From: Nocardia sp. NBC_00565
GTDB taxonomy: Bacteria; Actinomycetota; Actinomycetes; Mycobacteriales; Mycobacteriaceae
Direction: 5' to 3'
Assembly (NCBI RefSeq): GCF_036345915.1
Contig: NZ_CP107785.1
Coordinates: 7,006,001 to 7,070,000 of the forward strand
Length of the DNA stretch: 64,000 bases
The notes below the pieces were generated by a model that saw nothing but the letters and a program-made list of their open reading frames with translations, made no database searches and was not told where the DNA came from. The position numbers and the translations under genes were made by a program. This document shows, piece after piece, positions 1 to 64,000 of the stretch. Numbering within the stretch: position 1 is the first letter of the stretch; each line of letters starts with the position of its first letter.

Positions 1-492
1 GGTGGCGACGCGGTCTGGTTGGCGCAGCAAGGGTGGCGGGTTACCGCGGTCGATGTGTCCGCGACCGCGTTGCGGCGGGCAGGTGCGCATGCCGAGGAGG
101 CCGGTGTCGCCGATCGCATCGAGTTCGCTGAACACGATCTGGCGCAGACGTTTCCGGAGGGGTACTTCGACCTGGTCTCGGCGCAGTTCTTTCACTCGCC
201 GGTGGCGCAGGCCGACGAGCGGACGAAGGTATTGCGCCGCGCGGCTGAGGCGGTGGCCTCGGATGGGGCGCTGCTGATCGCGGGACATGCCGGGTGGGCG
301 TCATTCGTCGAACATCCGCACGTCGATGTGCACTTTCCGACCATGGATGAGGTACTGGACGGGCTCGCCATCGCGCCGGACGAGTGGCGGGTGGAGACCG
401 CGGATGCGGTCGAGCGGGAGTTGACCGGGCCCGACGGGCAGCTCGGCACCCGCTCCGATACCATCCTGCGGCTGCGCCGACTGCGGCGATAG
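1..492 (+). CDS. SAM-dependent class I methyltransferase, C-terminal part
   Basis: The gene enters from the left edge in frame 1, so its start lies outside the window. The first residues (GGDAVWLAQQGWRVTAVDVS) are the second half of Rossmann motif I and the acidic end of strand beta2, which bind S-adenosylmethionine. A later FDLVSAQFFH stretch matches the post-motif II strand, and the protein ends in LRLRRLRR. The layout is that of the small stand-alone methyltransferases common in actinomycetes. The substrate cannot be told from the sequence. It is followed after 62 bp by the glycosyltransferase pair on the same strand. Confidence 0.85.
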   Translation, partial: GGDAVWLAQQGWRVTAVDVSATALRRAGAHAEEAGVADRIEFAEHDLAQTFPEGYFDLVSAQFFHSPVAQADERTKVLRRAAEAVASDGALLIAGHAGWASFVEHPHVDVHFPTMDEVLDGLAIAPDEWRVETADAVERELTGPDGQLGTRSDTILRLRRLRR

Positions 493-554
493 GCACAGCA
501 ACCTCACAGCCAGGGCCCAGCTGGGCTCAAGCGCGGTTGGCGAGGGTGGTCTAC

Positions 555-1874
555 ATGACCGAATCAACGACCGCCGCGCACCGGGCGGAAATGACCGAAA
601 CGGTGATCACGCCCGTGCTGGATGTCGTGATCCCCGTCTATAACGAAGAGGCCGATCTCGGTGTGTGCGTGCGGCGGCTGCACGCCTACCTGCGCGACGG
701 GTTTCCGTTCCCGACGCGGATCACCGTCGCCGATAATGCGAGCACCGATGACACCATGCAGGTCGCGCAGCTGCTCGCGGACGAACTCGATGACGTGAGA
801 GTAGTGCACTTGGACGCGAAGGGACGCGGCCGGGCGCTGCGGGCGGTGTGGGAGCACTCCGACGCGCAGGTCGTCGCCTATATGGATGTGGATCTGTCCA
901 CGGATCTGAATGCGTTGCTGCCGCTGGTGGCTCCGCTGATCTCGGGGCATTCCGATCTGGCGATCGGCACCCGGCTCGACGCGTCGTCGCGGGTGGTGCG
1001 CGGGCCCAAGCGCGAGTTCATCTCGCGTTGCTACAACCTGATTCTGAAAGCCTCACTGCAGGCCCGGTTTTCGGACGCGCAGTGCGGATTCAAGGCAATG
1101 CGCACCGATGTGGCGCGGCGGCTGCTACCGCTGGTGCAGGACGGTGAATGGTTCTTCGATACCGAACTGCTGGTGCTCGCCGAGCGTGCGGGACTGCGCA
1201 TCCATGAGGTGCCGGTCGATTGGATCGATGATCCGGACAGTCGGGTGGATATCGTCGATACGGCGCGCAAGGACCTGCTCGGCGTGTGGCGGCTGCTGCG
1301 CGGACTGACGACGGGTGCGTTGCCGCTGGAGGAGTTGCGGCAGGCGGTCGGGCGTGAACCGCTGGTTCCCGGTGTGCCATTGGGCATGGTCGGGCAGGTG
1401 GTGCGCTTCGCGATCGTCGGCGTGATTTCCACGCTCGCCTACATGCTGCTGTATCTGGTGTTGCAGCCATTCGCCGGTGCGCAGGTCGCGAACTTCGTGG
1501 CGCTGCTCGTGACCGCGATCGGCAATACCGCCGCCAATCGCGCGTTCACCTTTGGTGTGCGTGGATCGAATGGCGTTGTGTCGCATCAGTTCCAAGGTCT
1601 ATTGATATTCGGCTTCGGCTTGCTGGTCACCAGCGGGTCATTGTTCGCGCTGCACCGATGGGCTCCGGACGCGGCGGTGCACCTCGAGTTGTTCGTCCTC
1701 GTGATCGCCAACCTGATCGCCACGCTCATTCGATTCGTCGGGCTGCGTTGGGTATTCCGCAATCCCACGGGCACAGTAGTCTCCAGGATCGACGCCGGTC
1801 CGGCGGATGCGGTCACCGAGCCCATGCGCCGAACCGCGACGGTAGCCAGCGGCGATGCGATTGGTGGGCGATGA
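555..1874 (+). CDS. Family 2 glycosyltransferase fused to a GtrA-like membrane domain
   Basis: The 439-residue protein has a cytoplasmic GT-A domain at about residues 20-250: VVIPVYNEE at the start, YMDVDLSTD carrying the metal-binding Asp pair near 111-113, and QCGFK near 177-181, as in dolichyl/polyprenyl-phosphate sugar synthases. Residues about 281-403 form a four-helix GtrA domain beginning VRFAIVGV and ending RFVGLRWVF. Family knowledge suggests that it charges polyprenyl phosphate with a sugar and helps move it across the membrane. The ATG at 555 is chosen because the GT domain starts soon after; the frame stays open upstream but encodes low-complexity sequence. Its stop overlaps the next start in ATGA, so the two are translationally coupled. 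Confidence 0.88.
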   Translation: MTESTTAAHRAEMTETVITPVLDVVIPVYNEEADLGVCVRRLHAYLRDGFPFPTRITVADNASTDDTMQVAQLLADELDDVRVVHLDAKGRGRALRAVWEHSDAQVVAYMDVDLSTDLNALLPLVAPLISGHSDLAIGTRLDASSRVVRGPKREFISRCYNLILKASLQARFSDAQCGFKAMRTDVARRLLPLVQDGEWFFDTELLVLAERAGLRIHEVPVDWIDDPDSRVDIVDTARKDLLGVWRLLRGLTTGALPLEELRQAVGREPLVPGVPLGMVGQVVRFAIVGVISTLAYMLLYLVLQPFAGAQVANFVALLVTAIGNTAANRAFTFGVRGSNGVVSHQFQGLLIFGFGLLVTSGSLFALHRWAPDAAVHLELFVLVIANLIATLIRFVGLRWVFRNPTGTVVSRIDAGPADAVTEPMRRTATVASGDAIGGR

Positions 1875-3964
1875 CGGCAACGCTGACACCGCCGACGGCG
1901 GCAACGCCTCAGTCCCGGGCAGAACCCGAGAACCGCTGGGAGTACCCGGCATTGGCGGTCCTGCTGATCGGCACGGGTATCGCCTACCTGATCAACCTCA
2001 GCGCCAACGGCTGGGCCAATGCCTTCTATTCCGCTGCGGTACAAGCGGGTTCGCAGTCCTGGAAGGCCTTCTTCTTCGGCTCCTCGGACGCGGCCAACTC
2101 GATCACCGTCGACAAGCCACCGGCCTCGCTCTGGTTGATGGAGCTGTCGGTGCGGGTGTTCGGGCTGAACTCGTGGAGCATCCTGGTGCCCGAGGTGCTG
2201 CTCGCCGTCGCCTCGGTGGCGTTGGTGTGGGCGACCGCACGCAGGCCGTTCGGCCCGGCGGCCGGGCTCATCGCCGGGCTGGTGCTGGCGGCGACTCCCG
2301 TCGCGGCGCTGATGTTCCGGTTCAACAACCCGGACGCACTGCTGGTGTTCCTGATGATCGCGGCGGCGTGGGCGATGACCAGGGCGGTCGAAGATGGGCG
2401 CACCCGTTGGCTGGTGCTCACCGGCGTCTTCATCGGATTCGGGTTCCTCACCAAACAATTGCAGGTGCTGCTGGTGGTGCCCGCGCTGGCGCTGACCTAC
2501 CTGATCGCCGGGCCGCCCAAGCTCGGCAAGCGGATCCTGCAGTTGCTCGCGGCGGGCGCGGCCATGCTGGTGGCGGCCGGATGGTGGCTGCTGACGGTCG
2601 AGCTGTGGCCCGAGTCGTCACGGCCGTGGATCGGTGGCTCCCAGCATAATTCGATCCTCGAGCTCACCCTCGGCTACAACGGGCTGGGCCGGTTGAACGG
2701 CAACGAACGCGGCAGCGTCGGCGGTGGTCCCGGCGGTGGTCCCGGCGGCGGCGATATGCCCGCGCCCGGCGGCGGCAGTATGTGGGGCAACGCCGGCATC
2801 ACCCGGATGTTCGAACCGGCGCAGGGCGGTCAGATCGCCTGGCTGATCCCGGCCGCACTGGTCGCGCTGGTGGCTGGAATTCTGTTGCGCGGCAAGGCCG
2901 CTCGCACCGATGGGCGGCGCGCATCGCTCATCCTGTGGGGCGGTTGGCTGCTGGTGACGGGGCTGACCTTCAGCTTCATGGCGGGCATCTTCCACCAGTA
3001 CTACACGGTCGCGCTGGCTCCGGCCGTCGCGGCGTTGGTCGGCATCGGCGCGATCATGCTGTGGCGCGAGCGGCATCGGCTGTGGGTCCGGCTGCTGTCG
3101 GCGCTCGCGGTCGGACTGACCACGGCCACCTCCTGGATGTTGCTGTCGCGCAGTACGAGTTTCGTGCCGTGGTTGCGGTGGGCGGTGCTGGTGGTCGGCG
3201 TTATCGCGACCATCGCGGTGCTGCTGCCCGCGCCGCGGAAACTGGCTCTGATGTCCGCGTTGTCCGTGGCGTTCGTCGGATTGGCCGGGCCGGTCGCGTA
3301 TTCCGCCGACGCCATCGCGACTCCGCATGAGGGCGGGATTCCGTCCGCGGGACCCAACGTCGGGATGTTCGGGCATCGACCCGGCGGCGAATTCGGCGGT
3401 GCGCCGGGCGGTCCAGGCGGTGGCATGCCGGGTGGGCGAAATACGGACGGTCGCACTACGAATGGTGACGGTGGTCAAGGTACGAATGGCGAGCAGGGCG
3501 CACTCCCGGGCGGCCCCAATGGCACCCGTGTTCCCGCAGGCCAGGGTGGCTCCGAAGGCCAAGGCGGCTCGATGATGGGCGGACCGGCCGGTGGCCTGCT
3601 CGGCGCGGGCAAGCCCAGCGATCGGGTTATCGATCTGTTGGAAACCAACGGCACCAACTACACCTGGGTCGCCGCCGCGGTCGGCTCCAACAGCGCCGCC
3701 GGATTCCAGCTGGCCGCCGAACTGCCCGTGATGCCGATCGGTGGCTTCAACGGCAGCGATCCCTCGCCGACGCTGGATCAGTTCGAACAGTATGTCGCCG
3801 ATGGAAAGATCCACTACTTCATCGGCAGCGGAAACAACCGCGGCGACGAGGACCGCGGCGGTCCCGGCGGCGGCAAGAGCAGCGAGATCAGCAAATGGGT
3901 CCAGGAGCACTACACCGCGACCGAAGTCGACGGCGTAACCCTCTACGACCTGACCACCCACTGA
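1871..3964 (+). CDS. GT39 (ArnT/PMT-like) membrane glycosyltransferase
   Basis: This is a 697-residue polytopic membrane protein of the GT-C fold. Near the N-terminus it carries DKPPASLWLM (residues about 81-90), the first-loop motif of PMT/ArnT enzymes, then MFRFNNPDALL and HQYYTVALAP, both typical of this actinobacterial family. Two extracytoplasmic regions are very rich in glycine, proline and asparagine (about residues 275-305 and 490-580). The C-terminal 120 residues form a soluble domain that ends LYDLTTH. It probably uses the polyprenyl-phosphate sugar made by its coupled upstream partner to glycosylate an envelope lipid, glycan or protein; the acceptor is unknown. The start ATG overlaps the upstream stop by 4 bases. 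Confidence 0.88.
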   Translation: MTATLTPPTAATPQSRAEPENRWEYPALAVLLIGTGIAYLINLSANGWANAFYSAAVQAGSQSWKAFFFGSSDAANSITVDKPPASLWLMELSVRVFGLNSWSILVPEVLLAVASVALVWATARRPFGPAAGLIAGLVLAATPVAALMFRFNNPDALLVFLMIAAAWAMTRAVEDGRTRWLVLTGVFIGFGFLTKQLQVLLVVPALALTYLIAGPPKLGKRILQLLAAGAAMLVAAGWWLLTVELWPESSRPWIGGSQHNSILELTLGYNGLGRLNGNERGSVGGGPGGGPGGGDMPAPGGGSMWGNAGITRMFEPAQGGQIAWLIPAALVALVAGILLRGKAARTDGRRASLILWGGWLLVTGLTFSFMAGIFHQYYTVALAPAVAALVGIGAIMLWRERHRLWVRLLSALAVGLTTATSWMLLSRSTSFVPWLRWAVLVVGVIATIAVLLPAPRKLALMSALSVAFVGLAGPVAYSADAIATPHEGGIPSAGPNVGMFGHRPGGEFGGAPGGPGGGMPGGRNTDGRTTNGDGGQGTNGEQGALPGGPNGTRVPAGQGGSEGQGGSMMGGPAGGLLGAGKPSDRVIDLLETNGTNYTWVAAAVGSNSAAGFQLAAELPVMPIGGFNGSDPSPTLDQFEQYVADGKIHYFIGSGNNRGDEDRGGPGGGKSSEISKWVQEHYTATEVDGVTLYDLTTH

Positions 3965-3975
3965 TCCGCACCCTC

Positions 3976-4007
3976 AGTTCGCCCGGTGCGTGGGCACCGG
4001 GCGAACT
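3976..4007 (+). terminator. Hairpin terminator after the glycosyltransferase pair
   Basis: A perfect 14-bp stem (AGTTCGCCCGGTGC and its complement) with a GTGG loop begins 12 bp after the GT39 stop. No T-run follows, as is common in actinomycetes. Confidence 0.7.
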
Positions 4008-4286
4008 GGGTTGTGGGACAGACTCAGACGGCCGGGTAGTTGGCTTCTGGACACCACGACCAGCCGTTCGACTCCGGCCTTCTGTCCGGCCTCGTGCACG
4101 CCGGACATGCGAGTGTGACATCGGGGTTGCGAACGAATTTCGGCGAATTCCCCACTATGGGAGTTTCGTCCCAAAGCCTTTCGCATAACGCGATCTACAG
4201 TAATGATGGTCCCGCGCGTGTCGACTTCAGTCGGGGTCCGCAGCCCCCATCAGGGCACGCGTCAACTCCGAACCATCAGGAACACC
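4008..4286. other. Intergenic region upstream of the secreted small protein
   Basis: This gap is less GC-rich than its flanks near 4130-4210 and probably holds the promoter for the following secreted protein. I see no gene, repeat or recognisable operator in it. An ATG at 4203 in frame with the next gene exists, but the added residues look like translated leader. Confidence 0.4.
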
Positions 4287-4652
4287 GTGAGAAGTATTTC
4301 GAGATTCGTCATCACCGTTCTCGGCGCATTGGTCGCCATCGCACTCACCGTCGGATTCGCCTCGACCGCATCGGCCGAACCGGTCGCGTCACCCGATCCG
4401 GTCGCCCCGGTCGCGTCGTCGGAGCCGAGCTCCGCGACATCCGCACAGTTCATCTGTCTGCCGCCCGGTGACACCATCGAGGCCAGGACGGCCATCGGCG
4501 GCATACTCGGTGCGGCCATCGGCGGGATCGCGGGTCTGCCGCTGTTCTTCATCGGCGCCATCCCGGGACTGGTCATCGGTGGACTCCTGGGCGTCCTCAT
4601 CGGCTCCACGTCCTACGCGGTCGACGCCGGACACGAGCCGGGACCCTGCTAG
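4287..4652 (+). CDS. Secreted glycine-zipper protein of unknown function
   Basis: With the GTG at 4287 the product is 121 residues and begins with a classical Sec signal peptide: a basic n-region (RSISRF), a hydrophobic core and an ASA cleavage site before EPVASP. A short Pro/Ser/Ala linker follows, then a hydrophobic glycine-rich stretch (GGILGAAIGGIAG and GGLLGVLIGS) shaped like a glycine zipper that could insert in or associate with a membrane, and a C-terminal Cys. An ATG at 4203 would place 28 arginine-rich residues before the signal peptide and is less likely. No family recognised. Confidence 0.7.
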   Translation: MRSISRFVITVLGALVAIALTVGFASTASAEPVASPDPVAPVASSEPSSATSAQFICLPPGDTIEARTAIGGILGAAIGGIAGLPLFFIGAIPGLVIGGLLGVLIGSTSYAVDAGHEPGPC

Positions 4653-4692
4653 TCACGAAAGCCATTGAGTGCCAACGTGTTAGCGTGCTGAT

Positions 4693-5724
4693 ATGAGCTC
4701 GGCGACCGACCGCTTCATTGACGCCGTCTTCGATTTCGAACGCGCGGTGCACGCGCAGGATCCGACGGCGCAACAACAAGCCCATATGGAGTTACATCGC
4801 CTATACGAATCGGCGACTCCGGAAGAAATGGCCCAGGGCGGAAAGCGGTTGGCCGCCGTGCTGACAGATGTGCCGCCGGGACCGCGCGCGAATATCGCGG
4901 TCCTGATCGGCGCATGCGTGGAGGGCGGCGCGGATCCGGTGGCGTGTGCGCCGGGTGTACTCGCCAACCTCGCCAAAACCCTCGACAGCGCACAGGAATT
5001 CGCGCAGCAGTGGGCCGCCGCCGATATCGGCGAATTGCCCGATCCGGCGCAGGACGAACTGGATGAGCAGTTCTTCGAGCATTTCGGATTCCTCGAAACA
5101 CTGTCCTGGTGGACGTTGGACGACTGGAACCGGGCCGGTCTGGCCATGCTGCAGCGCGCGGCGGTCCGGCAGCAGTTCAGCAGCACCGGACGCGACATCA
5201 TCCGGCAGCGCCACGACGCCCTCGGCGAAATCTCCGGGCGCTGGGACAAATGCCTCGGCTACGCGCTGATCGTGCTGGACGACGAGCCGGTCATCGTCTT
5301 GCACCGGGAGACCGGCACCGGCTACGCGGTGCGCATTACCGGCATCGGCGACAACTTCCAGCTGCACACCCTGCTCGCCGATGCCCTCATCGGCGGCGGG
5401 CACATTCCCGGCGAGGCGCCTGCCGCCGAAGCCGTCGCCATGTGCCGCGATATGCCCGGTATGCAGCTGACCCAGGGCTCGTTCAATCTCGTCGCACCGG
5501 ATGGGACCTGGATCTGGAATGAGGGCACTCCGTCGGATATCCCGGTCGTCGACGGCACTCGGTTGCTGGTCCTCGATCCGGCCCCGTACCAGCGCACTTG
5601 GCCCGCGGGCCGGTTCTTCCCGCATATGCTCGGCGATCTGACCCTCGAGCGCGTGCTGACGCCGGAGGAGACCATCGCTTGGTTCGAGCAGGTGTCACCG
5701 GCCGAGGACCCGGGTACGGACTGA
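4693..5724 (+). CDS. Uncharacterised cytoplasmic protein, 343 aa
   Basis: The reading frame has strong GC bias from the ATG at 4693 to the stop at 5724, and the protein has no signal peptide or membrane segment. The N-terminal 200 residues are acidic and helical (for example DELDEQFFEHFGFLETLSWW). The C-terminal half contains short strands such as YALIVLDDEPVIVLHRE and GTRLLVLDPAPYQRTW. I do not recognise the family. It stands alone between a secreted protein and the convergent TetR gene, which ends 3 bp away, so the context gives no functional clue. Confidence 0.72.
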   Translation: MSSATDRFIDAVFDFERAVHAQDPTAQQQAHMELHRLYESATPEEMAQGGKRLAAVLTDVPPGPRANIAVLIGACVEGGADPVACAPGVLANLAKTLDSAQEFAQQWAAADIGELPDPAQDELDEQFFEHFGFLETLSWWTLDDWNRAGLAMLQRAAVRQQFSSTGRDIIRQRHDALGEISGRWDKCLGYALIVLDDEPVIVLHRETGTGYAVRITGIGDNFQLHTLLADALIGGGHIPGEAPAAEAVAMCRDMPGMQLTQGSFNLVAPDGTWIWNEGTPSDIPVVDGTRLLVLDPAPYQRTWPAGRFFPHMLGDLTLERVLTPEETIAWFEQVSPAEDPGTD

Positions 5725-5726
5725 GA

Positions 5727-6341
5727 TCAGCGTGGGGCGTGCAGGGCGGCGTGCAGCGTGGCCGCCCACTGCGCGACGATCTGTTTGCGGCGCGCCGAGT
5801 CATCAGTGAGGACGTCGGCCAGCCCGAGCCCGCGGGCCATATCGAGAGTGGCCTGGACGAGGTGGTGGGTGACCGGATCGGTGTCGTCGACGCCGAGCGC
5901 CTCCACCGCGCGCCGATGCGAGATCCGGCCGAACTTGGCTTCCAGCGGGACGATTCGCTCGCGCAGCGCCGGATCGGCCGCCGCGTGCGTCCACACCTGC
6001 AGCGCCGCCTTGAACAGCGGGCCGGTGTAGGACTCGACCAGGCCCGCCACCACGGCCTCGGTGCGGCCGAGCCCGCCGGCCAGTGCGGCGACCGTGCCCG
6101 CCTCGGCCTTGGCCTGCTGGGTGCGGCTGTCGAACATGTACTCGAGTGCGGCGGTGATCAAGTCTTCCCTGGTCGGAAAGTGGTGCTGGGCCGCACCGCG
6201 CGACACCCCGGCCCGTTCCGCGACAACCGCGACCGTGGCTGCCGCCCAGCCCTTTTCGGCCAGGCAGTCGATGGTCGCCCCGAGCAGGCGCTGCCGGGTG
6301 GCTCGGCTGCGGTCCTGCTTGGGTTCGTGGGGTGTCACCAT
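5727..6341 (-). CDS. TetR-family transcriptional regulator, last gene of the acyl-CoA operon
   Basis: The 204-residue protein has the canonical TetR N-terminal DNA-binding domain (RQRLLGATIDCLAEKGWAAA, then VAERAGVSRGAAQHHFPTRE as helix-turn-helix) and a C-terminal ligand domain. It starts 4 bp after the enoyl-CoA hydratase stop, so it is the distal gene of the seven-gene operon. TetR proteins encoded with beta-oxidation genes usually bind an acyl-CoA intermediate and repress their own operon. The palindrome at 14921-14936 is its best candidate operator; this link is inferred. Confidence 0.88.
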   Translation of the reverse strand: MVTPHEPKQDRSRATRQRLLGATIDCLAEKGWAAATVAVVAERAGVSRGAAQHHFPTREDLITAALEYMFDSRTQQAKAEAGTVAALAGGLGRTEAVVAGLVESYTGPLFKAALQVWTHAAADPALRERIVPLEAKFGRISHRRAVEALGVDDTDPVTHHLVQATLDMARGLGLADVLTDDSARRKQIVAQWAATLHAALHAPR

Positions 6342-6345
6342 GGCG

Positions 6346-7182
6346 CTATTGTGCCCAGCTCGGCGGACGGCGTTGCAGGAAGGCCAGCATGCCCTCGTGC
6401 ACCTCTGGGGTGCCGAAGAAACTCGCCGAGCGAGTCGCGAGTTCCTCGGCGGAGCTGTCGAACTCGGCCAGGATGGCCGCGTTGACCAGTCGCTTGGCCT
6501 CCGCCAGACCCTGCGGGGAGCCCTTGCGCAGTTCCGCGCACAGCCGGGCCACCTCGGCCGCCGGATCGTCGGCGGTGACGGTGACCAGACCGATTTGCGC
6601 GGCGACGTCCGCGCCGAACTTCTCGCCGGTCAGGTAGTAGCGGCTGGCGGCACGCGGATCGAGCCGCGGTAGCAGGGTCAGCGAAATCATGAAGGGCGCC
6701 AACCCGATTCGCACCTCGGTGAGCGCGAAACTGCTGCCGGGGCCGGCGACGACGATGTCACAGCCCGCGACGATGCCCATGCCGCCCGCGCGCACATTGC
6801 CCTCGATCCGGGCGATCACCGGCTTCGGCGTCTCGACGAGTCGGCGCAGCACACCGATCATCACGCGGGTGCGTTCGTCGGCGGCCACCGCCGGATCGGC
6901 AGTGCTGGCTTCACTGAGATCCGCGCCCGCGCAGAAGGTATTGCCGGTATGCGCGAGCACGATGCCGCGCACCGACGGGTCGGCGGCGGCATCGTCGAGG
7001 CCATGGAGCAGTTCGGCGACCAGCCGCGAGGACAGCGCGTTGCGGTTGTGCGGCGAATCGAGGGTGAGCGTCGCGAAACCATTGCTGACCTCGTAACGCA
7101 CGTATGGCGCGGTGGATGTCTCGGGCCCACCCGTCGCCGGGCCACCACCCGTCATCGAGTCGCGATGCGACGCTGAATTCAT
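6346..7182 (-). CDS. Enoyl-CoA hydratase/isomerase family protein
   Basis: This is a 278-residue crotonase-fold protein. It carries the N-terminal FATLTLDSPHNRNALSSR strand, the first oxyanion-hole segment (HTGNTFCAGADLSE) and the second (IEGNVRAGGMGIVAGCDIVV). It should hydrate an enoyl-CoA made by the acyl-CoA dehydrogenase or carboxylase products of the same operon, as AtuE or LiuC do in terpene or leucine breakdown. An AGGAGG ribosome site sits 6 bp before the ATG at 7182. The 13-bp gap from the dehydrogenase supports co-transcription. Which of hydratase or isomerase chemistry it catalyses is not certain from the motifs. Confidence 0.88.
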   Translation of the reverse strand: MNSASHRDSMTGGGPATGGPETSTAPYVRYEVSNGFATLTLDSPHNRNALSSRLVAELLHGLDDAAADPSVRGIVLAHTGNTFCAGADLSEASTADPAVAADERTRVMIGVLRRLVETPKPVIARIEGNVRAGGMGIVAGCDIVVAGPGSSFALTEVRIGLAPFMISLTLLPRLDPRAASRYYLTGEKFGADVAAQIGLVTVTADDPAAEVARLCAELRKGSPQGLAEAKRLVNAAILAEFDSSAEELATRSASFFGTPEVHEGMLAFLQRRPPSWAQ

Positions 7183-7195
7183 CGAGCCTCCTGTG

Positions 7196-8356
7196 TCAGT
7201 AGGACTTCGGCAGGCCCAGCGAGTACTGGGCGACGAAGTTCAGCACCATCTCGCGGCTGACCGGGGCGATGCGGCCGATTCGGGCCGCGGCGAGCATAGC
7301 GGCGAGGCCGTACTCCTTGGTGAGGCCCGCGCCGCCGTGCGTCTGGATCGCCTGATCCAGCGCCTTGATACTGGCCTCCGCCGCAGCGTATTTCGCCATA
7401 TTGGCGGCCTCGGCGGCACCCATCTCGTCGCCCGCGTCGTAGAGGGTCGCGGCCTTCTGCATCATCAGTTTGGCTAGTTCCACCTCCACCTTCACCGCGG
7501 CCAGGGGATGCGAAATGCCTTGGTGCGCGCCGATCGGCGACTTCCACACCGTGCGCTCCTTGGCGTACTCGACGGCGCGGTCGATGGCGTAGCGACCCAT
7601 GCCGACGGCCATGGCCGCACCCATGATGCGCTCCGGGTTGAGGCCCGCGAACAGCTGCATCAGTGCGGCATCTTCCTTACCCACCAACGCATTCGACGGC
7701 AACCGCACGTCATCGAGGAACAGCGTGAACTGGTGGTCCGGTTCGATGATGTCCATTTCCTGCGGCGTTTTCACGAACCCGGGGGCATCGGTCGGCACGA
7801 TGAACAACGCGGGCTTGAGCTTACCGGTCTTGTGATCCTCGGTGCGCGACACGATGAGCACGGCCTCGGCCTGGTCTACACCGGAGATGAAGATCTTGCG
7901 GCCGTTGAGGATCCAGTCGTCACCGTCGCGGCGGGCGGTGGTGGTGATCTGGTGCGAGTTCGAGCCCGCATCCGGTTCGGTGATACCGAAGACCATCTTC
8001 CCGCTGCCGTCGGCGAGTTTGGGCAGCCACTGCCGCTTCTGCTCGTCGGTGCCGTATTTGGTGATGATCGTGCCGCAGATGGCCGGGGAGACCACCATCA
8101 GCAGCAGACCCGCACCCTGCGCGGCCAACTCCTCCATCACCAGCGACAGCTCGTACATGCCCGCGCCACCACCGCCGAACTCCTCCGGCAGATTCACCCC
8201 GAGAAAGCCGAGCTTGCCTGCCTCGTCCCATAATTCGGTGAGCGGCTCATTCTTGCGCGCCTTCGGCAGGACGTAGTCACGGTAGTTGTACTTCGCCGCC
8301 AGGGCGGCGACAGCGGCCCGCAGTGCCTTCTGCTCTTCGGTTTCGATGAAACTCAT
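7196..8356 (-). CDS. Acyl-CoA dehydrogenase (second of the operon)
   Basis: The product has 386 residues from the ATG at 8356. Family features seen are FGITEPDAGSNSHQITTTAR (FAD and substrate loop), the middle beta domain with DWILNGRKIFISG, and the C-terminal helical domain with QTHGGAGLTKEYGLAAMLAA. It should oxidise an acyl-CoA to the trans-2-enoyl-CoA and pass electrons to electron-transfer flavoprotein. The start overlaps the stop of the biotin carboxylase gene by one base (TGATG). Together with the other dehydrogenase gene it gives the pathway two FAD oxidation steps or two chain specificities. Confidence 0.9.
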   Translation of the reverse strand: MSFIETEEQKALRAAVAALAAKYNYRDYVLPKARKNEPLTELWDEAGKLGFLGVNLPEEFGGGGAGMYELSLVMEELAAQGAGLLLMVVSPAICGTIITKYGTDEQKRQWLPKLADGSGKMVFGITEPDAGSNSHQITTTARRDGDDWILNGRKIFISGVDQAEAVLIVSRTEDHKTGKLKPALFIVPTDAPGFVKTPQEMDIIEPDHQFTLFLDDVRLPSNALVGKEDAALMQLFAGLNPERIMGAAMAVGMGRYAIDRAVEYAKERTVWKSPIGAHQGISHPLAAVKVEVELAKLMMQKAATLYDAGDEMGAAEAANMAKYAAAEASIKALDQAIQTHGGAGLTKEYGLAAMLAAARIGRIAPVSREMVLNFVAQYSLGLPKSY

Positions 8357-10365
8357 CAGTTCTCCTGGTTTTGGTCTTCGGCGGGATCGACGACGGCGAG
8401 TACGGCACCGACATCGACCTGCTGGCCGACAGTGACGTTGAGCGCGCTGAGCACGCCTGCGGCGGGTGCGGAGATGGTGTGCTCCATCTTCATCGCCTCC
8501 AGCCACAGAATCGGCTGCCCCTGCGCGACGGCGCTACCGACCTCCGCGCCGATCCGAATCACGCTGCCCGGCATGGGCGCGAGTAGTGAACCGTGCGCGA
8601 CCTGATCGGCCGGATCGCTGAAGCGCGGCAGCCTGTGCACCGAGACCGGTCCGAGCGGCGAATCCACGCAGACCAGATCGCCATAGCGAGCGATATCGAA
8701 TTGCCTCCGCACCAGCCCGCGTTCGCCGGGCACCGCGAGCACGACGCGCTCTGGGCTCGCATCCACCAGTTCGAGGCCGTCGTGACCGTCGACCGCGATT
8801 CCGGTACGGGTGAAGCGGTAACCGATGTCATGTGTTCCGCTGGTGCGGCCTTCGTACTGCTTGTGCTGTGCCTGGGCCGGTAGATTCCGCCACCCCGCGG
8901 GCAGTCCGCCGCCGACCCTGGCGGACTTGCGGTTCGCCGCGGCATCCGCGAGCGCGGCGGCGACGATCGAGAGCGCCGCATCGGCCTCGGACACCAAGGG
9001 CGCGGCCAGCACGTCCAAGCCATGGGTATCGAAGAACGCGGTGTCGGTATCGCCGGCCAGGAACGCGGGATGGCCCAGCACTCGGACGAGCAGATCGCGG
9101 TTGGTGACCAGACCGTGAATCTTGGCCCGCCGCAACGCCGTTGCCAGCAGTCGGGCGGCCTCGCCGCGCGTCTCGGCGTAGGAGATGACCTTCGCGAGCA
9201 TCGGGTCGTAGTGCACACCGACGACCGAGCCGTCCACCACACCGGAATCCAGCCGCACGCCGGGCTTATCGAGTATCTCGAATTCGGTTGTCACCGAAGG
9301 GATGTCGATCCGATGCACCGTGCCGCTCTGCGGCTGCCAATCATGCGCCGGATCCTCGGCATACAGCCGGACCTCGATCGAGTGCCCGTGCATCGACGGC
9401 GGCTCGGCAGGCAACTCGCCGCCCGCCGCGACCTCGAGCTGCGCGCGCACCAGATCCAGTCCGGTGGTGCATTCGGTGACCGGATGTTCCACCTGCAGCC
9501 GGGTATTCATCTCCAGGAAGAAGAATTCGCCCGCCTCGTCGGCCAGGAATTCCACGGTGCCCGCACCGGTGTAACCGATCGCACCGGCCGCCAGCTTCGC
9601 CGCCTCGAAGAGCCGCGCGCGCATGCCGCCGGTCCGCTCCACCAGCGGTGCAGGGGCCTCCTCGATGACCTTCTGGTGGCGGCGCTGAATGGAGCACTCA
9701 CGCTCGCCGACCGCCCAGATCGTGCCGTGCATATCGGCCATGACCTGGACCTCGATATGTCTGCCGGTCTCCAGGTACCGCTCGCAGAACACCGTCGGAT
9801 CACCGAACGCCGATTCGGCTTCCCTGCGCGCGGCGCTGATCTGAGGCTCCAGGTCACCGAGGCTGCGCACCACGCGCATACCGCGGCCACCGCCACCGGC
9901 GGATGCCTTGATCAGCACCGGCAACTGCGCCTCGGTGACCTCGGCCGGATCCAATTCAGCGAGCACCGGGACACCGGCGGCATCCATCATCTTCTTCGAG
10001 GCGACCTTCGAACCCATCTGCTCGATGGCCTCGACCGGCGGACCGATCCACACCAGCCCCGCGGCGAGCACGGCTCGCGCGAATTCGGCGTTCTCGGAAA
10101 GGAATCCGTAGCCAGGATGGATGGCGTCGGCACCGGTGGCCAATGCCGCCTCGATGATCAGCTCACCGCGCAGGTAGGTCTGCGCGGGGGTGTTCCCTGG
10201 AAGGCGTACCGCCGCATCGGCTTCGGCGACGTGCGGGGCGGCGGCGTCCGCGTCGGAGTAGACCGCGACCGTGCCGATCCCCATGCGACGACAGGTGGCG
10301 AAGACCCGGCGGGCGATCTCACCCCGGTTGGCAACCAGAACATTCGAGAACATGGCGGCCCTCAC
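8356..10365 (-). CDS. Acyl-CoA carboxylase alpha subunit (biotin carboxylase plus biotin carrier)
   Basis: At 669 residues this is a full alpha subunit. The biotin carboxylase domain covers about residues 5-450 (VLVANRGEIARRVF at the start, ASAGGGGRGMRVV as ATP-grasp glycine loop, LEMNTRLQVEHPVTE as active-site segment). A linker follows, then the biotin carrier domain with EAMKMEH, whose Lys near 626 carries biotin. It pairs with the beta subunit directly upstream, whose TGA overlaps the GTG start at 10365; an ATG at 10353 is an alternative. The complex carboxylates an acyl-CoA; methylcrotonyl-CoA (leucine) and geranyl-CoA (terpenes) are the two leading substrates given the AtuA-like gene. 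Confidence 0.92.
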   Translation of the reverse strand: MRAAMFSNVLVANRGEIARRVFATCRRMGIGTVAVYSDADAAAPHVAEADAAVRLPGNTPAQTYLRGELIIEAALATGADAIHPGYGFLSENAEFARAVLAAGLVWIGPPVEAIEQMGSKVASKKMMDAAGVPVLAELDPAEVTEAQLPVLIKASAGGGGRGMRVVRSLGDLEPQISAARREAESAFGDPTVFCERYLETGRHIEVQVMADMHGTIWAVGERECSIQRRHQKVIEEAPAPLVERTGGMRARLFEAAKLAAGAIGYTGAGTVEFLADEAGEFFFLEMNTRLQVEHPVTECTTGLDLVRAQLEVAAGGELPAEPPSMHGHSIEVRLYAEDPAHDWQPQSGTVHRIDIPSVTTEFEILDKPGVRLDSGVVDGSVVGVHYDPMLAKVISYAETRGEAARLLATALRRAKIHGLVTNRDLLVRVLGHPAFLAGDTDTAFFDTHGLDVLAAPLVSEADAALSIVAAALADAAANRKSARVGGGLPAGWRNLPAQAQHKQYEGRTSGTHDIGYRFTRTGIAVDGHDGLELVDASPERVVLAVPGERGLVRRQFDIARYGDLVCVDSPLGPVSVHRLPRFSDPADQVAHGSLLAPMPGSVIRIGAEVGSAVAQGQPILWLEAMKMEHTISAPAAGVLSALNVTVGQQVDVGAVLAVVDPAEDQNQEN

Positions 10366-11960
10366 ATCCGGAAGACGCCGAAGCCATCGGCGCCCTTGAC
10401 TGGGGCACTGTGGATGGCCGACAAGGCCATTCCCAATACCGTGCGGGTATCACGGGGATCGATCACGCCGTCGTCGTACAACCGTCCCGACATGAACATC
10501 GGCAGCGACTCGGCCTCGATCTGTGCCTCCACCATCGCGCGCATCCCGGCATCGGCCTCCTCGTCGAACGCGATGCCCCTGGCCTCCGCGGCCGCCCGGC
10601 CCACGATCGAGATCACACCGGCCAGCTGCGCACCGCCCATGACGGCGGATTTCGCACTGGGCCAGGCGAAGACGAACCGCGGGTCGTAGGCCCGACCGCA
10701 CATGCCGTAGTGCCCGGCGCCGTAGGACGCGCCCATCAGCAGCGAAATATGCGGCACCTTCGAATTCGAAACCGCATTGATCATCATCGCGCCGTGTTTG
10801 ATGATGCCCTTCTGCTCGAACTCCTTGCCGACCATGTAGCCGGTGGTGTTGTGCAGGAACAGCAGTGGCGTATTCGACTGGTTGGCCAGCTGGATGAACT
10901 GCGTCGCCTTCTGCGACTCCTCCGAGAACAGCACGCCGCGCGCATTGGCGAGAATGCCGACCGGATAGCCGTGCAACTGCGCCCATCCGGTGACCAGACT
11001 GCTGCCGTAGAGCGGCTTGAACTCGTCGAAATCGGACCCGTCGACGACGCGGGCGATCACCTCGCGCGGATCGAACGGAATCTTCAGATCGGACGGGACT
11101 ATGCCGAGCAACTCGTCCGGGTCGTACAGCGGCTCGATCACCTCGGCATGCGGAGCCGGGCCCTGCTTCTGCCAGTTCAGCCGCTTGATGATGGAGCGGC
11201 CGATGCGGATCGCGTCCTGTTCGTCGACCGCCAGATAATCGGCAAGACCAGAGACGCGCGCATGCATATCCGCGCCGCCGAGCGATTCGTCATCGGACTC
11301 CTCACCGGTGGCCATCTTGACCAGCGGCGGCCCACCGAGGAACACCTTGGAGCGCTCCTTGATCATCACCGTGTAATCGGACATGCCGGGGATGTAGGCG
11401 CCGCCAGCGGTGGAGTTGCCGAAAACCAGTGCGATGGTGGGGATTCCGGCCGCCGATGCCCTGGTGAGATCGCGGAACATCCGCCCGCCGGGGACGAAGA
11501 CTTCCTTCTGCGTCGGCAGATCCGCGCCACCGGATTCGACGAGGCCGATCACCGGCAGCCGATTCTGCATGACGATGTCGTTCATGCGCAGGTTCTTGCG
11601 CAGCGTCCACGGATTCGAGGTGCCGCCGCGCACGGTCGGATCCGGCGCGACGATCATGCATTCGACGCCCTCCACGATGCCGATGCCGCACACCACACTC
11701 GCACCGACGTGGAAGTCGCTGCCCCACGCGGCAAGTGGGCACAGCTCCAGGAACGGCGAATCCTCGTCGATGAGCAGTTCGATGCGTTCGCGCGCGGTCA
11801 GCTTGCCGCGTTTGCGATGCCGCGCCAGCTTCTCCGGTCCGCCGCCCGCGATGGCCTTGGCGAATTCGGCCTCCACCTCGGTGAGCTTGGTGCTCATAGC
11901 CGCGGCCGCGGCCGCGTACTCCGGCGATCCGGTATCGAGCGTGGTTCGTAGTGTCGTCAA
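10362..11960 (-). CDS. Acyl-CoA carboxylase beta (carboxyltransferase) subunit
   Basis: The protein of about 532 residues is a two-lobed carboxyltransferase: VVCGIGIVEGVECMIVA, then GNSTAGGAYIPGMSDY in the N-lobe and GASYGAGHYGMCGRAYDP in the C-lobe, the glycine pairs forming the oxyanion holes. It resembles the methylcrotonyl/geranyl-CoA type rather than the propionyl-CoA type. The TTG at 11960 is chosen because it overlaps the upstream TGA (TTGA) and gives the normal family length; the frame runs further upstream but that part is a shadow of the dehydrogenase gene. It works with the biotinylated alpha subunit encoded next. Confidence 0.9.
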   Translation of the reverse strand: MTTLRTTLDTGSPEYAAAAAAMSTKLTEVEAEFAKAIAGGGPEKLARHRKRGKLTARERIELLIDEDSPFLELCPLAAWGSDFHVGASVVCGIGIVEGVECMIVAPDPTVRGGTSNPWTLRKNLRMNDIVMQNRLPVIGLVESGGADLPTQKEVFVPGGRMFRDLTRASAAGIPTIALVFGNSTAGGAYIPGMSDYTVMIKERSKVFLGGPPLVKMATGEESDDESLGGADMHARVSGLADYLAVDEQDAIRIGRSIIKRLNWQKQGPAPHAEVIEPLYDPDELLGIVPSDLKIPFDPREVIARVVDGSDFDEFKPLYGSSLVTGWAQLHGYPVGILANARGVLFSEESQKATQFIQLANQSNTPLLFLHNTTGYMVGKEFEQKGIIKHGAMMINAVSNSKVPHISLLMGASYGAGHYGMCGRAYDPRFVFAWPSAKSAVMGGAQLAGVISIVGRAAAEARGIAFDEEADAGMRAMVEAQIEAESLPMFMSGRLYDDGVIDPRDTRTVLGMALSAIHSAPVKGADGFGVFRM

Positions 11961-13105
11961 GATTGGTACCCCAATCGTTTCGCCGCCAGTCCGGTCAGTA
12001 TTTCGGTGGTGCCGCCGCCGATCCCGAGGATGCGGATATCGCGGTACTGCCGCTCCACTTCGGATTCGCGCATATAGCCGAGGCCGCCGAACAGCTGCAC
12101 GGCCTGGTTGGCCACCCATTCCCCCGCCTCGACGGCGGTGTTCTTGGCGAAGCACACCTCGGCGATCAGATCGGTTTCGCCGTCCGCGCTGCGCTGCACC
12201 ACATCTCGGGTGTAGACCCGGGCCACGTCGATGCGGCGTGCCATCTCGGTCACCGTGTTCTGCACGGCCTGGCGGCTGATCAGCGGGCGGCCGAAGGTCT
12301 CCCGGTTGCGCACCCACTCGAGGGTCAGGTCCAGGCAACGCTGCGCCTGCGAATACGCCTGCACCGCAAGGCCGACGCGCTCGCTCACGAACGCACCCGC
12401 GATCTGGTAGAAGCCGGAGTTCTCCGGGCCGACCAGATTCTCCACCGGCACACGGACATCCACATAGGACAGCTCAGCGGTATCGGAGGCGCGCCAGCCC
12501 ATCTTGTCGAGTTTGCGGCTGACGGTGAAGCCCGGCGTGCCCTTCTCCACCACCAGCAGCGAAATCCCGCCGGAGCCGGGGCCGCCCGTGCGCACCGCCG
12601 TGACAACGTAATCGGCGCGCACCCCCGAGGTGATGTAGGTCTTGGCGCCGTTGACGATGTAGTGGTCGCCGTCGCGGCGTGCGGTGGTGGTGAGGTGGCC
12701 GACGTCGGAACCGCCGCCGGGCTCGGTAATGGCGAGCGAGCCGATCTTCTCCCCGGCCAGCGTGGGGCGGGCGAAGCGCTCGATCAGGTCTTCGTTACCG
12801 GAGGCGATGATGTGCGGAACGGCGATACCGCAGGTGAACAGTGAGGCGAAAAGCCCTCCGGAACAACCGGACTGGTGCATTTCCTCGCAGACGATCATGG
12901 CGTCGATGCCGTCACCGCCGGAACCGCCCGCGGATTCCGGGAATTGGATTCCCAGCAGTCCGAGCGCACCGGCCTTCTTGTGCAGGTCGCGTGGGATCTC
13001 ACCGTCGCGTTCCCAGTCATCGAGGTATGGCAACACCTCACGCTCAGCGAAACCTCTTACGGTGGCACGCAATTCGCGCCGCTCGGAGGTTTTCCACGGA
13101 TTCAT
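11957..13105 (-). CDS. Acyl-CoA dehydrogenase (first of the operon)
   Basis: The 382-residue protein shows the usual three-part fold: an N-terminal helical domain with LGIQFPESAGGSGGDG, then IGSLAITEPGGGSDVGHLTT contacting FAD and substrate, and FGGLGYMRESEVERQYRDIR near the C-terminus. It is only distantly similar to the second dehydrogenase of the operon, so the two are unlikely to be recent duplicates. The ATG at 13105 overlaps the upstream AtuA-like stop (ATGA). By analogy with AtuD and LiuA it may start the pathway by desaturating citronellyl-CoA-like or isovaleryl-CoA-like substrates. Confidence 0.9.
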   Translation of the reverse strand: MNPWKTSERRELRATVRGFAEREVLPYLDDWERDGEIPRDLHKKAGALGLLGIQFPESAGGSGGDGIDAMIVCEEMHQSGCSGGLFASLFTCGIAVPHIIASGNEDLIERFARPTLAGEKIGSLAITEPGGGSDVGHLTTTARRDGDHYIVNGAKTYITSGVRADYVVTAVRTGGPGSGGISLLVVEKGTPGFTVSRKLDKMGWRASDTAELSYVDVRVPVENLVGPENSGFYQIAGAFVSERVGLAVQAYSQAQRCLDLTLEWVRNRETFGRPLISRQAVQNTVTEMARRIDVARVYTRDVVQRSADGETDLIAEVCFAKNTAVEAGEWVANQAVQLFGGLGYMRESEVERQYRDIRILGIGGGTTEILTGLAAKRLGYQS

Positions 13106-14814
13106 AGAAGCTCCAAAGGAATATCGATGTGACGCGAGCGCAGCCATTCGCCGAGCCCCTTGGCCTGCGGATCGAAGCGGGCCTGATAGGCCACACCCTG
13201 TCCGAGCAGACCTTCGATGATGAAGTTCACGGCACGCAGATTCGGTAGCACATGCCGAGTGACGGTGAGCGGAGCGGTCTCCGGCAGCAGTTCCTTGATC
13301 CGCTCGACCGTGAGCGTGTGCGCCAGCCAACGCCACTGCTCGTCGGTGCGCACCCACACGCCGATATTGGCGTTGCCGCCCTTATCGCCGCTGCGCGCCA
13401 GCGCGATCGTGCCGAGCGGTGCCCGGTGAGTTTCGCCGGCGGACCAGGGTTGCGGAAGTTCCGGTTCGGCGACCTCGGCCAATTCCAGGGTTTCCGACGC
13501 GGGCGCGATGTCGACGCGGGTGCCCTGCGGTAGTACCGCCGCGTGCGGCACCTCGGTCGCATCGACGAATCCCGGGGTGTACACGCCATACGGCGAACCA
13601 TTGCCGGGCAGGCTGGTGAAGCTCGCGCCCGGATAACTCGCCAACGCCAACTCGACCGCGACATTGGAGAAGGCGCGCCCGACCTTGTCCGGGTCCGGAT
13701 CGCGCACCACGCAGCGCAGCAAAGCGCTTGCCTGCTCCTCGGTTTCGGCGTCCGGCCGATCCAGCCGCGCCAGTGTCCAGGTCAGCTCCGCGGGCCGCAC
13801 CGGCAGCCATGACTCCAGCTGTCGTTGCGCCAGTGCGGCTTTCGCTTCGATATCGAGTCCGGTGAGAATGAACTCCATCTCGTTGCGGAAGCCGCCGAGC
13901 GTATTGAGCGACACCTTGAGCCGCGGCGACGGCGCCTCGCCGGTCACACCACTGATCAGCACGCGATCGGAACCCTGCTTGCTCAACCGGATGCTGTCGA
14001 GCCGCGACGTGACATCCGGCCCCGCATAACGCGCGCCCTGGATCTCGTACATCAGCTGCGCCGCAACGGTATCCACCGTGACGGCCCCGCCGGTGCCCCG
14101 ATGCTTGGTGATGACACTGTTGCCGTCCCTGCGCACTTCGGCGATCGGGAAGCCCGGGCGGCCCAGATCGGCCAACTCCGTGAAGAACGCGAAGTTGCCG
14201 CCGGTGGCCTGGGTGCCGCATTCGATGACGTGCCCCGCCACCACAGCTCCGGCCAGCTGGTCGTAATCGGTACGCCCCCAACCGAAATGCGCGGCGGCCG
14301 GGCCGACGATCACCGATGCGTCGGTGACCCGTCCGGTGACCACGATATCCGCGCCCGCGTTCAGGCATTCGACGATGCCCCACGCGCCGAGATAGGCATT
14401 GGCGGTCAGTGGTGCGCCAAGGCCGAGTTCGCCTGCGCGGCCGAGCAAGTCGTCCCCCTCGACGTGCGCGACCTTGGCGTCCAGCCCCAGGTCCGCGGCG
14501 ACCTCGCGCAGTTTCTGCGCCAGCCCGGCGGGATTGAGTCCGCCCGCATTGGTGACGATCTGCACATTGCGTTCCAGCGCCAGTCCGAGGCAGTCCTCGA
14601 GCTGCCGGACGAAGGTCTTCGCGTAGCCGAGGCTGGGATCCTTCATCCGGTCGCGGCCGAGGATCAACATGGTCAGCTCAGCGAGATAGTCCCCGGTGAG
14701 CACATCGAGCTGCCCGCCTTCGAGCATCTCGCGCATGGCGCTGAGCCGATCACCGTAGAAGCCGGAGCAGTTGCCGATTCGGATCAGATCCGGATCGGCG
14801 GCCAGCATACTCAT
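13102..14814 (-). CDS. AtuA-like protein (acyclic terpene utilisation family, DUF1446)
   Basis: This 570-residue protein heads the operon. It begins IRIGNCSGFYGDR, contains NAGGLNPAGLA and VTGRVTDASVIVGP in its first half, and has a C-terminal part with LARSGDKGGNANIGVWV, the layout of AtuA-type DUF1446 proteins with a fused C-terminal domain. AtuA is required for growth on citronellol in Pseudomonas, but its biochemical role is not settled. An AGGAGG box lies about 12 bp before the ATG at 14814, rather far. Gene order here (AtuA-like, dehydrogenase, carboxylase beta and alpha, dehydrogenase, hydratase, TetR) matches acyclic-terpene or leucine degradation operons of actinomycetes. Confidence 0.85.
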   Translation of the reverse strand: MSMLAADPDLIRIGNCSGFYGDRLSAMREMLEGGQLDVLTGDYLAELTMLILGRDRMKDPSLGYAKTFVRQLEDCLGLALERNVQIVTNAGGLNPAGLAQKLREVAADLGLDAKVAHVEGDDLLGRAGELGLGAPLTANAYLGAWGIVECLNAGADIVVTGRVTDASVIVGPAAAHFGWGRTDYDQLAGAVVAGHVIECGTQATGGNFAFFTELADLGRPGFPIAEVRRDGNSVITKHRGTGGAVTVDTVAAQLMYEIQGARYAGPDVTSRLDSIRLSKQGSDRVLISGVTGEAPSPRLKVSLNTLGGFRNEMEFILTGLDIEAKAALAQRQLESWLPVRPAELTWTLARLDRPDAETEEQASALLRCVVRDPDPDKVGRAFSNVAVELALASYPGASFTSLPGNGSPYGVYTPGFVDATEVPHAAVLPQGTRVDIAPASETLELAEVAEPELPQPWSAGETHRAPLGTIALARSGDKGGNANIGVWVRTDEQWRWLAHTLTVERIKELLPETAPLTVTRHVLPNLRAVNFIIEGLLGQGVAYQARFDPQAKGLGEWLRSRHIDIPLELL

Positions 14815-14920
14815 CAGCCGGAAGGCCCTCCTGTGCGGCGAACCGTCCCGGCGCCGCCGCGTTGCGCCACCGGTGGAGTCCGCGTTCCGGGTCCAGCATC
14901 ACACCGGATCAAGAAAAAAG

Positions 14921-14936
14921 CAAGCATGCGTGCTTG
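14921..14936. promoter_or_regulatory. Palindromic operator candidate of the AtuA-like operon
   Basis: CAAGCATGCGTGCTTG is a dyad with perfect 6-bp arms (CAAGCA/TGCTTG) and a 4-bp centre, in an AT-rich patch about 110 bp upstream of the AtuA-like start. The size and symmetry fit a TetR dimer site. The TetR gene at the operon end is the likely ligand, by inference. Confidence 0.6.
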
Positions 14937-15011
14937 TTAATTGCGCAGACCTCTCATACCGGCGCACCGGGTCGAGGAAACGCCATCGCGGACGCCGGGC
15001 ACAATGGCCGG

Positions 15012-15155
15012 ATGTACTCCGTCATCCTGTTCGCGCTGGCCGGATTTCTCCTGGGCGGGGCCTATTCCACCTGGAAGAGCATCCGGCCGCTGGCCATCGC
15101 CCTCGCGGTGCTGGGTGCATTCGCGGCCGCAGGCGCGGTCCTCTGGCTGGTGTAG
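15012..15155 (+). CDS. Small membrane protein, 47 aa
   Basis: The ATG at 15012 opens a 47-residue protein with two hydrophobic helices (SVILFALAGFLLGGAY and AIALAVLGAFAAAGAVLWLV) separated by a short polar turn with STWKSIR. It is transcribed divergently from the acyl-CoA operon. In-frame upstream codons to 14862 would run through the operator region, so the internal start is preferred. It has no recognisable domain; small two-helix proteins like this are easily missed, and its reality rests on hydrophobic pattern and codon bias alone. Confidence 0.6.
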   Translation: MYSVILFALAGFLLGGAYSTWKSIRPLAIALAVLGAFAAAGAVLWLV

Positions 15156-15202
15156 TCGACCCACCCGGATCAACCACCAGGGAGCGAGTCTTACGAGCGA
15201 CC

Positions 15203-15297
15203 GTTCGCGGCCCGTCTCGCGTCCGAGCAGTCGAAGCGCAGGCGCCGCAGGCGCGAGTCTCGACTGCTCGGACGTGAGACATCAGGGGGCCGCGAAC
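15203..15297. repeat. 95-bp imperfect inverted-repeat element
   Basis: Outer arms GTTCGCGGCCC (15203-15213) and GGGCCGCGAAC (15287-15297) are perfect. Inner arms 15214-15234 and 15260-15280 match at 20 of 21 positions (core TCCGAGCAGTCGA), and the centre is a GCGCAGGCGCC-type repeat. It sits between two convergent genes, so it could be a bidirectional terminator, but the size is closer to a mobile or intergenic repeat unit. Confidence 0.65.
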
Positions 15298-15321
15298 ACG
15301 CGTCGCCGAAGGCGGCGCAAT

Positions 15322-16239
15322 TCAACACAGTCGGAAGATCCGCAGGTCCTCCGGCACTCCGCTCAATGGTGCGGCGAAGAAGCTGCGTCGGTAGGGCCGG
15401 ACCGAGAACCCGAGTTCCTCAAGCGTTTCCGGCGCCACCGACTGCAATGTCGCCTCCGAGAGCATGGTGTTGCCATTGCCGCCCGCCTCCATCACGCGCG
15501 CGGCGATGGTGACGTCCACACCGAGCCAGTCGCCGCCGATCTCGCGGGGCGAACCCGTATGCAGACCGATCCGCATCTGCGGGCGATAGCCGCGCACACT
15601 GACCTCGGCCAGGTTGCGCTTGGCGTGCACGGCGGCACGGACCGCGTGATCGGCCGAGGTGAACACGGCCATCACCCCGTCGCCCATGCGCTTGACCACG
15701 TGCCCGCTGCGATCGGCGATCGGCGGCTCGATGGCCTTGGCCACTCCCCGCAACAGCTCCAAGGTCGCCTCATCGCCGACCGAGAGCGACCAACTGGAGA
15801 ACGCCACCAGATCGGTGAACATCACAGTTATCTCTTCGCTACCTCGACCGCGTCCGACTCGCTCCAGCATGGCCTGCCAGAGCTGCAGTGCGCCGAAGCC
15901 GATCTCGCGGGCCGCACTCGGCGTATCGCCGACCAACTTATCCGCGGCACGCGCGACCGCGCGGGCGCCGCCGGGCCCCGAAACCGACAGTGGGTCACCG
16001 AAAGACGGATCACCCGGCAGTTGCTCACGCGCCTTGCGCAGGGCACCGATCAGATCGGCTCGCTGATTCGCGGCATTCACCAGTGTGGAGAATTGCGCGC
16101 GACGCATACCCGAAGCACGACGCCGCGGACCATCCTCCTCGTCGGCGGGAACCAAGGGTATGGACACCTCGGGCGGATTACCGCCGTTGTCCTCCGGCCC
16201 CGCCCCAGGCTCAGCACCGCCGGAAGGTGTTTCGCTCAC
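15322..16239 (-). CDS. Adenylate/guanylate cyclase domain protein (class III)
   Basis: From the GTG at 16239 the protein has 305 residues. The first 120 are acidic and proline-rich then helical. A class III nucleotide cyclase homology domain follows: ITVMFTDLVAFSSWS with the first metal Asp, VVKRMGDGVMAVF with the second, and LGVDVTIAARVMEAGGNGN with the transition-state region. There is no membrane helix, so the protein is cytoplasmic. It should make cAMP (or cGMP) as a dimer. The in-frame ATG at 16353 is less likely because the added residues look like leader sequence. Its input signal is unknown. Confidence 0.85.
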   Translation of the reverse strand: MSETPSGGAEPGAGPEDNGGNPPEVSIPLVPADEEDGPRRRASGMRRAQFSTLVNAANQRADLIGALRKAREQLPGDPSFGDPLSVSGPGGARAVARAADKLVGDTPSAAREIGFGALQLWQAMLERVGRGRGSEEITVMFTDLVAFSSWSLSVGDEATLELLRGVAKAIEPPIADRSGHVVKRMGDGVMAVFTSADHAVRAAVHAKRNLAEVSVRGYRPQMRIGLHTGSPREIGGDWLGVDVTIAARVMEAGGNGNTMLSEATLQSVAPETLEELGFSVRPYRRSFFAAPLSGVPEDLRIFRLC

Positions 16240-16609
16240 GCCCCGAGCGTATCTCAGCCGACCAACCGTCGACGGGTTACTTATTATTGCCACCTGCCAC
16301 CCCTCGATCGGACGTAGCGGGCACTGCAGCGGGTCCGCCGATAGATAACTCATTGGTTGCTGATTCCGAGCCTAGCGGCCCGCGTTTCCGGATGGAAGCG
16401 ACCTGGTGCACAGTTTCCGGGATGTTCACACGGGCGCCCGGATTGTCCCGAAACGCGCATCGACCCGGGGTGGAAGGGGATCCACACCGGGCCGATGCCC
16501 ACACCGTCCGCCGGGCAGTGGCGGATGGTGCACGGGCGCACGAACCTCCCGACAAGGTCGGCGCCCAGCACCCGAGTGGCGAGGGAGGGCAACTCGGGTA
16601 GCACTTGGG
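16240..16609. other. Intergenic region between cyclase and ABC permease
   Basis: Both flanking genes lie on the minus strand. The gap is expected to hold the cyclase promoter and the end of the ABC operon. I see no gene with codon bias and no strong hairpin or palindrome in it. Confidence 0.4.
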
Positions 16610-17368
16610 TCAGGCGTCGCGCTGGTTCACCACGACCAGTGCGGCGCCGAAGACGATCGCGACGAAGGCGGCGAAGTAGAGCAGGCTGCCCCACGGTCCC
16701 CAGTGCCAGTTCGCCGTGGATTCCGTCGCGCTGTAGAAGTGCCCCGCGTTCGCGAAGGGCAGGAACGGCTGCACATTGCGCCCGAAGCTGCCGAACGCGC
16801 CGAGCAGCGACTCGATCAGCAAGGGCCACAACACGATCAGCGAAATCGCCGCCGCCGACTGCCGGACCAGCACACCGATGCCGACCGCGAGGATCACGCT
16901 GAGCAGGGCGTAGATCGGGATACCGTAGATCTCGCGCCAGGCGTCACCGCCCGAGAGCTTCATATTCGTGGCCGCATCGCCACCGACCGCCTTGGCGATC
17001 GCGAACGCGGCGAAGGCCAACACGATGGTGAGCACCGCGCCGTACACCCCGACCAGACCGGCCTTCGTCGTGATGACCTTGGCACGGTGCGGCGTCGCCT
17101 GGAACGTCGTCCGGATGATGCCGAACCGGTATTCGCTGGTCACCGTCAGGGTCGCCATGATCATCAGGACCATCACGCCGAATCCGCTGATCCCGCCGAC
17201 CGCCGCGGCGACGGTGAGATCCAGCGCGTTCTCCTGGCCGGAGGAAGAGCGGGCCACCGCCGCGAAGAGCGCGGCCAAACCGAGCGCGAGCACCACCACG
17301 ATTGCCGAGCACCACCAGGGCGACCGAGTCGAGGTGAGCTTGATTCGTTCTGCTGCCAGCACGCCCAT
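16610..17368 (-). CDS. ABC-2 type transporter permease
   Basis: The 252-residue protein has about six hydrophobic helices (for example IVVVLALGLAALFAAVA and LLYFAAFVAIVFGAALVV) and a TSEYRFGIIRTTFQATP loop, typical of single-domain ABC-2 export permeases. It starts at 17368, overlapping the ATPase stop by one base, and the two should form one exporter. The cargo is not indicated by neighbours; such pairs often export antibiotics, lipids or peptides. Confidence 0.87.
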   Translation of the reverse strand: MGVLAAERIKLTSTRSPWWCSAIVVVLALGLAALFAAVARSSSGQENALDLTVAAAVGGISGFGVMVLMIMATLTVTSEYRFGIIRTTFQATPHRAKVITTKAGLVGVYGAVLTIVLAFAAFAIAKAVGGDAATNMKLSGGDAWREIYGIPIYALLSVILAVGIGVLVRQSAAAISLIVLWPLLIESLLGAFGSFGRNVQPFLPFANAGHFYSATESTANWHWGPWGSLLYFAAFVAIVFGAALVVVNQRDA

Positions 17369-18312
17369 CAGAGCGCACCTCCCATCACCTGATCGAAGCC
17401 TTCGCCGTGGTATTGCACAGCGCCACCGGTCATCCGCATGAACGCCTCCTCCAGCGAGGCCCGCTGCGGCGCCAGCTCGAACAGGGTGATGTCGTTCGCG
17501 CCGGCGAGTTTGCCGACCGCGTCACTGGTCACCCCGGCGACCACCAGTGCCGCGCCATCCTGGCCTGCGCCGTCTTCGCGGACGGTCAGGCCATTGGAGG
17601 TGAGCAGGCTGCGCAACTGCTCGAGCTGCGGACTGCGCACGCGCACCGACTGTTCCGAGGCGCGCTCGATGAATTCCTGGGTGGTCGAATCGGAGATCAG
17701 CTGACCGCGGCCGATCACGACCAGATGCTCCGCGGTCTGAGCCATTTCGGAAAGCAGATGGCTGGAGACCAGCACCGTGCGCCCCTCGGCCGCGAGCCGC
17801 TGCATGAACCGGCGGATCCAGAGAATGCCCTCCGGGTCCAGGCCGTTCACCGGCTCGTCGAACAGCAGCACCGGCGGATCGCCGAGCAGCGCACCGGCCA
17901 GGCCGAGCCGCTGCGACATGCCGAGGGAGAAACCACCGGCGTTCTTGCCCGCTACCTCGGACAGGCCGACCAGCCGCAGCACCTCGTCCACCCGGGACAT
18001 GGCGATGCCGTTGGACGCGGCCATCCACTGCAGATGCGCGCGCGCCGAGCGGTTCGGATGCACCCACTTGGCATCCAGCAGTGCGCCGACGGCACGCAGC
18101 GGATGGTCCAGCTCGTGGTAGGGCTTGCCCTGAATCAATGCGGTGCCCGCGGTGGGCTTGTCCAGGCCGAGGATCATCCGCATGGTGGTGGATTTACCGG
18201 CGCCGTTCGGCCCAAGAAAGCCCGTCACCTGTCCGGGTCGAACGGTGAAGGAGAGATCTTGCACCGCGACGGTCTGCCCGTAATGTTTGGTCAGGCCTCT
18301 CAGCTCGATCAT
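17368..18312 (-). CDS. ABC transporter ATP-binding protein
   Basis: The 314-residue protein has Walker A (GPNGAGKST near residue 34), the signature region LGMSQRLGLAG, Walker B (PVLLFDEPVNGLDPEG) and the H-loop VSSHLLSEM. A C-terminal extension after residue 220 (SEQSVRVRSPQLEQLRSLL) is typical of DrrA/BcrA-like exporters. It starts at the ATG 18312; the frame extends 13 codons upstream without family features. Coupled by TGATG to the permease downstream. Confidence 0.9.
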   Translation of the reverse strand: MIELRGLTKHYGQTVAVQDLSFTVRPGQVTGFLGPNGAGKSTTMRMILGLDKPTAGTALIQGKPYHELDHPLRAVGALLDAKWVHPNRSARAHLQWMAASNGIAMSRVDEVLRLVGLSEVAGKNAGGFSLGMSQRLGLAGALLGDPPVLLFDEPVNGLDPEGILWIRRFMQRLAAEGRTVLVSSHLLSEMAQTAEHLVVIGRGQLISDSTTQEFIERASEQSVRVRSPQLEQLRSLLTSNGLTVREDGAGQDGAALVVAGVTSDAVGKLAGANDITLFELAPQRASLEEAFMRMTGGAVQYHGEGFDQVMGGAL

Positions 18313-18435
18313 GGTGACCAGCTTTCCGCAAAGCGCGGCTGCGCGCGTCATTAAATGGTGCCTAGTTCAATCATCCTCAGGGATGACGGGCTATAGGGAA
18401 CTACCCGCCCCGGATGCGATGGGGTCAACCCTGAG

Positions 18436-19434
<999 letters not shown>

Positions 19435-19438
<4 letters not shown>

Positions 19439-20529
19439 CGAACTCCTCCAGATGTAGCGAGGGACGGCGGGTGCGCCGTCGAAAAACGTTGGGGGTCGGC
19501 AGCTTTCGCGTCATCGAGCAGCGCGCCGTCGAGCAGGCTCAGCACCGCGTCGACCGTGAGCGGGACGGCGAGCATGCCGTTGCGTCCGTGGCCGGTGGCC
19601 GCCACGATCCGGTCGGTGAGGCGCCCGATCAGCGGCAGGTTGTCGGGGGTGCCCGGCCGGGATCCGGCACTGGTCTCGGCCAATTCGTACTCGCCGATAC
19701 CCGGCAGCACCGCCTCGGCGTCGGCGATCAGATCACGGACGCCGGCGACGGTCACCGTCGTGTCGTAGCCCGCCTCGTATTGTGTTGCGCCGACGACGAT
19801 TCCATCCGCACGCGGCACCAGGTAGACGGGCCTGCCGTGCACCCGCGCGCGAATCACCCGCCGTGGCGGCGGTGTCGCGCCCGGCCGATGACGCAGGCGC
19901 AGGATCTCGCCCTTGACCGGGCGCACTTGCAGCCCTGGCCACAGCCGCGCGGAGGCCGCGCCCGCGGCGAGCACGATCTGATCGTGTGGCAGCGCGTCCA
20001 TCGATTCGACGGTTTCGGCGCGCATTTCGACTCCGGCTGTCGCGCAGGCCTTTTGGAGTGCGTCGAGCAATCGGCGGTTGTCGATGGCGGGTTCGGCGGC
20101 GGCGCGCAGACCGGCGCGCACGGTGCGGGCGAGCGCGGGTTCCAGCGCACGCACACCCGCCCGGTCGAGCACCTCGAGTTCGTGGCCTCTTTCGCCGACC
20201 CACTTCGCGACGGTGCGCAGGTCCGCGGCGTCAGCGCCGTCCAGCGCGACGGTCAGGGTTTCGTCGGCTACGAAGACGGACACATCGGTCGTCGAGGCGA
20301 GCTGTGCGGCGAATCGCGGCCAGCGGGCGAGTGAGGCAGCGCCGAATTCCAGGACCAGGTCCTCCCCCGGCCAGCCCTCCGAAAGCGGTGCGAGCATTCC
20401 CCCGGCAACCCAGGACGCGCCGGATCCGGCGGCGGGATCGAATACGGTGACCGCCCAGCCCGCCGCGGCGGCCCGCCAGGCGGCGGCCAGTCCGATGGCG
20501 CCGCCACCGACGACGGCCAGAGTCCGCAT
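19435..20529 (-). CDS. thiO: Glycine oxidase ThiO
   Basis: ThiO is an FAD amine oxidase that turns glycine into dehydroglycine for thiazole synthesis. The 364-residue protein starts with the dinucleotide-binding motif [20 protein letters not shown], and later has [30 protein letters not shown] and the C-terminal [16 protein letters not shown] that closes over FAD. The ATG at 20529 places the GxGxxG loop directly at the N-terminus. It is divergent from thiE with a 57-bp gap; I saw no thiamine riboswitch in that gap. Confidence 0.94.
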
Positions 20530-20586
20530 TACTTCCACCTGCCTCACTATTCGCATCCCCACGGTAGCGCGACTACGGTCGAGCAC

Positions 20587-21294
20587 GTGCAACCCTCCCA
20601 CCAGTTCCGATCCCTACCGCCCCGGGAGCGTTTGGCTACCGCCCGGCTGTATCTCTGCACCGATGCCCGCCGGGAGAAGGGCGACCTGGCGAAGTTCGCC
20701 GAGGCGGCGCTCGCGGGGGGCGTCGACATCATTCAGCTCAGGGATAAGGGGTCGCCCGGTGAGGCGAAGTTCGGCCCGCTCGAGGCCAAGGCCGAGATCG
20801 GCGCGCTGGCCGAGCTGAAGTCCGTGGCCCGCAGGCGCGGTGCGCTGGTCGCGGTGAACGACCGCGCCGATATCGCGCTCGCGGTCGGCGCGGACGTACT
20901 GCACCTCGGTCAGAACGATCTGCCACCCTGGTACGCGCGCCGCATCCTCGGACCGGAGGTGGTGATCGGGCGCTCCACGAGCAGCCGGGCCCAGGCCGGG
21001 CTGGCCGCGATCGACGAGCACATCGACTACTTCTGCACCGGCCCGGTGTGGGCGACACCGACCAAGCCCGGACGACAGGCCGCGGGTCTGGATCTGGTGC
21101 GCTCCACCGCTGACGCACATCCCAGCCGGCCCTGGTTCGCGATCGGCGGGATCGATGCCGAACGACTACCCGAGGTTTTGGACGCCGGAGCCGAGCGCGT
21201 TGTCGTCGTGCGTGCGATTACCGAAGCACGCGATCCGGAGGCCGCCGCCCGGGACCTGAAGGCGGCCCTACTGCACAACGCTCAGCGCCGCTGA
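20587..21294 (+). CDS. thiE: Thiamine phosphate synthase
   Basis: ThiE joins thiazole phosphate to the HMP pyrimidine pyrophosphate. The 235-residue barrel starts at GTG 20587 and carries [37 protein letters not shown] and [20 protein letters not shown], all family signatures for phosphate and pyrimidine binding. The thiE/thiO divergent arrangement with thiS and thiG matches the M. tuberculosis Rv0414c-Rv0417 order. Confidence 0.95.
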
Positions 21295-21438
21295 GCATCC
21301 GATCCCCGTCAGCCGTCGCGCTGAGGCCGGGCGGAGGTTCAAGTCCGCCGACAAATCCTGGACAAACGATCACCAGGCTGGTGCAGGCAAACGTCGAGAA
21401 CGCACCGGCATCAGCGGATTCTCGGCGGACTGCTTTTA

Positions 21439-22155
21439 TCAGGAGAGGACTTGGATGCGGGTGAGGGAGAGGACTGGGTCGGGGGGAAGTGTCTCAGGGT
21501 TCGCGGGTGGCGCAATCGCGTCTGCTGGGGCCGTATCGACCAGGTCGATGATCCGGGCGTAGGTGCCGGGTCCGTTGGGGTCGGAGTGCAGCCAGACGAA
21601 ACCCTGGTCGGCTAGGTCCACGGTGCGGGGCAATGCGGCTGCGACTGTGTTGGCATCGTCTACCTCGTCGAGGCGCACGCGCGCCGGAGCCGCGCGCAGG
21701 GCCGGCCAGGAGGCGGCGAAACCGGGGTGCAGCGGATGGGTGTCCACCTCGTCTTCGGGAACCCACTCCAGTGCGCTGCTCTCGCGGTTGCGACTCGTCG
21801 GCAGGGCCATTACGGCGTCGGCCACGACGGTGATGTACGTCCAACCACTCAATGCGGTGGCGGTGACACGCTCACCGCGGACCCGAACATCTGCGGGATC
21901 GATACCCGCTTCTTCCCATGCCTCACGGACCGCCGCGTGCACCGGAGTCTCGTGGCTGTCGCGGGCGCCGCCGGGCAGCGCCCAGGTGCCGCCCTGATGA
22001 CTCCACGGCGCCCGGTGCTGCAACAACACCGCTGAACCGCCGCCCGTGAGCGGTGCGCGCAGCAGGAGTCCGGCGGCGCCGAAGCGGCCCCAATGCCGCA
22101 ATCCATCCGGGCCGCGGGACCAACCGTCACCGTCACCACGCATCTGGTTACCCAT
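21439..22155 (-). CDS. NUDIX hydrolase, MutT3-type
   Basis: The protein of about 238 residues carries the NUDIX box as GGARDSHETPVHAAVREAWE followed by EAGI, the metal-binding pyrophosphatase helix. Its place between thiE and glnX is that of mutT3 (Rv0413) in M. tuberculosis, an oxidised-nucleotide sanitising enzyme; the substrate here is inferred from position only. ATGs at 22161, 22155 and 22143 are all possible starts. The C-terminal 90 residues (ALPRTVDLADQGFVWLHSDP onward) lie outside the NUDIX fold. Confidence 0.85.
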   Translation of the reverse strand: MGNQMRGDGDGWSRGPDGLRHWGRFGAAGLLLRAPLTGGGSAVLLQHRAPWSHQGGTWALPGGARDSHETPVHAAVREAWEEAGIDPADVRVRGERVTATALSGWTYITVVADAVMALPTSRNRESSALEWVPEDEVDTHPLHPGFAASWPALRAAPARVRLDEVDDANTVAAALPRTVDLADQGFVWLHSDPNGPGTYARIIDLVDTAPADAIAPPANPETLPPDPVLSLTRIQVLS

Positions 22156-22258
22156 CCTCATCCAGCCGTGGCAGGGTGTTTCACACGCCACGGCGCCGGT
22201 AAGACCACAATAAGCTCCCAAGAGGAGCACACGCGCGCACCGAACCGGGGAGGTGGAG

Positions 22259-23637
22259 ATGGCAGCGCTCGAAGCGACGACGGCCCCGCGGCCGCCGTCA
22301 GTCACGGCCGAGGCCGCGCCCGAGCGGCTCGACGTGCCGCGAGAGGCCGGACTTCGCGCATATCTGGACCCAGCCAACCTACGATCCTTCGCGCTATCGA
22401 CCCCGGGTCGACTCATCGCCATCGGACTGCTGCTCATCGGCATATGCCTGGGAGCGGGCATGATGACCGCGGCAACGGTGAGCGATCGTCAGCAGGCACT
22501 GGACTTCCTGCTCGACGACACCGAGCCGGACGCGAATTCCTCGCACCACCTCTACACCTCGCTCTCCATCGCCGACGCCGCCGCAAGTACCGCGTTCATC
22601 GCGGGCGGACTGGAACCGGAGGCCGTACGCGATCGCTACAGCCAGGCACTCGGCGAGGCGTCCGCGGAACTGGTGACGCAAACGGGTCACGCCGCGGGCC
22701 AGACCACCGACGACAACAACCCGGATACCCAGCTGCGCACCGGCATCGCCACCGGCCTGCCGGTCTACGCGGGCCTGATCGAGACCGCCCGCGCGAACAA
22801 TCGCAACGGATTCCCGGTCGGCGCGGCATATTTGAGCGAGGCCTCTAATCAGATGCAGACCACCCTGCTGCCGATGGCCGCGCAACTGCAGAGCCATCGC
22901 TCCGATGCCGTTACCGCCGCCCAGCGCCATCACGTCCAGCCGCCGTTGCCCGCGATCGCCTTGCTGATCCTCGCGCTGGCGGCGTTGATCTGGGCACAGG
23001 TCGATCTGTCGAAACGCTGGCATCGCGTGCTCAACCCGGGTCTGTTGCTCGCCTGCACCGCGATACTGATCCTGTTGGCGTGGACGGTGGTCGCGGGCTC
23101 GATCTCGGCCGCGGAGATGATCGGCGGACGCGATCACGGCGCGGTGCCCGCCTCCCGATTGACCGAGAGCCGGATCCTGACCCAGCAGGCGCGGTCGGCG
23201 GAAACGCTCAAACTGGTGCGCCGCGACGCGACCGGCGACTACGACCGGACCTACGAGGCGAGCGTCACCCGTCTCAACGAACTACTCGGCGGCTATCCCG
23301 CCGACGCACCGGCGGCGGGTGAGATAGCGAATGCCCGTGCGGCGCTCGGTCGTTGGCAGGTCGCCCATCAGCGGATGAACGACACCCTGGCCCACGGCGA
23401 TTTCGTCGGGGCGGCGACGGTGGCGACCGGTCCCGGTGCGGCGGATGCCGCGGCGCAGGTGGACGCGCTGGACCGGGCGCTCAGCCAAGGGTTGGACGCG
23501 ACCCGCGATACGTTGCGCGACAACATCTCCGGCGCGGCACGGTCGCTGGACTTCCTGGCGCCCGGCGCGATGGTGCTGGGGATCCTCGCCGCGGGCTATG
23601 TCGGGCTGGGTATGTGGCCGCGACTTCGGGAGTACCG

Positions 23638-23641
<4 letters not shown>
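22259..23641 (+). CDS. glnX: GlnX-like membrane protein of the PknG signalling system
   Basis: The 460-residue protein has four predicted membrane helices, at about residues 52-73, 230-250, 255-275 and 435-455, with two large extracytoplasmic helical domains between 1-2 and 3-4. This topology and the gene order glnX-glnH-pknG match the actinobacterial module (Rv0412c in M. tuberculosis; GlnX in Corynebacterium) in which GlnX relays amino-acid binding by GlnH to kinase PknG. GGGGAGG at 22246-22252 favours the ATG at 22259, although GTG 22253 is in frame. The stop overlaps the glnH start. Confidence 0.88.
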
Positions 23642-27173
<3,532 letters not shown>

Positions 27174-27304
27174 ATTCGAAGCCGGACGACGGATCTCGCA
27201 CGAACCTGCACCGGGTACGCCCAGATCCGAGCGACCGCCGAACCATCGGCCCGCGACGAAACTCCCGCACCGCCCCGCGACCGGGCAAAGGAAAGGCCGA
27301 GCAG

Positions 27305-27336
27305 AAAAAACCCGGCCGGGAGGGAAACCGGCCGGG
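27305..27336 (-). terminator. Rho-independent terminator on the minus strand
   Basis: CCCGGCCGG and CCGGCCGGG (27311-27336) form a 9-bp stem around an 8-base loop, and on the minus strand the hairpin is followed by six T (27310-27305). It lies about 245 bp beyond ackA and 130 bp beyond pknG, so it can stop ackA transcription before it enters pknG. The rest of the gap 27174-27578 holds no gene I can support. Confidence 0.75.
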
Positions 27337-27578
27337 CTCGGATCCAGGTCGCGGAGCAGTCGGTATCACCGAGAGTCCCGGATTGCCGCCTGTGTCACGC
27401 CCGCTCCGGGGGCAGCCGGAGTGGACAACTCGGGGCGAGGGCATCGCGGTCCCGATGGCGGCGGATGGTCCGGTCCCAGGGTTTCGGTGTCCGGCGCGAA
27501 CCTGATCCGATACCAATACTGACGGATCGAGTGTGAGGATTCCGTGAGGTTTTCTAGAGCCCTGCCCAGACGGCCGAG

Positions 27579-28793
27579 CTAGGCCGTTCGACCAGCGACA
27601 ATGCGGTGTGCGGCCTGGGCGATCGCCAATTCCTCGTTGGTCGGCACGACCAGCACGGCCACCTCGCTGCCCGGCGTGGAGATATACCGGGCCGCGCGAT
27701 CCTTGGCGGTATTGCGGGCCGGATCGACCTCGATACCGAAGCGCGACAGCTCGGCCAGCGCGTCGGCACGGACCTGCGGACTGTTCTCGCCGACACCGGC
27801 GGTGAAGGTGATGGCATCGACGCCGCCCAGCTCGATCAGGTACGCACCGAGGTAGCGGCGCAACCGGTGGATGTACACCGCATAGGCCAGCCGAGCCGCG
27901 GGGTCGCCCGCCTCGATCAGCCGTTGCAACTCGCGGAAGTCGTTGACACCGGACAAGCCCTTGAGTCCGGAGTTGCGGTTGAGCATCTCGTCGATCTGGT
28001 CGATGTCCATATGCGCGGCGCGGACCAGATGCGCGATGATCCCGGGATCGAGGTCACCGCCCCTGGTACCCATCACCAACCCCTCCAGCGGCGTGAGCCC
28101 CATGGTGGTATCGATCGGATGCCCACCGCGGATCGCCGAAGCGGAGGCACCGTTGCCCAGGTGGAAGACGATCTGATTCAGATCAGCGGGATCGCGATCG
28201 AGCAGCGCGGCGACCCGGCCGGAGACGTATTCGTGTGACGTGCCGTGGAAGCCGTACTTCCGGATACCGTGCGCGGCAGCGACTTTCGCGTCGATGGCGT
28301 AGGTCTTGGCGGCGTCGGGCAGGCCATGGAAGAACGCGGTATCGAAGACGGCCACCTGCGGTACGCCGGGCAGCAGTTCGCGGGCACTCTCGATACCCGC
28401 GACATTCGCCGGATTGTGCAGCGGCGCAAGCGAAGACAGTTCGCAGATCGCCGCGACCACGGCATCATCGATCAGCGTCGGCCGGTAGAAGACCTCGCCG
28501 CCGTGCACCACCCGGTGCCCGACCGCGCGCAGGCCCGCCGCAGCCAGATCGTGGCCGGTCTCGGCGAACGTCCGGAAGACCAAACGCAGGCCCGCCGTGT
28601 GATCGGCGATCGGCCCGCGATGTTCGACGGTCCGGCCATCGGCCTGATGCTCGATCCCGGCGTTCTCCTCGCCGATCCGATCGACCATGCCGGAGGCGGC
28701 GATCACACCCGACTCCGGATCCACCAGCTGGTATTTGATCGACGACGAGCCGGAGTTGATCACCAACACCAGGTCATCAGCGGCATTGCTCAT
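27579..28793 (-). CDS. ackA: Acetate kinase
   Basis: AckA interconverts acetyl phosphate plus ADP with acetate plus ATP. The 404-residue ASKHA-fold protein shows [15 protein letters not shown] at the N-terminus, [53 protein letters not shown] and [13 protein letters not shown], all signature segments. The gene lies downstream of pta on the same strand with a 206-bp gap, wider than usual, but they are expected to work as one pathway. Confidence 0.96.
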
Positions 28794-28999
28794 GACTCCG
28801 CCTCGCTGCGCTCACTCACTGCCCGCACCTCCTGCCTCGCGTGCGTTCCCCGCACTCGGTCAGCAACCGTGGATCCGGTTCCCTTGTTCCGCCGGAAGTC
28901 CGGCGTGTGCCGCAAGACACTGACGCTGGATCGAAACACCTGAACGCCAGCGAGATCGGGCATCGACGCGCGTGCCGTACACCCGCGACAGCGCGCACA

Positions 29000-31072
29000 T
29001 CAGCCGTCCTGTGCCTGGATCGCGGTAATGGCAACCGTATTGACGATATCGGCGACCAGCGCGCCACGGGACAAGTCGTTGACCGGCTTGCGCAGCCCCT
29101 GCAGCACCGGGCCGATCGCGATCGCACCGGCGCTGCGCTGCACCGCCTTGTAGGTGTTGTTACCGGTGTTGAGGTCGGGAAATACGAAGACCGTCGCGCG
29201 CCCGGCCACTTCGGAATCCGGCAGTTTGGTGTTGGCGACCGTGGGTTCGATCGCGGCGTCGTACTGGATCGGCCCCTCCACCAGCAGCTCCGGCGCACGC
29301 TCGCGGACCAGCTTGGTCGCGACCCGCACCTTGTCCACATCGACGCCGCTGCCGGATTCGCCGGTCGAGTAGGACAGCATCGCCACGCGCGGTTCGATGC
29401 CGAAGCGGGCCGCGGTGTGCGCGGACGAGAGCGCGATATCGGCCAGCTGCTGCGAGGTCGGATCGGGGACGACGGCGCAGTCGCCGTATGCGAGCACCCG
29501 ATCGGCCAGACACATGAGGAACACACTGGAGACGGTGGCGACGCCGGGCACGGTCTTGATGATCTCGAAGGACGGCCGGATGGTGTGCGCGGTGGTGTGC
29601 GCGGCACCCGAAACCATGCCGTCGGCGATGCCCTGGTAGACCATCATGGTGCCGAAATACGAGATATCGGCCATGGTTTCGCGGGCGCGCTCGAGGGTCA
29701 TGCCCTTGTGCTTGCGCATTTCGGTGTACGCCGCGGCGAACTCGTCCAGATAGCCCGAGGTACGCGGGTCGAGCACCCGCGCGGCCGAGATATCGACGCC
29801 GAGTTCCGCGGCACGGGCGCGCACCGACGTCTCGTCGCCGAGGATCACCAGGTCCGCGATCTTGCGCTGCAGCACCCGCCCGGCCGCGCGCAAGATGCGG
29901 TCGTCGTCGCCCTCGGGCAGCACGATGGTCTTGCGGTCGGCCCTGGCACGCTCGATCAGCTGGTATTCGAACATCTGCGGCGTCACCACCGAGGTATCCG
30001 GAATCTCGATGCGCCGCAACAACTCCGACGCGTCGACATGCTGTTCCATCAAGGCCAGTGCGGTGTCGACCTTGGCCGGGCTGCCCGCCGACATCCGGCC
30101 GCGGGTGCGGTAGGCGGCGCTCGCGGTGTCGTAGGTGCCCAGGTCGGTGGTCAGGATCGGCAGCTTCGGCTTGAGGCCGCTCATCAGCCGGGCGATCGCC
30201 GGATGCGGTTGCATGCCACCATTCATGATGATGCCCGACAGTGACGGAAAGCCTTCCGCCTCATGCGCGTTCACCACGCTGAGCAGCACATCGGAGCGAT
30301 CGCCCGGCGCGATGACGACAACGCCGTCGACCAGCCGCTCCAGAATATGTTCGACGGTCATGCCGCCGACCATGATCTGCAGCGCCTCGCGCCGCAGCAA
30401 TTCCACATCGCCGCTGTACATTTCGCCGCCGATCGCGGTGCACAACTCGGCCATGGTCGGCGAAATCAGCAGCCGCACTTCGGGAAGTGTCCAGGACGGC
30501 ACATCGAAACCTTTGAGCGCCGAACGGACCTGCGCCAATTGCTCCGGATCGCAACGGTTGGCGATGATCGCCATCAGATGCGCGTGCTCCAGCGAGAGCT
30601 CGTGCGCGCACAGCTCCGCGAGATGCTCGACCTCCTCCGGCGTGCGGCCCGAACCGCGCACCACCAGCAGCACGGGCGCGCCGAGGTTCACCGCGATCCG
30701 GGCGTTGAAGCGCAACTCGCTCGGGCTGGCCACATCGGTGTAGTCGCTGCCGACGATCACCACCGCATCACACAACTTCGCGACCTCGTGAAAGCGCATG
30801 ACGATCTCGCTGATCGCGGCGTCCGGATCCGCGTGCACCTGCTCATAGGTGACGCCGATGGCCTGGGCGTAGTCGATATCGGCGGTGCTGTGCTCGAGCA
30901 GCAGTTCCAGAATGTAGTCCGGCTCGGTGGTCGAACGGGTTATCGGCCGGAAAACGCCGACCCGCGCAGTGGTCGCGCACAACATCTGAAGCATCCCGAG
31001 CGCCACCGTCGATTTCCCGGTGTCACCCTCCGGAGATGCGATGTACACAGCGGATGGAGCGGAATCGGCCAT
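29000..31072 (-). CDS. pta: Phosphate acetyltransferase, long form
   Basis: Pta makes acetyl phosphate from acetyl-CoA and phosphate. The 690-residue protein has the long-form layout: an N-terminal BioD-like P-loop domain (ASPEGDTGKSTVALGML), a middle DRTGG domain (about 220-330) and the C-terminal catalytic domain starting near 370 with IVLPEGDDDRILRAAGRV and later ALSSAHTAARFGIEPRVAML. The gene precedes ackA, as Rv0408-Rv0409 do in M. tuberculosis. Confidence 0.96.
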   Translation of the reverse strand: MADSAPSAVYIASPEGDTGKSTVALGMLQMLCATTARVGVFRPITRSTTEPDYILELLLEHSTADIDYAQAIGVTYEQVHADPDAAISEIVMRFHEVAKLCDAVVIVGSDYTDVASPSELRFNARIAVNLGAPVLLVVRGSGRTPEEVEHLAELCAHELSLEHAHLMAIIANRCDPEQLAQVRSALKGFDVPSWTLPEVRLLISPTMAELCTAIGGEMYSGDVELLRREALQIMVGGMTVEHILERLVDGVVVIAPGDRSDVLLSVVNAHEAEGFPSLSGIIMNGGMQPHPAIARLMSGLKPKLPILTTDLGTYDTASAAYRTRGRMSAGSPAKVDTALALMEQHVDASELLRRIEIPDTSVVTPQMFEYQLIERARADRKTIVLPEGDDDRILRAAGRVLQRKIADLVILGDETSVRARAAELGVDISAARVLDPRTSGYLDEFAAAYTEMRKHKGMTLERARETMADISYFGTMMVYQGIADGMVSGAAHTTAHTIRPSFEIIKTVPGVATVSSVFLMCLADRVLAYGDCAVVPDPTSQQLADIALSSAHTAARFGIEPRVAMLSYSTGESGSGVDVDKVRVATKLVRERAPELLVEGPIQYDAAIEPTVANTKLPDSEVAGRATVFVFPDLNTGNNTYKAVQRSAGAIAIGPVLQGLRKPVNDLSRGALVADIVNTVAITAIQAQDG

Positions 31073-31215
31073 ATCCGAGAGCTTAGTGAACCGGCGGCTA
31101 TCTCAACTGCTGGGCGAGACCGCGATCACGCACGATATTCGGCGGCCGCACCGGATCCGCCGAGGACCACCGCGAAGCCCCGACGAGGCCGGAATCGGCC
31201 GCTATAGTCCGGGCC

Positions 31216-31722
31216 ATGTCTCAGCAGTTTCCGGAACGCCGGTGGGGTCCGCGTGACAGCCTACTGTCCCGCGCGGCAACCAAGTTCGCCTCGACCAAGC
31301 CCGGTTCCTGGTTCATCCGCAAGATCACTCCGCTGGATCGGGCCGTGATGGAACGGACCAACGCCAAGTACACCGTGATGGGCCCGATCGGCGCGCCGTG
31401 CATCCTGCTGACGACCATCGGCCGCAAGTCCGGCCAGCCACGCACCCAGCCGCTGCTCTATGTGCACGACGGCGACACGCTGTATGTGATCGGCAGCAAT
31501 TTCGGCCAGGAGAAGCATCCGGCCTGGACCGACAATCTGCTGGCGAATCCCGAGGCCACCGTCGCCATCGCGGGCGAACGTATCCCGGTCCGAGCCACCC
31601 TCGTCGAAGCCGCCGACAAGGACGCACTCTTCCCCCGCTTCGTCGAGGTCACCAGCGCCTACCGCACCTACCGCACCCGCACGAGCCGCGACCTCCGCAT
31701 CTTCGCCCTCACCCGCGCTTAA
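31216..31722 (+). CDS. Deazaflavin (F420)-dependent nitroreductase family protein
   Basis: The 168-residue protein has the split beta-barrel features of the Ddn/Rv3547 family: GPIGAPCILLTTIGRKSGQP, RTQPLLYVHDGDTLYVIGSN, then FGQEKHPAWTDNLLANPEAT and VRATLVEAADKDALFPRF. Members bind F420H2 and reduce quinones or nitroaromatics. Convergent with the F420-reducing glucose-6-phosphate dehydrogenase gene just downstream, which would supply its reductant. It is divergent from pta. Confidence 0.9.
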   Translation: MSQQFPERRWGPRDSLLSRAATKFASTKPGSWFIRKITPLDRAVMERTNAKYTVMGPIGAPCILLTTIGRKSGQPRTQPLLYVHDGDTLYVIGSNFGQEKHPAWTDNLLANPEATVAIAGERIPVRATLVEAADKDALFPRFVEVTSAYRTYRTRTSRDLRIFALTRA

Positions 31723-31823
31723 CCGCGCGGATCACCCGAACAGCCGACGCTTGGCTCACGCCCAACGCAACAGCCTTATCGGGCTGCACGCCCCTTGTGG
31801 GGGTGCGGATCTCGATGCGTGTT

Positions 31824-31852
31824 CTCGGCGCGCCCGGTTTGGGCGCGCCGAG
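31824..31852. terminator. Bidirectional hairpin terminator between convergent genes
   Basis: A perfect 12-bp stem (CTCGGCGCGCCC and its complement) with a GGTTT loop sits 9 bp from the end of the fgd gene and about 100 bp after the reductase gene. It can serve both strands. Confidence 0.7.
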
Positions 31853-31860
31853 GCGACGGG

Positions 31861-32871
31861 TCAGCCCAGGGCCCGCAGGCGGGGAGCCAGGTCGCGCTGG
31901 AAGAGGTCGAGGAAGCGGGTCTGGTCGTGGCCGGGGGCGTGGAAGACCAGGTGGTTCAGGCCGGCGTCGAGGTAGGGCTTGATCTGGTCGACGGCCTGGT
32001 CGGGATCGCTGGCGACGATCCAGCGCTTGGCGATCTGGTCGATCGGGAGGGCGTCGGCGGCGGCCTCCATTTCGATCGGATCGGTGATGGAGTGCTTCTG
32101 CTCCGCGGTGAGCGAGAGCGGGGCCCAGAACCGGGTGTTCTCCAGTGCCAGTTCGGGATCGGTGTCATAGGAGATCTTGATCTCGATCATCCGGTCGATC
32201 TGCTCGACCGCGCGGCCGGCCTTCGCGGCGCCCTCGGCGACGGCGGGCATCAGCTTCTCGGTGTAGAGGTCCATACCCTTGCCGGAGGTGCAGATGAAGC
32301 CGTCACCGGCACGTCCGGCATAGCGTGCGACCAACGGTCCACCCGCGGCGATGTAGATCGGGATGCCGCCCTTGGGTACGTCGTAGATCGACGCGCCGAC
32401 GGTCTTGTAGTACTGGCCCTGGAAATCGGTGCGCTCGCCGGTCCACAGGGCGCGCATCAGGTCGACCGATTCGCGCAATCGGGCGAAACGCTCCTTGAAT
32501 TCGGGCCATTCGCCGGTGTAGCCGGTGGCGATCTCATTGAGCGCCTCACCGCTGCCGACACCGAGCATGATCCGATCCGGGTACAGACAACCCATGGTCG
32601 CGAAGGCCTGCGCGATCACCGCGGGGTTGTAGCGGAAGGTCGGGGTCAGCACCGAGGTGCCGAGCTGGATGCGCTTGGTGCGCTCGCCGACCGCGGCCAT
32701 CCAGGCCAGCGAGAACGGCGCATGCCCGCCCTTGTGCCGCCACGGCTGGAAATGGTCGCTCACCGTCGCGCTGTCGAGGCCGTGTTCCTCGGCCGATACC
32801 GCGATTTCCACCAACTCACGTGGGCCGAACTGCTCTGCCGACGCCTTGTATCCGAGTTTGAGATCACCCAT
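31861..32871 (-). CDS. fgd1: F420-dependent glucose-6-phosphate dehydrogenase
   Basis: Fgd1 reduces coenzyme F420 with glucose 6-phosphate and is the main source of F420H2 in mycobacteria and nocardiae. From ATG 32871 the protein is 336 residues, exactly the usual length, with a luciferase-like TIM barrel: [50 protein letters not shown] and [14 protein letters not shown]. It ends [11 protein letters not shown]. Position next to pta-ackA matches M. tuberculosis Rv0407. Confidence 0.95.
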
Positions 32872-33135
32872 GTGCGCCACTCCTGTCACTTCGCTCAACG
32901 GTCCGTGCGGGAGGTTCCGCACACCGTCGGTCGCATGAGTTCCGCGACCGCATCTGCGTGCAACCGATAGCGCGGCACGAGAGTTCCCGAGCCCTGATCG
33001 ACCACACGAGCGCTGCGCGATCGGTTCTCACACGGCCTCCCCCCGACCATAGTCAGCGCCAGATCACGATGTGTGGAGGGTCGCATCGACGCGGGTATCC
33101 ACACCCGGAATGCGCGAATAGCGGACACTTGCCTC

Positions 33136-33933
33136 GTGACCGCCGATAACGAACCGATCCTGTCCTACCTCACCGATATGGATGGTGTGCTGGTGCACGA
33201 GGACCATCTGGTGCCCGGCGCCGACAAGTTCCTGGCGGAGCTGCGCATCAATGAGATCCCGTTCCTGGTACTCACCAACAATTCCATCCGCACGCCGCGC
33301 GATCTGCAGGCCCGCCTGCGCCACACCGGACTCGATATTCCGGAAGAGGCGATCTGGACCTCCGCGCTGGCCACCGCGACCTTCCTCAACGACCAGCGCC
33401 CCAACGGAACCGCCTACGTGGTCGGCGAATCCGGTCTCACTACCGCACTGCACGAAATCGGCTACGTGCTGACCGATAGCGATCCGGACTACTTGGTGCT
33501 CGGCGAGACCCGCACCTACTCCTTCGAGGCGATCACCACCGCGATCCGCCTGGTCGATCGCGGCGCCCGGTTCATCGCCACCAACCCGGACGCGACCGGC
33601 CCGTCCCGCGAGGGGCTGCTGCCCGCGACCGGCTCGGTCGCCGCCCTGATCACCCGCGCCACCGGCAAGGAGCCGTACTACGTCGGTAAGCCGAATCCGC
33701 TGATGATGCGCTCGGCCCTGCGCCGCATCGGCGCACATTCGCAATCGACCGTGATGATCGGCGACCGGATGGACACCGATATCGTCTCCGGCCTCGAGGC
33801 GGGCATGCGGACGATCCTGGTCACCACCGGCATCTCCACCCGCGACTCGGTGGAGCAATTCCCCTACCGCCCAACACTGGTGGTCGACTCGGTTGCCGAC
33901 TTGGTCGGCCGAACCGACAAGCCTTTCGACTGA
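33136..33933 (+). CDS. HAD-IIA family phosphatase (NagD-like)
   Basis: From GTG 33136 the product is 265 residues. HAD motif I appears as YLTDMDGVLVHEDH, with a Thr instead of the usual Leu before DxD, motif II as LTNNS, the lysine motif around VGKPNPLMMRSAL and motif III as MIGDRMDTDIVSGLEAGM. The C2A cap lies between motifs II and III. Family members dephosphorylate small metabolites such as nucleotides, phosphoglycolate or p-nitrophenyl phosphate. The substrate here is not known. It is divergent from fgd1, with a 264-bp gap in which I see no gene. Confidence 0.87.
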   Translation: MTADNEPILSYLTDMDGVLVHEDHLVPGADKFLAELRINEIPFLVLTNNSIRTPRDLQARLRHTGLDIPEEAIWTSALATATFLNDQRPNGTAYVVGESGLTTALHEIGYVLTDSDPDYLVLGETRTYSFEAITTAIRLVDRGARFIATNPDATGPSREGLLPATGSVAALITRATGKEPYYVGKPNPLMMRSALRRIGAHSQSTVMIGDRMDTDIVSGLEAGMRTILVTTGISTRDSVEQFPYRPTLVVDSVADLVGRTDKPFD

Positions 33934-34114
33934 CCAGACCGCGACAGTCACACTCTTTCGGGATCCGCACCCCGTGCGGGCGACCACCAGGCTGCGACTG
34001 TCGTGCGGGTTGCGGTTGTGCGCGATCGTGTTGGGCGGCGAGCGCGCCCAGTTGTCCGATCACGGACGCACTGACCACGGCGGGCTGACTGCGGCATGGA
34101 ACCGCCACTGGAGA

Positions 34115-34567
34115 TCAGGTTTCGTCGGTAATGGTGTCCAGGGCGTCGGAGAGTCGGACCATGACCTGGACGGTCAGGGCGAACTGCTCCGGCCCGAGTT
34201 CGTCGGCGAGACGTTTCGCGAGGACCGCATGCTGCGGGTTGATGCGTTTGATCGCCTCGCGCCCCGCATCGGTGACGGCGACCAGTTTCGCGCGTCGATG
34301 CGCTGGATTCGGCCGGTACTCGGCAAGTCCCTTGTCCACCAACAGGTCCGCGATGCGCTGCACGCTCTGGCGGGTGATGCCCATCGCGCGGGCGATCCCG
34401 GACACCGGCAGCGGCTCGCGCAACACCGCGCCGAGCACCTGCCACCATGCCGCGGTCACCCCCGCCGGAGCGGCCAATTCCTCCGCGATGGCCAGGAATT
34501 GACCGTTCAGCCGGAACGAGGTGATCGCCACCGCACTGAAGAGCTCCTGTTCGGGCGTATCGCTCAT
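34115..34567 (-). CDS. MarR-family transcriptional regulator
   Basis: The 150-residue protein has a winged-helix core (VLGAVLREPLPVSGIARAMG, ITRQSVQRIADLLVDKGLAE, RRAKLVAVTDAGREA) and dimerising terminal helices. The gene lies 100 bp downstream of the DJ-1/PfpI gene on the same strand, and that gene begins inside a doubled palindrome of MarR type at 35309-35344. I infer that this protein represses the pair. Confidence 0.88.
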   Translation of the reverse strand: MSDTPEQELFSAVAITSFRLNGQFLAIAEELAAPAGVTAAWWQVLGAVLREPLPVSGIARAMGITRQSVQRIADLLVDKGLAEYRPNPAHRRAKLVAVTDAGREAIKRINPQHAVLAKRLADELGPEQFALTVQVMVRLSDALDTITDET

Positions 34568-34667
34568 ACCGCGGCCTCATATCGGGCCCGCCTGCGGGTC
34601 ATGCCAGCTCCTCCGTGCCGATCGCGGCGACCCGGCCGCTCGACCGGATCGCCAGAGGATTTTCCTC

Positions 34668-35309
34668 TTACCGTACGGCGCCGGCCATCCGCGCCTCGTA
34701 CTCGGCGAGCTTCGCGTAGCCCGTCGGATCGCTGTGCCCGTAGAGCCGGTACCAGGCCTCGAGGATGCGCGGCTCGTAGACGCCGAGCAGACCGAGCACC
34801 TCGCGCGCGAACTCGAAGGGCGCCATCGCGGCGGCGGTGATCACGTTGTCGCCGGTGACCGCTGGTGCGGCTACATAGTGAGCGGTACCCGAATATCCGC
34901 TGTACTGAAGAACTTCCGCGGCGTTGCTGGTGTGCGCCCGGTTGTCGAGCAGCCCCTCCTTCGCCAAACCCAAGGTGGCACCGCAGATCCCGGCGACCGG
35001 CACACCCGCGTCGACGAGCTCGCGCGCCTTGTGCGCGAACGGCACCAAATCGTCACCGCCCCACAGATCGGCCCCGGGCAGGATCAACATCGCGCTGTCG
35101 GCCGGGCCGAGATCCGCGAGCGCCACATCCGGCACGATGCGCACCCCCGCCATTGTGGTGATCGGATCCTTCGTCAGCCCGACAGTCCGCACCCGGAACG
35201 TCCCCGGTGCGACCTGCCAGCGCGGATTGTTGATGTGCGCGGTCGCGGCGCCGACCTCCCAGTCCGCGAGCGTGTCATAGACGGCCATGTGAACGATTTT
35301 CGTAGGCAT
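34668..35309 (-). CDS. DJ-1/PfpI family protein
   Basis: The 213-residue protein has the flavodoxin-like DJ-1 fold: IVHMAVYDTLADWEVG at the N-terminus, LILPGADLWGGDD, and the nucleophile elbow VAGICGATLGLAKEG with the reactive Cys. Members include glyoxalases, amidases and stress chaperones. In actinomycetes such genes are often paired with a MarR or GntR regulator. The ATG at 35309 is the first base of a doubled operator, so repressor binding would cover the start codon. Confidence 0.86.
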   Translation of the reverse strand: MPTKIVHMAVYDTLADWEVGAATAHINNPRWQVAPGTFRVRTVGLTKDPITTMAGVRIVPDVALADLGPADSAMLILPGADLWGGDDLVPFAHKARELVDAGVPVAGICGATLGLAKEGLLDNRAHTSNAAEVLQYSGYSGTAHYVAAPAVTGDNVITAAAMAPFEFAREVLGLLGVYEPRILEAWYRLYGHSDPTGYAKLAEYEARMAGAVR

Positions 35310-35344
35310 GACAGTATGCTGTCACATTTGACAGCATACTGTCA
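35309..35344. promoter_or_regulatory. Doubled palindromic operator (two TGACAG-N4-CTGTCA sites)
   Basis: TGACAGTATGCTGTCA (35309-35324) and TGACAGCATACTGTCA (35329-35344) are two dyads 20 bp apart centre to centre, on the same helix face. The sites are also mirror images of each other, giving a perfect 16-bp inverted repeat with a CATT spacer. The array overlaps the start codon of the DJ-1/PfpI gene. The downstream MarR protein is the likely ligand. Confidence 0.8.
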
Positions 35345-35562
35345 ATGCGTTGTCGCCAGCGCCCTTCCCCCACCTCGGGTCGACGCGGGGCAACTCGAGC
35401 CAGGAGCAAGTCGCCTGCTCCCCGCACGCCATGGATTGACGGTGCACACGTGCCAGAGCGGCTCCATGCCGATATGGGACATGACGGACTACGCCGCAGG
35501 AGTCGCCGGGGTCGTCGATCATCACTAGGACGCCGACGTGGGGCAGCGCAATCGGGGAACGC

Positions 35563-36009
35563 TCAGTGACCGCGCTCGATCTTCGCCAAGTGCGCGATAT
35601 TGGCGTGATCCACCGGATCGTCGCTCGGCTCGCCGCCGAACCAGGCATCCAGGATTTCGGTCAGCTCCGCACGGGAGGTTGAACGCAGGCTCAGCGCAAG
35701 GACATTCGCGTCATTCCACTTGCGCGCACCGGCCGCGGTGACAGCATCACCACACAGCGCGGCCCTGATCCCCGCGACCTTGTTCGCCGCAATCGACGCC
35801 CCGGTCCCGGTCCAACAGCACACGACCGCCTGCTCGGCCCGCCCCTCGGCCACATCGCGCGCCGCCGCCGCACTGGCCCACGCCCAATCGTCGCGCTCGG
35901 TATCCGACAGCGCCCCGTGTACCACCGTCTCGAATCCCCGCCGCTCGAGCTCGACAACCAGCTCCTCGGCCACCCCCACCCGCTCATCCGCCGCCACCGC
36001 AATTCGCAT
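35563..36009 (-). CDS. RpiB/LacA-type sugar-phosphate isomerase
   Basis: The 148-residue protein starts MRIAVAADERVGVAEEL and has the active-site segment VVCCWTGTGASIAANKVAGI and the motif ARKWNDANVLALSLRST, matching RpiB-family ribose-5-phosphate isomerases. The usual active-site Cys/Thr lies in the CCWTGTG segment. ATG 36009 is chosen because an upstream ATG at 36054 adds residues not seen in the family. Members act on ribose, allose or galactose phosphates; the substrate is uncertain. Confidence 0.82.
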   Translation of the reverse strand: MRIAVAADERVGVAEELVVELERRGFETVVHGALSDTERDDWAWASAAAARDVAEGRAEQAVVCCWTGTGASIAANKVAGIRAALCGDAVTAAGARKWNDANVLALSLRSTSRAELTEILDAWFGGEPSDDPVDHANIAHLAKIERGH

Positions 36010-36174
36010 ACTCCAAGCGTAGTGAGGCAGTCGCCACGCAACGATGAAAATCACCGCACAAAGCAGCCGCCCGCAGACGGCCGATCAGGTTCGCCCTACG
36101 CGACAGCGAATCGGCGTCCATCGACGCGGGCTACCGCACAAGTACGTACGAACGGGACGCGGGCACTTAACGCT

Positions 36175-36196
36175 TCTCCCGCTTGAAGACGGGAGA
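36175..36196 (-). repeat. Right-end hairpin of the IS605-type element
   Basis: TCTCCCG and CGGGAGA form a 7-bp stem with an 8-base loop directly beyond the tnpB stop. This is the usual right-end structure of IS200/IS605 elements in actinomycetes and would be the scaffold end of the omega (guide) RNA, which covers the tnpB 3' end. Confidence 0.65.
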
Positions 36197-36198
36197 TT

Positions 36199-37346
36199 TC
36201 ACGCTCGGACCGCAACCCCACCAGCCACCCGAGGGAGGTGATCGAATTGTCTGACGTCGTCAACACGTGTGTGGCCGCGCTCTGCCACAGCCAGAATCAC
36301 CCTGGCGGCGTTCCGATCCTGACAGGCAGTAAACCCACATGCCCAGCAACGGAAGATTCGTTCGGCGAGTTCGAGTTGCTGCTTGGCTCTCGCGAAACAC
36401 CTCGAACACGTCATCGTCGTATAAGCGGGCCGCACCAACACCACCCTCCGGCCAGCCCGCACGCCACGCTCGATCAACTCCCGCTTCGCCGCACCGATGG
36501 CTGCGTCGGCGGCCTTGCGGGCCATCGTGGATTTGGCAAGAAACTTCGGCGTAAAGTCCTCCACCGCAATCAAACCATGATGGTCGACAACGCTTTTCGC
36601 CCACACCCGCGAATCATGCTGGGTTTGGCGGGCGGCTTTCTTGTGCAGCTTGGTGGCCTCACACGCGGCCCGCTGATACCCCTTCGACTGCGGGCCGCGC
36701 TTGCCACGGCGACGTCGAGCCATCTTGCGTTGCGACCGCGCCAACTCGGCGGCACAACGGGCACGATGCCCGCGATAGGGCAAATCGAACGACGGATCAG
36801 TGGCCGTGGCCGTGACGCACACACCCCAGTCGATCCCGATGGCGCTCTCGGCCACGGGTGCGGGATCCACGGTGCGGCGCACGATGAACGAGGCATACCA
36901 GTGCCCGAGCGAATCCCGGAAAACACGCACACTGGTCGGTGCGGACGGCAACTCACGCGACCACACCACCGGAATGCTCACCCCTTTGGCCAGCACGAGG
37001 CGCCCATCGCGGAGGCTGAACCCACGCTGGGTGTACTCCAGCGACAGCTCGGTCGTCTTACGGGGCTTGAACACCGGCCGACCCCGCCCCTTGACGGTGA
37101 ACGACTGAGCAAGCGCCTGCGCATACGTTCGCAGCGTCTGCTGCTGGGCGACCTGCGAACCCTCCCGCAACCACACGCTCCCCCCGCGGGCAGCGGTCAA
37201 CAGCTTGCTCAATGCGCCGAACGTCGGCCTGCCGCCCGACTTCTGCTGGTGGACAGCCTCATTCCACAAAACCGGCAGCGATGCCACTCGGCCAGCAAAG
37301 CCGACTGCGCGGCCCGGCCCGGCCGCAGCCGATAGCTGTACCGCAT
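36199..37346 (-). pseudogene. tnpB: IS605-family TnpB (RNA-guided nuclease), N-terminal frameshift
   Basis: The long frame (36199-37287) encodes 362 residues with the RuvC residues in GIDWG (Asp 153), VEDF (Glu 243) and CQDRNAA (Asp 324) and the zinc ribbon CSRC...CWAC. It lacks the normal first 26 residues. Those are encoded just upstream in another frame from ATG 37346 (MRYSYRLRPGRAAQSALLAE), and the two join at a TTTTG run at 37267-37271, where one base appears missing. The downstream part could still start at 37287 but without the first strand. No tnpA is present, so it is an IS1341-like solo element. All catalytic residues remain. Confidence 0.8.
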
Positions 37347-37499
37347 CACCTCCTCCATGGCCGACAACCTATCCGACACCACCGACACATCACCCCGACC
37401 GACAACCTCGATTAGGAGGACGGCGCTTCCACACCCTCGCGAACGAGAGAGTCTCCGCGCCAAACATCTGATGACGCGGCCGCGTCCCGTTGGAACCCG

Positions 37500-38714
37500 C
37501 TAGCTCAGCGCGTTGTCGAGGTCGCCGAGGATGTCCTCGACATCTTCCAGGCCCACCGAGATACGGACGACACCGTCGGACAGGCCGATGGTGGCACGGC
37601 CCTCGGGACCCATGGCCCGGTGGGTGGTGGTAGCGGGGTGGGTGATGAGGGTTTTGGAATCACCGAGATTGTTGGAGATGTCGATGATGCGCAACCGGTT
37701 GAGCACCTCGAAGGCGCGCTTCTTCGCCTCGTGCGCGGGGGCGTTCAGCTCGAAGGTGACCACGGTGCCGCCGCCGCTCATCTGGCTGGTCGCCAGTTCG
37801 TGCTGCGGATGCGACCCCAGGTAGGGGTAGCGCACCCACGAGACGGACTTGTTGTCCTCCAGGAACTTCGCGATGCGCAGCGCGGATTCGGTCGAATGGC
37901 GCACGCGCAGCGGCATGGTCTCCAACCCCTTGAGCAGGGTCCACGCATTGAACGGGCTCAACGCCGGACCGGTATGGCGCATAAGGTTTTTCACCGGACC
38001 GTCGATGTAGTCGTGCGGTCCGAGAATCGCGCCGCCGAGCACTCGGCCCTGACCGTCGATGTGCTTGGTGCCGGAATACACGAGCACATCCGCGCCGAGT
38101 TCGAAACCACGCTGCAGCAGTGGAGTGGCAAAGACGTTGTCCAGCACCACCTTCGCGCCCGCGGCATGGGCGAGTTCGGTCACCCGGCGCACATCGACCA
38201 GCGTCTGCATGGGGTTCGCCGGCGTCTCGAAGAACACGGCCTGGGTGGGCACCGACAGCGCCTGCTCCCACTGGTCCAGGTCATCACCGTCGACGAAGAC
38301 CGTCTCCACACCCCAGCGCGGCAGGATCTCGTTGCACACCACGAAGCAGGAACCGAAGAGGCTGCGCGCGGCCACCAGTCGATCGCCCGCGCCCAAAAGC
38401 GCACCGAGCGCGGTGAATACGGCCGCCATGCCGCTCGCGGTCGCGAAACATGCTTCGGCGCCGTCGATCAGGCGCAGCCGCTCCTCGAACATGGCCACCG
38501 TCGGGTTGCCGTAGCGGGAGTAGACGAAATGCTCGATATCACCGGTGAACGCGGCCTCGGCCGCCTCGGCGCTCTCGTAGACGAACCCGGAGGACAGGTA
38601 CAACGCCTCCGCGGTCTCCTCGAATCCGGAGCGGCGCAGGCCACCTCGAACACCGAGCGTCGCGGGCCCGACACCTTCGGGCAGCGGCTTGTCGAACGCA
38701 CCACCGGTGATCAT
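37500..38714 (-). CDS. metZ: O-succinylhomoserine sulfhydrylase
   Basis: MetZ makes homocysteine directly from O-succinylhomoserine (or O-acetylhomoserine) and sulfide. The 404-residue PLP enzyme has YSRYGNPTVAMFEERLRLID, the aspartate in VVLDNVFATPLLQ and the PLP lysine in VYSGTKHIDGQGR (Lys 217). It lies downstream of a rhodanese gene, as Rv0391 follows Rv0390 in M. tuberculosis, and downstream of a SAM-IV riboswitch, so it should be switched off when S-adenosylmethionine is plentiful. The 136-bp gap from the rhodanese holds three tandem repeats. Confidence 0.94.
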   Translation of the reverse strand: MITGGAFDKPLPEGVGPATLGVRGGLRRSGFEETAEALYLSSGFVYESAEAAEAAFTGDIEHFVYSRYGNPTVAMFEERLRLIDGAEACFATASGMAAVFTALGALLGAGDRLVAARSLFGSCFVVCNEILPRWGVETVFVDGDDLDQWEQALSVPTQAVFFETPANPMQTLVDVRRVTELAHAAGAKVVLDNVFATPLLQRGFELGADVLVYSGTKHIDGQGRVLGGAILGPHDYIDGPVKNLMRHTGPALSPFNAWTLLKGLETMPLRVRHSTESALRIAKFLEDNKSVSWVRYPYLGSHPQHELATSQMSGGGTVVTFELNAPAHEAKKRAFEVLNRLRIIDISNNLGDSKTLITHPATTTHRAMGPEGRATIGLSDGVVRISVGLEDVEDILGDLDNALS

Positions 38715-38729
38715 GACCGGCTCCCGGGG

Positions 38730-38837
38730 GTGTTGTTTCGAGCGACCTGCAAGCAGTCGCTAGCGGTGTTGTTTCGAGCGACCTGCAAGCAGTCGCTAGC
38801 GGTGTTGTTTCGAGCGACCTGCAAGCAGTCGCTAGCG
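38730..38837. repeat. Three perfect tandem copies of a 36-bp unit
   Basis: Copies run 38730-38765, 38766-38801 and 38802-38837, each starting GTGTTGTTTCGAGCGACCTG. Each unit can fold as AGCGA-(C)-CTGC-AA-GCAG-TCGCT, a 9-bp stem with one bulged base. The array lies between the rhodanese stop and the metZ start and would be transcribed as three hairpins in their shared mRNA. There are no spacers, so it is not a CRISPR. Confidence 0.9.
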
Positions 38838-38850
38838 GCACAGCACACGC

Positions 38851-39267
38851 TCATGACTGCCGCCACGGCAATCCCAGCGCACGCCAGCCGGAGCCGCCGC
38901 GATGCCCGGACTCGTCGATCGGCCCCTCGAAGCCCTCCAGCACGTTGTACGACGGTGCGATCCCGGTATTGGTCGCCGCCACGGCGGCACCGATCGAGCG
39001 CTGCCCGGACCGACACAGGAAGACGACAGGCGCCTCCGGATTGCGCCCCTCGAGCGCACTGGTCAGCTGCTCGACGAACTCACCGTTGCGGGCGCCGCTG
39101 CTGTCGACCCATTCGATCAGCACCGTCGGCCGCTCGATCGAACTGGTGTCCGGGACGCCGACGAAGCGCCACTCGGCTTCGGTGCGCACATCGACCAACA
39201 CGGCTTCGGGATTGTCCCGCAACAACTCCCACGCCTGCTGTGGGGTGATGTCACCGGCATAACTCAT
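38851..39267 (-). CDS. Rhodanese-domain sulfurtransferase
   Basis: The 138-residue single-domain rhodanese has DITPQQAWELLRDNPEAVLV at the start and the active-site loop VVFLCRSGQRSIGAA with the persulfide Cys. The ATG at 39267 follows an AGGAGG box 6 bp away. It is the first gene after the SAM-IV riboswitch and is followed by metZ, so it probably handles sulfane sulfur for methionine or cysteine synthesis. Matches Rv0390 by context. Confidence 0.92.
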   Translation of the reverse strand: MSYAGDITPQQAWELLRDNPEAVLVDVRTEAEWRFVGVPDTSSIERPTVLIEWVDSSGARNGEFVEQLTSALEGRNPEAPVVFLCRSGQRSIGAAVAATNTGIAPSYNVLEGFEGPIDESGHRGGSGWRALGLPWRQS

Positions 39268-39317
39268 GCGATCCTCCTGTGAATCCACGCTTGCCGCACC
39301 TGGGTTTCGGTGCGCGG

Positions 39318-39401
39318 CCAGGTCGTCACCCGGAGCACCCCACCGCGGAGGAGGGTTGCCGACCAGCTAGCCGGGGCTTGACGCTGGTTCTCATGACCTG
39401 A
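39318..39401 (-). promoter_or_regulatory. SAM-IV riboswitch
   Basis: Read on the minus strand, the segment starts CAGGTCATGAG, contains CCAGCGTCAAGCCCCGGCTA, GCTGGTCGGCAACCCTCC, CGCGGTGGGGTGC and closes with GGGTGACGACCTG, which pairs with the first bases as P1. These are the conserved parts of the actinobacterial SAM-IV aptamer. It lies 51 bp before the rhodanese start. A following GCACC...GGTGC hairpin (about 39294-39315) may act as expression platform near the ribosome site; that part is inference. Confidence 0.9.
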
Positions 39402-39461
39402 GTCCGAGATTGCCTGGGCAGGTGCCACCATGTCAAACCCCAGTTCGCGCCGCGCCGGTAA

Positions 39462-39917
39462 TCACTTGCAGACGATCCAGCGGTCGCCGGAGCGAACCAA
39501 ATTCCACGTCGCCGGCGTCTCACGGCCCTCGACCGCGATGGTCACGTCCGCCTTCGCCCTATCACCATCGACCATGGCGTTCTCAATCTTGGTGACCTTG
39601 ATCGACTTTCCGGCCGCCGCACCACCGAACTGGGCGGCCAGCGGCGATTTGCTCTCGTCGAATCCTTGACAGGCAACCGCGGGTGGCGGCGTGCTGTCGG
39701 TGGCGGCCCTGGCCTCCGCGTAGCGCTGCACCGCGGCCGTGATCTTGTCCGATTCTGTGACATTTTTCTCAGCGGGCGAGAGCACCGCACCGAGCACGAT
39801 CGCGATGAGGACGACGGCCGCGAAGACTGCCGCCGCGACGAACGGCGCGACGGAGCGGCGATCGGTCTGGTCGACCTCGATTGCCGGTTCGTCGTCGATG
39901 CCCTGCTGCTCTGTCAT
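39462..39917 (-). CDS. Membrane-anchored protein with lumazine-binding-like/DUF4878-type domain
   Basis: The 151-residue protein has a short acidic N-terminus, one membrane helix (PFVAAAVFAAVVLIAIVLGA) and an extracytoplasmic alpha+beta domain ending WNLVRSGDRWIVCK, the pattern of small Rv0361-like mycobacterial membrane proteins of the NTF2/DUF4878 type. Two cysteines (AVACQGF and the C-terminal IVCK) could form a disulfide. No function is known. It is divergent from the fprA gene. Confidence 0.78.
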   Translation of the reverse strand: MTEQQGIDDEPAIEVDQTDRRSVAPFVAAAVFAAVVLIAIVLGAVLSPAEKNVTESDKITAAVQRYAEARAATDSTPPPAVACQGFDESKSPLAAQFGGAAAGKSIKVTKIENAMVDGDRAKADVTIAVEGRETPATWNLVRSGDRWIVCK

Positions 39918-40212
39918 GGGTCGATCATCCCTGGTGGACGGCGATATCCGACAGTCGCCCCCCGACCGTGCGCGACCGAACCCGGCATCGGCGGCGCGAT
40001 GATCCGTTAGTCATCGGGCGAGCGGGTACTCCGGTAAGTGAGCCGGGGCGGCAACCATCCGGTTCACGCACCGCCCGCACGGCGCACCGCGCGCCACCGA
40101 TAGAATCGCGGGACTGCGGCCTGCTGTCATAGCCGAATGACAGCTCACCGTCGTAGCGACTGTGTAGCCGCGAGCCGCCTGTCGCATCGTCAGGTGCAAC
40201 CAAAGGGTGCGT

Positions 40213-40231
40213 CAAAGTTAGCCTAAGCTAA
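40213..40231. promoter_or_regulatory. Iron box (IdeR/DtxR site) upstream of fprA
   Basis: CAAAGTTAGCCTAAGCTAA matches the 19-bp IdeR consensus (TTAGGTTAGSCTAACCTAA) at 15 of 19 positions, including the central GTTAGCCTAA block. It ends 44 bp before the fprA ATG at 40276. The rest of the gap 39918-40275 holds no gene I can support. Confidence 0.72.
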
Positions 40232-40275
40232 GACTGACGCCATTAATTGTTTCGACCATAAGGGTGCGCGTAAAG

Positions 40276-41739
40276 ATGACCGAACAGAGTGCTGAGTCGA
40301 TAAGCGGTATTCGCGGGCCCTCCGTGGTTACGCAGGCTGCCGCCTCCGGGCCTGAAGCGAACACCGCGGGGACTCGTCCGCTTCGCATCGCGATCGTAGG
40401 CGCGGGACCGGCCGGTATCTACGCCGCCGACGCGTTGATGAAGTCCGATGCCGAGGTGAGCATCGACCTGTACGAGCGCATGCCCGCGCCGTTCGGGCTC
40501 ATCCGCTACGGCGTCGCGCCGGACCATCCGCGCATCAAGGGCATCATCACCGCCCTGCACAAGGTGCTCGACAAGCCGCAGGTGCGCCTGCTCGGCAATA
40601 TCGACTACGGCACCGACATCACCCTCGACGACCTGCGCACCTTCTATGACGCGATCATCTTCTCCACCGGCGCCAACGCCGACCGCGCGCTGGAGATCCC
40701 TGGCATCGGCCTGGACGGCAGCTACGGCGCCGCCGACTTCGTGTCCTGGTACGACGGACACCCGGACGTGCCGCGCACCTGGCCGCTGGAGGCCGAGAAG
40801 GTCGCCGTCCTCGGTGTCGGCAACGTCGCACTCGACGTCGCGCGGGTACTCGCCAAGACCGGCGATGAACTGCTGCCGACCGAGATCCCGCCGAACGTCT
40901 ACAACGGACTGAAGGCCAATAAGGCGCTCGAGGTGCACGTCTTCGGCCGTCGCGGCCCCGCGCAGGCCAAGTTCACCCCGCTCGAGCTACGCGAACTCGA
41001 CCACTCCCCGACCATCGAGGTCATCGTCGATCCCGAAGATATCGACTACGACGAGGGCTCCGAGGCCGCCCGTCGGCACTCCAAGCAGGTCGACATGATC
41101 TCGAACACCCTGGAGCAGTGGGCCATCCGCGACGTCGGCAACCGCCCGCACAAGCTGTTCCTGCACTTCTTCGAATCCCCCGCCGAGATCCTGGGCGAGG
41201 ACGGCAAGGTCGTCGGCCTGCGCACCGAGCGCACCCAGCTCGACGGCACCGGCAACGTCAAGGGCACCGGTGTCCTCAAGGACTGGGACGTCCAGGCCGT
41301 CTACCGCGCCGTCGGCTACCTGTCGCAGAACCTCACCCACCTGCCGTTCGACGATCAGGCGGGCGTCATCCCGAACGAGGCCGGACGCGTCATCGCCGAC
41401 GAGGACGCCGACGGTTCGGACCGCTACCTGTCCGCCACTTATGTCACCGGCTGGATCAAGCGCGGACCGGTCGGCCTCATCGGCCACACCAAGGGCGACG
41501 CCAACGAGACCGTGGCCTGCCTGCTGGACGACAGTGTGAACTTCACTCCGGCCGAGCAGCCGGAGCTGGACGCGGTCACCGAGTTCCTGGAGAGCAAGGG
41601 CATCCCGTTCACCACCTGGCAGGGCTGGTACCGCCTCGACGCGCACGAGCGCGCTCTCGGCGAGCCGGAGGGCCGCGAGCGGGTCAAGGTCGTCGAGCGC
41701 GAAGATATGCTGCGCGCCAGTGAGCCGCACAAGGTCTAA
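40276..41739 (+). CDS. fprA: NADPH-ferredoxin reductase, FprA type
   Basis: The protein of 487 residues resembles the adrenodoxin-reductase-like FprA that passes electrons from NADPH via FAD to ferredoxins, for example for cytochromes P450. FAD-binding IAIVGAGPAGIYAADALM lies near residue 35, MPAPFGLIRYGVAPDHP and the NADPH-binding VAVLGVGNVALDVARVLA in the middle, FGRRGPAQAKFT after it, and VTGWIKRGPVGLIGHTKGDA near the C-terminus. The first 30 residues are a non-conserved extension. ATG 40276 is preferred over GTG 40264. An iron box upstream suggests iron control. Confidence 0.92.
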   Translation: MTEQSAESISGIRGPSVVTQAAASGPEANTAGTRPLRIAIVGAGPAGIYAADALMKSDAEVSIDLYERMPAPFGLIRYGVAPDHPRIKGIITALHKVLDKPQVRLLGNIDYGTDITLDDLRTFYDAIIFSTGANADRALEIPGIGLDGSYGAADFVSWYDGHPDVPRTWPLEAEKVAVLGVGNVALDVARVLAKTGDELLPTEIPPNVYNGLKANKALEVHVFGRRGPAQAKFTPLELRELDHSPTIEVIVDPEDIDYDEGSEAARRHSKQVDMISNTLEQWAIRDVGNRPHKLFLHFFESPAEILGEDGKVVGLRTERTQLDGTGNVKGTGVLKDWDVQAVYRAVGYLSQNLTHLPFDDQAGVIPNEAGRVIADEDADGSDRYLSATYVTGWIKRGPVGLIGHTKGDANETVACLLDDSVNFTPAEQPELDAVTEFLESKGIPFTTWQGWYRLDAHERALGEPEGRERVKVVEREDMLRASEPHKV

Positions 41740-41766
41740 CGCGATCTCGACAGGGGTGGCTCACCC

Positions 41767-42726
41767 TTGTCGCAGTCGACGAACCGGTACCGCCGCGACA
41801 GCGGAAATTCTGTCGCGTCTGTGGCAGCGGAAAATCCTTTACTGAGGCATTCTGTACAAGTGTTCGATGCCCATCTCCACATCTTCGACCCGCGGTTCCC
41901 GCTGGCCGAGAACCAGGGCTACCTGCCCGACCCGTTCACCATCGCCGATTACCGAAAGCGTATGTCGCGCTTCGATGTCGGCGGCGGTGCCGTGGTCAGC
42001 GGTTCCTTCCAAGGCACCGATCAGACGTACCTGAAGGCGGCCCTCGCCGAGCTCGGCCCCGGCTGGGTCGGGGTGACCACGCTAGACCCCGACGCCACTG
42101 ACGAAGAGATTATCGAACTCGACCGGATCGGCGTGCGGGCGCTGCGATTCAACCTCAAGCGCGCGGCCGCGGATATCACCACGATGACGCTGCAGGCGCT
42201 GCGCGCGCACGAGCTCGTCGGCTGGCATGTCGAGGTGTATATCGACGGGACGATGCTCAAATCGCTGCAGCCGGTGATCTCCAAGCTGCCGGTGATCTCC
42301 ATCGACCATCTCGGCATGTCCGAGGAGGGCCTGCGCTATCTGCTGGATCTGGTGGATCGCGGGGCGCGGGTCAAGGCGACCGGATTCGGGCGGGTGCAGA
42401 TGAACGTGGCCGATACGCTGCGCCGGATCCACGCGGTCAATCCCGAGGCGCTGATGTTCGGCACGGACCTGCCCGGCACCAGGGCGGGCCGGCCGTTCGA
42501 GGATGCCGATGTGGATCTGATCTGCGATGTCGTCGGCACCGATATGTTCGCGGTGCTCGAAGACAATGCGCGCGCCTTCTATCGGCTACCCGCACGCGTG
42601 CGCGAAGTCCCTACGGATCCGGCCCCGACGCTGCCTATCCACCGCACCGAACAGCCAACCCTGCCGCTGCACGCGGTTCCGAAACTCGAAGCGGCGGATA
42701 CGATTCCGTTCCCCGCCATCGAGTAG
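41767..42726 (+). CDS. Amidohydrolase-family (TIM barrel) hydrolase
   Basis: The 319-residue frame has the amidohydrolase-2 metal motif FDAHLHIFDPRFP, then GALRFNLKR-like barrel strands (VRALRFNLKRAAADI), ISIDHLGMSEEGL and MFGTDLPGTRAGR with the last metal Asp, as in 2-pyrone-4,6-dicarboxylate lactonase and ACMS decarboxylase relatives. A proline-rich tail of 40 residues follows. The start is unsure: TTG 41767 (after an AGGGGTGG box) or GTG 41821. It lies 27 bp after fprA and may be co-transcribed. Substrate unknown. Confidence 0.82.
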   Translation: MSQSTNRYRRDSGNSVASVAAENPLLRHSVQVFDAHLHIFDPRFPLAENQGYLPDPFTIADYRKRMSRFDVGGGAVVSGSFQGTDQTYLKAALAELGPGWVGVTTLDPDATDEEIIELDRIGVRALRFNLKRAAADITTMTLQALRAHELVGWHVEVYIDGTMLKSLQPVISKLPVISIDHLGMSEEGLRYLLDLVDRGARVKATGFGRVQMNVADTLRRIHAVNPEALMFGTDLPGTRAGRPFEDADVDLICDVVGTDMFAVLEDNARAFYRLPARVREVPTDPAPTLPIHRTEQPTLPLHAVPKLEAADTIPFPAIE

Positions 42727-42728
42727 AG

Positions 42729-43226
42729 CTAAGCCGCTATCGCGCCGATAACCCAAACACCGGTAGCCAGCAGCGCACCGAAAAGCTCGATGAGCATCGA
42801 CAAGCCGACACCCTTGACAGCGTGCACCGTTGCCTGCCAAGCCGGTTGGTTCTCGCGAAGCCGCTGCAGCTCCGAAAGATACACGCCCAGAACGAATCCC
42901 ACGATCAACCCGACCACCGGGATGATGAAGAAACCAACGATGCCCAGCACCGCGCCCACGAACAGCGCTCGGTTGGAAACCCCGGCGTCCTTCATCTTTC
43001 GCCCCGGCCAGGTGTACTTGACGATCCCCGACAGCACCAAGAACGCCGTACTGACACCGAACACCGTCCACGCAGTCGCACCCCCGGTCGCGAACGCCCA
43101 AACCGCAATGGCCCCGAAGATCAGAATGACCCCCGGCAGGATCGGAACGATGATCCCGACCAACCCAACCAGAATTACCAGGCCGACAAGTACTAAAAAC
43201 CACCCCTGATGGGCGTACGTTTCCAC
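42729..43226 (-). CDS. DUF456 family membrane protein
   Basis: The 165-residue protein has four to five membrane helices, starting GWFLVLVGLVILVGLVGIIV with the family hallmark PILPGVILIFGAIAVW, and later VGAVLGIVGFFIIPVVGLIV. This is the DUF456 pattern; members are glycine-zipper-like membrane proteins of unknown function. It converges with the amidohydrolase gene, ending 3 bp from it. Confidence 0.86.
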   Translation of the reverse strand: METYAHQGWFLVLVGLVILVGLVGIIVPILPGVILIFGAIAVWAFATGGATAWTVFGVSTAFLVLSGIVKYTWPGRKMKDAGVSNRALFVGAVLGIVGFFIIPVVGLIVGFVLGVYLSELQRLRENQPAWQATVHAVKGVGLSMLIELFGALLATGVWVIGAIAA

Positions 43227-43379
43227 TGGTGAAGCCTATAGTCGACGGCCGCCGTGCGCGAGATTGCCAGCTGCCCCAGCGGGCGACGCGTAGGCGAAAG
43301 ATCTTGCCTGAACCGTGCGGTAGAGACATCTCGCCTGAACCGGGTTAGCCCGCCGATCCGTGCCGGGCACACCGCACCG

Positions 43380-43562
43380 GTTTCACGAGAATCGTTGAAG
43401 GCCGACCTCGCCAACGCTGCGCAGCGCATCGCCCGCCTGGCTGGACGCAACAGGCAACTCGAGCCGAAACTGTCCGAGCTGCTGGGCGAAAGCGCATGGC
43501 GCGATTCCGGACTCGGCGCACCTGGCAAGGCGACGCGAGAAGCGTGTCGCCTTGGCGCGTGA
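43380..43562 (+). pseudogene. Remnant of a DUF6262-like integrase-partner gene
   Basis: The frame encodes SRESLKADLANAAQRIARLA, then GRNRQLEPKLSELLGE and SAWRDSGLGAP, strongly like the coiled-coil region of DUF6262-type proteins that accompany tyrosine recombinases in actinomycete insertions. The N-terminal domain and the rest of the coiled coil are missing, and the frame continues upstream (to 43254) only with non-family sequence. It is best read as a relic of a lost mobile element. Confidence 0.5.
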
Positions 43563-43565
43563 GGT

Positions 43566-44192
43566 CTACTTCGCAGCTTTGAGCTGCCAGCGCTGGTATG
43601 AGGCGCCGCGGGAGGCCATGGTCAGCTTTTCCCGGTCGGGAGCGTAGGTGAGCACAAACTCGGGTCGGCCCTGCTCGAAGAGGTAGCCATCCTCGGTCTG
43701 CCACCGCAGCCCGAGGGTCGACCCGGCACCGACAAGGAGTATTTCCATCGGTGGGTTAGATCCGGGAAGGGAGTCTCTAGGGGTACCCGGGCCGAGGGCG
43801 AAGCGCCCTTTGGTGCCTTCTTCGACCCTGTTGACCAGGTAATTACTCGCCCCGGCGCGGCTGTTTTCTCCGCTGGCGTCGAAGAACCACCACTGACGGT
43901 CCGAGCCGTCCGGGCGAAGCATGTGAACAGTGGGGTCGAAGACGTAGCCGGACTGACTGCCGCCCTGGCCGATCGCACCGGCCTTAGTGGTCAGAGCGAG
44001 TCCGGACTCCTCATTGACGATCAGGAAGTCACCTTCGGGAAACCCGTTGGCGACGAAGCTCAGCGGCCCTCGTTTCAGCGCTAGACCGTTACCGGTCAAC
44101 TCGATATCCAGTGCGGGCACGGGGACAGCCGCTATGACTAGTCCGACGACGAAGGCGACAAGCGATGCACCACCAACCCTTAAACGTTTCAT
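43566..44192 (-). CDS. Secreted protein of unknown function, 208 aa
   Basis: It has a signal peptide (MKRLRVGGASLVAFVVGLVI, cleavage near PVPALD) and a mature part of about 180 residues rich in Gly, Trp and Tyr, with segments FLIVNEESGLALTTKAG, RQWWFFDASGE and SYQRWQLKAAK. The repeated W/F-containing strands and the QRWQL ending resemble a beta-trefoil (ricin-like) lectin repeat, but I cannot confirm the fold. It lies at the left edge of the accessory stretch next to decayed mobile-element sequence. Confidence 0.75.
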   Translation of the reverse strand: MKRLRVGGASLVAFVVGLVIAAVPVPALDIELTGNGLALKRGPLSFVANGFPEGDFLIVNEESGLALTTKAGAIGQGGSQSGYVFDPTVHMLRPDGSDRQWWFFDASGENSRAGASNYLVNRVEEGTKGRFALGPGTPRDSLPGSNPPMEILLVGAGSTLGLRWQTEDGYLFEQGRPEFVLTYAPDREKLTMASRGASYQRWQLKAAK

Positions 44193-44248
44193 GCACAGAA
44201 GCTATCGCTCGCCGGTGCCCGCGAACCGACGCCGCGCTGAGTGGATGA

Positions 44249-44446
44249 CAGGACCGCCTGTACTTCGCCACGGATTCGGCCGAAGACATCGAGCGCCGCG
44301 TCCGTGTGCGACGAAACAGAAAGGCGCTCATCGCGCGTGACCTCGCGCCGTTGACGGTCGATCTGGTGCTCGATGAGGCGGTGATGCGACGTGTGTGGGA
44401 AGCCTTCACCGCTGGCATGGTCGGTGGAGGGTTCGACCGCCGCTAG
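44249..44446 (+). pseudogene. C-terminal relic of a DUF5753/Scr1-type regulator
   Basis: The frame opens after a TGA at 44246 and reads QDRLYFATDSAEDIERRVRV, then RRNRKALIARDLAPLTVDLV and LDEAVMRRVW. This matches the conserved middle of XRE-DUF5753 regulators (a YFA-acid-R pattern followed by LxEAxLRR). The helix-turn-helix part and a start codon are missing. An intrinsic terminator follows at 44464. Confidence 0.45.
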
Positions 44447-44463
44447 GCGCAAGCAGTAGAACA

Positions 44464-44500
44464 AGCCCCCAGCTCGAAGGCGAACGCTGGGGGCTGTTTT
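44464..44500 (+). terminator. Rho-independent terminator on the plus strand
   Basis: AGCCCCCAGC and GCTGGGGGCT form a perfect 10-bp stem with a 12-base loop, followed by GTTTT. It lies 17 bp after the DUF5753 relic and is probably that gene's old terminator. Confidence 0.8.
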
Positions 44501-44675
44501 CGTATATCCGCGGCTCCGGGGGGCGGTAGAAACGAGCATGTGAAGCGCTCCGGAAGGCCCTGAAGGCCTACCCGAAATTCTTTCTCCGACTGGGCAATCG
44601 GGAACCCGCAACCGTGAACGCTCGATGATGGGAGCTGTGTGACGGGAGACTGTCACACACGGTGCACGCTGAGAG

Positions 44676-44702
44676 GGCCGGGAGGTGAAATCCCTCCCGG
44701 CC
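44676..44702 (-). terminator. Hairpin terminator of the DUF3494 gene
   Basis: GGCCGGGAGG and CCTCCCGGCC form a perfect 10-bp stem around TGAAATC, 63 bp beyond the stop of the DUF3494 gene on the minus strand. Confidence 0.65.
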
Positions 44703-44765
44703 ACTCGCAGAGCACCTTTCGCTCTCTACCGGTACACAATGCCGGAAACCGGTGAATTGCCCAGG

Positions 44766-45956
44766 CTAGGCAGTACCACCGCCACCCGTTTCCGGAGACC
44801 CTTCGGGAACGTCCCCGCCACCGCCGGGTCCTTGCTCGCCGGGTCCTTCCTCGCCGGGTCCCTGCTCGCCGGGTCCCTGCTCGCCCGGTCCACCCGGTCC
44901 ACCCGGTCCACCCGGAATACCGCCACCGGGAATCGGAATGGGAATGGGGATGGGAATAGGGATGGGGACGGGAATAATTCCGACACCGCCACCGCCACCG
45001 GGGAGGCCGGGAATAATTCCGCCGCCGGGGAGGCCGGGAATAATTCCGCCGCCGGGGAGGCCGGGAATAATTCCGCCGCCGGGGGGGAAGGGGATGGTTG
45101 TCGCCGACGTTGTCGGCGGCCCTGTCGTCGTTGTCGGCGGCCCTGTCGTCGTTGTTGGCGGCGCTGTCGTCGTTGTCGTGGTCGGCGGCGCTGTCGTCGT
45201 GGACGTCGGTGGAATAACGCAGTTGGGTCGGGTGATCCTGTTGTTGTCCAGGGTGACCGAGCCGTTTCGTGCCAATAGCCGTCCCTCTACGATGGTTCCG
45301 GTCTGCGCCGAGATCGAGGTCAACGCCATGATGGTTCCGACGAAGGTGGTGTTGGTGCCCAGTGTCGCGGAGCTGCCTACCTGCCAGAAGACGTTGCACG
45401 GTGAGGCCCCGTTGATGAGGGCGACCGTGCTGTTCGATGCCGTGATCAACGTAGATCCCGCTTGGAAGATCCAGACCGAGTTGGGATCATTTTGCCCATC
45501 GAGGGTGACTGTCCCGGTTAGGCCCATGGGGCCCGCCGTGTTGTACACCCCCGCGACCAGTGTTTGGCCGCCGAGATCAGGGGGAGCGGCGGTGGCAGGA
45601 CCGCGACCCGCAGCATCGTTATATGCCGTAGTCAGATCCGTTTGCGCTTGCAACGCCACCGCGTCGGCAGCGTGGAAGGTTCCCGTTCCGGGGGTAATAA
45701 GTCCCGGCGGAAACCCGGTAATCGCACTCCCCGGGCTGACCCCCACATCACCGGAGATGATCGTAGGCCCCGTGTTGGTGACCGTCTGGCCCGCCAATAC
45801 CGCAAAGGACGCGGCTGTCCCCAACCCGACAGGGGGCTGGGCCGCTGACGCTACCCCATTGAAGATCAGCAAGACTGTGGCGGTCACAACCGTCACCGCA
45901 GCGATGATCAATCGTCCGACCGGACGCTTCCGGGGCGAGTTGGACGGCAATGTCAC
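44766..45956 (-). CDS. Secreted DUF3494 (ice-binding-like) protein with repetitive stalk and SPETG motif
   Basis: From GTG 45956, after a GAAGGA box, the product is 396 residues: a signal peptide ending VASAAQ; a DUF3494 beta-solenoid (about 45-245) starting [20 protein letters not shown] with [19 protein letters not shown]; then a stalk of TTTTTAPP blocks, three GGGIIPGLP units, a Pro-Ile run, [10 protein letters not shown] and GEQGPG repeats; and the end [10 protein letters not shown]. The solenoid is the fold of ice-binding proteins, but in soil actinomycetes its role is more likely adhesive or surface-linked. SPETG resembles a sortase motif, yet no hydrophobic tail follows. A class E/F-type sortase is encoded 3 kb away. 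Confidence 0.85.
45000..45080. repeat. Three perfect 27-bp tandem repeats inside the DUF3494 gene
   Basis: Copies at 45000-45026, 45027-45053 and 45054-45080, each starting GGGGAGGCCGGGAATAATTC, encode the nine-residue unit GGGIIPGLP. Flanking hexamer-like repeats (44932-44970) encode the Pro-Ile run. Exact repeats suggest recent slippage expansion of the stalk. Confidence 0.85.
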
Positions 45957-46355
45957 TGGTTTTCCTTCGCCGTTGATCGGCACACGTGTGAATGTCACTG
46001 CCTGTCTTCGATCCAGGTGGTAGGAGTGGATGGGTCGACGCAGTCGCGAATTACCGACGACCCTCGGCCGCATTCGAAACCGGCTCGAGCACACCAACAG
46101 TCCGAAGCCAGAAATTAACCCATCCGGGTTTGCGCGGCCTACGAAGTACCTTCCGATGCCGATCCAACGGGCGCGAGCTGCTCGCGCCAGTTGTTTGCCG
46201 CTGAAGCGGCGTGCGGTGTCACGGTCGAGTCTCGCCACGGAATTTTCAGCGGTTCGCAACAGCACGCGAGCCTTCCTCTGGCGGGCGACCAGGCAACACC
46301 CTCGAGGCCCGTTCTTGGGGGCACCATCCACCAAACAGGAAGAGGTTAAACAAAC
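45957..46355. other. Divergent promoter region of the surface module
   Basis: The region separates the DUF3494 gene from the mini-protein genes. It must hold the promoter of both. The minus-strand frame stays open through it but encodes no recognisable sequence. No operator was recognised. Confidence 0.35.
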
Positions 46356-46442
46356 ATGGGCGGTCTTCTCAGCGGTCTGCTGCCGATCGTGGGCAACCTT
46401 CTCACCGGTGTCGTCAGCGTTCTGGTCCACTCGCTGTTCTGA
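46356..46442 (+). CDS. Hydrophobic mini-protein 1, 28 aa
   Basis: An AGGAAGAGG ribosome site (46337-46345) lies 10 bp before an ATG that opens a 28-residue peptide starting [18 protein letters not shown] and ending HSLF. It is almost entirely Leu, Val, Gly and Ile with one Pro and one His and has no charged residue other than the terminus. It would be a membrane helix or amphipathic surface peptide. A similar peptide is encoded 120 bp downstream. Nothing is known of its function; too short for most gene finders. Confidence 0.55.
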
Positions 46443-46455
46443 CACGAATGCTTGG

Positions 46456-46510
46456 TTTGCGGCTCGACCCCCGACATCTCAAATCAGTCGGTCGGGGGTC
46501 GGGCCGCAAA
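46456..46510. terminator. 20-bp-stem hairpin between the two mini-protein genes
   Basis: TTTGCGGCTCGACCCCCGAC (46456-46475) and its complement (46491-46510) match at 19 of 20 positions around a 15-base loop. It begins 14 bp after the first mini-protein stop. No T-run follows. It may terminate, attenuate or stabilise the transcript between the two peptides. Confidence 0.7.
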
Positions 46511-46562
46511 CAATTCACTACGCCGAACCGATACAAAGATGATCAACCGAGAGGCTGTTCGA

Positions 46563-46652
46563 ATGATCCTCCAGCCCGTAATCAACCTCGTCACAGGACT
46601 TCTCGCCGTCGTGGGAGACACACTCCATTTTCTGACCGGCGGCCTGCTCTAA
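46563..46652 (+). CDS. Hydrophobic mini-protein 2, 29 aa
   Basis: The ATG at 46563 follows GAGAGG (46549-46554) by 8 bp and opens MILQPVINLVTGLLAVVGDT ending LTGGLL. An in-frame ATG at 46539 would add eight residues (MINREAVR). Composition and the repeated G-L-L pattern match mini-protein 1, so the two look like distant paralogues. The cutinase-like gene starts about 80 bp downstream on the same strand, so the peptides may be its leader genes. Confidence 0.55.
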   Translation: MILQPVINLVTGLLAVVGDTLHFLTGGLL

Positions 46653-46734
46653 GGGGCTATGACGACCCCAGCGGGATGAACGTGCAGTGCGGCAAGTCCA
46701 AGTAGAGCTCGAGTCGGTGAGAGGTCGGATCGTT

Positions 46735-48552
46735 GTGTCGAGGAAGATAGCTCAAGCACTCGCCGTAACCGGCGTGTCTGCCGTCATCGCAGCGACCGGC
46801 GTCGTCGTCGCCCAACCCTGCGCCGCTGCGCCGGAATTCGATCCGACCGACTGCCCAGCCCTGTACACCCTCGGCGTTCAGGGCACAGGGCAGTCCTCTC
46901 TCAGCGCATCGCCCACCATCGACACCGGCATGCTGTCGGGCGTTTTCGCGCCATTGCTGGCCAGCATTTCGAAGCCCGGAGCGGTCGATCGCGCATACGT
47001 GCCCTATCCCGCGGCGTTCGGCGGGATCGTGCCCGGCGCTGCCTCGCCGCCGTACGCACAATCCGTCTCCGCCGGACTCGACGAACTGCGGAGCATGGCC
47101 CGCGCGATCAGCGATAAATGCGAGAACACCAGCCTGGCTTTGCTGGGGTATTCACAAGGGGCACACGTTGTTTCGTTGTTCCTGCGGGAAGTAGGGTTCG
47201 GATACGGTGTGGTGGCACCGGACAAGATAGCTGGCGCCGCACTCTTCGGCGACCCGACCCGTGACCCGGGGGCACCAGTGTTCCCCGGCGCGCCGGGACA
47301 GCGCACACCCGCCCCCGCACCCGGCACCGACCGAACGGCATTAGCGGGGCTGCCACCAGTTGCACAGTCGATGCCGGCGGGCGGTGGCATCGGACCGCAA
47401 CAAGACATTGCCGCGGACTTCGGCGCGCTCACCGGACGCGTTGCCTCCGTATGCATTGCAGAAGACCTCGCCTGCGACGCACCCACCGGCGCACCGATAC
47501 TGCATGCGTTGACGAATATCATCGGCCAGGTACTGCTATCCCCTCTCGACCCAATTACCGCACTGTCCTCTATCATTCAAGCCGTCGTCGCGACAACCGT
47601 GAAGACCGCCGCCGCCGTAGTAAGCAATGACTTGGTCGGCAACACGGTCGAAACACTGACGCTGACGTCTGAAAGGACGCTCAGTCAGCGCCTTGCGGAA
47701 GCCTCGGACCCGCGGGTGCCGGTTTATGGTCCCGACGCGCAGGCGGCGTTGCTCAAAGTGGCTACAGTCTCGCTCAATATTTTGCTCGCCGTAGTAGGCG
47801 TGACACTCGAACCGAGCGAAGTCGCCGAAATTCTCAGCGTCGGCGAGAATCAACCCTTGGACGGCATTGCCCTGCTTGCGGAAAAAATTACCGGCCCGCG
47901 ATTCCCATCGGTGCCGATCGAACCCGCCGGGAACCTGGTGACACAAGCGTTCGACGCGGTCGCCTTTGCCGTCGCAGACAACGCCGCGCTCCTCGAACCC
48001 GCAACGTGGGCGAGGTATCAGGATGTTGTCGCACGCCATGGCGCCTATGCATCGGAATCCGTCACCGATACCGGCCAGACGTCTACCCAGTTCGTCGCGG
48101 GCTGGTTTGCCGCGCTGGCACGCAGTCTCGCCACCCGGACAGGCTCCGCCGCCAAGGCTACCGCTGCACCGAGTGCTCCTGGTCGGCCAATGGATCCACA
48201 TCAGGTCGTAGCGCCAGGCGATGCATCGCCACTGGCGAGCCAGGCCGCCGAACCAGCTACGGCCAAATCCGCGCCCCTACATCGCGCACCGCGGAAAGAC
48301 ATGTCAGCATCCGTTACCGCTGACCAAGCCGACACTGCTACGTGGGATTGCCTGTGGCTGCTCCTGATGTTCCTGGTTTCGCGGCGACTGCTTCGACATC
48401 GGCTCACCGCTGGCGATCTCCGATCCAGCTTTCTTGCCGTGGCCACGAACTCAGCCTCGAACAGCGCTGGCTGGTATCGGAGCGCACCGCCGATAGCCGC
48501 AGCAGTCGGAGCCATGTCGGTTATCGCGGTGTCGGTGCGCGAGTTCCTGTAG
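46735..48552 (+). CDS. Secreted, C-terminally anchored cutinase-family hydrolase
   Basis: From GTG 46735 (GAGAGG box 9 bp upstream) the protein has 605 residues: a signal peptide with core ALAVTGVSAVIAATGVVV, a cutinase-like alpha/beta-hydrolase domain (about 38-265) with nucleophile GYSQG (Ser 140), Asp 244 in CIAEDLAC and His 257 in PILHALTN, then a 300-residue alanine-rich region and a C-terminal hydrophobic helix (WLLLMFLVSRRLL) plus a second (AAAVGAMSVIAVSV). Nocardial and mycobacterial cutinase-like proteins are esterases or phospholipases; the long C-terminal anchored part is unusual against the 200-230-residue norm. Substrate unknown. Confidence 0.82.
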   Translation: MSRKIAQALAVTGVSAVIAATGVVVAQPCAAAPEFDPTDCPALYTLGVQGTGQSSLSASPTIDTGMLSGVFAPLLASISKPGAVDRAYVPYPAAFGGIVPGAASPPYAQSVSAGLDELRSMARAISDKCENTSLALLGYSQGAHVVSLFLREVGFGYGVVAPDKIAGAALFGDPTRDPGAPVFPGAPGQRTPAPAPGTDRTALAGLPPVAQSMPAGGGIGPQQDIAADFGALTGRVASVCIAEDLACDAPTGAPILHALTNIIGQVLLSPLDPITALSSIIQAVVATTVKTAAAVVSNDLVGNTVETLTLTSERTLSQRLAEASDPRVPVYGPDAQAALLKVATVSLNILLAVVGVTLEPSEVAEILSVGENQPLDGIALLAEKITGPRFPSVPIEPAGNLVTQAFDAVAFAVADNAALLEPATWARYQDVVARHGAYASESVTDTGQTSTQFVAGWFAALARSLATRTGSAAKATAAPSAPGRPMDPHQVVAPGDASPLASQAAEPATAKSAPLHRAPRKDMSASVTADQADTATWDCLWLLLMFLVSRRLLRHRLTAGDLRSSFLAVATNSASNSAGWYRSAPPIAAAVGAMSVIAVSVREFL

Positions 48553-48723
48553 GGGATACCGACAAATCGCCATTTTGTAGTGGCTGCGGGGTGGCCGTGA
48601 CACAGAGCGGGCCCACCACGACAAGACCGTCTCCTGATCCCGCGACAACCTGGCGCGCATTATTCGCAGTCGAGCCGCCCTCATCGACCAAGGTTGATGC
48701 TGCGGGGCCGGGCTTCTTCAAGG

Positions 48724-49524
48724 CTAGCCAGCGGACGGCGGGGTGATGCCCACGAGCCCGGTGTAGGCCACCACGTTGGACTGATAACTTCTTATGGTGT
48801 AGTCGAATTCGCCGCCACACGTCACCAGTTGCAGCGCGCTGTATCCGCGTGAGTCGTAGACCTCATGGCTTGGGAACTCTGACTTCAGATAGGTGGCTAC
48901 CGTCTGGACGAGGAAATGAGCAACCGATCGGTCCGCCCGTGTCACGTCGACCTGGTCCCCGGGGCGCAGTGACGATAGTCGGTAGAAGACCGCGGGTCCG
49001 GTGTAGGAGTCCACGTGTCCCAGGATGACCGCGGAGCCCATGTCTCCCGGTGGGGGGCCGTTTCGGTACCAGCCCGCTACCTGAAAGTCCGCCGGAAGTT
49101 CTACGGTGCGATCAGGATTGAGGCCGAGCTCGGAGAGTGGTCCATCCACGGCGATAGCTGGGATGTGTAGTTCCACAGGGAGCGATTCTGGGAGCGCGGC
49201 CGGCGCCACGTTTCCGAACGCGGTCACGGCGGCGTCGGTGGCCGGGACCAGGTTCCCACCTGGGCACAGTCGAGCGATCGGACTCGGTGCCGCAAGAAGT
49301 AGCAGAATGCTCGCCGCTATTCGCAGGCGCCTCGACGACACCGGTGAACTGCGTCCTGTAGCTCGCGCTTTGGTCATTCCGGTTCCGGCCGTGCGGCGGT
49401 GGGTCCCTTCACTACCGGGTCCACCTGGACCACCGGGTCCTTGCGGTGGTAGTTCCGGAATCGGTGGGCCGGGACCGCCGGGCAACCCTGGAATGACCGG
49501 TACAGCACAAACCGACGACCTCAT
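48724..49524 (-). CDS. Sortase, class E/F type
   Basis: The ATG at 49524 with a GAGGAG box gives 266 residues: a Pro/Gly-rich N-terminus (IPGLPGGPGPPIPELPPQGP), a membrane helix (IAASILLLLAAPSPIA), and a sortase beta-barrel with the catalytic His 170 in ILGHVDSY, Cys 236 in LQLVTCGG and Arg 245 in YTIRSYQ. It is a transpeptidase that should cleave a PxTG-type signal and link proteins to the wall. The unusual N-terminal PG-rich stretch echoes the stalk of the DUF3494 protein encoded nearby, which carries SPETG and is a candidate substrate. Confidence 0.87.
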   Translation of the reverse strand: MRSSVCAVPVIPGLPGGPGPPIPELPPQGPGGPGGPGSEGTHRRTAGTGMTKARATGRSSPVSSRRLRIAASILLLLAAPSPIARLCPGGNLVPATDAAVTAFGNVAPAALPESLPVELHIPAIAVDGPLSELGLNPDRTVELPADFQVAGWYRNGPPPGDMGSAVILGHVDSYTGPAVFYRLSSLRPGDQVDVTRADRSVAHFLVQTVATYLKSEFPSHEVYDSRGYSALQLVTCGGEFDYTIRSYQSNVVAYTGLVGITPPSAG

Positions 49525-50376
49525 AGGAACTCCTCGACAGATAGAATTCATCCACAAGCCGCACATGCAATTGTGAATGCAGCGGATCGGTTCTATTGCC
49601 TCGGCAACCAGCGAAGTGCTTATGGCACTCGACACGTGTTACTGCGATAATACTCTTCAAGACTATGGCGCCTAATTAAACTTTGAGTTTGGGTGGTTGT
49701 ACCGAAACTAAATGTGATTCATCTATTAGGCTGCCGTAGCAGCCATGGGCGGGAGATCGGGCGAAAGTGGTGCGGCCCCTCTCCCGTCGGACTCGTATTA
49801 GACCGGGCGACCGGTCGGTTTAGAGGGGTCGAGTAGGGGCGAGATCAGGGATTTCTGGTGGTGACGTTGAGTGTGGCTGATCCGCCCGCCGAGGGTGTGG
49901 TGGCAGCGAGGAACAAGGGGCGCCCGGCCGAGCAAGGCCGACTATCGGGCATTGGGGTCGCGCATGTCGGCCGGGGAGCCGAGCGCGGACGGGAGTGCGA
50001 ACACAACCATCGGGCGATACGAATTGTGGCGGCCCCGGCGCGGTACAGCGCTTCTATTGTCTCCGAATCCTTTTCGCGCGTGTAGCGCCTGTGGCGTCGA
50101 CCCGGCGGCGTCACAGTCCACTAAATCCTTGTTCCGGTAGTCGATCTTCGGTCGATGCGGACGGCTGGGTGGCTGCGTGTGTGATGCGCGCGCCGGGTCG
50201 GATCGTTTGAATAGTTAGCTACCTTTTGGGGCGTCGATCTTCAGTAGGCCGCGGCTCGCTGCCCTGGGCTGCCAGGCCCGGCCCCTGGTGATGAGATGGT
50301 CGCCAGCGTGCAAGACGCTGGCGGACCATCCATCGGCATTGCATCGGGCCCGCGAAACACCCTGTAGCGCCTGTTG
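49525..50376. other. Large AT-richer intergenic region
   Basis: Bases 49640-49740 are clearly richer in A/T than anything around them and probably carry the sortase promoter (reading leftwards). Short frames at 49845-50114 (minus) and 49871-50140 (plus) have no recognisable family. The composition suggests foreign or decayed DNA. A hairpin at 50295-50330 belongs to the next gene. Confidence 0.4.
50295..50330 (-). terminator. Hairpin terminator after the thiolase-like gene
   Basis: GATGGTCGCCAGCGT and ACGCTGGCGGACCATC form a 15-bp stem with a single bulged base and a GCAAG loop, 47 bp beyond the thiolase-like stop on the minus strand. No T-run follows. Confidence 0.65.
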
Positions 50377-51519
50377 TCAGGTGGTCAGGATGGATGCCGC
50401 CGCGGTTCCGGGCGCACCGTAGACCTGGGCGTAGCCGACCTTGGGATTCCCTGGTACCTGCCGATCGCCCGCCCGGCCACGCAATTGCTGGACGATCTCG
50501 AATACTTGCCGGATGCCGGAGGCACCGATGGGCTCGCCGTTCGCGATGAGACCGCCGTCGGTATTGACAGGGAGCCGACCGCCGATTTCGGTCGCGCCTT
50601 CCGCGATGAGCTTCTCCTGCTCACCGTCTTTGCAGAAACCGTTCTCGGCCATATGAATCACCTCCGAGCCCGCATCGGTGTCCTGGAGTTGGATCACATC
50701 GACATCCGCGGGCTCGATTCCGGCCGTCTCGAAGGCAGCGCGGGAGGCGTACACCGTGGGAGATACGTCCTCGTCCACGGCGGCCCACGTGCTGTGGACC
50801 TCGTAGGCGCCGTAGCGGCGCGTCCGGATTGCGCTCGACCGCAAATAGATCGGCTGGGAAGGGTAACGGGCCGCAATATCTCCCCGGCACATCACCACGG
50901 CCGCGGCGCCTTCGTCAGGAGAGCAGAACATGTACTGCGTCAGCGGATAGTTCAACACCGCCGAATTGAGGATGTCGTCTTCCGAAATCGGCTTGCGGCG
51001 GAAGGCATTCGGATTGAGTGCTCCGTTGCGGAAGTTCTTGGCGGCGACCTTGGCGAGCGTGCGTTGGGAGATTCCGTGCTCATGAATGTAGCGGTTGGTC
51101 TTGATCCCGAAGAACTTCGTGGTCACGAACTGCCCGTTCTCCGCGTACCAGGCCGGCAGGCCGAGCTTGGCCGGGTCGTCGGTGAACGCACCGCGGGGGT
51201 GTTTGTCCATACCGACAGCTATGCCGATGTCGTATCGGCCCGACCGGATCGCCTCCGCGGTCTGTTCGATCGAGCTGGCCGCGGTCGCACAGGCGTTGAA
51301 CACGTTGGTAAACGGGATACCGGTCAGTCCCACCAGCCGGGTCACCGCGTCGGGGTTGCTCACCTCGTAGCTGCCGCCGAACCCGAACTGGATATCTTTC
51401 CACTCGACTCCCGCGTCGGCCAGCGCGAGCTGGATCGCTTCAGCGCCCATCTCCATAGCCGTCTTGGCGAAGCGGCCGAACGGATGTAGACCCACGCCGA
51501 TAATGGCAACGTCGTTCAT
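50377..51519 (-). CDS. Thiolase-fold protein lacking two thiolase catalytic residues
   Basis: The 380-residue protein has the thiolase fold of the SCP-x/lipid-transfer branch: VAIIGVGLHPFGRF, FNACATAASSIEQTAEAI with a Cys at the nucleophile position (Cys 77), and NTDGGLIANGEPIGASGIRQ. In true thiolases the last motif has GHPxG; here His is replaced by Glu, and the C-terminal Cys loop is missing (GAPGTAAASILTT). It is followed downstream in the operon sense by nothing, but a DUF35 partner gene lies immediately upstream. This resembles Ltp2-ChsH2-type aldolase pairs of steroid side-chain breakdown; a retro-aldol role is inferred. Confidence 0.86.
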   Translation of the reverse strand: MNDVAIIGVGLHPFGRFAKTAMEMGAEAIQLALADAGVEWKDIQFGFGGSYEVSNPDAVTRLVGLTGIPFTNVFNACATAASSIEQTAEAIRSGRYDIGIAVGMDKHPRGAFTDDPAKLGLPAWYAENGQFVTTKFFGIKTNRYIHEHGISQRTLAKVAAKNFRNGALNPNAFRRKPISEDDILNSAVLNYPLTQYMFCSPDEGAAAVVMCRGDIAARYPSQPIYLRSSAIRTRRYGAYEVHSTWAAVDEDVSPTVYASRAAFETAGIEPADVDVIQLQDTDAGSEVIHMAENGFCKDGEQEKLIAEGATEIGGRLPVNTDGGLIANGEPIGASGIRQVFEIVQQLRGRAGDRQVPGNPKVGYAQVYGAPGTAAASILTT

Positions 51520-51552
51520 GTGAAGCTCCTTAGTTCTTCGGTATCCCCGGCG

Positions 51553-51969
51553 TCACACCGGCTTGAAAGCGCATGTCATGACCTCACTCCCGGAGTCGTC
51601 GACATAGAGCGGGACAAAAGTCAGCTCGACATCCATGCCGGAACGCAGTACAGCCGGATCACATTCGGTCAAACGGGTCTCGACCCGCACCTCGTCGCCG
51701 AGCTGAACGAGACCGATGCCGAATGGCTCGAAGTTCTCAGCGGTTTCCTTGCCGGCATAAGGCAGTTTGGGAACGAATCCCTGAGTCGTCCAAGCCACGA
51801 GCGTTCCGGTCCGCGGTAGCAGTAACTCGGACATGTCAGCACCACTGCACCGCGGGCATCGTGGCTGGCGCGGCCAGGTGGTGGCGCCGCACCCGTTGCA
51901 ACGGCTGCCGATCAGCTGCGGGTTGTCCTCGGGCCACGTGGACATGTCCGGCGCGAGCGCTTTCGCCAT
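51553..51969 (-). CDS. Zn-ribbon/OB-fold (DUF35) acyl-CoA-associated protein
   Basis: The 138-residue protein has a rubredoxin-like zinc ribbon with two CxxC pairs (SRCNGCGATTWPRQPRCPRC) followed by an OB-fold (GTLVAWTTQGFVPKLPYAG). Proteins of this kind form complexes with thiolase-like or dehydratase enzymes and channel acyl-CoA. The gene lies 33 bp upstream of the thiolase-like gene on the same strand, so the two are almost certainly partners. ATG 51969 is used; in-frame codons further upstream encode unrelated sequence. Confidence 0.9.
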   Translation of the reverse strand: MAKALAPDMSTWPEDNPQLIGSRCNGCGATTWPRQPRCPRCSGADMSELLLPRTGTLVAWTTQGFVPKLPYAGKETAENFEPFGIGLVQLGDEVRVETRLTECDPAVLRSGMDVELTFVPLYVDDSGSEVMTCAFKPV

Positions 51970-52164
51970 CTGTCGTCCTCCTCTGTCGGTTTGTCTTTCG
52001 AATTGGGTGCTGTCAGGAGATACGCTGCGGCGCAACCATTTTCGTCTCCCGCCGCCCCTCGATCGCCGTGGACCGGGCAGCCAGGGGATGTTCCGGGCTC
52101 AGCAGCCCGATCCGGGCACCGCCCGTGCAGTCACGAGCGAGACGCATATACGCTATCCTCCAAA

Positions 52165-52179
52165 GAGAATCATATTCTC
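52165..52179. promoter_or_regulatory. Palindrome upstream of the DUF35-thiolase operon
   Basis: GAGAATCATATTCTC is a perfect 6+6 dyad with a CAT centre, about 195 bp upstream of the DUF35 start in an AT-rich patch. It looks like a TetR-type operator. Its regulator is unknown; the sequence differs from the palindrome at 53225-53240. Confidence 0.55.
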
Positions 52180-52353
52180 ATTTACGAACGATAGATTTCC
52201 ATGTTTGAACGGCGGAGTCAACCTAGAAGTGGGTCCGCGGACGTCGTCGGATCGCATCTGGACTCACCGGAGAACGCACTGGTCGGCACGTCGTCCGCCA
52301 CAGCACCACGAACCAGTTCGCCGCTCCGGGGCCCGGCCGGCGGTTCGGTCGTC

Positions 52354-52431
52354 GCCGAACACCGTGCGCGTCCCAAACCCTTCGTCTGGACCAAGATCGC
52401 CGTCGAGATCCTCGCGGGTCATCGCAGATGA
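52354..52431 (+). pseudogene. C-terminal relic of an IS630-family transposase
   Basis: The frame reads AEHRARPKPFVWTKIAVEIL then AGHRR. The sequence PKPFVWTKxAxEIL is the conserved C-terminal motif of IS630-family transposases. The rest of the transposase is not recognisable in 52036-52353, so this is a short scar. The remainder of the gap 51970-52572 holds no other gene I can support. Confidence 0.6.
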
Positions 52432-52572
52432 ATGCGCCCCGAGCAATTCCAACCGCGTGGATGATGCCGCCGGATCTCCGATGCCATGATCGGATTCGCA
52501 ATCGGGCCAGTAGGCCGCTCAGGACCCACAGGTATTCGTCGCGTCCGAGATCGGCCGAGATGGATTCGGCCG

Positions 52573-53163
52573 CTAGCGCTGTCGCGCGGGTCCTACGCCG
52601 CCGAGGAGAGTGCCGATTACTCGGCCCGCGAGGGCGTCGGGGTCAGCGGTGCCGTCCAGATCGGTATTGCCGTGCACGGTTTCGGTGATCAGGGCGATGT
52701 AGACCCGACGGACCCAGACCAGGTCGGCGTCCGCGGCGATGATGCCGTCGGCCTGTGCGTGCGCAAGGGCCGCATCGCATTTCGCGAAGACGGCCTCCTG
52801 TAGCGCGGCAACCTCGGGGTCGGTTTCGTCGACCCGGTCGAGTGCGTATGCGACGCCATATTTGATCTCGATGACATTCGCGGTGGCCTGATGCAGAGCG
52901 ACCATCGGCGGTGCGGTCTGCGGTCTGGCCGCGTCGATGGCCGCGTCGATCCGTCGCCACGCATTGACCGCCATGGTGCGCAACAGATCCTCACGGCTGG
53001 CGAAGCGCCGATGCACGGTGGTTCGGGCGACTCCCGCGGCTTCGGCGATCTGCTCCAGCGTCGCGTTGGGATTTTCGCTGAGCACCCGCTCCGCGGCATC
53101 GAGGATGGCGCGCACGGTGCGTTCGGCGTCGGCACGTAGGGGGCGCGCGGCTGTGGGCGACAT
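52573..53163 (-). CDS. TetR-family transcriptional regulator
   Basis: The 196-residue protein has the N-terminal helix-turn-helix (AILDAAERVLSENPNATLEQ, then AEAAGVARTTVHRRFASREDLL) and an all-helical ligand domain. It is divergent from the SDR gene, with a palindrome at 53225-53240 in the shared region, so it probably represses the SDR gene and itself. Ligand unknown. Confidence 0.9.
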   Translation of the reverse strand: MSPTAARPLRADAERTVRAILDAAERVLSENPNATLEQIAEAAGVARTTVHRRFASREDLLRTMAVNAWRRIDAAIDAARPQTAPPMVALHQATANVIEIKYGVAYALDRVDETDPEVAALQEAVFAKCDAALAHAQADGIIAADADLVWVRRVYIALITETVHGNTDLDGTADPDALAGRVIGTLLGGVGPARQR

Positions 53164-53224
53164 GGGCTCCTCTTCGCTGATCTCCTGGACATAGTACAGG
53201 TGAGCAGCGGTTTCCTATCTAACT

Positions 53225-53240
53225 GCAACATTGGTGTTGC
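53225..53240. promoter_or_regulatory. Palindrome between divergent tetR and SDR genes
   Basis: GCAACATTGGTGTTGC has perfect 6-bp arms around TTGG. A further half site (TGTTGC) occurs near 53268. Position between the divergent genes makes it the best operator candidate for the TetR protein. Confidence 0.6.
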
Positions 53241-53293
53241 CGTTTCTAGAAATATGGCTACTCTGATGTTGCATCCGATCGAAGGAGTTAGAT

Positions 53294-54115
53294 ATGACCC
53301 ACTCGGGAAAGACCGCCCTGGTCACCGGCGCTTCATCTGGTATCGGCGCCGAGTTCGCCGCCCAGCTCGCCGCCCGTGGCGACAATCTGGTGCTGGTCGC
53401 TCGCTCGCTGGACCGCCTGGAATCCCTTGCCGCCGAACTGCGTAACCGGCACGGCGTCCGCGTCGAGGTCATCGGCCAGGACCTGACCGCCGCGGACGCC
53501 GCCGCCCGGATCACGAATGAGCTTGCGGCCCGGGAGCTTTCCATCGACGTCCTGATCAACAACGCCGGTTTCGGCAGCGCGGGCCGGTTCGAGGAGCTCG
53601 CCGCCGATCGTGAACAGGATCAGCTGATGGTCAATGTTGTTGCGCTGGCGGGTCTTACGCGTCGGCTGATCCCGAGAATGCTCGAACGGGGCGGCGGCGA
53701 GATCGTCAATGTCGCCTCGATCGCTGCCTTCCAGCCCGCACCGTACTTCGCCACCTATGCCGCGGGGAAGGCGTTCGTCCTCAACTTCAGCCTCGCCCTG
53801 TGGAGCGAATACAGCGACCGCGGTATCAAGGTTCTCGCCTTGTGCCCGGGTCCGACGCAGACGCAGTTCTTCGACGTGGTCGGCACCCGCAAGGCCGCGA
53901 TCGGTCCGTCCATGGCCAGCGCGACACATGTGGTCCGCTCGGCTCTTCGAGCACTGGAACGCAACAAGGGTTATGTCGTTCCCGGCATCGGAAATTTCGC
54001 CTCCGCGCACCTGCTACCGCGCCGCCCACGCACCTTCGTCGCCCGAATCGCCAAGTTTGTCACCCGCGGTGTAGCCGATGCGGCGCGCGAGAGTTCGGTG
54101 CACGCTGCCGCGTAA
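53294..54115 (+). CDS. Short-chain dehydrogenase/reductase
   Basis: The 273-residue protein is a classical SDR: ALVTGASSGIGAEFAAQLAA binds NADP, VLINNAGFG is the NNAG motif, the catalytic Ser lies in NVASIAAF and Tyr/Lys in YFATYAAGKAF. It resembles the YdfG/DltE-like oxidoreductases found beside TetR regulators. An AAGGAG site sits 7 bp before ATG 53294. Substrate unknown; a stress or xenobiotic reduction role would fit the regulator context but is inference. Confidence 0.9.
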   Translation: MTHSGKTALVTGASSGIGAEFAAQLAARGDNLVLVARSLDRLESLAAELRNRHGVRVEVIGQDLTAADAAARITNELAARELSIDVLINNAGFGSAGRFEELAADREQDQLMVNVVALAGLTRRLIPRMLERGGGEIVNVASIAAFQPAPYFATYAAGKAFVLNFSLALWSEYSDRGIKVLALCPGPTQTQFFDVVGTRKAAIGPSMASATHVVRSALRALERNKGYVVPGIGNFASAHLLPRRPRTFVARIAKFVTRGVADAARESSVHAAA

Positions 54116-54189
54116 GTATGGGCCACCGACCGTGCCGTTGTGTGAAATGCGACAGCGCCACAGACCCGGTGGTGGTGCAAGATCGAGGT

Positions 54190-54897
54190 ATGGGCTCCAC
54201 CACGGGACCTCGCGTCCCCACCAGCGTCGACGATTTCCGCGCCTTGGCGAGCACCCGGCTGGGCCGGTTTCCGCACACCGAGGTCCCGGACGCGCCGGGC
54301 CTGCGTCGCGCCGCGGTCCTGCTGTGCGTGGTCGATCAGCCGGGCAGCCCGCTGTCGGTCATCGTTATCAGACGCGCGTATCGCGGGCGCAATGCCGGTC
54401 AGTGGGGGTTGCCGGGCGGGCGGGTCGATCCGGGTGAGACCGCCGAACAGGCCGCCATTCGCGAGCTGCACGAGGAACTCGGCTTGACCGCCACCCCGGC
54501 CGACCTCCTCGGTAGGCTCGATGACTTCCCGGCCACCTCGGGCTTCGCCATCACGCCGATCGTCGCGGCCCTCGCCGATGTGACCGACCTGCGGCCGAGC
54601 CCGGCAGAGGTCCACTCGGTACATCACGTGGACCTCGCCAGGCTGGCCGCCGACGATGTGCCGCACTGGGTCCCCAGGAGTGCGGCGGTGCGACAAGTCG
54701 ATATCCGCGATGACGAGGCCCCCGCGGTCCCCGCCGACGGCCCGGGCCTGCTGCAGATGCGCCTGGCCGAGGGCATGACCATTCACGCTCCGACCGGCGC
54801 GATGCTCTGGCAGTTTCGCGAAGTCGTCCTACTGGGCCGCGATCCCGCCGAGGCCCGCATCGCCCACTTCGCCCAACCGGATTGGACCCGCCACTAG
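54190..54897 (+). CDS. NUDIX hydrolase, possibly CoA diphosphatase-like
   Basis: From ATG 54190 the product is 235 residues. The NUDIX box reads GGRVDPGETAEQAAIRELHE followed by ELGL and is preceded by RNAGQWGLPG. The N-terminal region LRRAAVLLCVVDQPGSPLSV and the later PIVAALADVTDLRPSPAEV resemble NudL-type CoA pyrophosphatases, but the CoA-specific motif is not clear. It starts 74 bp after the SDR gene. Confidence 0.85.
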   Translation: MGSTTGPRVPTSVDDFRALASTRLGRFPHTEVPDAPGLRRAAVLLCVVDQPGSPLSVIVIRRAYRGRNAGQWGLPGGRVDPGETAEQAAIRELHEELGLTATPADLLGRLDDFPATSGFAITPIVAALADVTDLRPSPAEVHSVHHVDLARLAADDVPHWVPRSAAVRQVDIRDDEAPAVPADGPGLLQMRLAEGMTIHAPTGAMLWQFREVVLLGRDPAEARIAHFAQPDWTRH

Positions 54898-55124
54898 CGC
54901 ACAGCAGACTGGGACGGGGTCATTCCACCGCACCATCTCCCTACGAGAGCAGGGGTCGCGCCGATCCTGACAGCTCGGGCAGAACCGGCCCCTCGACCGA
55001 ATCTGCTTGCGTGCCAACAACTCCGGCGCGATTCTCAGAGCCGCTGCAACAGCTGGACCCGCACCTGACCCGGCGGACACAGGGGCCTGTTGGCGAAATG
55101 AAACGTCGCCCGAGCGGCGAATTC

Positions 55125-56225
55125 TCAATCCGCCCAGACGGATTCGATCGGTGTCGCCTCGTTGGGGGGCGGGGTGGGGGTACCGCTCGGGGTGCGCGTG
55201 AAGCGGGGCGCCGGGGCGTGCTGAACGACGCCGTCGATCTCGATGAGTCCGGTGCGGGCGACGATGTGCGGGTTCTGTTCGGCCTCGGTGAAGGTCAGCA
55301 CCGGAGTGGTGCACGCGTCGGTGCCATCGAAGATGGCGGCCCACTCGTCGCGGGTCTTGGTCTTGAACTTCTCGGTGAACAGCTTCTTCAGCTGGTCCTG
55401 ACCGTTGGGGTCTATCTGCATCGGCAGACCATCAGGGTCGATCTCCAAGCCCTGCAGCAGTTCCGCGTAGAACTGCGGTTCGATGGCGCCGACCGCCATG
55501 TACTTGCCGTCGGAGGTTTCGTAGGTGTCGTAGTACGCCATGCCGGTGTCGAGCAGGTTGGTGCCGCGCTCATCGGACCACAGGCCCATCCCGCGCATAC
55601 CCCAGATCATGTGCGAAAGGGCAAGCGCCCCATCGATCATCGCCGCATCGATGACCTGCCCCTTGCCGGAGCTCTGCCGCTCGACCAGCGCGGCGAGGAT
55701 GCCGAACACCAGGAACATCGAGCCGCCGCCGAAGTCGCCGACCATATTCAGCGGCGGCACCGGCCGCTCACCCTTGCGACCGATCGCGTGCAGCACGCCG
55801 GTCAGCGAGATGTAGTTGATGTCGTGTCCGGCGCGATCGGCCAGCGGACCGTCCTGGCCCCAACCGGTCATCCGGCCGTAGACCAGCTTCGGGTTGCGAG
55901 CCAGCACGGCATCCGGTCCGAGGCCCATGCGCTCGGTGACGCCGGGCCGGAAGCCCTCGATCAGCACATCGGCCTTCTCGGCGAGCCCGAGCACCTTCTC
56001 GATATCCGCCGGATCCTTCAGGTTCGCCTCGACGATGGTGCGTCCACGCCACTGCGGCCGCTCCATGAAACCCGGCAGCATATTCGGCCGCTGCACCCGC
56101 ACCACATCGGCGCCGAGGTCGGCGAGCAGCAGAGCCGCATGCGGACCTGGGCCGATACCGGCCAGTTCGATGACCTTGATGCCCGCCAGCGGGCCCTGCT
56201 TGGTGGCGGTGGATGGTGTGCTCAC
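55125..56225 (-). CDS. mcr: Alpha-methylacyl-CoA racemase (CaiB/BaiF family)
   Basis: The enzyme epimerises 2-methyl-branched acyl-CoA esters so that they can enter beta-oxidation, for example in cholesterol side-chain or methyl-branched lipid breakdown. The 366-residue protein has [20 protein letters not shown], the catalytic His 134 in [11 protein letters not shown] and Asp 164 in VGDFGGGSM, spaced 30 apart as in M. tuberculosis MCR (126 and 156). It starts at GTG 56225. The steroid genes at the window end give a plausible use. Confidence 0.93.
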
Positions 56226-56543
56226 GCCCTACCTCGGTTCGTTGTTGATCCAGCGCACCGGCGAGGCGGTGCTCCCCGGGAGTGTATTGACAGTATGACA
56301 ATAAGCTGTGGACGGGTCTCCGAACACCCGGTGGCAGATCGCGCATATCAAGCTGTCACGTCGTATCAGGGCACAACATGTGCGCGGAGGTCGGCCGTTG
56401 TGCGAGGACTCATCCAGGCGGCTGCACGTCTCGGAGTGCGAAACGAACTCGGTCCCCGGGTAGGCCATGGCTACGCAGGCACGCACCGGGCCACTGACCT
56501 GCTCGGCGTCCGCGGACGTGGCCGCCTATCGACCAAATGCGTC
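56226..56543. promoter_or_regulatory. Upstream region of the racemase gene with a 19-bp dyad
   Basis: TATTGACAGTATGACAATA (56285-56303) has TATTG/CAATA arms and an inner CA/TG match, 60 bp upstream of the racemase start. It may be an operator or overlap the promoter. Nothing else was recognised in this gap. Confidence 0.4.
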
Positions 56544-58046
56544 TCAGTAGCAGGTGAGCGGTTGGAGTGGATCGGCGGCGCGGGGAGTCAGGGCTGTGTA
56601 CGCGGCGGCGATGGATTTGACCGCTAGGCGCAGCTCTGGCTCCGGGTGCGTGAACGGTAGGCGGATGAAGCGTTCGAAGGCGCCCTGAACGCCGAATCTC
56701 GGTCCGGCGGCGAGCAATACGCCGTGGTTGGGAGCAGTGGCGGCGAGCGCGGTCGAGACCGGGGCGGGCAGCTGCGCCCAGACGGACATGCCACCGTCGC
56801 CGACGATCACGCGCCAGTCGGGTAGTTCCTCGGCGAGGGTGGTGAGCAGGGCCGCGCGCTGGGCGTGGAGTTGGTCGCGGCGGCGGGTGAGGATGGTGTC
56901 GGCATGCTCCAGCAGGTGCACGGTGGCCAACTGGTCCATGACGGGGGTGCCGAGGTCGACGGTAGAGCGGATGCCGAGGAGCTTGGTTATCAGCGGTTGG
57001 TTCGTCCGGATCCAGCCGACCCGCAGACCGCCCCAGAAGGATTTGGAGGCCGAGCCGATGGTGACGATCTCGGCGCCCTTGGCGAAGGCCGCGACGGGCG
57101 GCGGCGCGGTCTTATCGGTGAGGTTCAGATCCATCATCGACTCGTCGATCACCACGGTCATCCGAGTTTCACGGGCGATGGCGGCCAGTTCGGCACGACC
57201 GTCGGCATCGAGCAACAGGCCGGTCGGGTTGTTGAAATCGGGCACCAGGTAGGCCAGGGTGGCCGCGGTTTGCCTTGCTGCGCTGCGGATTCCGTCGAGA
57301 TCCCAGCCGGAGTCCGGGGTTTCCGGGCGCAGCGGCACCGGCACCGGGCGGGCGCCGACGTCGCGGATCGCCTCGATGGCGTTCGGGTAGGTGGGGTGGT
57401 CGATGAGCACCCGGGCCGCGGGGGCGGTGAGCACGTTGAGCAGCAGACGCAGACCGTGCTGGGCGCCGAGGGTGACCAGAATCTGCTCCGGTTCGGTGGG
57501 CAGGCCGCGCTCGGTGTAGCGGCGGGCCAGTGCCTCGCGCAGCGCGAGCACGCCGACCGGATCCATGCCGTGCGTACCGAGGTAGGCCGGAAGGCCCTGC
57601 AGCGCAACCGAATACGCCTCCTGCATCTCCATCGGCGCGGCCATCGCGGCGTAGGTCATGTCGATGGTTGGCAGTTCCGGCTGCGCCATCATCGCCAGGA
57701 TGCTGCGGGCGGGCTTGGTGCCGTCGTGCTGCACGTCGCTCGGTAGGGCGACAGTGCTGCGCGAGCCCTGGCGGCTGATCAGGTAGCCGTGTTCGCGGAG
57801 CAGGGCATAGGTGGAGGTGATGGTCGTGCGGCTGACGCCGAGGGTGGTGGCGAGGTCGCGCTCACTGGGCAGGGCAACGCCGAGCGGTGCGCGACCGTCG
57901 TGGATGAGCAGACGGATACCTTCGGCGAGGGCCAGGTACGCCGGACGCGCCGACCTGCGTTCGCCCGGTTCGCCGTTCTCGTCCGCACTGCGCCAATATC
58001 CCAGATCGCGGGCAAGGCTGGCGGCACCGATCACTCTCGTCGACAT
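56544..58046 (-). CDS. MocR/PdxR-type GntR-aminotransferase regulator
   Basis: The 500-residue protein joins a GntR winged helix (LPSERDLATTLGVSRTTITS) to a type I aminotransferase fold with DFNNPTGLLLDADGR and the PLP lysine in IGSASKSFWGGLRVGW. MocR proteins use PLP as a cofactor for sensing, for example of pyridoxal phosphate, GABA or taurine, and often control a divergent gene, here a small membrane protein gene at 58109. The promoter is probably leaderless. Confidence 0.9.
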   Translation of the reverse strand: MSTRVIGAASLARDLGYWRSADENGEPGERRSARPAYLALAEGIRLLIHDGRAPLGVALPSERDLATTLGVSRTTITSTYALLREHGYLISRQGSRSTVALPSDVQHDGTKPARSILAMMAQPELPTIDMTYAAMAAPMEMQEAYSVALQGLPAYLGTHGMDPVGVLALREALARRYTERGLPTEPEQILVTLGAQHGLRLLLNVLTAPAARVLIDHPTYPNAIEAIRDVGARPVPVPLRPETPDSGWDLDGIRSAARQTAATLAYLVPDFNNPTGLLLDADGRAELAAIARETRMTVVIDESMMDLNLTDKTAPPPVAAFAKGAEIVTIGSASKSFWGGLRVGWIRTNQPLITKLLGIRSTVDLGTPVMDQLATVHLLEHADTILTRRRDQLHAQRAALLTTLAEELPDWRVIVGDGGMSVWAQLPAPVSTALAATAPNHGVLLAAGPRFGVQGAFERFIRLPFTHPEPELRLAVKSIAAAYTALTPRAADPLQPLTCY

Positions 58047-58054
58047 AAAGACCA

Positions 58055-58083
58055 GTATTAGCCAAGTGGATATTTAATGGCAA
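58055..58083 (-). promoter_or_regulatory. Sigma-A-like promoter of the mocR gene, probably leaderless
   Basis: On the minus strand TTGCCA (58083-58078) and TAATAC (58060-58055) are separated by 17 bp. The start codon begins 8 bp after the -10 box, so transcription would start at or next to the ATG, and no ribosome site is present. Confidence 0.65.
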
Positions 58084-58108
58084 GGCCAGTCGGCGCACGC
58101 TATCGGTT

Positions 58109-58423
58109 ATGACCGCCCTCGCCACAGTCCTCGTGCTCGCTTCGTTCGCGTATCTCGTGCACCGCTTTGCCCCCAAACATCCCGATGAAGCCTTCCGGCT
58201 CGAACGGTTCCGCGCACCGGGCCCATTGACCGGCGAGTCGCCTTCCTATTACGAAAACCAGCGCCAATACGCGGATCTCGCCGCGATCTACGGCCGCAAC
58301 GATGTGCCGGATCCGGATGCCGAGGCCATCGCACGCCCCGAGCGGGCGGCGCCGCGGCGGATCTCGAACCCGAGTTGCGGCGCGGTAAAGCCGACCCTCG
58401 GCGGGGTCCAGGCCAGTTTCTGA
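58109..58423 (+). CDS. Small single-helix membrane protein, 104 aa
   Basis: The protein starts with a membrane helix (ALATVLVLASFAYLVHRFAP), followed by about 80 polar residues including SPSYYENQRQYADLAAIYGR. No family recognised. It is divergent from the MocR gene (62 bp between the starts), so it is the natural target of that regulator. Function unknown. Confidence 0.72.
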   Translation: MTALATVLVLASFAYLVHRFAPKHPDEAFRLERFRAPGPLTGESPSYYENQRQYADLAAIYGRNDVPDPDAEAIARPERAAPRRISNPSCGAVKPTLGGVQASF

Positions 58424-58476
58424 TAACTGGACTGGACTGGTCGAAGATGTCGGACCCGAAGTGCACACTGACCCCT

Positions 58477-59049
58477 ATGAGTGCTTCCGCGCGCCCGGTG
58501 ACCGGGTCGGCGCTGTTCGACACCGCGATCGGCACCTGCGCGATCGCGTGGACCGATGGCGCCGTATTCCGATTCCGGCTCCCCGAGGCGAGCCCCGACG
58601 CGACGCGGGCGCGAATCACGCGCCCCAGCAGCAGGATTCCGGACGCCGAGGAAATCCCCGAGCAAGCACCCACCGGCCGGATCGCCGATGCCATCGCGGG
58701 TATCCGCGCCCACCTCGCCGGCGAACTCGATGATCTGCGCTGGATTCCCGTGACCACCAACGGAATCCCCGAATTCCACCGCGCCGTCTACACCGTGACC
58801 CGCGCCATCGACCCCGGCCACACCCTCAGCTACGGCCAGGTGGCCGACCGCATCGGCGCCCCCGGCGCGGCCCAAGCCGTCGGACAAGCCCTGGGCCGCA
58901 ACCCCATCCCCCTGATCATCCCCTGCCACCGCGTCCTAGCCGCCGACCACGCCCTCACCGGTTTCTCCGCCCCCGGCGGCATCACCACCAAACAACACCT
59001 CCTGGCAATCGAACGCACCCCCGGCTTCGGCGAACCCACCCTCTTCTGA
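58477..59049 (+). CDS. ogt: O6-alkylguanine-DNA alkyltransferase
   Basis: The protein directly removes alkyl groups from O6-alkylguanine and is used up by the reaction. From ATG 58477 it has 190 residues; the active-site motif is IIPCHRVLA with acceptor Cys 150, and the DNA-binding helix-turn-helix lies before it (SYGQVADRIGAPGAAQAVGQ). The N-terminal domain is short. Earlier in-frame codons from 58375 overlap the previous gene and are not needed. Confidence 0.93.
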   Translation: MSASARPVTGSALFDTAIGTCAIAWTDGAVFRFRLPEASPDATRARITRPSSRIPDAEEIPEQAPTGRIADAIAGIRAHLAGELDDLRWIPVTTNGIPEFHRAVYTVTRAIDPGHTLSYGQVADRIGAPGAAQAVGQALGRNPIPLIIPCHRVLAADHALTGFSAPGGITTKQHLLAIERTPGFGEPTLF

Positions 59050-59067
59050 CCCGACAGCTCGACCTCC

Positions 59068-59096
59068 GTATATCTCTGCTGATATCATTGATATAC
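59068..59096. promoter_or_regulatory. VapBC operator candidate
   Basis: GTATATC (59068-59074) and GATATAC (59090-59096) form an inverted repeat around the perfect palindrome TGATATCA (59080-59087), with one more GATATC at 59102-59107. Nested GATAT half sites of this kind fit cooperative binding by a VapB dimer or the VapBC complex. The site ends 26 bp before vapB. Confidence 0.65.
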
Positions 59097-59121
59097 GGCT
59101 AGATATCAAGGGGGTTTTGCC

Positions 59122-59337
59122 GTGGCGCGAACCGTGATCGACCTCGATGATCAACTACTTGCCGACGTGTCGAAGACACTGGGCACCGGCACGAAGAAAG
59201 ACACTGTGCACGCGGCGCTCCGCGAAGTGCTGGAGAACCGGCGTCGAGCTCTCGCCTTGATCCGCCTCCAGGACGCCGCCGCCGATGGCGCCTTCGATCT
59301 GGACCTACTCGAGGACAAGCGGAAATACCGCCGGTGA
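59122..59337 (+). CDS. vapB: VapB-type antitoxin
   Basis: The 71-residue protein starts at GTG 59122 with a ribbon-helix-helix domain (ARTVIDLDDQLLADVSKTLG, then TKKDTVHAALREVLENRR) and ends with the toxin-binding tail FDLDLLEDKRKYRR. It would repress its own promoter and block VapC. The stop overlaps the vapC GTG start (GTGA). Confidence 0.92.
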   Translation: MARTVIDLDDQLLADVSKTLGTGTKKDTVHAALREVLENRRRALALIRLQDAAADGAFDLDLLEDKRKYRR

Positions 59338-59765
59338 GCGCGGCCCAATTCCTCATCGACACCAGTGCCTTGGTGCCGATCATGAAGCAGGATCCGGACG
59401 CGTTTGCCTGGCAGCGTGCGGCCGCGGCCGGGTTGATCGCCGTCTGCCCGATCGTCGAGTTGGAGTTCTTCCACTCTGTGCGGTCTGCGGCCGATCGGGA
59501 ACAGACCATCGAGGACATGCGGGTGCTGTTCGGTTGGGAACCCATCGATGACCGGGCCTTCGACCGCGCCTGGGAGGTTCAAGGGGAGCTCACGAAGCGG
59601 GCGCAACATCGGAGCGCAGGCCCTGTTGATCTTGTTCTTGCCGCCACGGCGGAGCTGCGCGGATTGACGCTGCTACATCGAGATCACGACTTCGACTGCA
59701 TCGCTGCGGTTACCGGGCAGCCGCATCAGTGGCTGGGGTCCCAGGCGCGGGCCGATCGGGCATAG
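59334..59765 (+). CDS. vapC: VapC-type PIN-domain toxin ribonuclease
   Basis: The 143-residue PIN domain carries the acidic metal ligands in FLIDTSALV (Asp 9), CPIVELEFF (Glu 42/44), GPVDLVLAATA (Asp 99) and LLHRDHDFDCIAA (Asp 117). VapC toxins cut tRNA or rRNA and stop translation when the antitoxin decays. Both genes look intact, so the module is likely functional. Confidence 0.92.
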   Translation: MSAAQFLIDTSALVPIMKQDPDAFAWQRAAAAGLIAVCPIVELEFFHSVRSAADREQTIEDMRVLFGWEPIDDRAFDRAWEVQGELTKRAQHRSAGPVDLVLAATAELRGLTLLHRDHDFDCIAAVTGQPHQWLGSQARADRA

Positions 59766-59772
59766 TCGGGGG

Positions 59773-60183
59773 ATGAGCGATGAACGACCGGCGCTGGCTG
59801 TTGCCCTTGATTTGGAGCCGCATCCGGAGGGTGGGTGGTATCGGGAGACCTGGCGTAGTGGGGTGGAGTTCACGCCAGCGGGATACCAGGGGGCGCGGGC
59901 CAGTGCGACGGGGATCTACTTCTTGTTGCTGCCCGGAGAGAAGTCGGCGCCGCATACGGTGCGGTCGGACGAGGTGTGGTTATGGCATCGGGGTGGGCCG
60001 CTGGTACTCGACATCGGGGGCGAGGAGGTTGTCCTCGGGCCCGATGTCGAGCACGGGCAGGTATTGCAGGCGGTGGTGCCGGGTGGGGTGAGCCAGGCCG
60101 CGCGTCCGGCGGGGGACGACTATGTGCTGGTCAGCTGCATAGTCGCGCCCGGATTCGACTTCGCGGATTTCCGGCTCGACTGA
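59773..60183 (+). CDS. DUF985 cupin-domain protein
   Basis: The 136-residue protein starts EPHPEGGWYRETWRSG and has GIYFLLLPGEKSAPHTVRSD, EVWLWHRGGPLVLDIGG and the C-terminal CIVAPGFDFADFRL, the DUF985 pattern (cupin barrel). Members have been linked to sugar-nucleotide or anhydro-sugar chemistry, but the substrate is unknown. It starts 8 bp after vapC and may be co-transcribed, without an obvious link in function. Confidence 0.87.
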   Translation: MSDERPALAVALDLEPHPEGGWYRETWRSGVEFTPAGYQGARASATGIYFLLLPGEKSAPHTVRSDEVWLWHRGGPLVLDIGGEEVVLGPDVEHGQVLQAVVPGGVSQAARPAGDDYVLVSCIVAPGFDFADFRLD

Positions 60184-60204
60184 ATCGGCCACCGCGGAGC
60201 AGCT

Positions 60205-60537
60205 CTATTCGCTGACTTCGAGCACACCCTCGTCGACAGCCCACTTGATCGTCTTCTCCAGTTGCGCACAGGATTCCGGCCGCCCTGGCCCATGCCCCTG
60301 CGCGCTGAGCGCGGCGAAAACGGGGCAGCGCGCGGCCGGACTCTCGGTCCACTGCACCGAGGTCTGGTGCGAAGAACTCTTGCGCACCAGCACCTCGCTC
60401 TGGCAGGACTGACACCGCAGCGGTGTCATTCCGTCCTCCAGATAGCGCTGCTTGTCGACCACGGTCTGGGCCTGCACCGCGGCCCGCCGCGCCGGTTGGT
60501 CGGCGAAGTCGGGTGCTTTCGCCCAGGTTGGCGCCAT
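60205..60537 (-). CDS. Small protein coupled to kshA, cysteine-rich
   Basis: The 110-residue protein begins MAPTWAKAPDFADQPARRAA and has a CxxC pair (LRCQSCQSEV) plus two later Cys (RCPVFAAL, ESCAQLEK), which may bind zinc or iron. Its ATG overlaps the kshA stop by one base (TGATG), so it is translated with kshA. The steroid cluster of mycobacteria has a small unknown gene at the same place (Rv3527 beside kshA Rv3526); I infer that it is the counterpart. Function unknown. Confidence 0.75.
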   Translation of the reverse strand: MAPTWAKAPDFADQPARRAAVQAQTVVDKQRYLEDGMTPLRCQSCQSEVLVRKSSSHQTSVQWTESPAARCPVFAALSAQGHGPGRPESCAQLEKTIKWAVDEGVLEVSE

Positions 60538-61733
60538 CAGACTCCTGCTTCCGCTTCCGTTTCCCGCTTGCGCCGCAGGTTTTCGGCGACCTCGGCCTCC
60601 CATGCCTCATTGGCCTTGGTGGTGTCCACCTCGAATTCGAAGCGCTGGGTCATCTTCTCGGTCACGTCGGCCAGGTCCGCATAGAACTGGTCATACCAGC
60701 GACGCAGCTGGTAGACCGGGCCGTCCTCCTCGCAGAGCAGCGGATTCTCGACCTTGGACTTGTGCTTCCAGATCTCCACATCCTGCAGGAAGCCGACGCT
60801 GATGCCCTCGGTCATCTTCGCCGCCAACTTGTCGGCCATCTCGCCGTCGACGCCCTTCGGCTTCTCCAGCGAAACACCCCATTGCAGGACAAAGGAATCC
60901 TGCGACACCGGGTAGTGGCAGTTGATCAGGACGCTCTTGACCTCGTAGCCGCTGTAGATGTTGACCAGCGGATTGATCATGTACGACGGCCCGAAGTACG
61001 ACGCCTCCGACTTCAGCAGGGTATCGCCGCCATACTTGGAGGCCATGCCGATATCGGGACGGCCCTTGGTCTCCAGGAACTGCGTGGCGATATGCCCCTC
61101 GAAGACGTTCTTGAAGTACGTCGGGAACGCGAAGTGGATGTAGAAGAAATGGGCCATATCGACCACGTTGTCGATGATCTCGCGGCAGTTCGCGCCCTCG
61201 ATCAACATGGAGTTCCAGGTCCAGTCGGTCCAGCCGCTGTCGAGTTGCTCGCTCGGGTTGCCGTCCGCGTCGGTGTACGGGCCGACGATGTGCGGAATGG
61301 TCACCTCGGGTGGCGGCTGGCTGCCCTCGTGGTCGTGCCAGACGAACAACTGTCCGTTGCGCTCGAGCGTGGTCCACTTGCGGGTCCGCGCCAGCGGCGG
61401 AACCCGCCGCGCGTAGGGAATCGCCGTGCACTTGCCGTTGGTGCCGGACCAGCGCCAGTCGTGGAACGGGCAGGCGATGTCATCGCCCTTGACCTCGCCC
61501 ATACTCAGATCGCCGCCCATATGCCTGCAGTAGGCGTCCAGCACCCGCAGTTCGTCATTGGTATCGGCCCAGACGACGAGCTTGGTGCCGAACACCTCGA
61601 CGGCGTGTGGCTTGCCGTCGCGGAACGACTTCGCCAGGCCGAGGCAATGCCATCCCCGCGCATATCGGGTCGGTACGGAGCCCACATCGAGCTCTCGAAC
61701 CTTCGCACCGCTCCCCTGTGGGGTAACTGCCAT
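60537..61733 (-). CDS. kshA: 3-Ketosteroid 9-alpha-monooxygenase oxygenase subunit
   Basis: KshA hydroxylates C9 of ketosteroids, opening ring B of cholesterol or other steroids, with reductase KshB. The 398-residue protein has the Rieske cluster motif CRHMGGDLSMG...CPFHDWRW (Cys 69, His 71, Cys 88, His 91) and the mononuclear iron ligands in DNVVDMAHFFYIH (His 195 and His 200). ATG 61733 is chosen because upstream codons cross the KstR box. The divergent hsaA operon and two KstR boxes show that it belongs to the KstR steroid regulon. Confidence 0.94.
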   Translation of the reverse strand: MAVTPQGSGAKVRELDVGSVPTRYARGWHCLGLAKSFRDGKPHAVEVFGTKLVVWADTNDELRVLDAYCRHMGGDLSMGEVKGDDIACPFHDWRWSGTNGKCTAIPYARRVPPLARTRKWTTLERNGQLFVWHDHEGSQPPPEVTIPHIVGPYTDADGNPSEQLDSGWTDWTWNSMLIEGANCREIIDNVVDMAHFFYIHFAFPTYFKNVFEGHIATQFLETKGRPDIGMASKYGGDTLLKSEASYFGPSYMINPLVNIYSGYEVKSVLINCHYPVSQDSFVLQWGVSLEKPKGVDGEMADKLAAKMTEGISVGFLQDVEIWKHKSKVENPLLCEEDGPVYQLRRWYDQFYADLADVTEKMTQRFEFEVDTTKANEAWEAEVAENLRRKRETEAEAGV

Positions 61734-61756
61734 CGCGATTCCTCCTCCTTCTGTAC

Positions 61757-61770
61757 TAGAACACGTTACA
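61757..61770. promoter_or_regulatory. KstR box 1 (kshA promoter side)
   Basis: TAGAACACGTTACA fits the KstR consensus TNNAACNNGTTNNA at every defined position. It lies 24 bp upstream of kshA. Confidence 0.85.
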
Positions 61771-61860
61771 AAAATGTCGCGTTCCGCGCCAGCGATTCGG
61801 CCGACCACCTGCGAATCGGTGACGAATGACTCCAATGAGCACCCGTTCTCGACAGAGAGT

Positions 61861-61874
61861 GAGAACCTGTTCTA
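61861..61874. promoter_or_regulatory. KstR box 2 (hsaA promoter side)
   Basis: GAGAACCTGTTCTA fits the KstR consensus except for the first base, and the central AGAACCTGTTCT is a near-perfect dyad. It ends 13 bp before the hsaA ATG. Confidence 0.75.
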
Positions 61875-61887
61875 GTCTCAGAGGCAA

Positions 61888-64000
<2,113 letters not shown>

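Follow-up and report, generated by a model that had tools for sequence, protein, structure and literature searches.

Very small amphipathic peptides beside a cutinase-like hydrolase in Nocardia, with likely relatives in other mycolic-acid bacteria

A 64,000-nucleotide stretch of the Nocardia sp. NBC_00565 genome (the window) was found to carry a cassette encoding a DUF3494 stalk protein, two hydrophobic mini-proteins (mini1 and mini2), a cutinase and a class F sortase, conserved as a block in three other Nocardia genomes (Table 1). Likely relatives of the mini-proteins recur in bacteria with a mycolic-acid outer membrane, which suggests that these bacteria have outer-membrane peptides of a new, very small kind. 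Tentatively, and with some doubt, we propose an unannotated family of amphipathic peptides of 22-31 residues across mycolic-acid bacteria. It would be represented by a near-invariant stand-alone gene of 22 residues in many genera and, in Nocardia, by two diverged peptides tied to an active, membrane-anchored cutinase of their own.

Table 1. Positions of the features within the window. Similarity limits of the cassette are given against three other Nocardia genomes.
Feature	Position	Strand	Remarks
Secreted 208-aa protein	43,566-44,192	-	No family match; outside conserved block
Conserved five-gene cassette	44,497-49,947	.	blastn similarity limits vs G145
Cassette limits vs G154	44,510-49,893		blastn, ends aligned
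Cassette limits vs G141	44,584-49,924		blastn, ends aligned
Secreted repeat-stalk protein, DUF3494 (ice-binding-like)	44,766-45,956	-	PF11999, 223.9 bits vs 28.7
DUF3494 domain	45,231-45,800	-	
mini1, 28 aa	46,356-46,442	+	AGGAAGAGG upstream of mini1
Hairpin between mini1 and mini2	46,455-46,511	+	21-pair stem; z -5.5 to -5.9
mini2, 29 aa, MILQPVINLVTGLLAVVGDTLHFLTGGLL	46,563-46,652	+	Conserved; matched by 22-aa peptide profile, E 0.0025
Cutinase-like hydrolase, 621 aa	46,687-48,552	+	PF01083, 56.6 bits vs cut-off 25.9
Cutinase Ser156	47,152-47,154	+	GYSQG nucleophile
Cutinase Asp260	47,464-47,466	+	
Cutinase His273	47,503-47,505	+	Asp+13
Cutinase C-terminal hydrophobic helix, residues 547-574	48,325-48,408	+	
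Class F sortase	48,724-49,524	-	NF033748, 177 bits vs cut-off 166

The mini genes and their relatives

The two mini-proteins had been named in a first-pass annotation of the window, and both were borne out as ORFs. The mini-ORFs exceed chance and are also conserved in other species: with a filter for hydrophobic products of 18-42 aa with a Shine-Dalgarno-like sequence and at most one Lys or Arg, a matching ORF occurred in only 1 of 182 background tiles of the window. Relatives of mini1 were found in 18 of 150 Nocardia genomes, a cutinase adjoining in all 18, and mini2 accompanies mini1 at 17 of these loci. Among the relatives mini1 measures 25-31 aa and mini2 23-29 aa. Exceptions are G078, where the cutinase precedes the minis, and G012, without a detected mini2. 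Most of the 150 genomes have neither a mini1 match nor the 22-residue peptide described below. An alternative in-frame ATG upstream of mini2, at 46,539, is possible.

Neither mini contains Lys or Arg, and both are neutral to slightly acidic with no evident signal sequence, as judged from length, composition and helical moment. Helix amphipathicity was as high in a fraction of only 0.008 (mini1) and 0.001 (mini2) of shuffled sequences. In a group of eight Nocardia, pN/pS was 0.077 for mini2 and 0.35 for mini1. Across the four block genomes the values for the minis were 0.84 and 1.59, which do not favour constraint and, resting on only 24 and 15 pairwise changes, are too thinly sampled to decide. 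Gly replaces Ser at the LSG position of mini1 in eight genomes, and mini1 thus has no single fixed conserved acylation site. No Pfam or NCBIfam model matches the minis or the 22-residue peptide, and peptide strings gave no match in a literature search.

A profile search with the 22-residue peptide retrieved relatives in 37 of 401 genomes of the family, spread over 10 genera (E <= 2e-8), and when 377 genomes of the order were searched matches were confined to the same family. All 27 named loci found by a pattern search lie in mycolic-acid genera (Dietzia, Rhodococcus, Nocardia, Corynebacterium, Hoyosella and Lolliginicoccus). The gene was found in one copy per genome and is nearly invariant; the pN/pS of 0.15 for the 27 pattern-found genes is no evidence alone, because the search pattern fixes residue classes. 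It is likely that this stand-alone gene is related to mini1 and mini2, although the E-values for kinship are weak (0.05-0.4 for the mini1 profile against the 22-residue peptide, 0.0025 for the peptide profile against mini2). The idea that the operon and the stand-alone peptide are mutually exclusive in Nocardia was rejected (20 versus 10 genomes, one overlap in G022, P = 0.60; counted before the G017 mini was found).

The hairpin between the minis is more stable than all 100 shuffles in 13 of 16 loci, and short ORFs with a strong hairpin ahead of a structural gene could be leader peptides, inert in themselves, whose translation together with the hairpin sets the amount of cutinase. This is quite improbable, given that the minis of G078 come after the cutinase and that conservation falls on residues, not codons. 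Moreover, each 22-residue locus is a single small gene with a hairpin just past its stop in most cases, and no neighbouring gene is common to more than 3 of 27 loci.

It is also unlikely, if somewhat less so, that the peptides are released surfactants or antimicrobials resembling the staphylococcal phenol-soluble modulins, with the cutinase clearing a path or giving self-protection. Their amphipathicity and length of 22-31 aa would suit such a role, and the 22-residue peptide gives a weak match to PSMalpha (PF17063, 12.8 bits, E 0.13). However, that match falls below the cut-off of 23, the peptides are neutral to slightly acidic without Lys or Arg, no transporter is found among the five genes, and the searches made returned mycolic-acid genera only. 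No match to PF17063 is listed for mini1 or mini2.

Tiny, hydrophobic peptides in a cassette that sits at different places might also be toxins of a type I toxin-antitoxin system that the cassette retains. We regard this as very improbable: eight related loci had no Rfam match at gathering score, and a nearly invariant gene found once per genome in 10 genera argues against it. Three Rfam matches in the window region, all sub-threshold (E 0.017-0.32), were taken as chance.

A cutinase clade associated with the minis

The first-pass description of a long anchored cutinase-like hydrolase also held. Its nearest solved folds are Rv3802c (Culp6) and MSMEG_6394, which share the same cutinase core and are the best structural and sequence matches, whereas the window enzyme adds a helical middle domain (residues 270-488) and the C-terminal hydrophobic helix. 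It missed the cut-off of the Culp6 NCBIfam model (63.4 of 570 bits); a marginal PE-PPE match (21.6 bits vs 21) was taken as fold kinship only. The spacing of the His at Asp+13 is that of fungal cutinase. Across 51 aligned cutinase rows, window included, S156 and D260 are present in every row and H273 in 20. The His is kept at 19 of 21 loci of the clade to which the window enzyme belongs, as against 1 of 25 readable rows outside it, the exceptions being G012 and G022 with Arg. On this active-site pattern and the terminal helix, the window cutinase is predicted to be an active, membrane-anchored acyl-hydrolase.

For a fair test of linkage, 50 cutinase loci were collected independently of the mini search. 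Eight form one clade (support 100/99; L024 and L029 were too short and were left out of the tree). By the fixed filter a mini lies upstream at 6 of these 8 loci, but at none of the remaining 42 and at none of 4 plasmid loci. At one of the six, G017, the mini had been missed by every profile, and G001 has the clade cutinase with no mini found there. An earlier tree and count had relied on mini-found loci, and its 18 of 21 clade loci with an upstream mini is largely by construction, since mini searches had supplied 17 of those 21. Twenty further loci of the independent collection were then added, and among them the His was present in 4 of 4 with minis versus 1 of 13 readable loci without.

Plasmids of Rhodococcus, Gordonia and Nocardia carry cutinases of the same long family with identity up to ~50% (295 plasmid records, 62 typed conjugative), and a cutinase is reported to promote pFiD188 conjugation (PMC6794481). 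None of the four plasmid loci examined belongs to the mini clade, and all four lack the upstream mini and the C-terminal hydrophobic segment; the His position holds His in one and Arg in one and is unreadable in two. A tie between the minis and conjugation was set aside because an upstream mini is absent from all 46 cutinase loci examined outside the clade, 42 of them in Nocardia genomes and 4 on plasmids.

A possible role in the mycomembrane

The first-pass annotation had envisaged a hydrophobic or adhesive coat. Such a coat is possible; the evidence for the minis and cutinase points to the mycomembrane. PorA and PorH are small helical proteins, encoded together, without an identifiable signal sequence and O-mycoloylated at Ser (PMC12632848). 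Like PorA, PorH and ProtX of Corynebacterium glutamicum, the minis are very small, helical by prediction and encoded by two genes together (17 of 18 loci) in a mycolic-acid host, and each is predicted to be a small amphipathic helix without an evident signal sequence. Unlike PorH and PorA (57 and 45 aa), they are about half the size and are linked to a cutinase, and the likeness drawn here is one of helical character and gene pairing.

The reading that we prefer, although we give it less than an even chance, is that paired amphipathic mycomembrane peptides act like PorA/PorH together with an active acyl-hydrolase, the DUF3494 protein and sortase being a second, surface-display pair. Its computed basis is coding conservation, linkage, helix amphipathicity and the active-site pattern, and from these we infer the translation, location, pairing, substrate and expression ratio of the minis and cutinase. 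Mini1 and mini2 would enter the mycolic-acid outer membrane together and there make up, or line, small assemblies in the manner of PorA/PorH of Corynebacterium. The cutinase, with Ser, Asp and His kept, would cleave or transfer acyl (mycoloyl) esters near the peptides, fitting or releasing them, and the hairpin after mini1 may allow more mini1 than cutinase to be produced.

If true, no smaller building blocks of the mycomembrane would be known than these peptides of 22-31 residues, and they would have an acyl-hydrolase dedicated to them. To our knowledge, the build and permeability of the mycomembrane are poorly known outside Corynebacterium and Mycobacterium, as in Nocardia, Rhodococcus and Dietzia. 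A peptide family without Pfam or NCBIfam cover and tied to an envelope-type hydrolase would offer a direct genetic handle on this membrane, and the mini genes illustrate how short length causes genes to be missed.

The five-gene cassette and its second module

In the three other block genomes the five genes keep the same order with 84-92% DNA identity over the block (blastn), and the flanks, compared over about 4.5-7 kb on each side, have nothing in common from one of the four genomes to another. It follows that the whole cassette has been kept together. Close copies of the sortase (at least 88%), the DUF3494 domain (at least 89%) and mini1 (at least 93%) were found in exactly these four genomes (148-150 Nocardia searched). 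Gain and loss together, the check proposed in the first-pass annotation, is thus upheld for DUF3494, mini1, mini2, cutinase and sortase, but not for the secreted 208-aa protein of the original grouping. Decayed mobile-gene fragments had also been described; two of the three had no Pfam match above cut-off, the third did not read as an open frame over the limits used, and the description was not confirmed.

Outside the four genomes the set splits into minis with cutinase and DUF3494 with sortase. None of the 14 remaining genomes in which mini1 adjoins a cutinase has a sortase match. Of these 14, only G113 is listed with DUF3494 matches (in a search of 148 of the 150 genomes), at a distance from its minis of some 180 kb or more. 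In G112, DUF3494 and sortase stand side by side with no mini1 match. A sortase match occurs in 7 of 15 DUF3494 genomes (P = 0.025), and the block itself accounts for four of these seven. The 'one system' first proposed is therefore better described as an assembly: on this distribution the cassette is two modules joined, of which the core of minis and cutinase is older than the full cassette. Each set occurring without the other, and all five together in only four genomes, there is close to an even chance that minis with cutinase and DUF3494 with sortase are unrelated passengers sharing a mobile stretch only. Against this stand the order and identity preserved between changed flanks.

In our preferred reading, the second module would consist of the secreted DUF3494 stalk protein and the class F sortase and would serve surface display. 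The secreted nature of the former, with its repeat stalk (TTTT/GPP/IPIP/GPGEQ), and the class E/F type proposed for the latter were both confirmed, the sortase being of class F. For the DUF3494 domain a role as adhesin is as possible as ice binding. Sortase substrates were recognised by a PxTG motif followed by a hydrophobic segment and a basic tail. The G112 protein ends in HPETG, a hydrophobic stretch and RLRRRP and adjoins a class F sortase. In contrast, the window protein stops five residues past PETG and has neither a hydrophobic segment nor a basic tail after the motif, and three genes separate it from its sortase. The same C-terminus, with the tail absent, occurs in all four block genomes.

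A matching PG-rich N-terminus had been attributed to the sortase. This was not sustained: across the four block genomes its pN/pS is 1.19, compared with 0.31 for the remainder. Because the N-terminus shows no protein-level constraint, translation may start at an internal Met near 49,377. However, the differences in N-terminal length are whole codons.

Conservation and linkage of the mini-ORFs and the cutinase

The two hydrophobic mini-ORFs proposed by the first-pass annotation, mini1 (28 aa) and mini2 (29 aa), were located upstream of the cutinase-like gene; among 182 background tiles in the window, a single fixed filter picked out one with a comparable ORF. A profile of mini1 (A1) matched 18 of 150 Nocardia genomes (E <= 0.0022). 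A cutinase gene adjoins mini1 in all 18 and mini2 is present in 17. A mini2-like stretch with no visible start codon occurs in G161, and in G078 the minis are placed after the cutinase.

In a mini-independent test, a cutinase search of 60 relatives gave 30 loci, and 20 more places were fetched, the best ones without a locus. These loci, four plasmid loci and four mini loci as anchors made up a tree of 56 rows, L024 and L029 being too short. One 12-row clade (support 100/99) contains every row with an upstream mini. Eight of the 50 mini-independent cutinase loci belong to it (L007, L022, L023, L025, L185, L188, L189, L190), and six of these passed a fixed filter for an upstream mini. L022 has a 35-aa mini under the hydrophobicity limit of the filter and L023 (from genome G001) has no upstream mini. 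Outside the clade the filter was passed by none of 42 loci and none of the four plasmid loci. The 27-aa mini of L185 (genome G017) was missed by every profile. In an earlier tree, all 21 mini rows fell inside a clade of 23 rows, representing 21 different loci; the count from that tree, an upstream mini in 18 of 21 clade loci, is largely by construction because mini searches had been the source of 17 of the loci. We regard the conservation and linkage of the minis and the cutinase as firm. In G010 a further hydrophobic ORF of 28 aa was seen; it has a Shine-Dalgarno-like site and no cutinase match within its 3-kb locus.

Coordinates of the features discussed; the window is bases 7,006,001-7,070,000 of a 9.71-Mb genome on a single contig (C1).
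Feature	Sequence	Position	Strand
Secreted-looking 208-aa protein	window	43566-44192	-
Start of block similarity (blastn)	window	44,497-44,584	
mini1	window	46,356-46,442	+
mini2	window	46,563-46,652	+
End of block similarity (blastn)	window	49,893-49,947	
3,538-aa open frame	L110 (same genome; C1 about 6,280,100-6,290,700)	4130-14746	-
Transposase-like ORF	L050 (G154)	6480-7313	-
DnaB-like helicase	L050 (G154)	12885-15530	-
183-aa repeat frame	L053 (G078)	6801-7352	-
28-aa hydrophobic ORF	L074 (G010)	1498-1584	+

The five-gene block across Nocardia

The first-pass annotation had joined a DUF3494 protein, a sortase, the cutinase, the minis and a further secreted protein into one candidate surface module, flanked by three decayed mobile-gene fragments. 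The DUF3494 protein, cutinase and class F sortase were borne out by Pfam and NCBIfam. The order and orientation of the DUF3494 gene, mini1, mini2, cutinase and sortase are identical in the window and in three other genomes (G154, G141, G145). Similarity stops at the block ends, and no blastn match longer than 80 bases in the flanks was common to any two compared pairs, including G141 versus G145 (17-kb loci); the block therefore sits at four different places. Close copies were confined to the same three genomes for the sortase (88-90% identity, 150 genomes), the DUF3494 domain (89-98%, 148 genomes) and mini1 (93-96%, 148 genomes). Any sortase match at E <= 1e-10 was found in 33/150 genomes and any DUF3494 match at E <= 1e-8 in 15/148, and there was no sortase match in the 14 mini1 genomes beyond the four with the block. 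The case for a full five-gene system is weaker than that for a mycomembrane role of the minis (see below).

The PG-rich N-terminus of the sortase shows no protein-level constraint (pN/pS 1.19 versus 0.31 in the remainder), and neither of the two mobile fragments examined, of three, has a Pfam match above the cut-off. The 208-aa protein is indeed an open frame, without a family match in Pfam or NCBIfam, but lies outside the limits of the conserved block.

The next best DUF3494 domain, in G112, is 82% alike, and the end of the protein consists of a motif, then a hydrophobic stretch and then RLRRRP, with a class F sortase gene next on the same strand. Stretch and tail are both absent from the DUF3494 protein of the window and from those of the other three block genomes, which stop at a shorter end; we take the short form to be a sortase substrate that has been altered or has lost this role. 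Elsewhere in the genome there is one other DUF3494 match, at the end of a 3,538-aa frame of tandem IPT/TIG-like repeats (by eye), a giant surface protein. Between the DUF3494 gene and mini1, G154 carries an ORF that resembles a transposase (IS3 type by eye), and a DnaB-like helicase with an apparent intein (by eye) lies near the cassette.

The cutinase-like enzyme

The sources, where named, of the 120 cutinase relatives listed are Nocardia. In the earlier tree, a C-terminal hydrophobic 19-mer (mean at least 1.57) is found in all ten full-length mini-linked rows and in G001; G022 is without one (0.62), and no mean above 1.15 occurs among the 28 rows that fall outside this clade. Position 273, the catalytic His site of cutinases, is His in 19/21 clade loci and Arg in G012 and G022. 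Outside the clade it is His in 1 of 25 readable rows (three were not readable), Lys or Arg being predominant. Ser156 and Asp260 are invariant across 51 aligned rows. Among 20 later loci, His was found in 4/4 with minis and in 1/13 readable ones without. Thus, the catalytic residues look complete in most mini-linked enzymes but not in many of their cousins. As most readable rows that are not in the mini clade (L008-L021, for example) have Lys or Arg instead of the catalytic His, many annotated 'cutinases' of this Nocardia family may not be hydrolases.

In an AlphaFold2 model (mean pLDDT 68), residues ~50-270 form a cutinase core that is for the most part predicted with confidence, and residues 270-488 form a helical domain in which confidence drops in places; confidence is low to moderate for the helix at the C-terminus (547-574). 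The top structural matches of the model are Rv3802c (5w95, E 2.6e-11) and MSMEG_6394 (3aja). Long cutinases of this family occur in 295 plasmid records, 62 of them typed conjugative; in four plasmid regions viewed, an SCO6880-family gene lies near the cutinase in one and a DUF6668-family gene in two. A cutinase is reported to promote pFiD188 conjugation (PMC6794481), and hydrolysis of trehalose dimycolate is reported for Rv3451 (PMC4503659). It is therefore plausible that the substrate belongs to the mycolate layer.

The mini-proteins and a stand-alone 22-aa peptide

Among eight Nocardia of one group, pN/pS was 0.077 for mini2 and 0.35 for mini1; a second group gave 0.32 (four genomes) and 0.23 (three genomes). 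The values for the four block genomes (1.59 and 0.84) come from no more than 15 and 24 pairwise changes, numbers too small for a verdict. The helical hydrophobic moment of five tested peptides was equalled by 0 to 1.2% of shuffles. A hairpin between mini1 and mini2 folds in 17/17 loci examined, with a sequence that varies from group to group. Its stability in 16 loci exceeded all 100 shuffles in 13, 99 in two and 94 in G149. Such a hairpin would fit expression of mini1 at a different level from the genes downstream. Downstream of the minis in G078 is a 183-aa frame of DRGRG-like repeats, probably secreted, terminating in a further amphipathic-looking stretch.

The best analogy is with PorA/PorH, a resemblance in kind and not membership. 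These are described as small helical proteins of one operon without signal sequence, O-mycoloylated and predicted to form a hetero-oligomeric pore (PMC12632848); O-mycoloylation falls on Ser, and more rarely on Thr, in a setting of small residues (PMC11066868). A mycomembrane role of the minis is a good hypothesis, to which we give a little less than an even chance.

Weak A1 matches led to a 22-aa ORF (typical sequence MGLVAGLIGIVGDLLHLLLGGL). It has a Shine-Dalgarno-like site, and most loci show a hairpin directly past its stop. Its profile (A4) matches window mini2 (E 0.0025) and is linked more weakly to mini1; the peptide is likely kin to the minis, short of certainty at such a chain length. 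The peptide strings did not occur in the literature text searched. At E <= 2e-8, A4 matched 37/401 genomes of the family, spanning 10/31 genera, and it matched 10/148 Nocardia genomes; among 377 genomes of the order, matches were confined to members of the same family (five at E <= 0.01). A degenerate DNA pattern found 27 stretches in a named genome collection (84,980 species), with no neighbour ORF family common to more than three loci (within at most 8 kb). They come from Rhodococcus (6), Nocardia (6), Corynebacterium (6), Dietzia (4), Hoyosella (3) and Lolliginicoccus (2), all of them genera of mycolic-acid bacteria.
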